Below, one piece after another: positions 1 through 64,000 of a stretch of 64,000 nt of DNA. Made by a program: the position numbers and the translations under genes. The stretch's first letter is position 1, and each line of letters starts with the position of its first letter. Where the stretch lies: NCBI GenBank assembly GCA_964036045.1, contig OZ038381.1, positions 143,539,596 to 143,603,595 on the forward strand, read 5' to 3'. Source of the DNA: Eutreptiella sp. 'Long Island Sound 2002' (lineage: Eukaryota > Euglenozoa > Euglenophyceae > Eutreptiales > Eutreptiaceae). The notes under the pieces are model-generated. The model saw nothing but the letters and a program-made list of their open reading frames with translations. It was not told the origin of the DNA and ran no database searches.

Positions 1-301
1 CCGGTAAAGCTTGCCATCCTCCTCGGACAGCCCCTTTGGCCACTTCTGCCCGTCATCAGGGTCGGTCACAGCCCTATACTCGGCCGCAAAGGCCTCAGAC
101 TTGGCGTAGTCGTCGGTCCAGTCGTCCTGGAGGCATGATTTAGGGAAGAGGTGCTTGTTGGACTCGGCTCCCTCAGGGGCGAGTACTCTGACCGATCTGC
201 TCATCCTCCTTCCGAGGGGGGCATCTGCAGCCATGACAACGAAGCATCCAACACCCTCCTCCTCCATCAGGCGCTCCATTTCTATGATCCTCTTGGCCTT
301 A
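1..301 (-). pseudogene. G1 Ty3/gypsy-like pol, segment after RNase H and before integrase
   Basis: Read on the minus strand from 301 to 1, one frame stays open and gives a helical, charged polypeptide beginning KAKRIIEMERLMEEEG and ending GLSEEDGKLYR at the window edge. In Ty3/gypsy elements the stretch between RNase H and the integrase zinc finger looks like this, so the integrase should lie just outside the window. The segment continues the pol reading that stops at 3144; the 2.84-kb transposon at 302-3143 separates the two. Joining the ends directly does not restore one frame, so a small loss or gain accompanied the insertion. The assignment rests on context and on remembered similarity, not on a search. 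Confidence 0.65.
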
Positions 302-328
302 CCCTACGTGCTCATTTGGATCAGGTAC
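302..328 (+). repeat. Left terminal inverted repeat
   Basis: 27-bp perfect inverted match to 3117-3143; the next outer bases (301 and 3144) no longer pair, so the repeat edge is sharp. Confidence 0.85.
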
Positions 329-347
329 TTCACACAGTGGTTTTCCC

Positions 348-420
348 CGGTTTAACCCGGTTGAACTCGGAAGGGGCGTGGTTGAACCGCTGAACCGCGG
401 TTGAACCGCGGTTGAACCAC
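348..420. repeat. Left subterminal GGTTGAACC cluster
   Basis: Several overlapping copies of GGTTGAAC(C), including two joined as GGTTGAACCGCGGTTGAACC, lie just inside the left inverted repeat. Further copies occur at about 808-840, 1012-1036 and 1047-1060 within and near the intron. The dense palindromic arrangement fits binding sites for the element's own transposase. Confidence 0.6.
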
Positions 421-523
421 CGCCAGCGCTGGCGGCGGCGGCTGCGCCAGCGGCGCGCGCTTTTCTGAACAAAACATTTGCATAACCACCTGAAACTGAC
501 GCGTGACAAACCTTTTTTAAAAA

Positions 524-768
524 ATGTCCCACCACTGGCTGCAAGTGGTGAACGACCACTGCAGCGGTTGGGGGGACCAACAGCTGGTGGACGACTTGTT
601 CACCTTTTTTTGCACAAACCGCACGACAAAACGCCTATGGAAACAACTTGCTGACCGAATTGGTAACACACAGAGGGCTTCCAAACAGACAAAAAGGGCT
701 ACAAAAAAAGCTTTCACAGGATCCGACGCTGTGCGCCTCATTTTGGACCTTGGGATGCCGAAGCCAAG
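524..768 (+). CDS. Transposase-like gene, exon 1
   Basis: The frame opens at ATG 524 and runs 81 codons plus two bases to a strong splice donor, CCAAG|GTATGT. The product is basic and mostly helical (NRTTKRLWKQLADRIG, KQTKRATKKAFTG), as in a small DNA-binding N-terminus, but I recognise no named domain. Without splicing the frame hits TAA at 779. With the 769-1068 intron removed it reads on smoothly as GMPKPRYKKLISWADAKEKK. The real start could be further upstream; no better ATG was identified. Confidence 0.55.
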
Positions 769-1068
769 GTATGTGGCATAATGCACACATGCCTACAAGT
801 GGTTCAACGTGGTTCAACGGTGCGGTTGAACCCTTATCAGAAAAAGAACAATTGTGATTGTGCTTCATGACAAGGTTTGCACAGCAAGATGATGGCTTAA
901 TGTTGCCCAAAGCATGAACATATGAGTTGCAACGTGTTGCCCATGTCACAAATGTGAATACTTTGTGGTTTGTACCATTGGACGCTTTTTGGTGCCATGA
1001 CGGCAACGCATTCAACCGCAGGTTCAACGGCGCACTTTATCCCAATTTCTCGGTTCAACCGTCCCTAG
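769..1068 (+). other. Spliceosomal intron (GT-AG)
   Basis: The donor is AAG|GTATGT and the acceptor CCCTAG|GTAC. Removing these 300 bases joins an AG|G codon and keeps the frame open for about 80 more codons. The intron contains copies of the GGTTCAAC subterminal motif and an AT-rich body. Confidence 0.6.
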
Positions 1069-1802
1069 GTACAAGAAGCTTATTTCGTGGGCCGATGCCA
1101 AAGAGAAGAAAACCCGTGCAAGCACCGTCCCATGGACACATTGCTTTCCGTTGTATGCAACGATGGATAAAGCTTGGTCCACGTTAAGTGAGAGACAAGT
1201 ACTAAAAACGACCATAAAAGATGGAAGAGTCCGGGTTCGCTGGGATGTGGATGATTGGATACAATATATAGGTGATCAAAGGGATGTGCTAGAGGAAAAT
1301 TCACTTCCCAAGATTTAGGGATGATCAGCCCTATGTACTTATAGTGCGTGGTGATGGGTTTCCATGTGGAGCAAGGTCATGGTGCCAAATTGCATGTGGT
1401 TTTGCAAACCACATGCAAAAACCACGAACTTTGCTCTACAATTGGACCCTTGACCTTGCTCTCGTAAGTGAGCATGAAACGGATCTTGTGCGTGTCCCCT
1501 TGGGAGAGACACTAAAACAAATACAACAAATTATTGACCGTGCCTACATGTTGCTCCGAGGGTTTTGGGTGCGAACGGTTGTCATTATTTGAGGCGATAG
1601 CCCTTGGCTTTGTCATATACTTGGTCTATCCACATTTTATGAAAATGGGTCAATTTATTCTTTTGCGACATGGTCTAGGGAGAAAGAAAGATGGGTAGGG
1701 TGTGAATGGCGACGAAGTACAAGACTTGAAGCAAAATTCCTAAAGTATAGGAAACAAGGAGTTAGTTGTGTTGGTGCAAAAGGGTGCATCGAAAGTCCAC
1801 TA
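1069..1802 (+). pseudogene. Transposase-like core with GDG and GDxPW motifs, broken
   Basis: After splicing, the frame continues to TAG at 1316-1318 (…ENSLPKI). A one-base shift near 1310 gives a new frame with VLIVRGDGFPCG, then SWCQIACGF and LGETLKQIQQII, then an in-frame TGA at 1590-1592 followed by GDSPWLCHILGL and later GCIESPLL and RIGCVIMCVIHLVIRFGEYL. The spaced acidic GDG and GDxPW motifs are what I associate with a transposase-type RNase H-fold family seen next to mobile DNA in algae and fungi; the family name is not certain. The same frame runs directly into the dioxygenase domain. The frameshift and TGA indicate a pseudogene unless unseen splicing removes them. Confidence 0.5.
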
Positions 1803-2561
1803 TTGAAAGTGGATGACCGTATAGGGTGTGTCATCATGTGTGTTATTCATCTTGTGATACGATTCGGTGAATACTTAACAACGTTTGTGCGCACACGAGC
1901 CACAATGTTGACAGTACCAAAACGATCCAAGGTTCAAAGCCTCCTAAAGGCTGCTAAGACCAATGTTTCTTTGAAAGACTGGTCCTTCCCCGATCGGGAA
2001 GAGACATGGCACTTGTTTGCCAATTGGTTGCCCATTGCGCATGGACATGGAGCACGGTACCGTAGGCAGTTGCCGGGGGCCGTAATGGTGCAGGGGCATC
2101 ACCGTGTGCAAGTTGCAGCGCAAACAAGGAAATATCCGGACCTGGTCCGGCGCGTGAACGCACACATACGAAGAGTACTCCTCCAACTAACCTACACTGC
2201 GCTCGAAGTAATCCATGGGGTGGGCGATTATTCCATGCTTGTACATACGCATCCAAAGGATGACAGTCCCCTTACAGGGGAAATAGCCCTGGGTGATTTT
2301 GTGGGGGGGGAACTGTTTACCAGTGCCCTACTTTGTGCAAATGGGCCTTCTCGTCCTGCATGGATACGTTGGGGGCGTGATTTATTATGGGGACACATTG
2401 TGGATCCTCGATATGGGGTCATGTTTAACGCTCTTAGGCCCCACATGCCTCCGGCGTGGTCTGGACAGCGCATTGTGCTCGTACAGTACACAGGCATTGC
2501 ATGGGGACGTCTGCCTGTGCCGATGCAGAATGAACTGGTCACGTTTGGCTTCCCAAAGTGA
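1803..2561 (+). CDS. TET/JBP-like 2OG-Fe(II) dioxygenase domain protein
   Basis: Numbered from ATG 1803 (252 aa), residues 60-252 look like a TET/JBP domain. The signs are YSMLVHTHPKDD with the metal-ligand loop (H148), IALGDFVGGELF (160-172) in the conserved GGE strand, VMFNALRPHMPPAW with the second metal histidine (H214), and GQRIVLVQYT with the 2-oxoglutarate-binding arginine (R223). TET and JBP enzymes hydroxylate 5-methylcytosine or thymine in DNA. The usual HxD pair reads H148-T-H150, so the aspartate is replaced, by GAT to CAT if the ancestor was Asp. The ATG at 1803 may not be the true start: the frame is open back to TGA 1590 and reads as the C-terminal part of the transposase-like region, suggesting a fusion. 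Activity is doubtful given H150. Confidence 0.7.
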   Translation: MKVDDRIGCVIMCVIHLVIRFGEYLTTFVRTRATMLTVPKRSKVQSLLKAAKTNVSLKDWSFPDREETWHLFANWLPIAHGHGARYRRQLPGAVMVQGHHRVQVAAQTRKYPDLVRRVNAHIRRVLLQLTYTALEVIHGVGDYSMLVHTHPKDDSPLTGEIALGDFVGGELFTSALLCANGPSRPAWIRWGRDLLWGHIVDPRYGVMFNALRPHMPPAWSGQRIVLVQYTGIAWGRLPVPMQNELVTFGFPK

Positions 2562-3116
2562 AGATGTGTCTTTTGTGTAGCGCTTCGTGCAACAGCGGTT
2601 GAACCGGTGAAGCCGGTGCAACCGCCCGCCTGTCCAGCGGTTGAACCACCTCGAAAGCCGGTTACATTTTGGTGCAATCCATGAGGAAGCAAGCTTCTGA
2701 CAATCAAGTGTAGGCTTGCATGTAATTGTTGTTCACTAAAAAGGGTCCAAAGTCCTAAAGGGAATCCAAACAAGGCACAGGGGTGTATGTCACCACGCCT
2801 AACGAAAAGTTGATGGTGAAGCCGTGCGGTTTCACCAATACAGCCGCCGCCACTGGCACCAACACCACCACCGCCGTGAACTATGATCCAAGAGAAATAG
2901 GTCTCCAGTGTTTTGCACCAATGAGGTAAGAAGGTTTTCAAAACCATTCTTTTTAGGGGGTGTGGCATCTCTTGCAGGGCTGAAAAATAGCGGTTTTCAG
3001 GTTGCTACTTAGCAATTTGTTGCTGTACCACGATAGGGGTTCAACCGTGGGGAAGCCGTAATGAAAGTGCGCGGTTGAACTCGGTGGAACCACGGTTTCA
3101 CTTGGGTAATTCAAGG
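2562..3116. other. 3' non-coding part of the TIR transposon with subterminal repeats
   Basis: No convincing gene is visible on either strand. Copies of the GGTTGAACC motif lie at about 2593-2645 (twice CAGCGGTTGAACC) and at 3033-3105. The T-rich strand near 2940 and the direct repeats are otherwise featureless. Confidence 0.55.
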
Positions 3117-3143
3117 GTACCTGATCCAAATGAGCACGTAGGG
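3117..3143 (-). repeat. Right terminal inverted repeat
   Basis: Inverted perfect copy of 302-328. Read on the minus strand it happens to continue the pol frame for a few codons (LRAHLDQV), so the pol break is easy to miss in an ORF scan. Confidence 0.85.
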
Positions 3144-3347
3144 CAGCGGTCTCAGCCTCATCGCCATGGGCGGAAACATCCGTCATGCCCTTGCTGGCGG
3201 GATAGGCCCACCTACTGAGACAGTCCATCACGGTGTTGTCCTTGCCAGGAACATACACAACCGTGAGGTCGAACTTGGCCAAGGTCTCATGCCATCTTGC
3301 CCGTCGGGAGGCGGGACCAGAGGGGTGTCCACGTGCTCTTTGTGCCA
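3144..3347 (-). pseudogene. G1 pol, end of RNase H and linker
   Basis: Minus-strand reading gives SRRARWHETLAKFDL, VVYVPGKDNTVMDCLSRW and then SKGMTDVSAHGDEAET. The pattern YxPGKxNxxxDxLSRW is the classic end of a Ty3/gypsy RNase H domain. It is in a different frame from the upstream RT ORF: after TAG at 3348-3350 the frame continues as WHKEHVDTP and then shifts near 3320. The element is cut at 3143 by the TIR transposon. Confidence 0.8.
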
Positions 3348-4478
3348 CTACTGCAGACTCTGATGGTCGGTGCAGACGTTGACGGGATAAAGGGCTATGT
3401 ACCCAGCCCATTTCCTGAGAGCCATGACAATGGCATACGCCTCCTTTTCTCGGGGCGTCCACGTCCGTCTCTGGCCTTCCGCCAGGACTCGGCTCCAGAA
3501 GGCCACGGGCACCCGCCTCCCATCGTCAAGCACTTGCTCCAACACAGCGCCTACAGCGTAGTCGGAAGCATCAGTGCGCAGGACGAACCCTCGGTCAGGA
3601 TCCATGAGGTGCAGACCCACTGCGGATAGCAGCGCCTGCTTCATCCCCTCGAAGGCACGATCGGACTCCTCATTCCAGACCAGAGCCTTCTTGGAACCCT
3701 TCTTGGTCTCCTCACGGTTTCCCTTGAGCATGGTCGTCATGGGGGCTGCATACTCGGCATACATCTTGATATACCCCGAGTAGTAGTTGCAGAACCCCAA
3801 GTACGCCCGTAGCTCAGAGATCGTTTTGGGCTTCTCCCAGTGCTCAATCGCAGCCACCTTGCCAGGTATGGGCTTCCGCCGCCCGTTCCCGACCACCTGG
3901 CCAGCAAAGACCACCTCGCTTACCGCAATGGTGGCCTTGTCACTGCTGCCCGTGAGCTTGTGCCGAACCAGGAGGTCCAGCACTCTGGTGACGTCCCTCT
4001 CATGTGCCTCCAGGAGCTCATCATAACCCATACTGGGGTCCCCGGACGCTATGATCACGTCGTCCACAAAGGGGTCTGCACAGTCAGGCACCGGCTCAAG
4101 AGGGTTCTCCAGCATCCGTTGAAAAGCCGCATTGCCGTTCGTAACGCCCATGGGCATCACCTTCCACTGCAGGGGTCCAAGTGGGGTGCTCATTGCTGTG
4201 CAGGCACGGGACTCCTCGGCGAGAGGCATCTGATGATAACCATGTTTCAGGTCAATCACCGTAAAGATCCTCCGCCGGTGTTGCTTTTGCAGCATGTCCT
4301 CAATGAGGGGCAGCATATAGCTGTCATGCTGCGTTTGGGCGTTTAGGCCGCGGTAGTCGACCACGAGCCGCCACTCTCCGGCCACCTTCTTGGGGACGAC
4401 GAAGCACGGGGAGGCCCATTCCGAGTGGCACGCCTCAAGCCAACCTCTCTTGATGAATTCACGGAGGATCTTCTCCAT
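3348..4478 (-). pseudogene. G1 Ty3/gypsy-like reverse transcriptase and RNase H
   Basis: A 376-codon open segment contains RT motifs in order: LVVDYRGLNAQT, VIDLKHGYHQMPL (catalytic D76), LQWKVMPMGVTNGNAAFQ, and PFVDDVI (137-140, the YxDD box as FVDD). The connection domain and RNase H follow, with RTDASDYAVGAVL (D303), KEAYAIV (E346) and TDHQSL (D371). This order is that of a Ty3/gypsy polymerase copying element RNA into DNA. All catalytic residues that can be seen are kept. The frame continues upstream without shift across TAG 4485-4487 and is stopped by TAG at 3348-3350, so the polyprotein is broken rather than separately started. The first Met is internal to the domain. Confidence 0.9.
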
Positions 4479-4484
4479 GGCCTC

Positions 4485-5684
4485 CTACCTCTCGCCCCCC
4501 AGGGCGAATTCCCGGTGTCGGTACACTCGGAGGTCGGGCTTCAGCCGTATCTTGGCCTCAACATACGGTCCACGCACCGGCGGGGGAAACACAGGCTTTC
4601 CGCTGAAGAAGGTATCACCATACTTCTGCTTCAGCCTGGCCCTCAATGCCTGGATCTTGGGGCACTCATCGGACTCCGCCTTGGCACCTCCGGGCACCTG
4701 AACCACTGAGCTTACTTGCAGGGTACCACCGCATGGTTTCGGCTCAGGTGGTCTCCCCAGGTGGCCCAAAGGGCCATCTCTGGTCTTGCCTCGGAATAAG
4801 TCACCGTAGGTGGGTGGGTTACCGCCGATTGGCTCGTCCTGGCTGGACATGTGGTCCAGCACCCTCCTTACGAAGGTATCCCCATCATAGGAACCAGAGA
4901 CAATGGAGTCCACTTCCCACCAGGCTTTGTCCTGGCCCTTGCCCTCACGCTGGCTTCCGCAGTCGTGAAAGGGCTGATCCATATACCCCTGAACCAGGTC
5001 CAGCTCCTCTTCAGTGAGGAGGTCCTCAGATTCTCCGATGTCAACCGGGGAAACCGCAAAGCATTGCCGCCAGGGCTCCGCTATGATGCGGTTGACACAC
5101 ACGAAGTCCGTGGTGTCGGCCTGCTCAAGGCCCCCATCTACATAGTGGAATTCTGTTGGCCATCTCTGGGGTGGCATGGGCTGTCCCTTAGCGTCCTGAT
5201 AGACACTCTCTCCAGCCGGTAGGGCGACCTTGTTTAAGGTCATGTTGGTCAGTGAGGCCACCCAATCTCGGGTGCTTTCCTCCTCGGTGCATCCCATAGG
5301 AACAACCAGCACTGCCTTGGAGCGGTCCTTGCGAATCTTCGCTACCGCCCTTGGAATGTCCCATCGGGGGCAATCGATCCACATCAAACCCTGATGCGGA
5401 CCCCAGTGCTTCTTCCACGCGGAGTCCTTGGCGCTCCGGTACTTCTCACAAACCCGAAGATGGGCGGAGGTTCCTGAGGTGAACGCGTCCAGGGCCAGAT
5501 CCGAAGCTCCCAGGTCCGCAACCACTCGGCTCGCCACTTCCGGCATTACGCCGTACTCCTGGTTTGCTGGCCGAGCTGGCTCAGTCCCCAGCGCGGCTAC
5601 TTGGAGCTGATTGCGTTCCGGGTGGATCCATTGGCATTCCACATGGTGCTCAGGTGACGAAAGCCACGAGAGCTGGTCGTCCTG
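4485..5684 (-). pseudogene. G1 pol linker with methyltransferase-like segment
   Basis: This region is in frame with both the protease upstream (separated by TAG 5685-5687) and the RT downstream (separated by TAG 4485-4487). Residues about 45-125 from Met 5642 read ALDAFTSG, then WKKHWGPHQGLMWIDCPRW, then DRSKAVLVVPMG. This layout resembles the phage-type Dam methyltransferase fold seen in some retroelements: D-x-F strand, NPPY-like loop, then a valine-rich strand. The loop here is DCPR, so methylation activity is unlikely. The C-terminal part (PPPVRGPYVEAKIRLKP, RVYRHREFALGGER) is the usual lead-in to the RT fingers. Confidence 0.6.
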
Positions 5685-6452
5685 CTACAGGGTCATGGAG
5701 GCCTGGGCCGGGAGAACGCCGGAGTCCGTCTCCATCATGAAGTCGTACCCAACAATCATGTCGCAGTCCATCTGGGCCTCGTAGAAGGGACCTTGCAGGA
5801 GGATTTCCTTGCCGAGGTCCGGGCGGCTCAGCTCACGGTGGTTCACGAACTGCAGCCCAATGGCCGCTTCCCTCGTGCCTCCCACCATGTACTGGCCGTT
5901 CGCCACCTTCAGCCTGACAGGCCTCCGACTGTCGGTCAAGCACTCTGGCGAGAGTAGGCCAGCCTTGACCAGGCTGACCTGAGTTCCCGTGTCAACCAAC
6001 ACGTCGAAGACATTCTCCACTACCCCGCATAGGGCACGGACCTTAAGGTGCAACTGCCGCTCACGCCCAACACGGCGCACGGCGTGCAAGCTCAGGATCT
6101 CCGGCCGTTCCAGAAGCTCAATAAGCGACTGCTGCAGGTCGTGGACAATGGGCTCAGGCAGCCCATCTGCAGCATCCAGCTGCGGTCCGCGTGATCCTCC
6201 GATACTCTCGGAAAGATCTTGAAGCACATCAAACAAGTTCTTGGTCGCGAAGGATGGACGGGTGCAAGGGTTCGTGCCTTCACTTGCCCCCACCCTGCCA
6301 CTGCGACTGTCTTTTGTCTTTGGTGCCGGACCGGGCCTTCCACCCGCGGCAATCCCTTTGTGCTCATTGTCTCCCGAGTGGGATGGTGTGGCGCTTCCCG
6401 CAACACCATCTTATGACCGCCCTAGCTGGGGCCCTTGGCTGCAGGGGCTCCG
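5685..6452 (-). pseudogene. G1 aspartic protease region
   Basis: From Met 6293 the frame holds FDVLVDTGTQVSLVKAGLL, the DTG active-site loop of a retroviral-type aspartic protease, and later MIVGYDFMM, matching the second conserved strand. It would cleave the Gag-Pol polyprotein. The segment between gag (TAG 6453-6455) and Met 6293 is in the same frame but contains TAA 6411-6413. The downstream border is TAG 5685-5687. Gag, protease and RT therefore all lie in a single frame interrupted only by stop codons. Confidence 0.8.
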
Positions 6453-7985
6453 CTAAGGGGCGTCGCTTGTGGGAGCAGGGGTACTCTCCTCCGCATCAAC
6501 CTTGTTGACACTCTTCTTCTTCCTCCCTTTTTTACCCTTCTTGTCCTTGTCCTTGTTCTTGTCGTCCGACTTGGGAACCCAGGACCTCTTGATCTCCTGC
6601 ATCTCATTGGCCAGCTCGGTCCCCACCGACATCAGCTTGGAGAGCTCGTCCTCGGTGACCTCCACCTTGTTCTCCCGGATACCCACGGACGCACGCTTTT
6701 TCGACCCCTGCACCTTCTTGTAAGCCTCCCTGTTGGCCTTATGGATGGGACATGTTCGGTGGTCATGGTTGAACCCTTTGTTCCTTCCATAACACACGAA
6801 ACAGCCCTGAGGATGAGCTCGTATGAACTCCCCAAAGGACAGCGAAGGGTCGCCCATGCGGCGTGGCTCCTTCTTCTCCTTCTTCTTCCAGCCCTTCTGC
6901 AGGGGCTTCCAGCTTCCCCGGTTGCTCCCCGCGTTCAGCTTGTTGGCTACGAAGGCACAAACGGCTGTCTCAGCGGGCTCATCTCCGTCCTCTTCATCGT
7001 CGAGGGCCTCACCGGCTTCTGTTCCCGCTGGCTCCATGGCAGATTCCCTGACCGACCCTTCGCGAACATAGTTGACGTCACGGTCACCGGCCTTCAAGCC
7101 GCGGGTGTGGTGGAGATTTGTGTACTCTTTGAGTACCTCCTCTCCGACCCACTCCAAGACCTCGTCGCAGGTCATTCGCGCCGGGATGGCCTGCAGACGG
7201 AGGGTCTGGCCGCCCACGTCACACTCATCAAGGTGCAACATGGCAGTCTTCTCGCAATCGCCCGTGACGGTGATGAGGAAGGCGTTCCGCAGCTCTCGCC
7301 GCTTGCCATCCCGTGCCACATGCTTCTTTGTCCAAGCCAAAACGTTTGGATGATACTCCCTGGGGAGCATCATCTTGAACGTGTGGTTGAACTTGGCTCT
7401 CTTGGCTTCCACCTCGGTGACTCTCTTGATCCATGCTTCCGGCAGCATGGAGAGCAGGCGGGCCTGCTCGTCACCCTCATTCCAGTCCTCCACGTTGCGG
7501 CAGAACAGGGTGTATTGCCCCCGGAAGTCCTGCCAGTCCCGTAGGCGGATCTCCCGACCATCATGCTGAAGCTTGATGGCCCTCTGCCGCTTGGCAGCAA
7601 CCTGCGGAGCGTCCACCCGCTCTTGCTCGTTAAGCCACTTCTTGGCTCCCTTGAGGGTCTTGATTTTTCCCTCCTTGGTCGCCACGTAGTACAGCTCTTG
7701 CAGCACTTCCGGCAGGCGCCACCTGAACCTTTTGAAGACATATTTGTCCGCCTCTGCGGGATCCATGTCCTCAGTGACGGTCATTGCCCAATCGTCCAGC
7801 TTCTCGAAGAAGCGGTCGAGGTTGAGGGGGTTGCCATCGTACGTCGGGGGCTTGATGTCCTTCAGGTCTTCCCACACGGCAGCATCCACGGCCTTAGAGA
7901 CCATGAACGCCGGCCGCGAGGTCGACCGAGGTTCCCATCGGCGTCCCCCACAGACTCCCACAGCTGCCACTTCCATCCGTGTGGC
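6453..7985 (-). pseudogene. G1 gag core with CCHC zinc knuckle
   Basis: The roughly 500-residue segment has typical retrotransposon gag features. The capsid-like region has IKPPTYDGNPLNLDRFFEKL near the start, FRGQYTLFCRNVEDWNEGDEQA with helical repeats, and LLSMLPEAWIKRV. A zinc knuckle follows, C-x2-C-x8-H-x4-C (CFVCYGRNKGFNHDHRTC), and then a lysine-rich tail (KNKDKDKKGKKGRKKK). Gag packages element RNA into particles. The upstream gag region is in another frame, so a shift lies near 7985. It ends at TAG 6453-6455, in frame with the protease region. Confidence 0.85.
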
Positions 7986-10795
7986 TACGCCGTGGTTCCT
8001 CCATGTACGCTGAACCTAGATGTTCACGTTGTACTCCCTCCATGTATACCTCCTCATCACGGCGCCGGCGGCTGCGTTCAGCAGCCTCCCGTCGTACACC
8101 ACGCAGCGGGCCAATGCCGAACTCCTCCAGGTCTTCCTCGCCTCCGCCGACATCCCACTCAACGTCCCCTCCGGGGACCTCGTGTCTGAGTCCACCGTAT
8201 CGCCCCCCAACCATTGGGAATGGCTCTGGGACTGGTGCGGGCTGTCGGGGGCGTACGGGTGTGTGCGGTGGAGCACGGCGGTTGTGGTACTCCGCACTGA
8301 GCCACTCGTCACGCCACTCTTCACTGCCACTGCCGGGCGGCATGCGCTCGTCACGGCGGCCTGCGTTGTGATGAGGTCGGGCGCTGAGAGAGGGGGCACT
8401 GGCGCTGGGGCGACTCCTGGGGGCTCTGCCGGGGGCGTGGGCTCTGCCTCGACCTGCTCCCGATCCCCAGCCGTCGTCCGACGAGCCGGATTCCCGGGGT
8501 GGGGAGTCGCTGCCTACGCTCTCCCTGCCTTCCAGCCTGTCCAACCTCTGCTGCAGGCCGCTGATGACCTTGTTCAGCAGCCTGGTCTCGCCCCTGGCAA
8601 TGTGCAGCTCCCTCTGGGCGGTGGTGGCAACCTTGGCGATCTTGACCATCTCTGTCTTGGCGATGTCCAGCTCCTTCTGTGCGCCCGCGGCGACCCTGGC
8701 GATGCGGATCATCTCGCTTTTCCCCGTTTCTACCTCGCGCTCGGGGGCCTGGACCCTCCTGCGGACCTAGACGATCCATCGCCAGGTGGCCTCCGGGTCA
8801 TCATCTCCCCATGGGCCGCCGGGGTCCCCAGGGGGTCCCCCAGGGGGGCCTCCGGTCGGCCCGCCCGGTCCGGGGGGTCCTCCCCCGCCAGGTGGTCCGC
8901 CTCCGGGGGGTCCACCTGGTGGACGTCCTCCAGGGGGTCCTGACGGGCCTCCGCCAGGGGGTCCCGGTGGGTCTCCGCCGGGTTGCCTCGGTGGGTCCGA
9001 GGATGGGGGCTTCTCCGCGTAACCAAAGTCCATGTCCTCATCCTCGTGCATGTCGCCCCACCTGGTCGTCTCGGTCTCCCACGCGGTAGACTCGGAGCTC
9101 CGGTAGGGAGGGGGGAGATCCTCACCCTCACCCTCCGGCTCCATGGAAACGTCTCCGCCTCCTCCGCAAGCGATTCCCCGGCGATGTCGGCGGTCTCGTC
9201 CGTCCCCATCGCTGGCGGTGGAGGAAGGGGTCGGAGTCGTAGGGATGTCCGCCCGCTGGCCTCCGTGCCCTCTCGGGGGTCTTCCCCTTACCCCTCCTTC
9301 GTCGGTAGGCGGTGGGGCCACTGTCCCCACTGCTGCCAGTGTCGTCCTCCTCCAGGTCCAGCTTCATCTTGGAGGAGGCGTCTCCTTCGAAGAGCTTTCG
9401 AAGGGTCTCCAACCTGGATCCTCCCGGGGGTGTCTCGCGCTGAAGTTTGGCCTCCGCCTGCTCCATTGCGGCAGCCGTGGCTGCGGCAGCTCCCCTTTCG
9501 GCCTCTTCTCGGGCACGGGCAGCCTCGGCTTCCCGAGCCCGTTGCAGCTAAGCCTTCTCAGCGTCGAACGCTGCCAGCTCCGCCTCCGTCTTGGCCCTCT
9601 CCTCAGCGACCTTCCGTCGCGCGGCCTCGATGGCGTCCCCCCGGGCAGCGTCCGCTTGGGCCTTGGCCGTTGCTTCGGCGTGGGCCCTTTCCTCCGCCTC
9701 CTTCCTTGCCCTCTCTTGGGCAAGCACCTCTTCCAACGCTTTCACCTCGGTCTCCTCACGGGCAATGGCCTCCTGGGCGGCCGCCGCTTCCTGCGCGGCT
9801 GCCGCCACCTGACTCCTGACCCGGGCAGCCGCTGCTTCCTGTGCAGCTGCGGACGTGACTCCTGCCGCAATGGCCGCCACGGTCGAGGCATGGAAGGCCA
9901 TGCCTCTGCCCCACTCTGCAGCCTCCTCCTGGGCGATGCCGACGGCGCCCTCCACGGCAGCGTTCTTCTGTGTAGCCCGTTGCCAGGCAACCGGAAGGTT
10001 GCAGGGCACCCAGCAGACAACCTCGCAGGCGCGGGCCACGTCCCTTTGGTCGGGAGCGACGCTGCTGCTGGAGCTGGCCTGGTTGGCCAGCATCCTCCCC
10101 CGGTCGGCCGACTCCACGTCGCTGCTGGGGCCTGACTTCCTCAGGTGCAGCTGACAGGGCTTGGCCTTGGCCTTCTTGGCGACTTCAAGGAAGTCGCCAA
10201 GGGTGGTGTGGCCGGGGTGGTGACCGCCACTGGCCCGTTGGGGGCTCGGGGCTGGGGTTCCGCCCTTGGTCTCGTTCTCCGCGGCTGGGGCGGTTTTGGC
10301 GGCCAGAGATTCCTGGTACTCCCGCCATTTCTTGTCCCGCTTCTTGTCCCCGGCGGATCGCTTCTCCTTCCCAGGGGACGCGCTGCTGTTGCTGCCCTGC
10401 AGCGTACGCTCGTCCCCTGGTTCTCGGAAGCTCTTTTCGATCATGTCCCACATAGAGACGTTGATCGTAGCGCCCGACGGGTACTCGCTGGGGTTCTCGT
10501 CATCCTCAATCCCGTCGGGGCGCAGCCCTTCGACGGGCCTGTCCGCGCGGGTCCAGACCCTCCAGCGCTCCTGGCGGAAGCGGTAGGCGTATCCTTCTAC
10601 CCGCAGCCAGTCTTCCACTGCCTGCAGGCGGTCGGCGCCCATATCCTTGCGGAGCTCGAAGCTCCCGGGCATGCCGCCTTCGCACTGGGGGTTGCTGTGG
10701 CGGTAGTGCTGCCCCCACACCAACCCACGCAGTAGGTACACAGCATGGGGGTGGGGCAGCGGCCAGGTCTCGCCCGCCTCCTGCCAGTTCACCAT
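7986..10795 (-). pseudogene. G1 gag N-terminal region: coiled coil and PPG-rich linker
   Basis: From Met 10795 the protein starts MVNWQEAGETWPLPHPH. It runs into a long Ala/Glu/Arg coiled coil (roughly 10080-9450), then an acidic stretch (GDMHEDEDMDFGY) and a Pro-Gly-rich collagen-like tract (about 8990-8800). A second coiled coil follows with an 11-residue rhythm (EMIRIARVAAGAQKELDIAK) and a serine/arginine-rich tail. The coiled coil is cut by TAG 9548-9550 and the Pro-Gly tract is followed by TAG 8767-8769, both with obvious coding on each side. At least two frameshifts lie near 9130-9260. I recognise no enzyme domain. Position and frame make it the front of Gag. Confidence 0.65.
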
Positions 10796-11163
10796 CGGCG
10801 CTCGTTCCCCTCAATGGACTAGTCCTGGGGGTGGCTGTTGACCCGGTTGTTGCGGTCCACTCTATCTACAGGGCTGGGACCCAGACGCCCGATGGTGGTT
10901 GTGGAGGTGGGTGATGTAGCTGGGAGTGCGGCCGGTACTGGTCGGCCGGCGGAACTCGCTGACGTCGGAGCTCCGGTCGCTACACCTCCTTCACGGACTC
11001 GGCGCTGTTGCTGACGCTCGGGGCGATGCTCCGGGTGGCGCTGCGAAGCCGGTGCTGCTCGGGGCTCAGGCGGCCCCGAGTGGCACGCGAGGGATGGGTA
11101 ACCCCGCGGCGGTGAAACGCTTTTGACGCTGCGGCAGACACGCACAAGCAAGCAGGCAGGCAA
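10796..11163 (-). other. G1 leader region upstream of gag
   Basis: A 114-codon open frame (11163-10819) of low-complexity Pro/Arg/Ser composition precedes gag. It may be translated leader or just GC-rich open sequence. I could not see a primer-binding site or an LTR edge, and the partner LTR is outside the window. Confidence 0.3.
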
Positions 11164-14100
11164 AGCACTGCGCTCACAGGGGCATCCTCATGCTCATGTC
11201 ATGTGACAAAGCGTTTGAGGGTCCTTTGCCACTCGGAAACAAGGGAACAAAAGGATGTACAGCAACACATCAGGATATGTACACATGGGGCGAAGACTGG
11301 AATGGGGTAAGGGCATAACAGGACAATAGACACTCGGTCCGGACTCATATCCCCATCCCAGGTCCGACCCTCTCAGTGGCTGGCAGGGGCGGGGGCTCAA
11401 ACACAACCCATGCCCTGCTCAGTCCGGACCCTGAAACCCTGCCAATGGGGGAGGGTGTCCCGCCCAGCCACAGGCGAGTTCCTGGGAACCAAGGAGCTCT
11501 AAGGCCAACCGACAGTGACTCCCTATGCTCCCTTGACAGCAGGTCTCAACTCCCTTTTGAGCCAGAGATGAGGCCCCGCCATTATCCCCTAGGAGTTGGT
11601 AGCTGAAAATGGGCTGTTTCAGCCCAAACTGATATTAGCTCGAAAAACTCCAAAATTGACCCCTCGTCTGGACCATCCAGAGGTAGGGACGAGGCAACTG
11701 ACTCTATGCCCCCCAGTACACACTTCCTGGAGCCCTCACCCAACCTGGCTACCTCAGACTCCCCGGCATCAGGGCGCCACGGTTTCGCCTCATGGGCATG
11801 GAGATATGGGACCGCCAACTGACCACATGGGGGGCCAAAATTGGGGTCCCAAAAAGGGGTCATTTTGGCTGCTCAAAATTAGCCAAAATCGAAGGTATCC
11901 CCATTGGTATATCTCCACGCCAGCTCGGTGATCTGATCCACCATTCCATATGCGATCTACTGGGAGTACAACAAAGACTCACATGTACTTGGCTCTCAAG
12001 GATCTCCATGGGCCTAGGCGTGGTGATGACCCCAACTGGTTCCACAACTGCCAAAATGGCAAAATCGGCCGTCTCGGGCGACCGTCCAGGGTAAGAAAAC
12101 CTTGGCGATCTTGTCGCGCCAAGCCTTGTTTCACGACCCTTGATATCCGCTTTGGTCCCATGCCCTGGGCTATGACCTGCTGTCACACTGGCTGCTTACT
12201 GTTCATCGAGGGGATGAACACGCGGATGGGGGAGAAAGCAGCATGCGGTGCAAAGGGGGGGATCATGGATCGCATCAAAAGTTGAAAAACTCCGGATGAG
12301 CCGGAGGAGCAAATACGAAACTCAATGGTGTTTAACCCTTGGTCATATGGTGCAATAATTGCCCCTTCCCTCCGGCTAGGTCCCTTGCCCCATGGAGATA
12401 TGGTAGTTCCAATATGCCATACAATGGCAAAAACAGCGAAATTTGGCCAAAATGGCCCGCACTCATGATTCCATATCTCCATGGCCACGGCGAGGATATT
12501 TCCAACCAAAGATGCTATAGAGACATGGGACTTAGGTCCCAATATATGCCACTTGCCAACCCTCATGGTCGCCTCTAGCTTTTTTTCCCATTGGTGGGAA
12601 AATGACACACAAATGGGGCAGAATGGCAACATACCCCAAATGGGGTGACTCACAACTCTCCCTTCAAGAGGAGAGGCCACATGGGGAAACACCCCATTCG
12701 ATGCGGGTTTATGTGCCCTCTCCGATTCGCCCTTACCCTTGGTCAAGTGGCGCACGCAACCTCGGGCCGAACATTAAGGGAGAGACGGGGTTGGTGACCA
12801 TTCTGGGCAAAACGGCCAAAATTCACCCAAAAGTGGTGACTCGAAAAATCGTATCTCCGTATCACAAGAGAAATGAGCCTCGGGCCTTTGCATGGATGCA
12901 ATCCGAAGCTTTGCTTCCCTTTTGCAACAGGGGTTGGGGTTCAAAGCATAATGGAGGCATTTTTAACACCCCAATCCTTGAAGCACACTATTTATGGGAA
13001 AAAGTGCATATATCGGCAATATTGGTATGTACATATCTTTGGGTCATTGAGGAACAAAAATATGAGTAAACATTTTTGGAGTAGGCCCATAGTAGGTGCC
13101 TCCAAATATGCACACTATGGTTAGATTGTCTCCGCCCACTCATGTCATTAGTGTTAGCATATGAGCGTGTGTGCAAAGAGGCAGCTTGGCACACGTGCTC
13201 ACAAGACGACATTATATAAAATGGAAGACAAGGTTGCAAAAATCAACCAAGCCATCCACGATGTTCTTCGTGGTCTCTACTTTACATGTTGTCTTGGTTC
13301 AGGGCTCAACTCCCCATATGCTTCGAGTACGAGCCTCGAAGATTGGCCATTTTGGCCTAATTTTCGACCAAAATATGCCCTTTTTCAAAAAATGAGTTTT
13401 GGTACGCATTGAATTGCGTGGAGCCATCGTCGGGTTGGCTCGAAAAACAAAAATGGCCTGGGGCTTTTGGTCTTGTGAGCATCGTGTTCGGTTATTAACG
13501 TGCATGCTCACAAGGCCACAAAGTTAGCGTTTGCCACGCAAACGACTTGGGTTTACAACACCCATACGCTGCCTAAAACATCCCTATTGCCCTCCTTCCC
13601 ATGCAAAGTGATTTCTCCACGTGAAAGGGGCATGAATGAAAGGCATAGGGGAGAAATGTGGGGTTCCGTCCGAAATCATGGTCCTTGAGAACCATGAGTT
13701 CGAGCAATAGACGGAAAAGCCTGCGCGCTGATTTTCTCTCAGACGCAACGGCGAAAAATTCTGGTGAACATACCAGATGAAAGTACAAGAAAAACCCTCT
13801 AGATCCAGTCCTTAAGTTCCTTTAGAACCTCAAAGGTACTGGAGAAAAATCCCACACAAAACCCGCCGCGGAGAAGCGACGAAAGCGCGCGAACAGGCGA
13901 CAACAGGCAACAATGTCACGACAGTTAGAAATCGCGGTAGAAATCGGGTATTTCACCGATTTCTAACCGGAAATCGACCAAGACAGTAAAATTATGGTAT
14001 TTCTACATCGATTGAATGGTTAGGGATCGGATTCCGGATCCCGCGGATCAGAGAACAGGGATATCCCGCTGACAGCCGGTGTCAACGGCTTCCGCACGGT

Positions 14101-14224
14101 TATGACGGCTCACAGGCCTCTGGGCCATGGGCCATAGGTTCTGGGTACCGCTTCAGTTGCTCTTCCCTTTTTCCTGTTTCTTCATACGCCCCATGGTTTC
14201 AGGGGGTAGTTCATCCTCCCAGTC
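11164..14224. other. Non-coding stretch with dispersed short motifs
   Basis: I see no gene on either strand. The base composition falls to near 50% GC. Two motifs recur in both orientations between about 11790 and 13400: a CCATATCTCCATGG-like sequence (near 11800, 11910, 12000, 12392, 12470, 12850) and a GGCCAAAATGGCC-like sequence (near 11835, 12050, 12450, 12810, 13345). The segment could include an LTR of G1 or be unrelated repeat sequence; no boundary was found. Confidence 0.4.
13924..13967. repeat. Short inverted repeat (hairpin)
   Basis: GTTAGAAATCG at 13924-13934 is exactly inverted as CGATTTCTAAC at 13957-13967, leaving a 22-base spacer that itself contains TAGAAATCGG. Function unknown. 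Confidence 0.6.
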
Positions 14225-14918
14225 CTAGCGACCGTGTTGGGCATAGTGAAGGGAGTATACCAGAGGTACCTCAGGATCGGAAAGAGTCATTTCTTCATCA
14301 TCCTCCTCGGACCATATAGACATTTTCCCGGTCCTCTTGAGGAGTTCCACGCGGGTGCGTCGCTCGATACCCTCCGCCTTAGCCCATAGAACCTTGTTGG
14401 AGATCCTGTACATCGTACCAAGGAACGGGCATGTTGTTAGGTGAGGGTTTAGCGCCAGGTACGTGATCTGTAGGGCCATCTGTGGCCTGCATGGAGAAAA
14501 CAGCGTGGTCATGGGACCCGCCATGAGTGGACTCCCCAACGTCCACCTCATCCATAAGCAGCTGCGCTAGAAAAGCGCTGTACTTCAATGTCACCCTCTC
14601 TTGGTCAACCGGGGGTATAGCACTGGCAATATCGCTGAGGCGGTCGTCAGGATCAGCCAAGGGCGTGGAGACTACTGGCCCTCCTGCTCATCGGAGCACT
14701 CACCACTCGTAGTAGTGACCGAAGAGTACTCTGATCTTTTCTTGAGATCCAGGAGGGCAAGGCCTCTGTTTTCGGCCATCAAATCCCTGAGTACGACCTG
14801 TTCCAGGTCACTCACAGGTACGGGGTTTAGAGAGCCATCTAACAGGAAACTGCCCCATTCAGGGGCGGGCATGGTCTCTTGAGAGTCCTCAGGGACTTAG
14901 GTTGGACCATTGGGGAGT
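14225..14918 (-). pseudogene. G2 pol linker, C-terminal remnant
   Basis: Three short minus-strand segments in shifting frames are plainly parts of one protein: PAPEWGSFLLDGSLNPVPVSD, then SDIASAIPPVDQERVTLKYSAFLAQLLMDEV, then RVELLKRTGKMSIWSEEDDEE ending at TAG 14225-14227 and followed by DWEDELPPETMGRM. The piece lies downstream of the G2 methyltransferase-like segment, where an RT lead-in would be. Homology stops near 14150, so RT and everything after it is missing here. I recognise no catalytic motif. Confidence 0.5.
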
Positions 14919-15353
14919 TCAGTTCTTCCCACTGTTATACGGTCCAACTGTGGCACCCCCGTCAGGGGTGCACAGGACCACTCTCGCTCCTTCAAGGGCG
15001 ATTTTTGTTAGCACCTTAGCGAGTTGAGAGAATGAGGGGTTAGCATAGCACAACCCCATTGGCTTCCAATAGAAGCGGTAGGCGTTATTAAGATATCTTG
15101 AGCAATAGAGCTGCATCATGTGCTCCTCTTTACTCGCGAACAATTCCACCCGACCTTCATTCAGGTCTAACTGCAGGGCTGGCCAGTCCATTTTCCAAGA
15201 CGGGACGCACCAACTGATAGTCTTCAGTTCGATAAGACCGGTTCACGTAGCGCAGACCGGATTCTTTTCGTTTTGACAGCTCCATGGAAACAGAGATAAG
15301 GCCACTGCCAAAGGCGCAGTGAAGGGCATGGGGATGTTGCGTAGACAACAGTT
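14919..15353 (-). pseudogene. G2 protease end and Dam-like methyltransferase segment
   Basis: The first part (near 15385-15350) holds IVIGTDFL, the second conserved strand of a retroviral-type protease. Next comes ESGLRYVNRSYRTEDYQLVRP. From about 15180 the protein reads VELFASKEEHMMQLYCSRY, YWKPMGLCYANPSFSQLAKVL and ALEGARVVLCTPD. Segment order (F-A strand, N-P-x-F loop, V-V-L strand) resembles phage-type N6-adenine methyltransferases, whose catalytic loop is NPPF or DPPY. Here it is NPSF, one C-to-T step away. A frameshift joins 15191 to 15348, and a small deletion sits in the protease. Confidence 0.55.
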
Positions 15354-15635
15354 TTACCTTGGGGTTACGGCACAGAAAATCTGTGCCGATGACAATGTCA
15401 CCTGCTCGTCACCTGGACACACGGTCACACCGACACCCCCCAGGGAATGGATGGTCCGACCATCCCCAACCCTTATGGCCACGGTTTTGGTTTTTGTGAT
15501 CTTTGCCTGTTTCAGCAGTCTGCAAGCCACGATTGAAAGTGTAGCGCCCATGTCTAAGACAGCCTTGTGGACCTTGTCACCAATTTTCACAGTGATCCAG
15601 AAAACCAAATCCTCATCCTTGGAGCCGCTCCCCTA
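15354..15635 (-). pseudogene. G2 aspartic protease, altered active site
   Basis: The frame after TAG 15633-15635 reads GSGSKDEDLVFWITVKIG, then KAVLDMGATLSIVACRLL. The retroviral-type active-site loop is normally DTGA; here it is DMGA. Next is RVGDGRTIHSLGG, a flap-like segment. After GDEQVT the frame shifts and roughly ten residues appear to be missing before IVIGTDFL. The enzyme would have processed the G2 polyprotein; this copy is probably dead. Confidence 0.7.
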
Positions 15636-16658
15636 TCCCTCTTCAGGGAACTTGACCTCAACCCCAGCGGCCTGCAGGCACTTAGAGTGCCAATTTAGGC
15701 GGGGCTTCTTGGCGTTCGCGCAGCTCTTGTCCGCGCCACCAGCGCTGGGGGTGGAGGGGGCTGGCCGCTTTCTCCCGACGGCTCACCCTTGGGTGTGGTC
15801 TTGGGTGCTCCTCTTCCACCAGCAGGGGGGGGGGGCTGAGGACATTTGTCCTCCAGGGTTACCCTTACCCTTAAAGCCCGCAGGGTTAGGCCCCCCCCGT
15901 TCGGCTCCTCCGCCCTTACCGGCGGTCTTACGCCATTCCTCTTTCGCTTTCTCATGTTTTTCGGATTCGCGGCGTTTGATGTTGCATACATCTTCAGAAC
16001 GCCTCCTCTTGCCGCAATATCCGCACGTTATCGTACAGCCGAAATAGTCTTGGTGCTTTACCTCCTGACCATCTTTAGTTTTCTGTGTGCGCTTCAGCTG
16101 GAGCATGCACGCACTTCGCCCATCACAGTTGGGCTTGTGGCAGGGTTCACCCTTATCGTCCGAAAGACAACAGTAGAAAAGATTGGGGGCCCTTTTACCT
16201 TTGGAGGGGGCAGTCCCAGTCAAGTACTTCAACTGCCCACCACGGCCCTTCCCAGGGTTGGAGCGGGGTTGAGGCGACCTCCCTCCAAGGGACTTCTCAG
16301 CAGGGGCCTCCCTTCGCAGATGTTTGCGCAGATACTTGTCCATGTGGGAGTCATTCTCCCTCTCAATGGCCAATTCCATTAGCAGATCGACTAGGTCATC
16401 GTAAGAGTGTGTCCGAGTTTTCCTGTCGGACGTCTCTCTGCAGTTCTCCCATGTCTTGGTAGGAATCTTCCCCTCAAGCCACAGATGAGACTCAGTAGGC
16501 CCATAGGACTAGGGGTTCATGCGCCCCATGAGCTCTTCCGACTGCGCCACGAACTTGGAGATGCGCGCAGCTGTGGGGAATTCGGGAAGAGGAGGCAGCT
16601 CGTCAATCTCCGTCCGGACACTCAGGTCCATTTCATGAACTGGATACATTTGCTCCAG
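15636..16658 (-). pseudogene. G2 gag, C-terminal half with Cys-rich region
   Basis: On the minus strand the frame starts inside the target-site duplication (LEQMYPVHEMDLSVRTEIDE) and reads LPPLPEFPTAARISKFV, then TAG 16509-16511, then SYGPTESHLWLEGKI and LAIERENDSHMDKYLRKHL. A Cys-rich part follows (CCLSDDKGEPCHKPNCDG) and then CGYCGKRRRSEDVC. The last fits a C-x2-C-x4-H-x4-C zinc knuckle except that the His position is Arg. It continues exactly the gag that stops at 26868, which proves the two halves were one gene before LINE A inserted. I remember similar proteins from dinoflagellate genomes, unverified. Confidence 0.75.
16641..16658. repeat. Target-site duplication, left copy
   Basis: TGGATACATTTGCTCCAG matches 26868-26885 (TGGATACGTTTGCTCCAG) at 17 of 18 positions. 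It flanks LINE A. Confidence 0.85.
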
Positions 16659-18637
16659 TCTCCACCATCCGCGAGCATGTGCCCAGGGTCTTCAACTGGG
16701 AACAGCGGCGCGCCATCGAACACGACCCCTTCAGCATCTCAGAACTGCAACGCGCCCTGGACCGCCTGAAAAAGGGGGTTGTGCCCGGCGTCGAGGGTTT
16801 ACCGGCCGAAGCGTACCAACGCCTCACCCTGCCTGTCAAGCGCCGCCTGGCAGCCCGCCTGTGGGACGTCATCACGGGCACCACGCCCATCCCCCCTGAG
16901 TGGGCCAACCTGGTCCACCCCCTCTACAAGAAGGGGGACTGGGCGCAGCCAGGGGACTGGTGGCCCATAGTCTGCGCCACCACCGAGGTCAAGCTGGTGT
17001 GGACGCTCATCCTGGGCCGCATCGCACCGGCGGTCTTCGCCCACGTGCCCGCCAGCATGTGCGGAGCCATGGCGGGCAGGTCCCCCCAGGAGGCCATCTT
17101 CCTCCAGGACACCGCGCTGGACATGAACCCCTACGAGATGATCGTCGCCACCCTCGACGTCCAAGGCGCGTTCCCCCACGCCTCACACCGGCTCCTCACG
17201 GAGGTATGGGATGCCATGGGCCTCCCATTCCTATCCTTCATGAACGGGTACATCCAGACCCGGCTCTACGCCGTCATGACAGCGGCAGGCCTCATCCCCT
17301 GGACCGGCACAGACAGTGGGGTCCCCCAAGGTGGCGCTGAGGGCCCCTTCCTCTACCTCCTCGTCACCCTACCGCTGGCATTCGAGCTAGCACGGGTATA
17401 CCTGGGGTACGCCCCATACCCACTACGGTCCCCCCTCATCAACTTCGCTAACGACAACCTCCTAACTACGGCCACCCGCCACCGCGACCCTGAGAACGCA
17501 GGGCTACCCACGACCACCGAGCAAGCGTCCGCCATTCCCCAACTCACCACAACCTACCTGGACGCCCACCAGCTCCTGGTGCAAGCCCGGAAATCGGTCG
17601 GGCTAGCCGACACGGGGACCCCCACCCCCCACATCCGGAAAGGTGAACCCCTACACCTGGAGGACACCACAGTCCGCCTGGGAGTCACACAGGACACATG
17701 GCACCACCACATCACACTCCCAAGCAAGCTGGAAGGGCGCCTCGCCCGGCTACCCCACCTTGCCAGGAGGGACCTCCTGTCTACACAGGGCCTGGCATAC
17801 TTCATGGAAGCGGTGCTCAACGCAGCCGTCGGGTACCAAGCACTGCACCTCCCACACCCCCAAGACGCCCTACACCACGCCGTACAGCAAGTGACGAAGG
17901 CATTGGCGCAACACGGAGGCACGCCCAGGTCTTTCCCCAAGGAGGCCATGATGGCCCACTGGCGCTACTACGGGGACAATACAGGCGCCCTAGTCGACAT
18001 GGCCTATGCCAAACACGCAGCGCACCTCCTACACAGGGTGACACACAACCACCAACCCCAGGTTCGCGAGGCGGCAGCCATACGCATAAAAGAAGCGCAA
18101 ATGGTCCGCAACACCTGCCCCCGGTGGATACTGGCACAACACGGTGTCCCCACCTCTGTGGGCACCGGCATCTGGGCCCAGCTGCAACTTCTCTTAGTGC
18201 ACCACAAGCACGCCATCCTGACGAACTACCACTGCGATCAACAGGGGCCACCCGTGGCCACGCACACCGACATCCACCAACACCCGGCAGGCGAGGTGGA
18301 CACCCTGCGCCTCGTGGGAGCCACCATCACCATAGTATACATCACCCCAACGCAGATGAAGATCATGGCCCAGTACAACGCCCACCACGCCCTTTTCCTT
18401 TCCGACCCGCAATGGCCAGCACGCCGCGTCTTCCAAGCGTACCTCCGCGCATGCGCTACGAAGGCGTGGCGCGAAATGCCAGGGCCCAAGGACATCAACA
18501 CGGCGTACAAGGCTTTTCGGCGCCAGCACCCCCGACCCTGCCTGAGCGAGCACGAGGCCCCCAACGACGGCACACGACGCAGGAGGATCCCACCTCGTCA
18601 GCCGAAGGCTGGACACCACCCATCATCCTGCTACTAG
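16659..18637 (+). pseudogene. LINE A reverse transcriptase
   Basis: Open from the truncation point through Met 16679 to TAG 18635-18637. RT motifs are VHPLYKKGDWAQPGDW, IVATLDVQGAF (motif A, intact Asp), DSGVPQGGAEGPFLYLL (motif B) and LINFANDNLLT (motif C). Motif C in LINE C is FADD; here it is FAND (near 17443-17454), removing one of the two catalytic aspartates by a GAC-to-AAC step. The thumb region HLPHPQDALHHAVQQVTKAL matches LINE C. The true frame leaves this ORF near 18560 by a frameshift, so the last 25 codons are out of frame. Confidence 0.9.
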
Positions 18638-19665
18638 CACCAAACAGCCACAAACACGCTACCTGCCCTGTCCAGCAACACCATACCCCCTGGTCCATCC
18701 CCAAACAGAACGCCCCGGAGACCGATGTACCACCGGTCAGACACAGTGACCAGGGCATACCGCGAACGTGCTGGCACTGCGGCCCGGCAGCCCTCGAAAC
18801 TCTGTGGCCCCTGCTACACCTCATCTCCACCCGCTACCACACCCCCACCGCCGCCACCACCGCCGACCAGCAGGCATGGCTCTCCCCCGGGTCTCACACG
18901 GTACCCCCGGACCACCCAGCACACGTAGCCTGGACTCGAACGCCCACGGCGACACGGACATTCACCAACGAGCGGGCAGACCCGGACAGCGTGGCCATGG
19001 AGTACGACCGCTGCGACCCACCCCGCGCAGGACCTCAGGAGGCACCCATGCGCCCCCTACAGCACAAATGCACCACTCTCCGCGGCAACAAAGACGACAG
19101 GGAACGGGGACAGACCATCACGTGCGAGAAGTTCTACCCCAATACGGGATACCTCTTCCACCTGATGTACGCGTATATCACCCAGGGGCGCCCAGACAGA
19201 GGCCTCCTCCGCCTCACCCCACGAGCCCAGGCCATCATCACCCAGGGGATAGGCGTCTATGCGGCGCCGCTACTGCAACCCACGCAAATCACCACCAGAA
19301 CCGCCCAAGGGAACCCCGTCTACATCTATCACCCCACAGCAATTGCCCGCCTACCCATACCCAGCGACACCGACATCATCTACTTCGCTGACGCATCCGG
19401 CACCCAGCAACGCACCCCCACGGTCCGTTGCGCCTCCGTGCGCATCACCCGGCGCGCGGACGACCTCCACGTGGAACACCACACCGGGGCCACCATCTTT
19501 GGGGCGTCCTCCCACGGCGAACTACGCACCCTGGCGGACGCCGTCACCGCCACACCACCGGCGGCAACGATCCAGCCCCGCAACATCTGGGTATTCGTGG
19601 ACGCCACAGTCGACATCCACCTCACCACATGCCTCGCTGACCTGCCCCTCCACAGGGGGCTCTAA
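18560..19665 (+). pseudogene. LINE A post-RT region and RNase H, first part
   Basis: This is the same protein continued in another frame (the open frame that ends at TAA 19663-19665). It includes PPIILLLAPNSHKHATC, then RTCWHCGPAALETLWPLLHL (a CxxC pair also present in LINE C), TGYLFHLMYAYITQGRPDRGL, and the start of RNase H: DIIYFADASGTQ (first Asp), GASSHGELRTLADAV (Glu) and WVFVDATVDIH (Asp). LINE C keeps the frame open at the TAA. Confidence 0.8.
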
Positions 19666-20620
19666 TCCGGCCTCACCACACAAGCGTTGGGGCTATGGAT
19701 GGCCTTCAGGGGCATGCGACCCCAGGACGCCCTACACATCGTCAAACAGGAGTCACACCGCTACACATACGCAACGGACGCGCAGACACACATGCCAAAC
19801 ACCAGAGTACCAGCCACACCCCAGGGCTCGAACATGTACGACTGGACACCCCACACCACAGCCACCTGCAACACCTACCCCCGATACCCTCGGCCACACA
19901 ACCCCCCCAATGGATGCCCGAGGACACGCTGTACACAGATCGAGACAAGCAGTACCACTACCCCACAACCATCCAGCAGCTGGCCACCACACTGGGCCAC
20001 CAGGCGAATACCGAACTCCTCCGACGCCTCCAAGACTCCGTCCACACACCCCTCTACTACTCCGCCCTACGCCCGGATAGCCTCCCAGCGCACCTACAAA
20101 AACCCCAACTCCAACTCGCGCTCGAACAGCTTCCCCTCCATACCCGATACCACCGATGGTACGCACGCCGCTGGATCCACGTCCCCGCAAGACACACCAA
20201 ATTCATCTGTGGCCACGCGGAAGACGAAACATCAGACCACCTCAAGGGGTGCCCCCTGAACCGAGGACTGGACACCCTCACAGACTGGAACCCAACCCAC
20301 ACCATCGCACAGCACGCCAGATGGCTGACGCGGTCCGCGGCAACCCAGCAACTCGCCACCATCCTCAAGCAGACGGAGGTACTCAGGGCGTCCGCAGGGG
20401 ACTCGTCCCCACAGCCGTCTACACCTTGCTACGCACTCACGCGGAGGACCCCCAGGCCACGGCGGCGCACATGCAACGACGGCCATTGCCAAGACAGCGG
20501 AGCAGCTCACATACCCGACCCACAAATACCTGCAGCATGCAGCCACCCTGGCCCAAACGGACCAAGCCCACCTCCTCAAACTCCTGTTCTACCATGAGAA
20601 CCTACCCCATGACATATCAA
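19666..20620 (+). pseudogene. LINE A RNase H end, CCHC zinc finger and ORF2 C-terminus
   Basis: After the stop the frame reads SGLTTQALGLWMAFRG and HIVKQESHRYTY, then shifts so that GNGRADTHAKH-like RNase H residues and WMPEDTLYTDRDKQYHYP follow. The zinc finger reads C-x-H…H…C (KFICGHAEDETSDHLKGC), equivalent to the CPC…H…C finger of LINE C. A later frame gives AVRRGLVPTAVYTLLRTHAEDP and AEQLTYPTHKYLQHA, matching the end of LINE C ORF2. At least two frameshifts are needed. Confidence 0.75.
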
Positions 20621-21269
20621 CACGGGACCCCCACCACGCCTACACACCATCCACCGGGCACAACACTGGCACGGCACACACAGGCACCACAGGCAACGCA
20701 CACACGCCCACACGCATGCGCGCGCCGCCAGCGCCCATCCCCCCCACCACCGTCCCTCCACAGGTACCACCTACCGCCAGCCACCGCATGCCCCCTCTGC
20801 GTACGCCAGCGGCTACCACAGACGGCCCTGCCCTGCAACCCAGACCACTGGGTCTGCCTGGGAGCCGCGCACCGCCTCACCCACTGCCCCCACTGCGGGG
20901 AGCTCAACCCCCCACCACCGCGCGCGGCCCGCGGCCCCAGCCGCACCCTCCCCCGCCAGCCAGCCCAGCTTCTTCGGGCCACTCACCGACACCCTCCGGG
21001 ACCACCTGGGAGGGTACTACGTGGCGGACGTGGCGGACCACGCATGGACCATAGCCGTGGCCACGGGCAGCACACCCCTGCTCCCCCACAGCCCACCCTT
21101 ACACCACAGCGGGGGCAGTTTGACCCTGGCGGCCCGCCACGTCCTCCTCGCCCTATACCTCAACCACCGTGACCTACACCTCCCAGACCCAGAGCTCCCG
21201 GCCCCCCAAGCAGCAGCCCCGACGCCAGAAGCGTGGGCGGACACGGCACCAGGAGAGATAGCAGCCTAG
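20621..21269 (+). pseudogene. LINE A downstream ORF, RING-like Cys/His segment
   Basis: One frame near 20790-20915 reads CPLCVRQRLPQTALPC, then NPDHWVCLGAAHRLTHCPHCG. The pairs CPLC and CPHC with C-x3-H-x2-C between them resemble a RING or related treble-clef zinc site, though one ligand pair is atypical. After a frameshift near 20965 the protein continues SFFGPLTDTLRDHLGGYY and DHAWTIAVATGSTPLL to GEIAA and TAG at 21267-21269. LINE C has no equivalent between its ORF2 and ORF3, so this segment is specific to the LINE A subfamily. Confidence 0.5.
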
Positions 21270-22700
21270 CTCCAAATCACTTGCCGCCGGTTCAACACTG
21301 CCCTCGGCCGACGGAAAGGAACACCTTACCCACTCAGCGCACTCCTCTACCCGGCACACCACCCCCAGCCCAGGCAGCTGAGGCCCCCGGAGGGCCCGGC
21401 GTCCTTTCGAGACGCCCACCTGGCCGCCCCCAACGTGGCCACCGCCACGCGGATGGGCCTCACGGACCAGCGCGCCTACGTCAGAGGCCTCCAGGCGCGC
21501 CTCCAAGAGGCGCATTGCTGGCACTCCCGCTCCCCGTCGCCCCAACGGGGACAGGGGGGTTCGACCGCCCCCGACACCCACCAGGCCAAGAAGACCAAGA
21601 CAGGTCAGGGGGCCCGCCAGCCCGCCCGCCAGCAGGGCGCGACACCCCGACCAGGGCCCGGGTCAAGCCACACCGCACCACCCCACGCCTAGACCAAAAG
21701 CACCGTCCCATCCAGCGCCCACCACCACCACCGTACCGCAGCACCCCAACCCTGCAGCCCAGCCAGCCACCACCGCCCACACACGTCCACGCCATGCCAG
21801 GACCACCATACGCGCAGAGCCAGGGGACATGGCACCACCAACACCACCACCACGCCCCCGTCCCTCCGAACCCCTACCCCCTGATACCCCAATACTACAG
21901 CGACCCCCACCAGCTACATCCCCACCACGGCCCAGGACAACCGGGCCCCACGAACCACCCGACCCACAAGGCACAGATCACCGCACCACACCATCACGTA
22001 TACCACCACCACCAGCCCCTACCACCACACCGACCAACGCTGGGGTACCACACACAACCTGAACACCACCACTGGCCAGTCCAGCACCACCCACCGCCCC
22101 CACTACACGGGCCCACGACACACGGGCCACAGTACACCCCCATGGACCCGCAGGGAGCCGCGCACGCACACCAGCAACACCAGGGCCTAGTAGGAGCGCC
22201 CAACGACACCAGCAGCCCGCCCAACCACACCCAATACCAGCGAGCAGCATCCACCGGCAGCCACCCATTACATACGGACCACAGCCCCACCCGGACGCCC
22301 ATGCGGCCGCCTCCCACCCACACCTCGGCACCGCAACCAGCCATGGACCGCAAGGACCCCAGGGCGCACACACGCAACACCCACACGACCAATAGGGAGG
22401 CCCAGACCCCCAGCCAGCACAACACCCACCTCCGCCACCCCCACCACCAACAGTGCCACCCCCACACCACCACCCCCCGCCTCCCCTCCGAGACCAGGCC
22501 ACAGACGCAACACGCCGCAGCCCCTGCCAGCCGATTGATGTCGATGCCCCCGCCGACACACACCACCACGAGTCCCTCCTCCCGCGCCCGCCAGAAGAAA
22601 CCCCATCACCAGACCCCACACGCGACAACGACAACCACCCCCCCCAACCCACACCACCCCCCTCATCACACCCCGCACCACCAGCCGCCGCACCGGCCCA
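21270..22700 (+). pseudogene. LINE A Pro/His-rich spacer
   Basis: The first part reads ITCRRFNTALGRRKGTPYP and HLAAPNVATATRMGLTDQRAYV, then CWHSRSPSPQRGQGG and a basic tail. The rest (about 21690-22690) is C/A-rich low complexity, open in several frames because T is scarce. No domain can be named. The whole stretch precedes the peptidase-like segment and probably encodes a disordered linker. Confidence 0.4.
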
Positions 22701-23798
22701 ACCCTACGCCCTGCACAGCCCCGCAGCGGTACGGCAGCACCCGCGGGGACTCGGGGACCAGGAGGTGCTGCGCTTCCACACCTCTGGCACCACCCAGCGC
22801 ATCTGGGCGACCACCCTGGTCCAGGCGGCCACCCTGGGGGAAGGCGTCCGAGACTTCCTCTTCGACGCCTTCTTCCACGTCGCCCGACACGACCGCCCCC
22901 CACTCGCCGGCCCCGACGGCGAGAGCCCGCCCCCCACGGGGGACCGAATCTGGGTGCCCCCCATCCACTGGGGGGGACACCTTTTCGGACACCCGGTGCA
23001 GGAGCGGGAGGACACCCAGGGCCGCACCCGCTACCGCGAGCCCAACATGGTCCACCCCCCACCCAGCGCCACCCCCAGCGGCACCAAAGAGTGGGGGCGG
23101 GAAACATGGGTAGCCCGGATGGCCTCCCTTAGCAACTTCAGGCACCACGTCCCGGGGGACATCCCCACCCCCGACGACCGGCATCCAGCTCGCCTCCGAG
23201 TACATGACCCTCATGTACAATCTGCACTACACCCTCTCCGCCACCCACTACCACGCACCAACTGGCCACTGGGTGGTGCACGGCACCAACTCCCTCCTCC
23301 CCGCCGACTACGCCCCCCCCCCCCCCCCCACATAACCCAGGCCTCGACACGTACGCCAGGGAGGACGAGCCGGACGACCCCCACCTCTGGGGCACGTGAG
23401 AACGCAAGTCCCTGGACACGCTGCTCTCCATCCGCAGCGGCACCCAGGGCCTTGGTAGGGCGATGTATTGCCCTGCCAAGTGGACCCAACGGACCTGGGG
23501 GATCCCCACGGACCGGTGGCTGTGGAAGCTCACGCTGCGCCCCCAGCAGAGGGAGGCCCCCCCGAACCGCATGGGACCCACCCCCCACACCCCACCTCCC
23601 TACAGCTCTGCCCATACATGGTGGCAGCCCGCCTCATGGCGCTGCTGTGGCCGGGCCCCCACACCCCCAACCAAAACTACCCCCACCTCACGGAGGAGGA
23701 CATGCCCGGCATCCAGCGCCGCTTCTTCAGCACCCTCGACTACCTCCAGCAAACGCACCCACGTGTCCTGGAGCAGATATGGACACCCCCCGGTTAAC
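22701..23798 (+). pseudogene. LINE A peptidase-like segment (homolog of LINE C ORF3)
   Basis: The frame reads GLGDQEVLRFHTSGTTQRIW, GEGVRDFLFDAFFHVARHD and GDRIWVPPIHWGGHLFG, paralleling QPIWIPPIEWGQALTHD in LINE C. After a shift near 23180 it reads SEYMTLMYNLHYTLSATHYH and TGHWVVHGTNSLLP, aligned with the His…Asp part of the LINE C peptidase signature (the Asp is Asn here). After a further shift it reads SLQLCPYMVAARLMALLW, aligned with the Gln…Cys part. The fold assignment is tentative, but the homology between the two elements is clear. Confidence 0.5.
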
Positions 23799-25438
23799 CC
23801 ACGTGCCTGCACAGCCAAAGCAACGCCACCACACCAGCACCCGCACGCACAGGTCACCAGGGAAAGCGCGCGCACACGCCTGGTGCCCGAACCCGCACCC
23901 TTGTTCTTACTACTCGCAGGACCCAGCATCCTACGCCCGCCCACGAAGCCCAGGGCTCTCCGCCGTCCCGCACAGCCCTCTCCTCCGCCTCTGACTCCAC
24001 AACCTCCACCACCACAACCCCCTCATCCACCACCACCACCACGTCCTCATCCAGCACTCCAACCCCGAGGCCGCGGGGGAAACCTCCCAAACGGCCCCCC
24101 AAACCCGTCCCCACCGCGAGCAACCCCGCCGCCGCCAAGGCCCACGCCCCGACGAGGCCAGCACCCGCAAGCCGGCCGAAACGCAAAACCGCCGCCGAAC
24201 AGCCACCCAAGCCCATCAGCGCGCCACGACCGCAACACGCAGCCAAACCCAAGCGCAAGACCAAGCCCGGCGCCACGACGGAACCGCGAGCCCGACCCCC
24301 CGAGGACGTCCTCTATGACATTCGGCCCCAGCCGTCCCAGGCCCGGAGGCAGCAGCGCCCAGCACGGCGCCCCCCCACCGTCACCGACGCCGCCGCCACC
24401 ACCTTCATGGCGGAGCGCGCCGCGGCTGAAGCACGACGCACCTCGTCCCGCCACCTCTCAAAGCCCGCAACCCGGGCCCACGGACAGCACCCGACCCGAC
24501 CAGATCGATGCCAGGGTCCACCAGCAGCGTCTCCGCCCCCCTACCAGCCCTCGATGTCAGCCCACATACAGCACATGCCCCACTACCGCCGCCACCGCGA
24601 GTCCCAACGCAACCCCGAGGCGGAGACCGTGCGCGCATACCCGCGAGTCCACATCCGCCCGCGCCGCCACTCCCCGCGCAATCCCATGGCACAGGACTAC
24701 GAGGAATCCCCCAGGCCCGCCACCGCCACGAGTCCCCACGACCCCATCACACCTACCGATGCCCACTCCTCCGCCCGAGACCGCGGCCCCGCCCAGGGAC
24801 AGTGGTGGCGGCGCTGGACCCACACGCAGCTCTGGGAGCTGCGAAAGTGGGCCCGGGCAGAACCCTCCCTCGAGGGCCTGGTCCACCGGCCCCGCAAGGG
24901 CTCGGTGGAGAACTGCCGCCTCCAGCCGGCGGGGGGGTGGATGCCGCACGCCGCATGGGAAGCCATGCTGGCTGATGCGCTCAACCCCCTGGGAGTCCAC
25001 CCCCGCAACCTCCCCGCGCCCCAGGACCACCCGTATGTCCTCAGGCGCCTGGGGGAGACCCTCCAGGAGACACAGCGAGACGGCATCTGCCTGTGGGACA
25101 TCACCCAAAGCCCAACCCCGCATACACACATCCCCTCGCCACCCCACAAGCGTCGGTGCACGGACGCCGGCGGCGCCCACAGCACCCCAGGAGCCCTGCG
25201 CGCCACACAGCACGACGCGCCTGACCCCCCAGCCAGCGGCGCCGCCACCCAACCCCGTTACTCAGCCAGCCACCGCCGCGGGGGGCCACGCCAGGTCCCG
25301 CCCCGAAGACACCAAACGAACCGGAAGCCGAAGGACGCCAACGCACACGCCAACGGGCACTGGTATGCCCAAAGACACCGAGCCCAGGCCCGCAACAATC
25401 ACAACCGCCTAACCCAGCCAAAGCTGCAAAACCGCTAA
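23799..25438 (+). pseudogene. LINE A basic region and conserved C-terminal domain
   Basis: A Pro/Arg-rich low-complexity part leads to a clearly conserved domain near 24795-25110: WTHTQLWELRKWARAEPS, GGWMPHAAWEAMLADAL and VLRRLGETLQETQR. LINE C has LQELRRWVKWAGGA and IPQAAWEALLRDAV at the matching place. Two tryptophan-anchored helices are shared. No named family is recognised. The frame ends with TAA at 25436-25438. Confidence 0.6.
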
Positions 25439-26867
25439 CCCTTGACTCCTAACCAGGCCCGCCGAGGGAGCAACGTTGCCACATCCCACAGCCACAGCCC
25501 ACACGGCCACCTAACCAGCCAGCACCTAAAACAAAGAGGCACCTAGCCAAACCCACCCTGACCCATACCAGTGTACATCAGGACGCGCGAGCCGCACCCC
25601 TGGGGCGCGGCTGCCACCAAAGCACCGACAACACATGCCAGAGAACACGACACTATTGAATCACTGCACCAGTTGCCCATGCTTGTGCCTGCAGTGTACG
25701 CGCGCCCCCTTTTTTTTTAATTTTTAGATATTTTTTTTGTTTTTTTTTCAAAAAAAAACGAGAAGGCACGAGAAAATAATTAGGGGGGGAGGAATAGGGA
25801 CACAACCACCGACGACACACACGCACCGCACACAGCGCGCACACTGGTGAACAGGCGCCACGTGGGCCAGGACACCGCACATGCACAAGCACCAAGAACA
25901 AGAAATAGACGGGACACCACGGCCTGGCACACCGGTGAGCAGGGGCAAAATGGCCTAGGACACCGCACACACAAAGCAGCACACCGAGCGGGCACACCGG
26001 TGAACAGGAGCCAAGTGACCCAGGACACCCCACACACAACACAACACACCGAGCGGGCGCACCGGTGAACAGGAGCCAAGTGGCCCAGGACACCGCACAC
26101 GCAATGCAACAAACCACGCGGGCACACCGGTGAACAGAAGCCAAGTGACCCAGGACACCGCACAAGCAAAGCAACGCACCGAGCGGGCGCACCGGTGAAC
26201 AGGAGCAAAGTGGCCGAGGACACTGGAGACGCAACGCAACGCACCGAGCAGGCACACCGGTGAACAGGAGCCAAGTGGCCCACGACACCGCACACACGTA
26301 GGGCGGCCGAGGGACAGGAAAGAACCAACACCCCATGGGTCGGACACGCTGGGGCAACCCAGCCGACCCACCGGGCCAGTGGCAGGAGCGGTACTCCAAG
26401 GCCACTGGTCCGAGCCCGGCCAGGCTGCATCGGGGACCATGGCAAACATCACCCAGAGCCATGGAAGCAACCGGTGACAGGCGAGCCGGTACACAGTCAA
26501 GGAGTGGGTCGCCTGCGCAGAGCGGCCCTGCAACTCAAGCCACAAGGGTGAGGCGGTCGTACCGTAGACAAGCGGGAGCAATACCCCTTGTGGTGAGAGA
26601 TACTCCACACGGCTGGGCAGCCCCCAGAGGTGCCGCCCAAAGGAGGGGGCATGTGGCCCTACCCATGGACACATGTGCGGACACCCTCCCACCTGGGACA
26701 CCTGGACAGGGTGGCCACGACACTGCCTTCCCAAGCACCTGCGGGAGCGGCTTAAGAGGCACCTGACCTAGGGCAGTGGGGGGGACGGGATGTCCCCTTG
26801 GTAAGACCTTCTTCCTGCACTGTCAAAGGAGGCATCCCGAGTTCCCGAAGATAACTACCTACCTACA
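25439..26867 (+). other. LINE A 3' untranslated region and tail
   Basis: No gene is seen. An AT-rich run at 25709-25760 (T9, T8, T9, A9) is followed by a 65-bp minisatellite. Then come about 500 bases ending with the shared LINE 3' block: CCGCCCAAAGGAGGGG at 26633, CCTTGGTAAGA at 26791, CCCGAGT near 26837, and the ACCTACCTA tail. Confidence 0.7.
25842..26309 (+). repeat. 65-bp minisatellite, about 7 copies
   Basis: Units begin at about 25842, 25929, 25994, 26059, 26124, 26189 and 26254; five of the six intervals are exactly 65 bp. The core is CACCGGTGAACAGGAGCCAA, followed by a GGCCCAGGACACCGCACA-like part. Long minus-strand open frames over it are a by-product of low T content. Confidence 0.85.
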
Positions 26868-26885
26868 TGGATACGTTTGCTCCAG
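26868..26885. repeat. Target-site duplication, right copy
   Basis: TGGATACGTTTGCTCCAG, 17 of 18 identical to 16641-16658. Read on the minus strand it encodes LEQTYP, the same residues as LEQMYP at the left copy except one. Confidence 0.85.
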
Positions 26886-28136
26886 TATTTTCAGGAGGTC
26901 GCCCCAGTTCGAGCTCTTCCTGATGGCGGTTTTAACCTGCCGCTGAAGGAATTTCTTTTTGCATCACTTTTTGATGAGCGTGCATTTAGTACGGACATCA
27001 GCATGTTGCTGACCCGTGAGAAGCAAAAACTCAGAAAACTCCTCAGCCCATTCACGCAGGTTTTTGGGATGGAACTCAGGGAGTTCAATCTGAAGGTTCG
27101 CCGTGGCGATGACCTTTGTTCCCCTTCCTGAGACGCGTGTGTCACCTGTACCACCTAAGAGGGGTGAGGGGTGCACTGTGGCCAATGGGGCCAGGGCTGA
27201 CAGACCATAGCCTTTCATCTCAGACTCTGTGGTGTCACCTAAACTGCAGACAGGCACAGTCCTCACACGAGGGTGGAAAGGGCGAGGACAGGTGTCCATT
27301 GGGGAGCTGCGGATGCCTCTGCAACTCTTCATATCCTTGGTTAGCAGTTCAACACCTAGGGACATAGTAGGTGGGTGCTTTCTGAGATGAGAGAGCCCCA
27401 ACTTCGTCTTGTGTGCTGCTGATAATGCACTCAGACCTGAATCTTCATCGCCTGCAACCAGGACCCGGGATAGCAACTCCATGGTCTCATCGAGACCCAG
27501 CTGAAGGGCCGCCATTCGTGGGGGCAAACCCCGATCAAACACTCGTAGGTTCCGGTCCCACTGCCCTTGGACTAGGGCCCGGCTTCAGGCACTCATACTC
27601 CTTCGGTTTCTCCGGAGCGTAGGTTCTCCAGACACCCAGTCGGGCTCCGACTCAGATGATTGGGCCAACGACGACCAGTCCATTTCGCCGTGAGGTATCT
27701 CGAACGTCTCCTCGGCCCATGTAGCTCCGAACATCGTTCCCAAAGCCACCTCCTTCCCCTTTCCTTTCCTTGCCGCTCTTCTCCAGGCGTTGACCTTGGC
27801 ATTAGCCACTTCGATCTCTGGGGTAGGAGAAGTTTCGGACGGGGGCATTGAGGACACAACGGAAGCTAAGGCGCCTGCCACAGGGTCCTTGCCTTCGAGA
27901 CGCCTGAAGTTCGCCCGCGTTAAGCCAGGCGCCTCGGCGCTTGCACTCGGGCGGGCTCCTTCTGTATATATCTCTTTGATTTCTTCCGCCCCTTTTGTTA
28001 CTGCAAGTTCTCCTAGAGGACCAATATCAACGGGTACACCACTTGTAGATGAAGGTCGTACTCTCGCAACATCAGTCTTGGATCTGGTGCTTGTGATCGG
28101 CGCTATTTTGGCACTGAGTGTGACAGACATCTTCAC
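26868..28136 (-). pseudogene. G2 gag, N-terminal half
   Basis: From Met 28136 the protein begins MKMSVTLSAKIAPITST. It has a basic patch (WRRAARKGKGKEVALG), crosses TGA 27585-27587 in frame (RRSMSA, then SRALVQGQWDRNLRVF), and continues with LPPRMAALQLGLDETMELL. Further on it reads IELPEFHPKNLREWAEEFSEF, a capsid-like segment, and crosses TGA 26964-26966 into CKKKFLQRQVKTAIRKSSNW and LLKILEQTYP. There LINE A cuts it; the rest is at 16658. Gag would form particles around element RNA. Confidence 0.75.
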
Positions 28137-29497
28137 AGTTCAGGATACAACTTTTTATTGGTGTTCTTCGTGTTCTGCTTTAGTCTTCTAGGGCATTCCT
28201 CTGCTACCACAACTCAAAATGAAGTCCACACAAAGGTAATGTGGAGCACGCCCAGGCACCAGATCAATGAAATGAGGATAAGTCCTTCCACAATCAAGAC
28301 ATGTGTAACAAAAGAGGGGCTGCAAATAGACAAATGTGTGGATCTAAATACAGTGCTCCTACGGTTTATAAAGAAAATGGATGATTTTTTGTGAAACCTG
28401 GCAAGACTCAGGCCTGCAAGATAGCACCAAGTACTTCATGTGCATTCTTTTGGATGAAATGGAGTTGGTTACGAATCTGGGGCATAGAAGTTAGGCCAGA
28501 CACAGGATATGGCTTGGCCAAGCAACTGATTCAGAAACAGCTAAAAAGTACAACCACAATAAATGGTAGAATCAATTGAGTAGAGGGGTCTTGAGGTGGG
28601 GGACCACTAGGCTCAACCTACAAGGCCTTAGGCATGAAGTGCCTACTTTATTTCGGTATAACCTCCATGAAGGAAGATACCTCCGTTCAGTTGAGTGGTA
28701 GGGGTGAACTTCATGGGAGGCTGAGGGTTAGAACCCTAGTTACTTTGAGAAAGTGTACTTCAAACTTCAAAAGAAAGACAAAAGTGATTCAGTTAGTCTC
28801 AACATTAACAAAGGCTTTTAGGGGGGGCTCAGCCTGGATCAAGTCCCCCAAGAAAGACATGGCAGTGACTTTTCCTTACTTTGCCCTTGCACACTCCATT
28901 GGATGGTTCTCTCGGTACCTTTGGCACCACTTCAATGGTCCTTGACTTCAATAGTATGGCTCCTTCCTTGCCACTTTCATATTAGCGTTTTGGACTACAG
29001 GTTTGGTTGCCTCTGTGCCTTTCTACTTCTTTATGAGAGGCTCAACAAGGCCCCATGGGGCCCTAAGGACCCCAACAAGGCCCATAAACAACCCTTTGGG
29101 CCCAAAGAGGTTGTATATGATGCATTTCGATTCGGTTGAGGCGTTATACACACCTGCTTCAAGGTAGCGTCACCTCTACCCTGTTCGACATTGTCACCTT
29201 TGTGACCATCATTGGTCATCATGACCTCCTTTGGCCACACAATTTGACCCTTGTGGGTGGCGTTTTCATCAAAGCTTAACCCCTAGGGTCACTCGAAAGC
29301 TTATACAGACCTCGACCATGCGTTCGTAACATTCGTAACTCGCCGGCGCTCGCCGGCGAACTCCTTTGTTTAAAAACAAATTTTCGGAGGGACCAAATCC
29401 CTATAAAGTGCCGCCGCATCGCCAGCAGTGAAATCCGTGGCCTAATGGGTAAACATGTACGCATGAAGCGCAGGAGGGAGATGTGCGGCGGTTGGAA
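28137..29497. other. Region upstream of G2 gag, no gene seen
   Basis: About 1.36 kb at lower GC. It could contain the G2 leader or LTR, but I see no second LTR copy to compare. It contains two perfect 14-bp palindromes, GGCCCCATGGGGCC at 29049-29062 and CTTTGGGCCCAAAG at 29094-29107. Open frames of 60-100 codons here look random. Confidence 0.4.
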
Positions 29498-29825
29498 GTG
29501 CTGTACCGCCGTTTTTGCATTCGGGGGGACTGGCGCTCAGCGCAGCGCGCCAAATTTCTGCGCCGCATCAGCGCGCGCAGGTCCAACAGGCGGGGTAATC
29601 TCGGTGACGGTCTGCAGACTGCGGCCCTAGCAGACTGCGAAAGGGTGCGCACGAACAGGCGACGCGCGAATTTACGACAACCGAAAAAACGACTGGAATT
29701 GCTCTTCTGCTAAAAGGCTCAAATGGAACGCGTTTGTTTTGAACCGTTCTGCAGCCCAAATTTATAAAATAGTTGCATTATTTTATCGCCAGATAAAGGT
29801 AAGATACCTTTCTGGTAACGACGCT

Positions 29826-31697
29826 ACTCATTTTCAACTCCCTCCTACTCAATTTCAACTCCCTCTTGCTCATTTTCAAGTCCCTCCAAGTGAAAATACA
29901 CTCCCTCCTACTCAATTTCAACTCCCTCCTACTGATTTTCAAGTCCCTCCTTATCAATTTCAACCCCCTCCTACTCAATTTCAACTCCCTCCTACTCAAT
30001 TTCAACTCCCTCCTACTCAATTTCAACTCCCTCCTGCTCATTTTTAACTCCCTCCAAGTGAACATGTACTCCCTCCTACTCAATTTCAACTCCCTCCTAC
30101 TCAATTTCAACTCCCAGCTGCTCATTTTCAACTCCCTCCAAGTGAAAATCCACTCCCTCCTACTCAATTTCAACTCCCTCCTACTCATTTTCAACTCCCT
30201 CCTACTAATTTTCAACTCCATCCTACTCAATTTCAACTCACTCCTACTCAATTTCAACTCCCTCCTACTCGATTTCAACTCCTTCCTACTCAATTTCAAC
30301 TCCCTCCTACTCATTTTCAAGTCCCTCCTACTCAATTTCAACTCCCTCCTACTCAATTCCAACTCCCTACTACTGAATTTCATCTCATTCCTACTCGATC
30401 TCAACTCGCTCCTGCTCATTTTCAACTCTCTCCAAGTCAACATCCACTCCCTCCTACTCAATTTCAACTCCCTCGTACTCATTTTCAACTCCCTCCTACT
30501 CATTTTCAACTCCCTCCTACTCATTTTCAACTCCCTCCTACTCAATTTCAACTCCCTCCTACTCAATTTCAACTCCCTCCTGCTCATTTTCAACTCCCTC
30601 CAAGTGAAAATCCACTCCCTCCTACTCAATTTCAACTCCCTCCTACTCATTTTCAACTCCCTCCAACTAATTTTCAACTCCCTCCTACTCGATTTCAACT
30701 CCCTCCTGCTCAATTTCAACTCCCTCCTAGTCGATTTCAACTCCTTCCTACTCATTTTCAACTCCCTCCTACTCAGTTTCAACTCCCTCCAAGTGAAAAT
30801 CCACTCCCTCCTACTCAATTTCAACTCCCTCCTACTCAATTTCAACTCCCTCCTACTCATTTTCAACTCCCTTCTACTCAATTTCAACTCCCTCCTACTC
30901 AATTTCAACTCCCTCCTACTCAATTTCAACTCCCTCCTACTCATTTGCAACTCCCTCCTACTCTATTCCAACCCCCTCCTGCTCATTTTCAACTCCCTCC
31001 TACTCGATTTCAACTCCCTCCTACTCAATTTCAACTCCCTCCTACTCAATTTCAACTCCCTCCAAGTGAAAATCCACTCCCTCCTACTCAATTTCAACTC
31101 ACTCCTACTCAATTTGAACTCCCTCCTACTCATTTTCAACTCCCTCCTACTCGATTTCAACTCCCTCCTATTCAATTTGAACTCCCTCCTACTCATTTTC
31201 AACTCCCTCCTACTCGATTTCAACTCCCTCCTACTCAATTTCACCTCCCTCCAAGTGAAAATCCACTCCCTCCTACTAAATTTCAACTCCCTCCTACTCA
31301 ATTTGAACTCCCTCCTACTCATTTTCAACTCCCTCCTACTCAATTTCAACTCCCTCCTACTCAATTTCAACTCCCTCCTACTCAATTTCCCCTCCCTCCT
31401 ACTCAATTTCAACTCCCTCCTACTCAATTTCAACTCCCTCCTACTCAATTTCAACTCCGTCCTACTCAATTTCAACTCCCTCCTACTCAATTTCAACTCC
31501 CTCTTACTCAACTTCAACTCTCTCCTGCTCATTTTCAACTCCCTCCAAGTGAAAATCCACTCCCTCCTACTCAATTTCAACTCCCTCCTACTCATCTTCA
31601 ACCCCCTCCTAGTCAAAATCCACTCCCTCCCACTCATTTTCAACTCCCGCCAAGTGAAAATGCACTGCCTCCTACTCAATTTCAACTCCCTCCGACT
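29826..31697. repeat. 21-bp minisatellite array 1
   Basis: Roughly 89 copies of CTACTCAATTTCAACTCCCTC with point variants. A second 21-bp variant containing CAAGTGAAAATCCACTCC recurs every few units. Because 21 is a multiple of 3 and the unit lacks stops in several frames, long open frames run through it on both strands (for example repeated RRELKLS on the minus strand, LLLNFNS on the plus strand). Confidence 0.95.
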
Positions 31698-31730
31698 CAC
31701 AAAGACCAGCACAATAACGATGAGGCATTG

Positions 31731-31842
31731 TTATAACTTCCAAAAGTCTGGGTCCTCCTCAGCCGAGTCATACTCTTCGTAACCTTCAACAACCCCATCA
31801 TATTCAACCATATTGTGAACGTGTGCATGCAAATGATCAACC
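31731..31842 (-). pseudogene. MULE C-terminal fragment next to array 1
   Basis: The minus strand reads VDHLHAHVHNMVEYDGVV and EGYEEYDSAEEDPDFWKL, ending at TAA 31731-31733. The same acidic peptide, with four or five differences, ends the MULE gene at 40515-40675 and recurs near 39600. Its position immediately before the array shows that array 1 is the downstream part of another MULE copy. Confidence 0.6.
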
Positions 31843-33014
31843 GTGCTGTACCGCCGTTTTTGCATTTGGGGGGACCGGCGCGCGCAAGTCCAACAGGCGG
31901 GGTAATCTCGGTGACGGTATGCGGACTGCGGCCCTAGCAGACTGCGACAGACTGCGCACGAACTGGCGACGCGCGCATTTACGACAACCGAAAAAACCAC
32001 CGCAATTGATCTTCTGCTAAAAGGCTCAAATGGAACGCGGTTGTTTTGAACCTTTCTGCAGCCCGAATTTATGAAATAGTTGCATTATTTCATCGCCAGA
32101 TAAAGGATCGATAACTTACTGGTAACGAGGCTACTTATTTTCAACTCCCTCCTACTCAATTTAAACTCCCTCTTGCTCATTATCAAGTCACTCCAAGTGA
32201 AAATTCACTCCCTCCTACTCGACTTCAACTTCCTCCTACTCATCTTCAAGTCCCTCCTACTCAATTTCAACTCCCTCCTACTCAATTTCAACTCCCTCCT
32301 ACTCAATTTCAACTCCCTCCTACTCAATTTCAACTCCGTCCTGCTCATTTTCAACTCCCTCCAAGTGAACATCCACTCCCTCCTACTCAATTTCAACTCC
32401 CTCCTACTCATTTTCAACTCCCTCCTACTCAATTTCAACCTCCTCCTACTCATTTTCAACTCCCTCCTACTCAATTTCAACTCCCTCCTACTCAATTTCA
32501 ACTCCCTCCTGGTCGATTTTCCACTCCCTCCAAGTGAAAATCCACTCCCTCCTACTCAATTTCAACTCCCTCCTACTCATTTTCAACTCCCTCCTACTAA
32601 TTTTCAACTCCCTCCTACTCAATTTTCACTCCCTCCTACTCAATTTCAACTCCCTCCTACTCGATTTCAACTCCTTCCTACTCAATTTGAACTCCCTCCT
32701 ACTCATTTTCAAGTCCCTCCTACTCAATTTCAACTCCCTCCTACTCAATTTCAACTCCCTCCTAACCATTTTGATCTCCCCCGTGCTCATTTTCAACTCC
32801 CTCCAAGTGAAACTCCACTCCCTCCTACTCAATTTCAACTCCCTCCTACTCATTTTCAACTCCCTCCTACTAAATTTTAACTCCCTTCTACTCAATTTAA
32901 ACTCTCTCCTACTCAATTTCAACTGCCTCCTACTCGATTTCAACTCTTTCCTACTCATTTTCAACTCCCTCCTACTCAATTTCAACTCCCTCCTACTCAG
33001 TTTCAACTCCCTCC
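31843..33014. repeat. Flank-plus-minisatellite unit, copy 2 (array 2 from about 32131)
   Basis: The flank at 31843-32130 is the second copy of 29498-29825. The array of about 42 units follows and ends sharply at CTCCCTCC near 33014, where LINE-like element B begins. The array resumes at 38970, so it was one array before the insertion. Confidence 0.8.
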
Positions 33015-33130
33015 GTGCTGCGTTGCTGCTTGCGCGCGCGCTGGCGTCCTGTGCCAGAACGAAATAAAAAGATAAGTAAAACACGACGAAAAAAGTTTCT
33101 AAATAGCTGAAAATAAAGATAATTAGCATT

Positions 33131-33740
33131 AAAAACGGCTAGGCAAAAAAGCGCGCTGCGAGACGCGTTAAAACGCGACCGAAAATTTTTCCGGCTTGAA
33201 TAGATGAAAAGTTAACGCCGTAAGCAACGTACCGAGCTTGGGAGTACAACACCGTGCCTCTCGTCCTCTAAGACACCGTATAAGTAATGAAAAACGCTTC
33301 GCGAGCAGCGCGTAAAAACCGAAAAATATTTTTCTAACACGCCACGCCCTCCGTCTCGCACTCTTTCTCTTCCTTTGTCCTTCTCCATGTACCTCCCCAC
33401 CCACCTTTGTGCCCTTTACTGCAGATTAGGCGGCATAGAAAACGACTAGGCAAAAAGTGCGCGACGCAGCGCGTTAAAGCATGACGGAAAACATTTTTAG
33501 GGCTTAAGTAGGTAAACCTAAAGTGCCGTAAGCGCCGTAACAAACAAAAAAACAAAACAACGTGTCCTCGAAGGTCTGTGTGCCCAACAGCTAGCGAAAA
33601 CGACGTCGCGAGCAGCGCGTAAAACAGGAAAAAAGTAGGCTGACAGGTTACGTCCCAGCCCTCGCTCCGTCTCGCCCTTTTTTACCCTCAATGTACCTCC
33701 TCCTCTCGCTTCTGCCCTACCCTCGCTGTGTTTGCCCCCT
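33131..33740. repeat. 306-bp divergent tandem repeat, two copies
   Basis: GGCTAGGCAAAAAAGCGCGC near 33137 matches GACTAGGCAAAAAGTGCGCG near 33443. TCGCGAGCAGCGCGTAAAA recurs near 33298 and 33605, an offset of about 306 bp. No gene is seen. Confidence 0.7.
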
Positions 33741-33839
33741 TTTCGCTGCAGGTGTCAAGAGGTTTCAAGAGGCGTGCGGATCACTGGAGCAGCAAGGCCA
33801 AGAAATAAAGAAGTCAACCAGGCTGGTTTTTTTAGTCTG

Positions 33840-35800
33840 TGGTTATGTTGCATACAGGGAGGGCAGGGAGCACACGGCACGACACCACAGGACACAGCAC
33901 GTGTAGGCAGGAAACAGTTTTTCTATTTTTGAAAATGCACGGAGGTAACCGCGCACACAGCGCGACGCCACAGGGCACCAGCAGCGCAACGGACAGCAGC
34001 AAAAAACAGCACGGACCACAACACAGCGGCAAAACACACACAGCACAGCGCACACAGCACAGGGCAGCACAGCAAAGCGCCACACCAAACGGCACAGCAC
34101 CCAACAGCACGGCACAACACCCGAGGGCAGGGCACAGCACGCAACAGCACCAAAAAGCGCAAGAAAAACCAGCACAGCACCACGCAAGCAGCACAGTGCG
34201 CAACAGCACTGCACCACACGAAACAACACGACGCAACGCAGCGCGGCACGGCACCGAGAGACACAGCACAACACACAGGAACACAGACCCCAACAAAACA
34301 GCCAGACACAACACAAACAGCACAGCACAGCGCATCAAGACACCACACCCCAAGTCACAGCACAAAACACAGCGGCACAGCACAGCACAGCACAGCACGC
34401 AGCAAAGCACACAGCACCCGAGGCACCGCACAGCACCCGAGGGCACGCCACGGCACCACACACCGCGAGACAACGCAGCGCAGCACCACCCCCACAGCAC
34501 AGTGCACAACAGCACAGCAGCACACAGCACAACACGACGCGACACGGCCCAGCACAGCACCAGGGGGCACAGCACAGCACACAGCACCGCGACCAGGACG
34601 AAACAGCAAGCCACAACGAGGACGGCAAAGCGCAGCGCAACCAGACACCACGCCCAACGGCGCAGCACAGCACACAGCAGCAAACGACAGCGCAGCACGG
34701 CACAGCACAGCACGGCACACAGCCAACAGTACAACGCCAACGGAGACCAGACGGCACAAAGCACACCACAACAGCACAAAGCGGGACAGCACAGCACAGA
34801 GCACCAAGACGCAGCACCCCAGCGAACGCCGCAAGGCACGACAACACAGCACAGCGCCACCGAGCACGGCAGAGCACGCGGCAGGGCGCAGCCGCACGAG
34901 GAAACGCAGCGCAGCACCACGACACCCGCGAAGCACAACAAGACACGGCACAACACGACACAGCACACCGCACCCCGAACAACACAACACAGCAAGCAGC
35001 AACACAGGACCGCAAAGCACAGAACAAGGCAGCACAGCGCGCCAACACCAGCCAGCACAAGGCAACAGCAGGAGGACCCCAAGGCACAAAACCGGGGGGG
35101 GGGCGACGGCCCAACAGCGCACGAGAAGGCAGAAGGAGAACAGAGGAAGGCAAGCGGCAGGGCGACAACACCCGCGAAACACAAACACGGAGGAAGGGGG
35201 GGTGACTGGGGTGAGCAGGAGGCGCCAACGAACAGCCAAGCGGCGCAGAGCAACCACACGGCAAAGAGAGGAAGGAGAGGACCAAGGATAACGCGGACAA
35301 AGACGCCAACGGCCGGAAAAGCCCAGGGGAGGGGGGGGGGGGGGGGCAACAGCCGGCGGCGGGCGCCGCGACACCACGCGGCAAAGGGGGGGCGGAAGAC
35401 AGCAAGCGGAGGAGTGGGGTGGGGTAGGAGGGGGGGCGCAGCAGAAGGCGGCGCCAAACAGCAAAGCGAGGCACGGAGCCGCGCAGACACAAGAAAGCGG
35501 AGGGCGAGCGGGGGAACACGAGCGGCAGGGCGACGACACCCGCGAAACAAAAACACGGGGTGGCGCACCACACGCGCTCGGGAGGCCGGCCCGTCCGTCC
35601 CGGCCAGGACAAAGGGGTGGGGCACCACACGCGCTCGGGAGGCCGGCCCGTCCGTCCCGGCCAGGCAAACACAACAGACACCCAACACCCAACAACGCCG
35701 GCCATAAGGTGGCGGAGACAACAACAAACCAACAAAACAAGCCGAGCAACGAGTCGGCTGAAACACCACGCACGAAAACCCAAACACACCGACACAGCAC
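33840..35800. other. T-depleted low-complexity tract
   Basis: The plus strand is almost free of T for long stretches (many 60-base lines between 34000 and 35100 hold one to three T) and is built of CAGCACA/CAACACA-type words. Because stop codons need T (or A opposite T), every frame on both strands stays open. The 600-900-codon open frames here are artefacts. The tract 35090-35700 is G-rich, with a G14 run near 35331. Confidence 0.85.
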
Positions 35801-37625
35801 GCCCCACCATGGGGTGGGCCACACACCACCACAACACGGCCCGCCAAGAGGAGGGCCACACACCAACCCAACGCGCCCCACCATACGGGGGGCCACACAC
35901 CACCACACACAACACAATACACCGCACACCGACGCAGCACGCCCCACCAAGAGGGGGGCCACACACCAAGGCAGCACGCCCCACCGTGAGGGGGGCCACG
36001 CACCACCACCAGACACAACACGAAGCCAGGCAACACAACACACCGCACCCCAAAGCAGCACGCCCCACCATGAGGGGGCACCACACACCAACGCAGCACG
36101 CCCCACCACACGGGGGACGACACAGCACAACGACGCACAAATCCAAACAACACAATACACCGCACCCCAACGCAGCACGCCCACCATGCAGGGGGCCACA
36201 CACCAACGCAGCACGCCCCACCATGAGGGGGGCCACGCACCACCACCACACACAACACAAAGCCAGGCAACAAAACACACCGCACCCCAACGCACCACGC
36301 CCCACCAAGAGGGGGGCCACACACCGGCGCAGCATGCCCCACCACGAGGGGGGCCACACAACACGACACAACACAGCACACCGCACCGCGACGCGTCACA
36401 ACAAAACACAACGCAACACAGCCCCACCATGCGGGGGCCACACACCAGCACCACACACAGCACACCGCACCGCAACGCCACGTAAAACAACGCAACGCAG
36501 CACAGCCCTACCACGAGGGGGGCCACACACCAACGCAGCACGCCCCGGCATATGGGGGGCCACACACCACCACACACAACACAACACCACACAAAACAAC
36601 ACACCGCACCCCGACGCAGCACGCCCAACCAAGAGGGGGGCGATGCACCACTGCAGCACGCCCCACCATACGAGGGTCACACACCACAACGACACACAAC
36701 GCCACACGGCACAACCCACGGCACCCCAACGCAACACACCCCACCATGAGGGGGGCCACACACGACCACCAGACCACACAACGCCACACAACACAACACA
36801 ACACAGCGCAACGCAACGCGACACAACACATCACACCACGTGCCACCATGAGGGGAGCCACACACCAACGCAGCCATTCCCACCATAAGGGGGCCACACA
36901 CCACCCCACACACGACGCCACACAACACACCACACCGCATCCCAACACAGCACGCCCCACCGTACGGGGGGCCACACACCAACGCAGCACGCCCCACCAT
37001 GAGGGGGGCCACAAACCACCACCACACCACACAACGCACCACAACACAATACAACACACCGCAATGCGCCGCGACACAGCACAACAGAACATAGCCCCAC
37101 CATGTGGGGGGCCACACACCACCACACCACGCCCCACCATGAGGGGGACCACACACCACCACAACACAAAACGCCGAACAACACAACACACCGCACCCCA
37201 ACGCGGCACGCCCTACCATGCCCGGGGCCACACACCAACGCAACACACCCCACCATGAGGGGAGCCACAGACCACCACACCACACAACGCAACGCAACAC
37301 AAGACAACATACCACAATGCAGCACGACACAACACAACACACCACAGCCCCAACATGAGGGGGTTCACACACCGGCGCCCCACGCCCCAGCCGGAAGGGG
37401 CCACGCGCCACTGCGCCAAGCCGCAGAAGCCAGAGAACGACACACAACCACGCCAAGCCCCACCAAGAGGGGGGCGAAACACAACCACGGCATGCCCCAC
37501 CATGCGGGGGGGCCACAAAGCACCACACCACGCCCCACCATGAGGGGCCCCACACACCACTACACCACGCCCCAACATGAGGGGGGCCACACACCACCAC
37601 AACACGCCCGACCATGGGGGGGGGC
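35801..37625 (+). repeat. Hairpin-motif array, about 31 copies
   Basis: The motif GCCCCACCATGAGGGGGGC, with variants in the middle, recurs at about 35801, 35839, 35875, 35941, 35978, 36062, 36100, 36179, 36214 and so on to 37606. Spacing mostly alternates between 35-38 and 66-103 bp. GCCCC and GGGGC can pair to a 5-bp stem. The sequences between copies are variable, T-poor and low in complexity. It is not a CRISPR: spacing is irregular and the host is eukaryotic. Confidence 0.85.
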
Positions 37626-37848
37626 ATACACCACCAGAACAACCGCAACGGACCGCCCCTGGCCCCACACACCCGCCAGCAGGACAAACCGGCCACCAGG
37701 CAGTGCACACGATGCACGGCAACATGCCAGCCACGACAAGACCTAGACAACGACGACTCGCGCGGGCCTTCACACGAAGGACCCCATCGAGTTCAGGACG
37801 CGACAGCGCTGGCAGCAGCAGAAAAGACCCAACGACGAACAAGCTGAC

Positions 37849-38520
37849 CATGAGGCGGCTAACACAACCATGCACCAACCAAACCGCTGCAGCAGCAACG
37901 ACACGACCACAAACAGACCACACGCAAGCCGGCCACCACCCAACCGGCCAGGCATGCAAGGGTCAAAACGGGAACGGCGTCCCATGGGCTGGCGACAAAA
38001 TGCTGCGCCACGCCCGCCGACCGCGATACCCACGAACACAACAGAACACCACAACTCTACCATCACGAACCCGACCCACCACCATTAACAAACTACACCA
38101 CACTACACTTGGCCAAACCAAGACGCGACTAACCGGCACCGAAATGGGTGTGCCCCTACAGAAAACAACATTCGGCTATACGACCACCGGTAGCAGTGCG
38201 ACGGAACCCACGCAAACCAAGGCGACCATGAGGCGGCCAAGACAACCGCGCACCAACCGCACCGCAGCTGCAGTTGCGACCTGACCGTGAACAGACAACA
38301 CGCAAGCCGGCCAACATCAAACCAGCCAGGCGTGCACGGGTCGAAACGGGAACGGAGTCCAACGGGTTGGCAACACTGTGGTGCGCCACGCCCGCCGGCG
38401 ACCATATCCACGAACAAAACCGTAACTCTACCACCACGCAACCGACCGACCAACGCCAACAAACTACGCCGAACCGTTAAACAACCGACCAACCAACCAC
38501 GACGACCTACTTCCAACCCC
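37849..38520. repeat. About 379-bp tandem repeat, two diverged copies
   Basis: CATGAGGCGGCTAACACAAC near 37849 matches CATGAGGCGGCCAAGACAAC near 38228, and the following ACGCAAGCCGGCCA-containing stretches also match. No gene is seen; small open frames are due to low T. Confidence 0.7.
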
Positions 38521-38746
38521 CGGTCCCCCGAGAGAGCGCAAGCTCGACCGAGTCAGGAGGCGTGAGTGTGCGCCACGGCATGCGAGTCCCGTAGCACGTG
38601 CTTCTTCAAGTCGCCTCACGCCTACTGAAAACCAACCCAGGTGGGGGTGCCTGCAGGACAGGGCCTTTGGCCTGGCTCCCGGCCCCTGGGCCCCAGAATC
38701 CGGAGGTTGATGAGGATGTGCGATGGGACCCTCCCCGACGTATCAT

Positions 38747-38969
38747 CCGCCCGAAGGAGAGGAATGTGAGACTTCGGTCGAACATGGGTTACCTCTCTGG
38801 GCAGAACCCGCTTTAGGGTACTGCTCGCGGCGACCGCGCCCTTCCCCCATGTGGGGGAGCCGCTTTGTGGGGGCATGTGCAGTAGGGCCGTGGGTGGGTG
38901 AGTGAAAGCCCCTTGGTAAGATTCCCCACCGGGGCAACCCCAGTCCCGAGTCGACCTACCTACCTACCT
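38747..38969 (+). other. Conserved 3' end of element B
   Basis: Contains CCGCCCGAAGGAG, CCTTGGTAAGA and CCCGAGTCG, then (ACCT)4. The same three landmarks in the same order occur at the end of LINE A; LINE C has the first and third. This is likely the RNA 3' end recognised by the LINE reverse transcriptase. Confidence 0.6.
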
Positions 38970-39552
38970 CCCTCCTGCTCATTTTCAACTCCCTCTAAGT
39001 GAAGGTCCACTCCCTCCCACTCAATTTCAACTCCCTCCTACTAATTTTTAACTCCCTCCTACTCAATTTCAACTCACTCCTACTCAATTTCAACTCCCTC
39101 CTACTCGATTTCAACTCCTTCCTACTCATTTTCAAACTCCCTCCTACTCATCTCCAACTCCCTCCTACTCAGTTTGAACTCCCTCCAAGTGAAAACCCAC
39201 TCCCTCGTACTCAATTTCAACTCCCTCCTACTCAATTTCCCCTCCCTCCTACTCATTTGCAACTCCCTCCTACTCAATTTCAACTCCCTCCTACTCAATT
39301 TCAACTCCGTCCTACTCAATTTCAACTCCCTCCTACTCAATTTCAACTCCCTCCTACTCAACTTCAACTCTCTCCTGCTCATTTTCAACTTCCTCCAAGT
39401 GAAAATCCACTCCCTCCTACTCAATTTCAACTCCCTCCTACTCATTTCTAACTCCCTCCTAGTCAACATCCACTCCCTCCTACTCATTTTCAACTCCTTC
39501 CAAGTGAAAATGCACTGCCTCGCACTCAATTTCAACTCCCTCCTACTCACAA
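38970..39552. repeat. 21-bp minisatellite array 3a
   Basis: About 28 units of the same 21-bp repeat as arrays 1 and 2. It continues array 2 across element B and ends at the MULE C-terminal region. Confidence 0.9.
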
Positions 39553-39933
39553 AGACCAGCACAATAACGATGAGGCATTGTTGTAACTTCCAAAAGTTTG
39601 GGTCCTCCTCAGCCAAGTCATACTCTTCGTAACCTTCCACAACGCCATCATATTCAACCATATTTTGAATTTTTGCATGCAAATGATCATTGTACGCCGC
39701 CAAACTGCGCACTCAGGCCCGAAGGAGCCTGGGTGAGTTAGCGCATCTGAAAGGTCAAGGGCAGCATTCAGCTCTTCCTTCAGCGGCGGACCGCCGTCCC
39801 TACCCCAACCCCTACCTCTTCCCTTTGTAGCACCCTTTGTACCATCCCCTCGCTTAGCAGCCTTCCTGACAGCCCCTTGGTAAGATTCCCCACCGGGGCA
39901 ACCCCAGTCCCGAGTCGACCTACCTACCTACCT

Positions 39934-40514
39934 CCCTCCTGCTCATTTTCAACTCCCTCTAAGTGAAGGTCCACTCCCTCCCACTCAATTTCAACTCCCT
40001 CCTACTAATTTTCAACTCCCTCCTACTCAATTTCAACTCCCTCCTACTCAATTTCAACTCCCTCCTACTCGATTTCAACTCCTTCCTACTCATTTTCAAC
40101 TCCCTCCTACTCAATTCCAACTCCCTCCTACTCAGTTTGAACTCCCTCCAAGTGAAAACCCACTCCCTTGTACTCAATTTCAACTCCCTCCTACTCAATT
40201 TCCCCTCCCTCCTACTCATTTGCAACTCCCTCCTACTCAATTTCAACTCCCTCCTACTCAATTTCAACTCCGTCCTACTCAATTTCAACTCCCTCCTACT
40301 CAATTTCAACTCCCTCCTACTCAACTTCAACTCTCTCCTGCTCATTTTCAACTTCCTCCAAGTGAAAATCCACTCCCTCCTACTCAATTTCAACTCCCTC
40401 CTACTCATTTCTAACTCCCTCCTAGTCAACATCCACTCCCTCCTACTCATTTTCAACTCCTTCCAAGTGAAAATGCACTGCCTCGCACTCAATTTCAACT
40501 CCCTCCTACTCACA
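39934..40514. repeat. 21-bp minisatellite array 3b
   Basis: Duplicate of array 3a. The minus-strand frame from the MULE C-terminus (near 40675) stays open through this whole array as [15 protein letters not shown]-type heptads. Confidence 0.9.
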
Positions 40515-40975
40515 AAGACCAGCACAATAACGATGAGGCATTGTTGTAACTTCCAAAAGTTTGGGTCCTCCTCAGCCAAGTCATACTCTTCGTAACCTTC
40601 CACAACGCCATCATATTCAACCATATTTTGAATTTTTGCATGCAAATGATCATTGTACGCCGCCAAACTGCGCACTCAGGCCCCAAGGAGCCTGTTTCAG
40701 TTAGCGCATCTGAAAGGTCAAGGGCAGCATTCAGCTCTTCCTTCAGCGGCGGACCGCCACCCCTACCCCAACCCCTACCTCTTCCCTTTGTAGCACCCTT
40801 TGTACCATCCCCTCGCTTAGCAGCCTTCCTGACAGTTGGCTGCACGGTTCGCTTGGCGGCCACAGGCGGGGGAACAGGTCGTGGTGCTTGTGCACCTGCC
40901 ACATGGACCTCTGTGGAGGAGGCTCGCATGTCCACAAATTGGTTGAGTAGCCTCTCCTCCTCTTCGAGAAAGGCC
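40515..40975 (-). pseudogene. MULE transposase, basic/Pro-rich C-terminus
   Basis: The minus-strand frame reads EEEERLLNQFVDMRASSTEV, then PRPVPPPVAAKRTVQ, and a Gly/Arg/Lys-rich stretch (KGRGRGWGRGGG) ending LDLSDALTETGSLGPE. After a frameshift near 40690 the acidic ending AKIQNMVEYDGVVEGYEEYD and EEDPNFWKL follows. Instead of the TAA found in the copy at 31731 this copy has CAA, so the frame runs on into the minisatellite. Another frameshift lies near 40975. Confidence 0.55.
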
Positions 40976-41470
40976 CCTGCATCCTGGAAAGATGAGTTGC
41001 CACTCGATCCACATTAGCTATATACTGACGCATCCGGGAATGCAGGTTCCCAAGGGAGCGGACAATCTGCTCGCGTTTTGTTTTGGCTGGCAAATCAGCC
41101 CAGGAGGAGATGTCGGTCAACATAATCTCATCGTCTGTAGCATGGATTGCCACGGCTACCTGCACTGTGGGTAGGAGGAGGCGTTGGTTGCTGCATTTGG
41201 CAGTGATAAGGATCTCAGTTGCAGTCTGAAATTGTTTAAAAATAAAAATTGGATTGAACAACCCAAGATGGAAGCCGACTGAAGATGACCGATAATGCAA
41301 AACAGCAAAATAGTGAGGACATGGATGCCCGACTCGGACAGCGAGTCCACAACTACACCAAAACAGCGTATAGGCACCATCCTCGGCCAATGGCTCGAAC
41401 AGACAAACATAATGTGGACAGTTCATGGAACGCGAAGTGCAGCTGGACTCACTTCGCTTTAACTCATAAA
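40976..41470 (-). pseudogene. MULE transposase, SWIM zinc finger part
   Basis: The frame reads NIVYELKRSESSCTSRSMNC, then the SWIM finger YTLFWCSCGLAVRVGHPCPH (C-x-C…C-x-H), which is usual after the catalytic domain in MULE and FAR1-type transposases and binds DNA or protein. Later comes TDISSWADLPAKTKREQIV with a helical tail. It follows the catalytic ORF by a one-base shift in an A5 run near 41475. A short intron may lie near 41240-41280, where the frame reads an odd FNPIFIFKQF. Confidence 0.75.
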
Positions 41471-42724
41471 CTATATTTTTGCCTTGATTTGTTGCACACG
41501 TTTGGAGATCGCACAGAATCTCGGTAGGTCTACCAACTCCGTCTCAAGTGAATCGTGACACTGTCGATCATAGTTCCATAAGGGTGCCGCCCTGTTGGCA
41601 TCTATATATTGGGGCCCCTTGGACACGTCATACTCATACACGAGGTACGCAGATGAAGCATTCATCTGCTGGAGCATTCTATCAAACGCCCAGCTTGTCA
41701 CCTTGCCTGAAACGAACTTGACATATAATGGGAAGGCTTGGTCAGCTGTTTGGTGATTGGCGTGTCGGTGATTCACCATTTCAGTATATTCAAGTTTATA
41801 GCCCTCCTTGGAGAGCAAGTGCAAAACAGATAAAAAAATGTGGTGGTAACCTTTTCTTGCACTCAGTTGGCGCTTTATGCGGCAATTCAAAGACTCAGCC
41901 CTCTGTGTTGACTTGCCGCCGAAGGTAAAAACTTCTACGTGCCATGCAACACACCAACTGTCAAGACGATATAGGGGGGATCTGACTCCAAGGTAGTCCT
42001 TGACAGTTTTCCCGCGGGGGTCCTCCAGAACTTTGGGCCAGAGAATATCAGCACCGTCCTTATGTGGGCACTCCTGAACCTGTCGGATGGCGCTCTCAAG
42101 AGCAGTGAAATAGTGTTGCTCGAGGGAGTTTCGGCAGTTTTCGGTAAGATTTTTGTAAATGTGAAAAAGGCAGAGGAAGTGAGCAGTTTGGTCCGGGGGG
42201 AAAACCCTGGGAACGGACCCCAACAGGGCGTATGCAGCATCACTGAACAAAACCCGGGGGGCACAACCGGTTGCCTTTATCCACTCCTGCCAGAGCCACT
42301 CATAATCCTCTGCATTTTCACTGCTTGGCAGGCAGCCCTGAGCCAGGAGAAGGGCTTGGCCATGATCGTTGATACCGCAAAACAGGGACAATGCCTCACC
42401 GTACCGATTTGATTTATACGTGTTAACTTGAAAAATGACTTGTGCATATTTTCTGGCGTTTTTTACTTGCTCTGGCGTCATAAAAAACCATCTTCGTACA
42501 ACACCAGTGACTGGGTCAGGGGCTTCATGATTGAAATACCAGGCAGGATCTGCCTGTTTGAGCAATTTCAGGTGGTTAATCAAATGTGCAAGATGATTTG
42601 GGCCCATCTTGCGTTCGATGGACTTGAAAAAATTTCTGATGTGCTTGGTTGAATACCCTTTGATTGCTGGGTACGCGTCCTCGCTATATTTCTTCCTCAA
42701 ATTTACAAGAATTTGATCCGGCAT
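41471..42724 (-). pseudogene. MULE/FAR1-type transposase catalytic domain
   Basis: The 417-codon segment has the MULE layout: AQVIFQVNTYKSNRYGEALS where the first DDE aspartate normally lies, CGINDHGQALLLAQGCL, YEWLWQEW, APRVLFSDAAYALLG (second Asp), FLCLFHIYKNL and TQRAESLNCRIKRQL (Glu). In most relatives the first site reads DxTYKTN; here it is VNTYKSN, so the first Asp looks lost (GAT to GTT would suffice). The transposase would cut and move its element. It is in frame with the N-terminal segment across TAA 42737-42739 and is frameshifted at its end. Confidence 0.85.
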
Positions 42725-42736
42725 TTCACGGTGCTC

Positions 42737-43602
42737 TTACGCCTGCTCAAGGTCGTGCCAGAACTCATCAAGGAGGGCTGATTTGTCCAGTGGGGCGGCC
42801 TCCTGGTCGTCAGGCCACCAATGGTCAGAGTGGTCCGAATTACACTCGGTTAGCTTCCACAGGCCCGTGCCAGGATCATGGGTTAGCGTTGCACCATATG
42901 GACACAAATCAGTCTTTATGAGAGGCCGGGGCTGCTTTTCTGGGCGTGCTCTACTGGTCTTCTTTAGGGGCCTGTGTTGTTTTACATGTCTCCAAATGCG
43001 ACAACCAATAAGTGCCCAATTACTCCCCCCTGCAGACTTGCTGGTAACGCTGTTATGTATTGCCAACTCCCCCCGAATCTTATTCAGGTATGCAACAACC
43101 TCGGTGTGGGACCGGAAGGTGCACCCAACCCCGTCTCCAGGTCGGGGGGAGTGCTCGGAGGGACAATGGGCTTCGCGTTTCACGCGTTTGCGGGGAGGGA
43201 TGTCGGGATGAGGTTTAGGATCAGAACGCGGTGACTGGGCGGCACTATAAACTCATGCTTAATTAAGGGGGCTGGATCCGTAGATTCCGTGGGTCCCGAG
43301 TCAGATGCCGGGGTGGGAGATAAGATGGCACGGGGGTTTTATGCGGGGGCAGTGTTCATTGAAACTGTGTCGACCCGGGGGTACTCATTAGGCTCCATTT
43401 TTACCACGGCAGCCAGGCCAGTAGGGACAGGTCTGAATGATGCACCATTGGGAGGGCTTGTCAGAACTTCTGGGCGTAGCACATCACTGCTTGAAACTGC
43501 CACTTCCGCGGGTTCTCTTTTGACGTTGTTCAACATTGATGAAGAAACAGATCTCAAGGTAGCACAAAACGGATCGGCATATAGGTAGGTAGGTAGGTGC
43601 AC
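42737..43602 (-). pseudogene. MULE transposase N-terminus: NLS-like patch and WRKY/FAR1-type zinc domain
   Basis: Two frames are needed. 43582-43270 reads SMLNNVKREPAEVAVSSSD and VVKMEPNEYPRVDTV, which are SUMO-site-like KxEP motifs, then TAA 43339-43341. From about 43250 another frame reads HPDIPPRKRVKREAHC (basic, NLS-like). GCTFRSHTEVVAYLNKI and LCPYGATLTHDPGTGLW…DHSDHW follow, giving C…C…H-x2-H ligands like the WRKY-GCM1/FAR1 DNA-binding domain. It ends EFWHDLEQA-TAA-EHREMPDQ, with coding on both sides of the TAA. LINE C has inserted at 43582, just upstream of the first plausible Met. Confidence 0.65.
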
Positions 43603-43834
43603 TCGGTGGTGGAGAGGCGCCCCATGGTTCCCCCTGGCGTCGCCCCTGTGACGAACAGGAAGAGGCTTCGCGCGTGAAGAGGGGAGGCGGCTTACATCCC
43701 GCTAGACCTGACTGTTGGCCCCCAACAAAGCGGCCCCGGGTTACGCCGGGAGGGCTGATCGCCGCCAGCGTGACATGCTTGTCTCGCCGGGAGGGTGTGC
43801 CCCCGTGCTTGCGCACGTCCCCTCCTTTGGGCGG
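43583..43834 (-). other. LINE C conserved 3' end and (ACCT)n tail
   Basis: On the minus strand: CCGCCCAAAGGAGGGG (43834-43819), ACACCCTCCC about 35 bases later, ACCGAGTGC and (ACCT)4. Landmarks and spacing (about 250 bp) match LINE A and element B. Confidence 0.6.
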
Positions 43835-45317
43835 AACCCTAGGGGTTCACCGGACTTCCTGGCGTATCCCGTTCCCAAGGCGTGCATGCACGTTCCTGGT
43901 ACTAGGGTTCCGAGGCGCTTGGGTGTCGCACGCTCCGCCTCGAGTCCCAAAGCAGCGCAGGCCTTAGGATGCAGCCTTACCCCCGGGCTCCGGATCTCGT
44001 TTGGCCGGGTCACCTGCATGGCACGGGCTGCCTCAGTGCCCGGGCTGTGGGCACTTGGTTTCCTACTGTTGTGTGGTGTTTGTGTTTGGGTCTGGTTGGC
44101 GGTTGGGTGCGGGTTTTGTTAACCCCGTCAGTCCTGGCTGGGGTCTTGGCTGGGTGTTTTTGGGCACGATTTGTGGTGTTGTCCCTCTAGTGTCGGCTGT
44201 TTGTGGTGTTCGTGGTTGGGCTTCGGTTTCGGCCTGTTTTTGGGACGAGTGTGGTTTCGTGGGCGCCCCGCTTGCCTCCCGCCGTTTCCGGTTCCGGCGC
44301 GCGGTGTGGGCGTGTGTGCTAGGCCCGGGTCTCGCCTGTGCCCAGCCCTTCTTGGCTGGGTTGTCGGGGTGTGTTTTTTTTTTTTTTTTTTTTTGCGCTT
44401 TGGTTTTTTCTTTTCCTTTTTTTTTTTTTTTCCGGGCTTTGTGGTCCCTGTCCCTCCATCCCCTTTCATTCGGGCTGGGCTGGTGGCTCTCTTTCTTTCT
44501 TTTTTTTTTTTTTTTCCGTGTCCCTTTTCCCCGTGGTCCGCTGTTACTGGCTTGGTGTTGCCGGTTTTGGGTGGGTGGTCCCCCTGTGCCTCTGCGGGGG
44601 TCCCCTTTTTTTTTTTTTTTTCTTCTGGGGGGGGGGGCCTGGCCGCCTGTGGTGGTGTTGGCGGGTGGTTGGGCGGCTGTGGGCTGTTTTCGTGCCTTTT
44701 CCCCTTCCCCCCTCCTTTTTTTTTTTTTTTTTTCGGGGGGGGGGGGCTTGCCTGTTCCTCCCTCTGCCTTCCCTCGGCTGGCGCACGCACTGGCCTGCAT
44801 TCAGTGTTGTCTTCCGGGCTGCTGTCTTCAGTTGCGTTCTGTGTGGCCATGTTCCGGCCCCATGGGTCGGGTGGGCTTTGTACACGGTGGGCTCGGCGCC
44901 CCTTCTTGCTGGGTTAGGTCCTGGCTCTGCCGGCTGGGCGGCTGCGCCAGGTGGCTGCCTGTGGTTTTGGGTTAGGGGCTGGGGTTGTTCGTGTCCTTAC
45001 CCCTCTGCGGTGCCGGCTGTAATCTTCTGGGTGGTCCGTCACCGTTGTCGCCTGGCGCGCTGTGGCCCCGTGTGTGGCCTGTGGTGCCGGTGTGTGGCGT
45101 GGTGGCGCGGCGCCTTCCCGGGTGTGCGGTGGCTGGCTTCGGTTAGTCCCTCAGGTTAGGGTCAGTTGTGTCGTGTTGTGCCGCTCTGTGCCGCGTCGCG
45201 TCGCGTCGTGCTGTGGTGCGTTGCTCTGTGGCGCGCTGTGGTGCGGTGTGCCGTGGTCTCGCGTGGTGCCGCGGTGGGTCAGTGGAGGTCAGCCCGGCCT
45301 GTGTGGGTCGGTTAGGT
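43835..45317 (-). other. LINE C 3' region with homopolymer tracts, no gene seen
   Basis: The plus strand holds T runs at 44374-44394, 44417-44431, 44500-44515, 44606-44621 and 44716-44733, two of them followed by G11-G12. Lysine-rich and Phe-rich open frames across the tracts are artefacts. Confidence 0.6.
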
Positions 45318-45524
45318 CTTCGGGAAATTCTGCTGAATGATCACGGTGTCCTTGGGGCGTGGACGCCGACTCTCACCCATGGACTCATTCTTCACCGGGC
45401 CTCGCAGACAGGCAGGCGTACTCGGGGTGTAGGAAAGGCGTTCCTTCTCCAAGGCAGACAAACAGAAATCAGGGGTCGGACAGTGGAGGTGGCTTGCGAA
45501 CGCTGTTTGAGTGGCGAAAGGCCT
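45318..45524 (-). pseudogene. PFP-like N-terminal start of a second domain
   Basis: Directly after TGA 45525-45527, in the same frame, the minus strand reads RPFATQTAFASHL, then LSALEKERLSYTPSTPACLRGP and IIQQNFPKT. The pattern S-x-L-x-x-x-R-x-x-Y-x-P-x-x-P and the NFPxT ending match the N-terminus of pyrophosphate-dependent phosphofructokinases. It suggests a tandem two-domain PFP, with this the beginning of the second domain. Similarity stops at TAA near 45316-45318, where LINE-type sequence resumes. Confidence 0.5.
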
Positions 45525-45965
45525 TCACTGCAGCTCGGCTGCGCTGGCAGGGTCCGGGTCGGTGCCGCCGGCAGGGATGAGCTCATACTTCAGGGTCGGG
45601 GGGATGTCCATATCTCCGGTGCTGAACTGCAGGGGTCCGGGGCACTGGTAGTATTCTCGGCACTTCCAGTCTTCACGGCGCTCGGAGATGGCCTTGAAGG
45701 GGGCACCGTCCAGCAGCACCAAAGCCTTCGCGATCGATCACAGCCTTTCACTTCCCCTTGCGGTGCTCGATATTCATCATGGACGGGATCGGTGTGCCGC
45801 CGCTGTGCCATTCCTCCACTGGACGCAACAGGTTGGTGACGGACGCCCTCACGGACGTGAGACCAGCCGAGATCAAGCCCCCGGCCGTCAATCCAAGTGC
45901 ATAGCAATACTCTGCGTCAAACCGCGACGGGAGCGCAGCCCGGCCCTTATAGCCCATGGTGTGGT
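45525..45965 (-). pseudogene. PFP (pyrophosphate-fructose 6-phosphate phosphotransferase) C-terminal fragment
   Basis: The minus strand reads MGYKGRAALPSRFDAEYCYA, LGLTAGGLISAGLTSV, VTNLLRPVEEWHSGGTPIP and SMMNIEHRKGK, then TGA 45748-45750. After a shift caused by a duplicated ATCG come IAKALVLLDGAPFKAI, SERREDWKCREYYQCPGPL and LTLKYEL-like TLKYEL. This order is that of the C-terminal third of PFP, which phosphorylates fructose 6-phosphate with pyrophosphate in glycolysis. The active-site part is absent. There is no intron. It is on the same strand as LINE C and lies inside its 3' region, so it may be a captured or co-inserted host fragment. Confidence 0.75.
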
Positions 45966-46468
45966 CGCGTGACGGTCCGTGGGGTTGCCCTCCCTGGGGG
46001 CCTGTGCCTTGGTCCCGTGTCCTCTGGGGGTGTCGGTCCGTAGTCCCGGGTGCCGCGGCCGTGCTTTCGTCCTCTTCCGGTGCCTGTGAGTTGGCCTTTG
46101 TGTTGGTCGGGGTCGTCGCCTGGCGGTGAGGGCGTGGTGGTGCGCCGTGCGGCGGTGTTCCCTGCGGCTTCGTCTGTGGGTGTGGCCCGTTCTCCCCGTG
46201 TAGGTGTGCCCTCCGTTCTCCGTGTGGTTTCCGGTGGCCGGTGGGCGTGCGCTGGTGTGATCCGCATGGCGTCCGATGTTTGCTTCGGTGGTGTGTGTTG
46301 GGGTGTTTGGTGGGGGTGGTCTCCCCGTCGGTGTGGGTCGTGGTACCTGCCGTGGTGCCCTTTTCCTCCGTGTCTTGGTCCCCGTTCCCGCTCCTTCCTG
46401 GTTCTTGGGTGGTGTCCTGCCCCCATGTGGTGTCGCTTCCGGCGCCCTGTCCCTGCGTGTGCCTGCCC
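45966..46468 (-). other. LINE C sequence between ORF3 and the PFP fragment
   Basis: CA-rich on the minus strand, with low-complexity open frames only (Thr/Pro/His-rich). No domain is recognised. It probably is the start of the LINE 3' untranslated region. Confidence 0.45.
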
Positions 46469-47990
46469 TCACTTGGGGCCCTTCCGTGCCCTCTTGCCTG
46501 TGTGGTCCTTGGTGCCCCTTGCCCTTCCCTTGCCCTTGTCCTGCTCCTTCCTGGTGTGGTGGTGGCGGGAGGGGCGGGGTGGGGAGGGGGCGCCGGTGGC
46601 CCAGGCTTGGGGGTGGGTGGCCTGGAGCCACTGGCGGAGGGCTTGGGGGGTGTAGGGGGGGCGGAGGCCCTGGACCGCATCGCGGAGGAGGGCCTCCCAT
46701 GCCGCTTGCGGAATGATGGCCTCCGGGGTGGCCTCGTTGGGGTTTGCGGGGGTGCGGGTGCGCACCTCCTCGAAGGTATGCACCATGTGCACCCGTTCGT
46801 GCCTTCCCGCTCCTCCGGCCCATTTCACCCAGCGGCGGAGCTCCTGCAGAGCGGGGGGAGACCACCAGGCGAGGTAGGCGGGGGCCCGGGGGGGGGAGGG
46901 GTCCGTGCCCGGGGTCCTGGAGCGGCGGGGGGAAGATGTGGACCTGCGGTGGTGGCGGGGGAGGCGGTGCCTGGGGGAGCGGGAGCGGCGGCGGCGGGGG
47001 CTGGGGGTGGAGGACGGGTACGGGCGGAGGGGGGAGCGGGAGGGGGAGGTGGACATGGGGCGGCGGTGGCGCGCTCGGTGGCGTCCGGGGGAGCGGGAGT
47101 GGTGGTGGCGGGGGCTGGGGGTGGTGGATGGGTACGGGTGGCGGGGGGAACGGGGAGCCCGGCGGGGCGTGTGGGGGGAGGGGGAGGTGGACGTGGGGCG
47201 GCAGTGGCGTGCCTGGCTGCGTCGGGGGGAGCGGGAGTGGTGGTGGCGGGGGCTGGGTGGCCGGTGGGGGGAGGGGGAGGGGGACATGGGGCGGCGGTGG
47301 CGCTTGTGGTGGTGCCCGGGGGAGCGGGAGCGACGGTAGCGGGGTCCCTGGGGGTCGTGGCGGTACCTGGGGGAGCGGGAGCGGCGCGAGTGGGTGGTTG
47401 AGGCGCGGTGGGAGTGTGGGTGCCGTGGGCGAGTGTGCCGTGCGGGGGGGGAGCGGGAGCGCTGCCGTTTGCGGGACCGGCCCCCGTCGCTCGAGTCGGG
47501 CCAGTCCGGAAGCGTCGGCGGCCTCTGGGGGGCCTCGCGCGGTGCCGCTTGGGGGGGGAGGTCCCCCGTCGTCCGTGGGGCCCCTTCGGCCATCGGATGG
47601 TGGCCGGGGGGGTACGGGGCGTCACGCGGTGCTGGCTGGGGGGGGAGGTCCCCCGTCGTCCATGGGGCCCCTTCGGCCATCGGATGGTGGCCGCGGGGGT
47701 ACGGCTGGTACGGGGGTGGTGGCTGGTACCAGGGGGGGTGGGTATGCGGGCGGGGCGCTCGGTGGCTGCCATCCCGTCCGCTGGTGCTGTTCGTGTACGG
47801 GGGGTTGTGGCCCGGTGGGGTAGGGCGGTGGGCAGTGGTAGTGGTGGGGGTGGTGTTGGTAGTGGTGGTGGTGGGGCCGCTGGTGGTGGTGGTGTGTGTA
47901 GTGGTGGGGTTGGTGTTGCGGGTATGGCCCATGGAGTCCTTGTGGGTTTTCTGGTCCCCCTTGTGGGGGTGGGGGGTTGAGCATCGTGGG
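46469..47990 (-). CDS. LINE C ORF3, RS-rich part and conserved C-terminal domain
   Basis: From about 47990 the frame ending at TGA 46469-46471 carries Thr/Pro-rich sequence and an imperfect duplicate of about 84 bp (HHPMAEGAPWTTGDLPP twice). A long run of Arg-Ser/Ser-Pro dipeptides follows (DSSDGGRSRKRQRSRSPP to RRRRSRSPRHR), resembling the RS domain of splicing factors. The end is a folded-looking domain: LAWWSPPALQELRRWVKWA, HTFEEVRTRT, IPQAAWEALLRDAV, LRQWLQATHPQAW. The last part is shared with LINE A (24795-25110). It is a separate frame from the peptidase part, so either a shift or several small indels separate them. Confidence 0.6.
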
Positions 47991-50535
47991 CAGTCCCCGG
48001 GGCTGCACTATGTGGTGGGCATGGGGGAAGGGTTGGGGGCCGGGCTTGACGGTGACGATGGTTGAGGGGTCCCACGTCCCTGGGTCGGTTTGGCCGGCGG
48101 TGGTGGTGGTTTGTGGGGGATGGATGATGGGGCGCTTGGTGACGGGGATGTGGACGAGGGCCTGGACGGGGTCGTGCTGGGTGGCCGTCTCCGCGGTGGT
48201 GGTGGGTGCCGGCGGGAGGGGGGCGCGGGTCGTGGTGGGTGGGGGGTCCTGGCTTGGGCGAGGGCCCGGGCGGGGGTGGTATCGGGTGGTTTTGTGTCGT
48301 TGCGTATGCGGTGTTGGGTTTGAGGTTGGGGTCCGGTTTGGGTTTGGGGTCGGGTTTGGGGTTGGAGTCTGGTTCCAGGTTGAGGAGTACCTCTGTCCGG
48401 AGGTGTGAGGGCGTCGATGCCGGGTCGGGGGTCGTCCCGGTGGGTTGCCGGGGTGCCTGAGTCGCCTGTGTGGGGGTTGGGGGGTCGGTGCGTGCGGCCG
48501 CGGCTTTGGCTTTCGCCGTGGCCTTGAGGATGAGTTTGGCGGGGAGGGGGGGGTCGGAGGATGAGGTGGAGGAGGTGGACGAGGCTGAGGATGAGGAGGA
48601 GGTGGTGGACGCGGGTTGGGCTGTGATGCGGGCGGGCTTGCGAGCGGCGGCTTCTGCTGCGGCCACGGCAGGGAGGATGGAGGGCATGTCCCCGGGTTGT
48701 AGGTTGGGGGCGGGCGGCTGGGGGGGCCCGATCGTGACCTGGCGGCCCGGCGGGCCGATCTGGTCGGCTGCGGCGGGGGAGGGAGGCGCGGGGCTGCGGC
48801 CTTCTCTTTCTGGGCTCGGCTGGGCCCGGGTCCTGCAATGTGCGAGGTCGTGTGGGTTGGTGTCCGCGGGGGGGAACAGTTCGCGTGGGCTGCATTCAGG
48901 GGCCGGGGGGGGTGGGCCTGGGTCCTCTGGGGTGTGTGTGGGGGGCGTGGGCGGGCCACTGGGTGGGGTGGGCGTGCCGCGGGGCGCGGGGCTCCCCTTG
49001 GCGGGTGTGTGTGGGTTGTCGAGTGTGGGGGGCGGTGAAGGGTGGCCGGTGGGTGGGTGTGTGGCGGGCGTGTGCTGGTGTCCGGGCGGGTGGGGGAGGC
49101 CCGTGTCGCGGGGCCCGGGGGTGCGCGCGATAGTGGGCGTGCGTGGGTCTCTGGTTGTGCAGCGAGAGGGGGGGGGCATGGGCGGGGATTGTGCGGGGGG
49201 GGGTGCTGTGCCGGTGTATGTGTCCGCTTGCTGCGCGCTTGCGTGGGCAGTTGTAGGCCGGGCGGTTTGGAGGAGAAGCTTGCCGTCTTCTGCTGCCGCG
49301 GCAAGGATTTCGCAGACGAGCGTTCGTATCTGGTGGACCTCTTGGTCAGTGGTGGGAAGGGGGCATGCTAGCTTTGGGCTAAGACCCGCGCGGTTGAGGA
49401 CCCTGTGGATGGCGTGGTACCCGCAGGGGAGGGACTGCTGCGGCCTGGGGGGGGGGTTTGGTCGTGTGTCCGGGCCTGCTTCGACTTGTGTGTGGGCGGT
49501 GGGGATGGCCCAAACCCAGGGCACGGTCCCCGTGGGTGGCCAGTGGCGCTGGATCCAGTGGGTTAGGCAGAGCATGGCCAATCCCAGGTGGTAGCCCGCC
49601 TTCCCTGAGGTGATTTGGGCCAGGGCGCGGGCTGGGGGCGTGTCTCCTGGCTGGAGGACACCCCTGAGGATCCTGTGCTGGGTGGTGGGGTCCCCCACCG
49701 CCCCTGGTGGGGCGGTCTCCGGGGCGAACATGGTGTCTCTCCCCTGGATGATCCATTGCGGGCCGTGGGACGTAGCCGTAGCGGCTATCACGTAGTAGTG
49801 GCCGCGCTCGAGGACTGTAACCCAGACCTCCGGCGGGGGGTGGTCACTGTCTGTAAGTGGGGGGGGGAGGTCGTCGTCCGGGGTGCGGAGGCCGGCGGCG
49901 CGGAGGGCGGTGTCGCGGTTGGGCGCGGTGGCCTGTTCCCACTGCTCCGGGTGGTTCGGGTCCGCTGGGTGGTCCGTCTCCGCTTGGGCCCGCCGTAGGC
50001 GTACGGTCCCTCGACACGTGACGTTGCTGCCGGTGTCGTGCGTCAGGGCCTGGCCCCACTCGATGGGGGGGATCCAGATGGGCTGGCCCCGGGTGTGTTT
50101 GCGGGCTCGCCAGAGCACGAGGTCTACTATGGTCTCGTGGAGGCCGCTGCCTGGGGTGGTCAGGTCCCGGAGGGCTTTGACGGTGAGCTTGGTCCAGCCC
50201 TCTTGTAGGCGGTACCAGCCCAGGGGGGTGGTCGGGGCCCTGTCTTGGAGGGTCGCTCGGAGGAGGTCGGGGTCGCGGATGGTGGCCGGTGTGAGGGGGG
50301 GGTGCCCCGGGTCCGGGGGGGGTGGGCTGGATGGGCTGCCGGGGTCTTGCGCGTCTACGTCGATGGATGGTTGGCCCTGGCTGGGCTCGGCCGGACTCGG
50401 CGGTGCCGGGTGGCTTCTTGGGTGCGAGACGGGTCTCGGGGCGCTGTGGTGGTGCCTTGGAGACCTGTGGATGGAGACGAGGGGCGCGTGCGGGGCGCGG
50501 AGCGGGTTAGTGGACGTCTGGGTCATGCACGGCAT
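47991..50535 (-). CDS. LINE C ORF3, Ulp1-like cysteine peptidase signature and linker
   Basis: Starts at ATG 50535, overlapping the ORF2 stop by 29 bases in another frame. Residues 80-180 hold a conserved block (LLRATLQDRAPTTPLGWYRL, QPIWIPPIEWGQALTHD) shared with LINE A. Residues 238-270 read WVTVLERGHYYVIAA and WIIQGRDTMF (His246, Asp267), and 366-378 read QQSLPCGYHAIHR (Gln366, Cys371). That is the His-Asp-Gln-Cys order of Ulp1/C48 peptidases, though the Asp-to-Cys gap is longer than usual. Beyond residue 400 the sequence is Pro-rich and probably disordered. A better frame appears from about 49000 to 48000 (NPPPPQGGPENPQGLHGPYP), so frames change at least twice. Confidence 0.5.
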
Positions 50536-53500
50536 GGTAATGGATGAGACGCTGCATGTGTTCCCTGGCGGTGGGGTCGGTGAGTTGTTCCGCGTGTGGT
50601 AACAGGAGGTGTTTGCGGTGTACCATTTTGGCCGCTGCTCTGCGGACCGCTTCTAGCTGGAGGTGTGCTGCTGCCTCCATGGGGCTTTCCGTGTGTTTGG
50701 TGAGGTGTCGGTGCAGGGCCTGTGTCACTGCCCCTCTCATGGTGGCTTCTTTGATCAGGGGGTCCCGGAAGAGGTGTTCGGTGGCCTGGTGTGCGTGGCT
50801 GTGGGCTGGCCATCCTTCGTGTTGTCGCAGGGTTTCCGCCGGGGACCAGCCCACTAGGGTGTCCCTGTCTGTATGGAGGGGGCATTTCTTGAAGTGTTCC
50901 CAGTCCTCCGGGGTGGTGTGGTCGCATGGGCAACGGGTGTGTTCGTCGGGGACGTGGATGTGCTTGCGGGCGAGCCATCTGGCGACCCTGGTGAGGAAAG
51001 GCAGTTGCTCCCTGAGGAGCTGGATGCGTCGTTTCTGGAGGTGGGCTGGGACGTTTGCTGGGCGGAGCGCTGAGTGGTAGAGGGGGACTTGCAGTCTGTC
51101 CTGGAGCTCCTGGATGTGCGCCCGGCTGTCTGCGTCGCCGAGCACGCGGGCGAGATGTTGGACGGGGTTGGGGTAGTGGTACGCTCTGTCGTGGGAGGAA
51201 TAGGGGGCGTCCTCTGGTACCCAGTCCGGGGTCTGATGGGGCTCGGGTACAGGGGGCACGTGTTGGAGGTGTGTGTGGTTGCGGCCGAGGTCAGGGATCT
51301 GGAGGGCTGGTAGGTGTGTTGTGCGCTGGTGTACTGCCTGGTTGTCGACCTTATCATTTCCGTATTGGTGCCTGTGGGACTCTTGTTTCACGATGTGGAT
51401 TTGGACGTAGGGGGGAAGGCTGCGTAGGGCTTTCCAGAGTAGCAGTGCCTGGGTGCCGAGGCTCGTCGCGGTTGCTTTGTGAAGTGGTTGCCTTGCTATG
51501 CGGAGGAGCAGGTGCGTGTCGACAGTGGCGTCTACCACGAACCAGACCCGGACGATGTGCGGGGAGTGGGCGGGTAGGTGGGCCGCGACTTCGGTGATGG
51601 CGTCGGCCATGGCCCCTAGCTCCCCGTGGGAAGAGGCCCCATAGGTGGTGTGGCCCGTGTGGTGGTCCATGTGGTAGTGTCCCCCGGTGTGGGTTAGCTG
51701 CAGGGTGGCCCCCCCGGTGATGGGCGTGAGGGCGGATTCGCCTGAGGCGTCGGTGAAGAAGAGCCGGTCCGCCGGTGATGGTTGTGGGAGGCGGCATGGG
51801 TTCATGGGCAGGTAGGCGTATATGGCAAGGCCCGTGGCGAGGTGGGCTACTGGGGTTGTGGGCTGTAGGATGGGGGTGGCGTACACCCCTATTCCTTTGG
51901 AGATGATGTGCTTCGCTTGGGGGGACAGGGCTATGAGTCCCTGCTCCGGCTGTCCTTGTGTGAGGTAGGAGTAGATGTAGTGGAGGATGTAGGCTGTGTC
52001 GGGGTTTAGGTCGTGGCATGTGAGGGTTTGTGTTCGGTGCTCCGGTGTGTGGCAGGAGTGGTGGAGTGGATAGTAGGGGTGCTCGTGCTTGCCTGTTCTG
52101 CCTGGCTCGTACATGCTGTAACGGATGGCGACCCCTGCCGGGTCGGGGCGGGGGCATGTGGGTGTAGTGGTGAAGAGCCATTTGGGCGCGTGGTCGGGGT
52201 TCCATGCTACCGTGGGGTTAGTGTCGGTGCGATGGAACCATGGGGCTATCCATGCGTAGGCCTGTGGTGGTAGGTGGGTCGTGGGGTGGGTGTGGTGGCG
52301 TGCTATGAGGTGTAGTACGGGCCATGGTGTGGTTGGTGCCTCGGGGTCACAGGCCCAACATGTGCGTGGCATGCTCTGGGAATCTTGGGGGACCTTTGGT
52401 AGGTCTCGGGCGGTCATGTGGTGTTTCGGTATGCGCCATTTTGCCCCGTGGTGGATGACGGTGGTCTGCGTGGGTTTGGCTTCATTCGGGGCCAGTAGCA
52501 GGGTTAGTGGTGGGACTGGGCCCGTTACTGGGGGGACGGGTTCGTGTTTCGATCCGGTGGGTGCGTAGGGCGGTGTCGCTGGGATGGGTCGCGGGTGTTG
52601 CTTTGTGAATTCTCGGTAGGCTGTGCGCATGTCATTGCTGCCCGGTAGAGTGTGTCCCGCTGCTCGTGCCGTCTGTGTGAGGTACTGGTGGAAGAGGCGG
52701 TATTGTGGCCATTCGGGAAGCTGTAGAAAGGGGGTGTGGTGTGCCCCGCTGTGGTGCAGGACTCGCATTTGGGGGAGGGTGACGTATACTACGGTGATGG
52801 AGGCCCCGACAAGGTCTATGGTGTGGATGGTGCCCTTGGGGTGGTGGTGGAGGTCCCCGCAGAGGACCGCTAGTGGCCCTTTCTCTGGGCACGTGTGGTT
52901 GGTGAGTATGGCGTGGTGTGGGGATGGGAGCAGAAGCTGCAGGTGGTTCCACAGGCGCGTGTTCATGTTGGTGGGCATGCCCGTCTGGTGGAGTACCCAG
53001 CGCGGGCATGTGTTGCGGGCCCGTTGTGCGGCTTGGAGGCGGATGGCGGTGACCTCGCGGACCTCCGGTGAGTGGTTGTGGGTCATGCGGTGAAGGAGGA
53101 GGGCGGTGTGTCTGGTGTAGGCCGCTTTCACCTCGTCCCCTATGGCGTCTCCATAGCGGAGCCATGCCGCTCGGATGGCGCGGGTGGGTATGGAGGTGGG
53201 CCAGCCCCCGTGTGCTGCCCATGCCTTGGTCACGGCGCGTGTGGCCGGCTGGAGGGCGGTGGTGGGGTGTGTTAGGTGGAGTGCTTGGAAGCCTATTGAG
53301 GCGTTCAAGACCCCGGTGTGGTAGTACGCCAGGCTCTGGTGGGACAGGGAGAGGGCCTTGGTGGTCGGGGACGCATATCTGGGGAGATGGGCGAGGTGTG
53401 ACTGCAACTTGGGAGGGAGGGTGGCGTCTTCAGGGTTGGTTGCCTGGACTACCCCCAGGTGGGTGGTGGTCGTCACGACTTGCATGGGGGGCCCTTGTGG

Positions 53501-55855
53501 CCCTAGGGTGGGAGGTGTGGCAGACCCCTTGATCATGGCCACTGACTTTGTGGGGTGGACGATGAGGTTGTTGTGGGAGAGGTAGGAGACGGTCACGTCC
53601 AGTAAGTCGTTGGCCTGTTGGGTGACAGTTGGTCCGGGGTCCGGGGTATGGGGGTCGTGTGGGGTGTGCGCGACGGTGAGGTTGGTGTCGTCCGCGAAGC
53701 CGACCAGGGGGGAGAGGACGGGGTAGGGTGCGTAGGCCGGGTAATCCTGCTCGATTGCGAGGGCCAGGGGGAGCGTCACTAGAAGGTACAGGAAGGGGCC
53801 CTCCGCTCCCCCTTGGGGGACCCCGCTGCCTGGCTCCAGGAAGGGGGTGAGGCCTGCTCCTGTGCGGACCGTGTATTTGCGGGTGCGGATGTAGTCGGAG
53901 GTGAAGTTGTAGAAGGGGAGGCCTAGGCGTTTCCACACCGCTTCTAGAAGGAGCCAGGGGGTGTTCGGGAAGGCTCCCTTGACGTCGAGGCAGGCGATGA
54001 TGAGGTCCACCGGGTCCATGTCCGCGATGGTGTCCTGGAGGAAGATGGCCTCGTGTGGGGAGCGGCCTGGGATGGCCCCCCAGAGGCTCGCTGGTATGTG
54101 GGGGTCCAGGTGGGGGCGGATGCGGCGCAGGAGGATGGTCCAGACGATTTTGACCTCCGTGACCGCACAGACTATGGGGCGCCAGTTGTCCGGGTTCGCC
54201 CAGTCCCCTTTTTTGTAGAGGGGGCGGACAACGTTTGCCCAGTCTGGTGGCAGGGGGGTCCGCCCCGTGACGATGTCCCAGAGGCGGTGGGCGAGGACGC
54301 GGAGGAGGTGGGCGGGGAGGTGGTAGTATGCCTCTGCAGGGAGGCCGTCGTAGCCTGGGGTTTTGTGTTGCCGGAGACTGTGGATGGCCTTCCGGACTTC
54401 GTGGATGGTGAAGGGGCGTTTTTCCAGGTGCCTCCTCTGGGCGTGGTTGAAGACCCGAGGGAGGCGGTCGATTTTGGCCTGGGTGTCCGGGTCCAGTGTG
54501 TCTTGGGTGGGGGTGTGTTGCCGGAGGAAGCTGTCTTGGCTGGCTTGGAGCACTGTGGCTGGGTCGTTGGTGAGGGAGCCGTCCTCCTGCCGGACCGTGG
54601 TGATGGTGCGGTGGCCGGTATCGGTCATGGCGTCGTTGAGGTGGCGGATGGCCTTGTAGGGGAGTTCGTGTTGCGCATACCGTTCGTGTTCCTGGGCGAT
54701 GCGCTGTTGCCTGTGGAAATGCCACCGCTGCAGGTCCGCCCTGATTTGGGCTATCTGTGTCCCGCAGTGGTGTATCTGGCGGCGGGTTTGGGGGGTGTCG
54801 GTGTGGAGGAGGGTCGCCAGTTGTTGCTTTGCATGCCAGAGGTCATGGAGCATGCCCCCCAGGGCCGTGGGTGGTTGGTCGTCGTCTGTGTGGGGGTGTT
54901 GCTGGAAGCCGCAGGCGACGGCGGCCGTGCGCATGGCTGTGAGTAGGTCGGTGGGGTCTGGTTGGATGCGCCGGGCGCGGTCTATGGCCCTGTGATATTG
55001 GGACCAGGCATGCTTGTCATGCAGCGGGGGCATCTTCAGGGGGGGTGGTAGGCCTTGGTCCGCATCTTCTGGGGGGCTGGGGGGAAGGTTGGCAATGGTG
55101 AGGCGGATGTGCAGGGGGCTATGGCCTGTGGGTCCCAGCGGGAGGGGTCCATATCGGGCCTCCGCTCGGATGATGGTGGTGGGGTCGCCATAGCATACGT
55201 CGATGCGGGATGGGGCGGCATCCGTTTGGTGGGGGAAGTGGGATGGTTGGCCTTCGAGGCTGGCTGTTAGGTCCACGAGCCCGAGCATTTCGATGGTGTC
55301 GCGGACTGCTTGGTCCTGGGGTGTGGCCTGTCCTCCTCGGTCCGCTGGGGTGGGGGCGGCGTTCATGTCGCCGATGATGACTGTGGGGGCGAGCATGGCC
55401 ATTTGGCGGTACGCCTCGGCCAGGGCCTGGAGGAAGGGTTCCGTGGCTTCGCCGAAGGGGACGTGGGTGTTGATGACGTTGAGTTGCCATCCGTCCCCGA
55501 CGACCTCATAGACACCTAGCCTCCCTGGGACGCTGAGGTGGTGGACGAGGTGGACGTGGATGCCGGTTTGGGCGTATAGGGGGGTCCCCTTGTGCCAGTA
55601 GCATTTGTACGCTTTCTGGTCCGGGGTATATATGGGGGTGGTTTCTGGGGGGTCGTCGCGCTGTAGGCCTTGTTCCTGGAAGGTGAGGAGGTGGGGGACC
55701 CACCCCGGCCCCTGTGCCATCGGGAGCTCTTGGAGGGCGGTTGTGGCGTCCTTGGAGTATGTGACGGCCGGGTGGTTGAGGTCGAGGAGGTTGACGGTGG
55801 CCTCGGTGGGGGCGGGCCGGGGCTGTGGAGGCTTGTGCCCTCGGCCCTTGCCCCG
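50507..55855 (-). CDS. LINE C ORF2: APE endonuclease, reverse transcriptase, RNase H, zinc finger
   Basis: Open without interruption from just after TGA 55856-55858 to TAA 50507-50509; the first Met is 55720. Endonuclease: TVNLLDLNHPAV upstream of the Met, VINTHVPFGEA, IIGDMNAAPTP (about residue 117), APSRIDVCYG and GHSPLHIRL. RT: VRPLYKKGDWANPDNW (about 501), ACLDVKGAF, GSGVPQGGAEGPFLYLL and VGFADDTNL (about 675). RNase H: LFFTDASGES (about 1323), GASSHGELGAMADA, WFVVDATVD and GNDKVDNQA. Zinc finger: CPCDHTTPEDWEHFKKC (about 1595). It nicks target DNA and copies its RNA in place. All catalytic residues seen are intact. The endonuclease start lies before the first Met, so translation may enter from ORF1. 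Confidence 0.9.
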   Translation of the reverse strand, partial: RGKGRGHKPPQPRPAPTEATVNLLDLNHPAVTYSKDATTALQELPMAQGPGWVPHLLTFQEQGLQRDDPPETTPIYTPDQKAYKCYWHKGTPLYAQTGIHVHLVHHLSVPGRLGVYEVVGDGWQLNVINTHVPFGEATEPFLQALAEAYRQMAMLAPTVIIGDMNAAPTPADRGGQATPQDQAVRDTIEMLGLVDLTASLEGQPSHFPHQTDAAPSRIDVCYGDPTTIIRAEARYGPLPLGPTGHSPLHIRLTIANLPPSPPEDADQGLPPPLKMPPLHDKHAWSQYHRAIDRARRIQPDPTDLLTAMRTAAVACGFQQHPHTDDDQPPTALGGMLHDLWHAKQQLATLLHTDTPQTRRQIHHCGTQIAQIRADLQRWHFHRQQRIAQEHERYAQHELPYKAIRHLNDAMTDTGHRTITTVRQEDGSLTNDPATVLQASQDSFLRQHTPTQDTLDPDTQAKIDRLPRVFNHAQRRHLEKRPFTIHEVRKAIHSLRQHKTPGYDGLPAEAYYHLPAHLLRVLAHRLWDIVTGRTPLPPDWANVVRPLYKKGDWANPDNWRPIVCAVTEVKIVWTILLRRIRPHLDPHIPASLWGAIPGRSPHEAIFLQDTIADMDPVDLIIACLDVKGAFPNTPWLLLEAVWKRLGLPFYNFTSDYIRTRKYTVRTGAGLTPFLEPGSGVPQGGAEGPFLYLLVTLPLALAIEQDYPAYAPYPVLSPLVGFADDTNLTVAHTPHDPHTPDPGPTVTQQANDLLDVTVSYLSHNNLIVHPTKSVAMIKGSATPPTLGPQGPPMQVVTTTTHLGVVQATNPEDATLPPKLQSHLAHLPRYASPTTKALSLSHQSLAYYHTGVLNASIGFQALHLTHPTTALQPATRAVTKAWAAHGGWPTSIPTRAIRAAWLRYGDAIGDEVKAAYTRHTALLLHRMTHNHSPEVREVTAIRLQAAQRARNTCPRWVLHQTGMPTNMNTRLWNHLQLLLPSPHHAILTNHTCPEKGPLAVLCGDLHHHPKGTIHTIDLVGASITVVYVTLPQMRVLHHSGAHHTPFLQLPEWPQYRLFHQYLTQTARAAGHTLPGSNDMRTAYREFTKQHPRPIPATPPYAPTGSKHEPVPPVTGPVPPLTLLLAPNEAKPTQTTVIHHGAKWRIPKHHMTARDLPKVPQDSQSMPRTCWACDPEAPTTPWPVLHLIARHHTHPTTHLPPQAYAWIAPWFHRTDTNPTVAWNPDHAPKWLFTTTPTCPRPDPAGVAIRYSMYEPGRTGKHEHPYYPLHHSCHTPEHRTQTLTCHDLNPDTAYILHYIYSYLTQGQPEQGLIALSPQAKHIISKGIGVYATPILQPTTPVAHLATGLAIYAYLPMNPCRLPQPSPADRLFFTDASGESALTPITGGATLQLTHTGGHYHMDHHTGHTTYGASSHGELGAMADAITEVAAHLPAHSPHIVRVWFVVDATVDTHLLLRIARQPLHKATATSLGTQALLLWKALRSLPPYVQIHIVKQESHRHQYGNDKVDNQAVHQRTTHLPALQIPDLGRNHTHLQHVPPVPEPHQTPDWVPEDAPYSSHDRAYHYPNPVQHLARVLGDADSRAHIQELQDRLQVPLYHSALRPANVPAHLQKRRIQLLREQLPFLTRVARWLARKHIHVPDEHTRCPCDHTTPEDWEHFKKCPLHTDRDTLVGWSPAETLRQHEGWPAHSHAHQATEHLFRDPLIKEATMRGAVTQALHRHLTKHTESPMEAAAHLQLEAVRRAAAKMVHRKHLLLPHAEQLTDPTAREHMQRLIHYHAVHDPDVH

Positions 55856-56900
55856 TCAGGGAGGGGGACTGGGGGTTGGGGACTTTTTGCCGGTTTGTGG
55901 GCGTTTGGGTAGGCGCGGCGGGGGGAGGCCTTGGCTCCACTCCGGGGGGAGCTCCCCAGTGTATTTGGTGCCTGTGTGGGCCTTGTTCTCTTCAGTGCGG
56001 AGCCGGATGGGGTGGGCGCTGGTGAGTTCCAGGGTGTCGCCGAGTGGTTTGTCCGGGGCGCTGTTGCCTTGGTCTAGCTCCTTTTGGCGGTGCCAGATCA
56101 CCCGGATCTGTGGCCCCCTGTTGTCCCCCGGTCCCTTGAGGCGGTACTGGATCGTGCCCTCACACCAGATCCAGTCGCCTGTGTGGTCGTTGCGGAAGGG
56201 CTGTTGGACCTTCGCACCTTTTTCGAACCCTGGGTACGCTTTGGGCGGGGGCTGTGCTGGTGGCGGGAGGGAGGATGATGAGGATGCCTGGTCCGGGTGG
56301 GGCGGTGGTAGTGGTGGGAGGGAGGATGACGAGGATGCTTTGTCTGGGTTCGCCCGCTGGGTCGGGTGGGATGCGGGGGGTCGGGAGGTTGCTGCTTTTC
56401 CGGCTTGGCTGGGGGCGGGTGCGCCCCTTTGTCGTCTCGTTCGCTTGGGTGGGACATGAGGTGGCGGGGCTGGGGGGGCTTGGGGTTGGAAGAAGGGGTG
56501 CGTTGCTTGCTGGTCTGGATCCCTCAGTGGGGGTTCTGCCGGTGTTTGCATTTTCGCTTTCGCGTGGCTGCGTATGATGTCGGCGAGCTTGCGCACGGTC
56601 CTCGGGGGATCTGTTGGCCATGGCAGTGCGGCGGGGCTGTCGTCGAAAGGGTGGTGTAGGTGGTAGTTCCTCATGGCCTCCGCCTGCCTGACCCAGGCCT
56701 CTGTGGGTTCCGGTGTGTCCGGGCCGTTGGGGGAGCCTTGAGCCCAGTAGAGTGCTGTGTTGCTGGCCCCGTGGGGGGTCTTCCGGGTCAATTTCCGCGG
56801 TTTAGGCCTGGGCCGCCATGAGGACTCCGTGTGCCCAGTGGAGGACCCACCATTGGGTGTCCGCTTTGAGGATGTGGATGGCGGGTTGTCCGGGGGGGGG
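55856..56900 (-). CDS. LINE C ORF1, C-terminal part with SH3/Tudor-like segment
   Basis: The frame shared with ORF2 reads NGGSSTGHTESSWRPRPKP, then AWVRQAEAMRNYHLHHPFDD and VRKLADIIRSHAKAKM. Two copies of a KASSSSSLPP-type Ser/Pro linker follow, then GFEKGAKVQQPFRNDHTGDW, IWCEGTIQYRLKG and PQIRVIWHRQKELDQG. The last block of short strands with aromatic residues resembles a small SH3/Tudor/chromo barrel, as found at the ends of some retroelement proteins. It ends PSPPP-TGA and ORF2 continues in the same frame. The upstream frame changes near a G8 run at 56891-56898. Confidence 0.55.
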
Positions 56901-58090
56901 TGTCCAGGGCGTCCCACGATGCGATGGCTAGTGGTATCCTGGAGGGGTGGAGGTGTGGGGGGGCCTTGCGGCTTAGGAGTTGATCGATGTGGAAGGGGGT
57001 GACGGGATCGTTGGGGCCTTGGGGCGGTGGGGGCATTGCTGGGATGGTTGTGGGGTCCCAGTGGCGTTCGTGGGCGGCGAGGGTGTACAGGGCGGCGGTG
57101 ATGATGTGGTGGGCTTGGCGCTCCAGGACGATGTGGCGCTCCGTGCCGAAGTCCTTTGGTAGGTGGGCTGCGGGGTGGAGGGTGATGTGGGCCAGGGCGC
57201 GTTGGTGGGCCTTTTTTCCCCCGTCTGGGGCCTGTGTCCGTTTGTCCCCCGGGATGTGTTGGTGTTGGTGTTTTGGTGGGGGTGGTCCCAGGGCGAGGGA
57301 TTCCACACCGTGGAGGGGGATGGCGTGTTCCCTGGACCTGTTGGGCAGGATGTATATGCCCGGGTCTCCCGGTACGGTGCCCAGGTACATGTTGCCCGTG
57401 ATGGTGGGGGCCGGCAGCGGTTGGCGCAGGGGCGAGGTGCATGGGGTGGAGCAGGGCGGGTCATGGTGCTCACACCGGGGGTGGTCGATGCCGTACGGGG
57501 TGACGTGTACGGCGAAGGGTCCAACGGCGCGCTGGAGTTTGTGGGGTTCGATGTTGTGGAGGCGCGCCACCGCCCGTGTGTGGGAGCGCCCTTCGCTGAT
57601 CCATACGGCGTCTGCCCGCGACGCCGCTGGGTTCAGGCAGTCCGTGGTGATGCCTGTGATCGTGCGGTTGTGGGTGGTATCTGATACCCTGGCGGGGGGG
57701 GCGCCGATGCGGGGGATGGTGTGGTCGTTGTGGAGGGTGCGGGCCTTGCGCCTCGCTTCGTGTCGGTGCTGGGCCTCCTGGGCGTGGGTGTGCACACCCG
57801 TGTGTTTGGGCTTCTTGTTGGGGCGGTCCGCTGTGTGGAAGGGGGTGGGCCAGGAGGGGGCGTGGTGGAGGGTGGGGTGTGGGAGGTCCCCCCGTGTTGC
57901 CCATGTGTGCAGGGTGGTCGCGGCGGCCCCTTCAGCCTGTATGGTGTATCGCTCGTCGTGTCGGCGACGGGTGACGAGGACGTTGGGGGCCGTCAGCTCA
58001 TACACCTGTGTGGTGTGGGGGAGGTGGCGGGTGACGGTGATCTTGGCGGCGTCGTTCTTGCGATGGTGGTGTGGGGGATGATGTAGTGGG
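56901..58090 (-). CDS. LINE C ORF1, middle part
   Basis: The frame reads KNDAAKITVTRHLPHTTQVY, ELTAPNVLVTRRRHDERYTI, TITGITTDCLNPAASRADAV, WISEGRSHTRAVARLHNIEP, NMYLGTVPGDPGIYILP and HIVLERQAHHIITAALYTLA. It has normal protein texture but I do not recognise a family. It continues the N-terminal part after a shift near 58050 and is followed by another shift near 56895. Both shifts are next to C or G homopolymers, so they may be sequencing errors in one long ORF1. Confidence 0.5.
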
Positions 58091-59850
58091 TCGCCCATTC
58101 ATCCTGGGGGGTGTGCTCCGTCGGGTCTAGCTTGAGCGGGGGGTGGAGCGGCTTCGGTGTTGGGGGCTTGTCTTGGCCCTTCGCGTGGGGCGCCACTTTG
58201 GTTTCGACCAGGTATTGTGGGCCCCAGGTTTCCGGGGCCCCTACCTGTGTGGCTGCCGCTGTTGCGGCTTGGAGGAGGGCGGTGGTGTTGGTGTCTAGAG
58301 GGGGGGGCCCCGGTTGGGGGGTGAGGGTGTCATGGTCTTGGTACGCCCACCAAATTGTGTAGCCTCGTTGGGTGTTGCGGTGCGGGGTTTGGGTCTGGGC
58401 TTGCTGGATGGATAGGGCGGTCTTGATGTCCTCCGCTGCTTGTGGGTTTATGGGTGTGGCGTACGCCCATACTCCCGGGGCGTGTATGCCGTGTGACGCT
58501 TGGCCTACTCCTCGTATCGGTTGTAGGGTGTGGTGGGTGCGTGTGAGCCCTAGGTGTTCTTGGAGGAGGTCCCCTCGGATGTCCTCCCATCGTTGCTGCC
58601 AGGTGTGTGTGTGGTCATTGGGGGCGGGGTAGGTGATGACGATGGCCTGCCAAGGGGTGGGGCCTGGATGCACCGTCATAGGTGCCGACGATGCTTGCGG
58701 GGGTATGTGGACGGCGTGGGCGGGGGCTGCTGTTACGGGGTCTCCTTCCGTGGGTGTGATCGTGGCATCGCCTTGGACGGTGAGGAGGAGGTGGTGGCGG
58801 TCCGTCGGTAGTGCCCAGGTGGTGGTGGGCTCTGCGATTGAGTGGAGGCGGATGGCCTGGAGGCCCGGTGTGATTTCGTCCCATCGGAGTGTGCCGTTGT
58901 GGACCGCCCATTCCCGCGGCAGGTCTCGAAACCCGTTTCGGTCTGGGGTGGTGCGGTGTTGTGGGGGGAGCTCCATTGTGGTGATGGGGTGGGTGAGGGG
59001 CTCTTTGCGGGGTTGGTCTTGTGTGGTTGATGGTGATGGTGCCTGGGGCATGTCTTCGTCCAGTTGCTGGGGGGCTTTGGCCTCCTGGAGCTCTGCACTG
59101 ATGGCGGCGAAGACATCTGGGAGGGTGGGGGAGGCGGGGGGGTGGGGTGCCGGATCGTCCCAGGTGATGTGGTATTCCTCCGGGTTCTCGGGGCTTTGCT
59201 GTACGGTGATGGTGGCTGTGGCGTCGTCTTCAGGTGTCCATCGGTGGGGATTGTGGTCGAGGGGGTGGAGGGTGACAGTGTGGCGGTGTTTCCAGCTGTG
59301 GAACGCTAGGAGGGCGTGGAGGCCGTGTCTGGTGTCCCCGGGCGGGCGGGGGTAGGTTTCGGCTGCTGCCTCCAGGAAGGCGTCCGCGGTGCCTTTCCAG
59401 GTGTCGTCCCAGAGAAGGTCTTCCTCTGTGCCCCACTCGTTGTCGTACCTTTTCTCCTGCTTCCACCCCTGGAGGGTCGCGTGGTCCTCAGGGAGGTCTC
59501 GTTGGACGGACTGGTAGTACTGCTCGGCGTTCATGGGGGCTAGGGTGCTGGCCAGCGTGGCGTAGATGTCCTTTGGGGGGGGGGGGCGGTGGGGGCGTGG
59601 CGGCGCGGCCGGGGTCGGGCTCCTCTCGCTGGTGTCCCGCGTTCCGGTCTGCGGTGGACGCGGGGGATATGGAGCGTGGTGGCATGGGGTGGTCGGGCTC
59701 TTGCGGTTCCGTGGGTTGCTGGTGGGCTTGTGGGCGCGGGGCCGTGGCTGCCAGTAGGTGTCGGATGGCCGGGAGGATGTCGAAGTCGTCTTCCCAGCAG
59801 TGGGCTGGAGCGCACGCCCTGTCAGGGGAAGCGGGGGGGGGGGCGTGTTG
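58050..59850 (-). CDS. LINE C ORF1, N-terminal part with cupin-like segment
   Basis: Coding sense begins by about 59850 (EDDFDILPAIRHLLAATAP) and runs through PPKDIYATLASTLAP into Met 59534 (MNAEQYYQSVQRDLPEDHA). Residues about 200-310 from that Met read AVHNGTLRWDEITPGLQAI, TDRHHLLLTVQGDATITP, APAHAVHIPPQASSAPMTV and WQAIVITYP. This beta-strand pattern, with a Gly-Asp turn and the AHAVHIPP strand, resembles a cupin barrel. A C-terminal segment with APGVWAYATPINPQAAEDI follows. A C-rich run at 59577-59587 makes the upstream frame uncertain. Cupin function here is unknown. Confidence 0.5.
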
Positions 59851-62800
59851 CGGAGCGGTGTACGATAGGGTGGGCGACGCGTGCGGGTGGTGGCGTGCTC
59901 GCTCTGCCGTTCTGTTTCCCGCGGGCCCTGACCTTGGGGGTGGTGGTGTTGGTGATGTTGGTGGTGAGGGTGGTGTGGGCGCCGGAGTGGATGATTGTGT
60001 CGGTGGCGGCGCTGTTGGCGAGGGTGGTATGGGCGTTAGAGTAGATGAAGCTGGTGCTGGGCTATGGTTGATGGTGGTTAGCTGGTGGGTCAGCTGTTGT
60101 CGCTGTCATCGTCGCCGGTGGTGTTGGTGTCTCTGATGACGAGGTGATGGTCGGTGAGCATGGCGTGGGTGACGTATGGGCGTATGTGGTGTTGTTGGCG
60201 GTAACGTTTGTGGGCCGGATGTGGCAGTGGTGGCGAGGGTGCTGTAGTTGACGGGTGGTGTGGCCCACGTCGCCTCCGGTGGTCGAGGTGTGATGGGTGC
60301 CGTGGTGGTGTCGGCGATGGTGGGGTGCCGCGGGTGGTGTATTGGTTGTTGGTGGTGGAGATGTTCCTGGTTTGTGGGTAGTCCCTGTCCGGCGGTGGTG
60401 GTGTTGGTGGTGTCGGTGCTCGTTGAGGCCGTTGGCGACGCCGGGGGTTCCTGGTCTCGCGTGGGGTGGTGGTGGCGGTGGTGAGCGTAGGCGGTGCCAT
60501 GGGCGGTGGTGCGATTGACGGCTCGGCCGGGCGTGCTGGTGCCGGTTTCGGGTGTAAGTGTGGTTCGGGGTGCGGCATTGGTGGGTGGCTTTGACGGCGG
60601 GTGGCGTGACTGGTGGGTGGCAGCGGTAGGGGGGTGTCGGTTGTTGGTGAGGCTGTCGTTGTCGGTGTTCCGGTTGGTGCCGTTGACGGTGTCGCTGGCC
60701 GTGCAGATGCTGGGGGGGACTCGTACCCTGGGGTCGCCGTGGCGTTCGGTCGACGGTGGTGCTTCCGGTGGTGTTCGTGTGAGTTGGCCGGGAGTGGTGT
60801 CGGCGTTGCTCTGGCTGGTGCCGTGTGTGCGGGCTGTGTGATTTTTGCGTCCGGGGTCGGTGGCGTTGGTGACGGTGGTGTGTTGGGGGTCGGCGCCGGT
60901 GGTGGCGGTCCGATGGTGAGGGTGCCGGGGACGTTGGGTGGGTCCGCGCTGTTGGGCCTTCTCCTCGCCATTCCTGGCGGAGGGTGCTGGCGGTGGTGTC
61001 GCTGGTGGCGAGGGTGTGGTGGTGTTGCTGTGGTGTTTTGTGCTGCTTGGGTGGGTGGTGGGGACCCCTGGTTGATGTTGACGATACTCCCAGTGATTTC
61101 GATGCGGTGGGTGCGATGGCGTGTGGCGTTGTTGTTTCTACCCTTTGTTGGGGGCCTGGTGGGCGGCGCTGGTGGCGTTTGTTCGCCAGCCGTGGTGGCG
61201 TCCTTGGTGTTGTCGTCGATGGGGGCGCCCTAGGTGTTACTCTGTGCCGGGGTCGTGGTGGTGGTGTTAGGGGTGTTGTGGGTGACGGTACCTCGGTTCG
61301 TCGTTGGTGGGGTTGGCGGTGGTGTGTCTCGCGGTGGTCCGGTGGCGTGGGTGTTTTTGGTGTTGGTGCCGGGTGGCCTGTGTGCTGGTGTTCGGTGGTT
61401 CCGGGCGTGCCATTCGTGGCTGGTGTTTGGCCGGTCTGTGGTCCTGGTGGTGTCGGCTGTCCGTGGGTCCGTAGTGACAGGTGTTGCAGCGGTTGCGGTT
61501 TAGGGTGACCTTGCTGCGGTTGGGTGGTGGTGTCGCCGTGTTGCCGCTGTCGGTGGTGCCGGTGTTGGCGTTGGTGGGGGTGCCGCCGGGGGAGCTGTGT
61601 GTGTTGGCGTTGTAGGGTGTTGTAAGTGCTGCCCTGGCGGTGTTCTGACGGCGGATGGGGGACCTCGCCACTCCTGGCGGAGGTTCCCATGTGCGTCGTT
61701 GGCTGGTGGGTTGGCCTTGGCCCCCTCGGTGTCCTTGCTGCCGATGGTGTCTCACCGGGATGCGGGATGGGGGATGCTCCGGGTTGCTGTCGGTGAGGTC
61801 GTACTGCCGGTGGCGCCGTCGGTGATGCCGGTGGTGAGGTCGTTGCGGGCGTTGCCATGGTTCACGGTGTCTCTGATGTTGTTGATGCTGCTGGTGGTTG
61901 GTGTGGGTCTGTGTGTGGGTTGTCAGTGGCTGCTGCTGGTGCTGGTGGTGGTTCTGGGTGCGGGCCGGTGGGTGGCGCGGTTGGAACGCCTTGGGTGTGA
62001 CTTGGCCGCTGGGTGGTTTCTTGTGTTGGTCCGTTGTTGGTTCCGGGCGTCTCCGTTGGTGAGGGTGTTGTGGTGTTCGGTTTGGGTGTTGGCGGCGGTG
62101 CAGGTGTGGGTGTCGCAGTTCCTGGTCCTGGGTCTGGGCGTGGCCGTTTCGGTGTTGCTGGGTGTGGGCGTTCGCCTCTCCTGGCTGAGGGCTCGGTGGC
62201 GTTCGTTCGCCAGCCGTGCTGGCGTCCTTGGTGACGACGTTGGTGGGGTTGCCCTAGGTGGCGGGGCCGTGGTGGTGGTGTTGGGGGCGTTGTAGGTGAC
62301 GGCACCTCGGCCCGTCGTTGGTGGGGTTGGTGGTGGTGTGGATAGTGCCGTGGGTGTTGGTGGCGTTGGTGTTGCCGAAGGCGAGGGTGCCTTATGTGTT
62401 ACTTGGTGGTTGGCGTGTGTCGTGGTGGTCTGTTGGCGTGGGTGTTGTTGGTGTTGGTGCTGGGCGCGGCCTGTGTTTGGGTGGTCGGCAGTTCCGCGCG
62501 TGCCACTCGTGGCTGGCCGTCGCGGTGTTGGTGACGGTGCTGGCGAGGGCGCCGCCGGTGGAGCTGTGGCCGATGTGGGCGCTGCGGGTGTTGCCCTGGT
62601 GGTGTTCTGACGGCGGGGGTGGGACCTCGCCACTCCTGGTGGAGGTACCCATGGGTGTCGCTGGCCTGTGTGCTGGCTCCCTTGGTGTTGTTGATGCCGA
62701 TGGTGTTGTACCGGGCGGTGTTGCTGTGGCGGTTGCCGTTGACGCTCTGGTTTGTCGGTGCTGAGGCCGTACTGCCGGTGTCGGTGTCGGTGATGCCGGT

Positions 62801-64000
62801 GTTGAGGTCGTTGTGGGCGTCCCTATGGTTCTCGACGTCTCAGACGCTGCTGATGCTGGTGGTGGTTGGCGTGGGTCTGTGTGTGGGTGGTCAGCGGCTT
62901 GTGTTCAGGGCGGTGGTCGGTTTCTGTGGCTCTGTCCGGGGGGGTGTGCAGTAGGTGGTGTGGTCTGCTGGTGCTGCTGTTGGTGTAGGTGGCGTAGGCG
63001 TTGCTCCTGGTGGTGTCGTGGGTGAGGTTGGTGTTGGCGGCGCCGGTGGTGTGGGTGTCGCCGGGGATTGCATGGTGGTTCCGGGCGCGTGCCCTCGCTT
63101 CCCCTGGCCGGGGCTTGGTGGTTTGTTGGCTCACCGGTTGTGGTGGTTTCGGTGTCCTCCGGTGGCAGAGGTTGCTGGTGGCGACGTTGATGGTGGGGTG
63201 TTGCCGGCGATGGTGTGCTTGCTGCCGTTGGCTTGGGTGATGTAGGTGCTGGAACCGGCGGTGGCGTGCGTAGGTTTCGTAGGCGTTGGTGCCGGCGGTG
63301 ACGGTGTTGGTGAGGGTGTTGTGCTGGCTTGGTTTTTGGCGGTGTTGGTGTTTCCGATGGCGTGCATGCCGGTGGCAGTGGTTCTGGGTGCGAGCCGGTG
63401 GGGGACCGGATCGGCTGGGTGCGGTCGTTGGTCAGTGTTGGGTCGCTTTTTGTGTTGGTTTGTTGTTGGTGAGGGTGTCCCATGTCCTAGTGTTTTGGTG
63501 GGTGCTGGGGTCGCTGGTGTTGCCGATGGTGCCTCCGCTGGTTTCGGGTGTGTCCGCTGGTGAGGGTGTCGTGGCGTCCGGTTTGGGCGTTGGTGGCGGT
63601 GCTGGTGTGGGTGTCGTAGTGCCCGGTCCTGGTGTTGGGCGTGGCCGTTCGGGTGTTACTGGGTGTGGCCGTTCGCCACCCCTGGCTGCGGGCTTGGTGG
63701 GTCCTCCTTTGCGTCCTAGCGGTTTTTGGCGGCCCTGCAGCCCCCCTGGCGGGGGGGGGTTGCTGGGTTCCTGTTGTTTGGGTTTGTGTGTGTTGCGTGT
63801 GTGGTGCGGGCGGCGCCTGCGCTTTGGTGTGTGGTGTGCGCTTGTGGGGCTCGTGTCGGTGGCGGTTGTGGGGGTGTGTGTTGCGTGCACGCTCGGGCGT
63901 GTGTGCGGTGTGTTGGTGGTGCGTTTGGGTGCCTGTCCTCGCCTTTGCGGGCGTGGTTTGGCGGCCCTGTTTGGTGTGGGGGCTGTGTGTCGTGCCCCCC
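59851..64000. repeat. GT-rich, about 1-kb degenerate tandem repeats
   Basis: Blocks recur at offsets of about 960-1040 bp. GACCTCGCCACTCCTGG is at 61662 and 62621; GTACTGCCGGTG at 61800 and 62769; ACCTCGG(T/C)(T/C)CGTCGTTGGTGGGG at 61290 and 62304; TTCGTTCGCCAGCCGT-like blocks are at 61177 and 62214. The plus strand is rich in GGTGGTGTTG words, so the minus strand is C/A-rich like the LINE coding strand. No protein domain is seen; the 200-600-codon open frames are low-complexity. It may be the LINE C 5' repeat region. Confidence 0.6.

Follow-up and report, generated by a model that had tools for sequence, protein, structure and literature searches.

An internally deleted DNA transposon from a high-copy family with a predicted RAG1/Transib-like transposase and a TET/JBP-like reading frame

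Does the DNA transposon at the start of this locus carry a DNA dioxygenase of the TET/JBP type? A preliminary description of the window, the whole stretch of 64,000 nucleotides analysed here, had proposed exactly that for a 2.84-kb element inserted in a gypsy pol gene and bounded by perfect terminal inverted repeats (TIRs) of 27 bp. The element itself is as described: a TIR DNA transposon of 2,842 bp occupies positions 302-3143, its perfect 27-bp repeats lying at 302-328 and 3117-3143. We are confident that it is best understood as a dead, internally deleted copy of a high-copy family whose long relatives encode a DDE transposase with a predicted RAG1/Transib-like core, a charged protein, and a frame with TET/JBP-like motifs, ORF3. 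The TIRs can be read directly from the DNA, as can the number of copies, the target duplications, the order of the genes, the lesions, and the deletion.

The element, its insertion site, and its family

The features discussed below are as follows.

302..328, plus strand: left TIR, 27 bp, perfect inverted repeat; its first 24 bases occur 377 + 402 times genome-wide, control 0
337..420, either strand: left cluster of GGTTGAAC repeats; more copies at 801-838, 1021-1060, 2597-2647, and 3038-3080
524..768, plus strand: transposase gene exon 1, open frame with ATG at 524; its homologue in L039, L046, and L047 is spliced to give a frame of 556 aa
769..1068, plus strand: GT-AG intron of 300 bp, donor AAG/GTATGT, acceptor CTAG/GTACAAG; same sites in L039, L046, and L047
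1069..2038, plus strand: transposase remnant with a frameshift near 1300 and a TGA at 1590-1592, ending ahead of the catalytic Glu
2039..2042, plus strand: 4-bp filler at the deletion junction, a point at which the long form has about 3.43 kb more (L039 1736-5162)
2043..2561, plus strand: TET/JBP-like frame, that is, ORF3 minus its first codons, including the stop; 96-97% identity at 39 other places; motifs HTHPKDD, LGDFVGGEL, RPH, and GQRIVLV
3117..3143, minus strand: right TIR, 27 bp, perfect inverted repeat
3351..4484, minus strand: gypsy-like reverse transcriptase and RNase H of the interrupted host element, outside the transposon (Pfam RVT_1, RT_RNaseH, RT_RNaseH_2)

The pol flank at 3351-4484 is recognized by Pfam with E values of 3.6e-22 (RVT_1) and 1.7e-25 (RT_RNaseH_2), which bears out the insertion in gypsy pol; by our reading the transposon sits inside a minus-strand gypsy-like pol whose frame appears to resume on the element's far side. 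This pol may resemble dinoflagellate elements. The TIR matches the dinoflagellate spliced leader no better than 622 of 20,000 shuffles do, and the comparison was dropped. In 180,214 bases scanned for the spliced leader there were 0 matches with 4 or fewer mismatches, a sample too small to bear on the host. CpG depletion of the window is mild (observed/expected 0.72) and says little about methylation.

How large is the family? The genome searched comprises 2,280,300,865 bases in 2,205 contigs, with the window on contig C4. The first 24 bases of the TIR, for which the chance expectation in the window is 0.00 matches, are found exactly 779 times genome-wide (377 + 402; control 0 + 0). A search of the genome, in which 40 of 1,321 candidates were scored, returned at least 44 matches; among those listed are the window copy, 39 more places, three fragments from the 5' part, and a single more distant fragment at 76%. 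The 3' 1.1 kb, containing the TET-like part and the right end, is present at 96-97% identity at no fewer than 39 other genomic places, and the TET-like frame is therefore part of the element. Fifteen stretches were fetched, 11 of which have both ends; together with the window copy they make 12 paired copies, 1,770 to 6,323 bp in length. Six of these are 5.9-6.3 kb long and share 96.8-98.9% identity with one another; L034, L035, L037, L041, and L043 are, like the window copy, shorter.

The bases directly outside the TIRs tell how the family inserts. In 10 of the 12 paired copies the two bases next to the TIRs are identical on either side (GT, AA, AA, TT, AT, TG, TA, TA, AT, and TA), and in none of the 12 are three identical; target duplications in this family are thus 2 bp long and vary in sequence. 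The two copies that lack an identical pair are L044 (AG/CA, one end damaged) and the window copy, whose flanks are TA and CA and which therefore retains no identical target duplication. An idea based on the window, that duplications are TA only within a palindromic CCCTAGGG target, was ruled out, since elsewhere the duplicated 2 bp lie beyond the complete CCC..GGG TIR and can be of any sequence. Inside the ends, GGTTGAAC, counted on both strands together, occurs 10 times in the element versus twice in the remaining window. In three long copies it occurs 16-18 times each, clustered near both ends, with none within the gene-1 exons or ORF3; these repeats are candidate binding sites.

Lesions of the window copy and genes of its long relatives

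What is left of the genes in the window copy? The frame at 1293-2561 is a single frame broken by an in-frame TGA at 1590-1592, and the transposase frame is shifted near 1300 relative to L039, L046, and L047, in which it is continuous. The transposase profile A3 matches three window ORFs with 103.2, 171.4, and 223.8 bits. Sequence before about 2038 is transposase and sequence after it is TET-like, with the deletion junction at 2038/2043; the 3.4-kb internal deletion took the end of the transposase, including the catalytic Glu, and fused the remainder to the TET-like frame. The motifs that had drawn attention to this frame, IALGDFVGGELF, RPH, and GQRIVLVQYT, are indeed all present within ORF 1593-2558. 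Since everything before about 2038 is transposase, Met 1803, from which the residues of the proposed dioxygenase had been counted, belongs to the transposase remnant. With its TGA and deletion junction, the window copy does not have a complete set of genes; it is a dead, non-autonomous, internally deleted member of a high-copy cut-and-paste DNA transposon family.

The long copies, of about 6.3 kb, encode three separate products: a DDE transposase of 556 aa from a spliced gene, a charged protein (ORF2), and the TET-like ORF3 of 180 aa. The spliced gene 1 reads through 556 residues without a stop in all three copies translated (L039, L046, and L047). ORF2 falls into several pieces and contains both lysine-rich and acidic segments. 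A TGA lies ahead of ORF3 in L040, L046, and L047, and ORF3 starts with its own ATG; in L046 it is 180 residues long (MRGWQWRE...FGFPR), and in L039 it is interrupted by an internal stop. Three protein searches gave 48, 22, and 50 matches, amounting to 96 distinct proteins, all 96 of which match the element; all come from the source 'ena' and are unnamed. The 180-aa ORF3 (P0049) represents a database cluster of 236 members. Two other proteins, P0003 and P0095, continue into stretches that share 84% and 82% identity with repeats at other sites of the window, which places them in the same or a very near genome.

Could the joined frame of the window, transposase plus TET-like part, be a working fusion protein? 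The database ORFs P0001, P0012, P0040, and P0063 likewise join transposase pieces to the TET-like part. However, the joins are not alike and every one of them forms a cluster with a single member, the databases list open frames only and thereby favor in-frame joins, the genes are separate in long copies, and the window frame bears both a TGA and a frameshift. A fusion protein is thus very improbable.

The relative P0021 carries the conserved DDE residues D134, D215, and E446. With its predicted model, Foldseek places Transib or RAG1 proteins at ranks 1-9 of 311, and VIA returns RAG1, RAG-like, or Transib proteins in rows 1-35 of 50; no other family is prominent among those 50 rows, an absence that excludes nothing. 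The model has a pLDDT of only 52, and its RAG1/Transib core is therefore held with caution. Cautiously, then, the family transposase is predicted to have a RAG1/Transib-like RNase H-like core with a helical insert and a D-D-E triad. In its predicted fold P0021 resembles Transib and RAG1 (6pqx, 6pqn, 6dbw, and 6cim) in the DDE residues and the long helical insert before the Glu; it differs from them in that identity in the fold alignments is 8-14% and the zinc motifs are missing. Transib makes target duplications of 5 bp, in contrast to the 2 bp seen here.

From this anatomy one may picture a RAG/Transib-type DDE transposase that acts at the TIRs and inserts the element with 2-bp duplications. 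Short copies would arise by failed repair of excision gaps, the 4-bp filler at the junction being of the sort left by end joining, and would be mobilized in trans.

TET/JBP likeness of ORF3

ORF3 is laid out as H-x-H-x-x-D, LGDFVGGEL, and then PH..SGQRIVLVxY. Naegleria TET has its motifs in matching order (HKDNLD, GNF, H, and SGWRIGLVYF), and Naegleria TET1 (4lt5, 5cg8) and phage TET/JBP proteins are like ORF3 in the order and rough spacing of the metal site, the GxF, and the H...RI-x-x-V-x-Y. The metal motif, in contrast, is HxD in Naegleria TET1 and phage TET/JBP and HxH in ORF3, and there is no profile similarity; the HxD (or HxE) of TET/JBP proteins is absent throughout 20 aligned ORF3 copies. 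In that alignment H78 and D82 are found in 20/20 and H76 in 18/20, while the distal His is kept in 17/20 and the 2-oxoglutarate (2OG)-binding Arg in 14/20; the latter two are present as H-x(8)-RIVLVxY in the window copy and P0049. A loosened pattern, in which the third residue of HxD may be D, E, or H, fits Naegleria TET and joined TET2 pieces, has ORF3 as its sole match among the 98,478 aa translated from the window, and occurs in 6 of 200,000 shuffles, numbers that flatter ORF3 because the pattern was relaxed to fit its sequence.

Do profile methods agree? Pfam gives no TET/JBP match on ORF3, which means little because even the proven Naegleria TET gets no better than E 0.1 from the Pfam Tet_JBP model. 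A PDB profile search with ORF3 returned three chance matches (E 0.85-1.1), none to an oxygenase, and hhalign found no match. More telling is a profile of demonstrated power, built from 10 phage TET/JBP proteins around gene 2 of Mycobacterium phage Hangman, which Pfam Tet_JBP recognizes at E 5.5e-6. It recognizes Naegleria TET at 18.9 bits (hhalign 92% local, 84% global) and misses ORF3, at no more than 1.3 bits and 0.0-0.3% by hhalign, a score reached by 85 of 200 column-shuffled versions. On the double-stranded beta-helix fold of TET/JBP enzymes the AlphaFold model of ORF3 gives no information (pLDDT 35; 0 of 69 Foldseek matches at E <= 0.001). Searching the whole genome with PF12851 gave one match, located away from the element. 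Among viral and prokaryotic collections, 0 of 18, 7, and 63 pattern stretches encode a relative; an invented TET-like string gave 0/20. Pairwise comparison with known TETs was set aside as unusable because two proven TETs fail it likewise, Naegleria TET versus TET2 being equaled by 510 of 2,000 shuffles.

These results bear on the possibility that ORF3 is a non-oxygenase element protein, for example a DNA-binding protein or transposition helper, whose motif likeness arose by chance. Every profile test is negative, the metal motif is non-canonical, and the matching pattern had been relaxed toward ORF3; against this, several TET-like features co-occur in the right order and spacing, and they survive in an older relative that is 80% alike. 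Such a protein is a serious possibility, though we would give it somewhat less than an even chance. The TET/JBP reading of ORF3 is likewise not closed, because fungal proteins of the PE type also scored poorly by sequence: in Kojima (PMC12730594), their HHpred E values were 1.4 and 19 until structures tied them to TET. By sequence comparison, TET/JBP membership of ORF3 is not established.

Is ORF3 under constraint? Of 16 distinct recent copies, 15 are free of indels; compared with the most frequent base at each position of the TET-like frame, these 15 show 14 synonymous and 49 nonsynonymous changes and 3 stops, a per-site ratio of 1.24; no purifying selection on ORF3 is seen in this sample. 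The transposase stretch (10 copies) has 25 synonymous and 53 nonsynonymous changes and 3 stops, with a per-site ratio of 0.66. The older relative, L049, which adjoins one copy, has an ORF3 80% alike with a dN/dS of 0.68, a stop, and indels, and retains HTHPK, WSGQRI, and part of ORF2 at 73%. The recent ORF3 copies sampled thus drift, with constraint at an older date possible and weakly indicated.

What, then, of an active TET/JBP enzyme that oxidizes the element's own 5-methylcytosine or thymine, by which the element would evade silencing or have its ends marked? The motif order shared with Naegleria TET, the rarity of the loosened pattern, the retention of H76, H78, and D82, the 236-member cluster of the 180-aa ORF, and a precedent in fungi (PMC12730594) speak for it, but it must contend with the silence of Pfam, PDB profiles, and hhalign, a capable profile that misses ORF3, HxH in place of HxD/E, incomplete retention of the 2OG-binding Arg and distal His, and the ratio of 1.24. 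We consider it unlikely. The preliminary description was right about the TIR transposon and about the frame belonging to it; with the profiles negative, the dioxygenase identity is not established, and base oxidation to escape silencing or mark ends is speculation for a broken copy whose recent relatives lack constraint on the frame. Most likely, ORF3 is an element protein of unproven kind, for which some other element function, or a lost one, ranks first and a dioxygenase second; it is perhaps a far-diverged 2OG/Fe dioxygenase that formerly aided the element against silencing.

Comparison with TET-carrying transposons and with RAG/Transib

Fungal transposons of the KDZ kind (Kyakuja, Dileera, and Zisupton) also carry TET/JBP genes and had been named as a precedent. 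KDZ elements make 7-8 bp target duplications (PMC12730594). The present element makes 2-bp duplications and is not of that kind: none of the 12 paired copies shares even 3 bp, and Pfam finds no KDZ domain. Among the open-licence PMC papers listed, titles and abstracts held no report of a TET/JBP gene in a non-fungal DNA transposon.

A closer parallel is provided by the fungal CMCT transposons ESTA, EnSpm, and PlavakaB, which carry a TET/JBP passenger (Kojima 2025, PMC12730594). Shared with them are TIRs, a RAG1/Transib-related DDE transposase, as predicted here, short target duplications (2-5 bp in CMCT elements; here 2 bp, as 10 of the 12 paired copies show), and a TET/JBP or TET/JBP-like passenger. 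The differences are several. Termini are CCC..GGG here and CA..TG in fungal CMCT elements; ESTA duplications are TA only, whereas the ten copies with identical pairs show any 2 bp. Two motifs that the CMCT group (CACTA, Mirage, Chapaev, Transib, Plavaka, and ESTA) has between the second D and the E, C(2)C and H(3-4)H, are unconserved, each appearing in 1 of 8 sequences compared out of 9 selected; P0046 is a deletion form. ORF3 has HxH and is missed by TET/JBP profiles, and the host looks unlike the fungi of that paper.

Taken at its boldest, the comparison would describe a new RAG1/Transib-fold group, with CCC..GGG ends and 2-bp duplications, that acquired a highly diverged TET/JBP-type dioxygenase with a three-histidine HxH...H metal site and, independently of fungi, rewrites the bases of its own copies within a very large eukaryotic genome full of repeats. 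This we regard as distinctly improbable. Were ORF3 a dioxygenase, a RAG-like element would be armed with base oxidation at an unusual metal site, and a TET-like site built on three histidines, if true, would be new chemistry. Even without a dioxygenase, a high-copy family of predicted RAG/Transib fold, with open transposase frames and 2-bp duplications, would enlarge by one branch the group in which V(D)J recombination has its origin.

The single Tet_JBP profile match

How often does the Tet_JBP profile (PF12851) occur in this genome? A profile search of the whole assembly returned one match (74.7 bits), on a small contig, C2034:

L048 664-2235, minus strand: 523-aa ORF with a TET/JBP domain

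The ORF carries the motifs HKDKGD and H..RIS, and the part after the TET/JBP domain looks like a glycosyltransferase. It is possibly of viral or contaminant origin.

An older relative beside a long copy

Pieces of both ORF2, the charged protein of long copies, and ORF3, the TET/JBP-like frame, persist in an older relative:

L049 441-1044 and 3609-4529: older relative

This relative lies next to L047, a long copy of the family (L049 1-100 is 100 bp of the L047 right end); their proximity suggests either that insertions recurred at a single site or that the copies decayed in a nested fashion.

Other features of the window

16532-18634, plus strand: reverse-transcriptase ORF, non-gypsy, G+C-rich
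50510-55855, minus strand: reverse-transcriptase ORF, non-gypsy, G+C-rich, 1,782 codons open
41474-42736, minus strand: MULE transposase domain (Pfam E 2.1e-15)
29803-33067 and 33832-37800: long tandem-repeat-like sequences, several frames open on both strands

The MULE domain represents another type of DNA transposon. P0003, an unnamed database protein matching the element, shares 84% over 64 residues with the 33832-37800 stretch.
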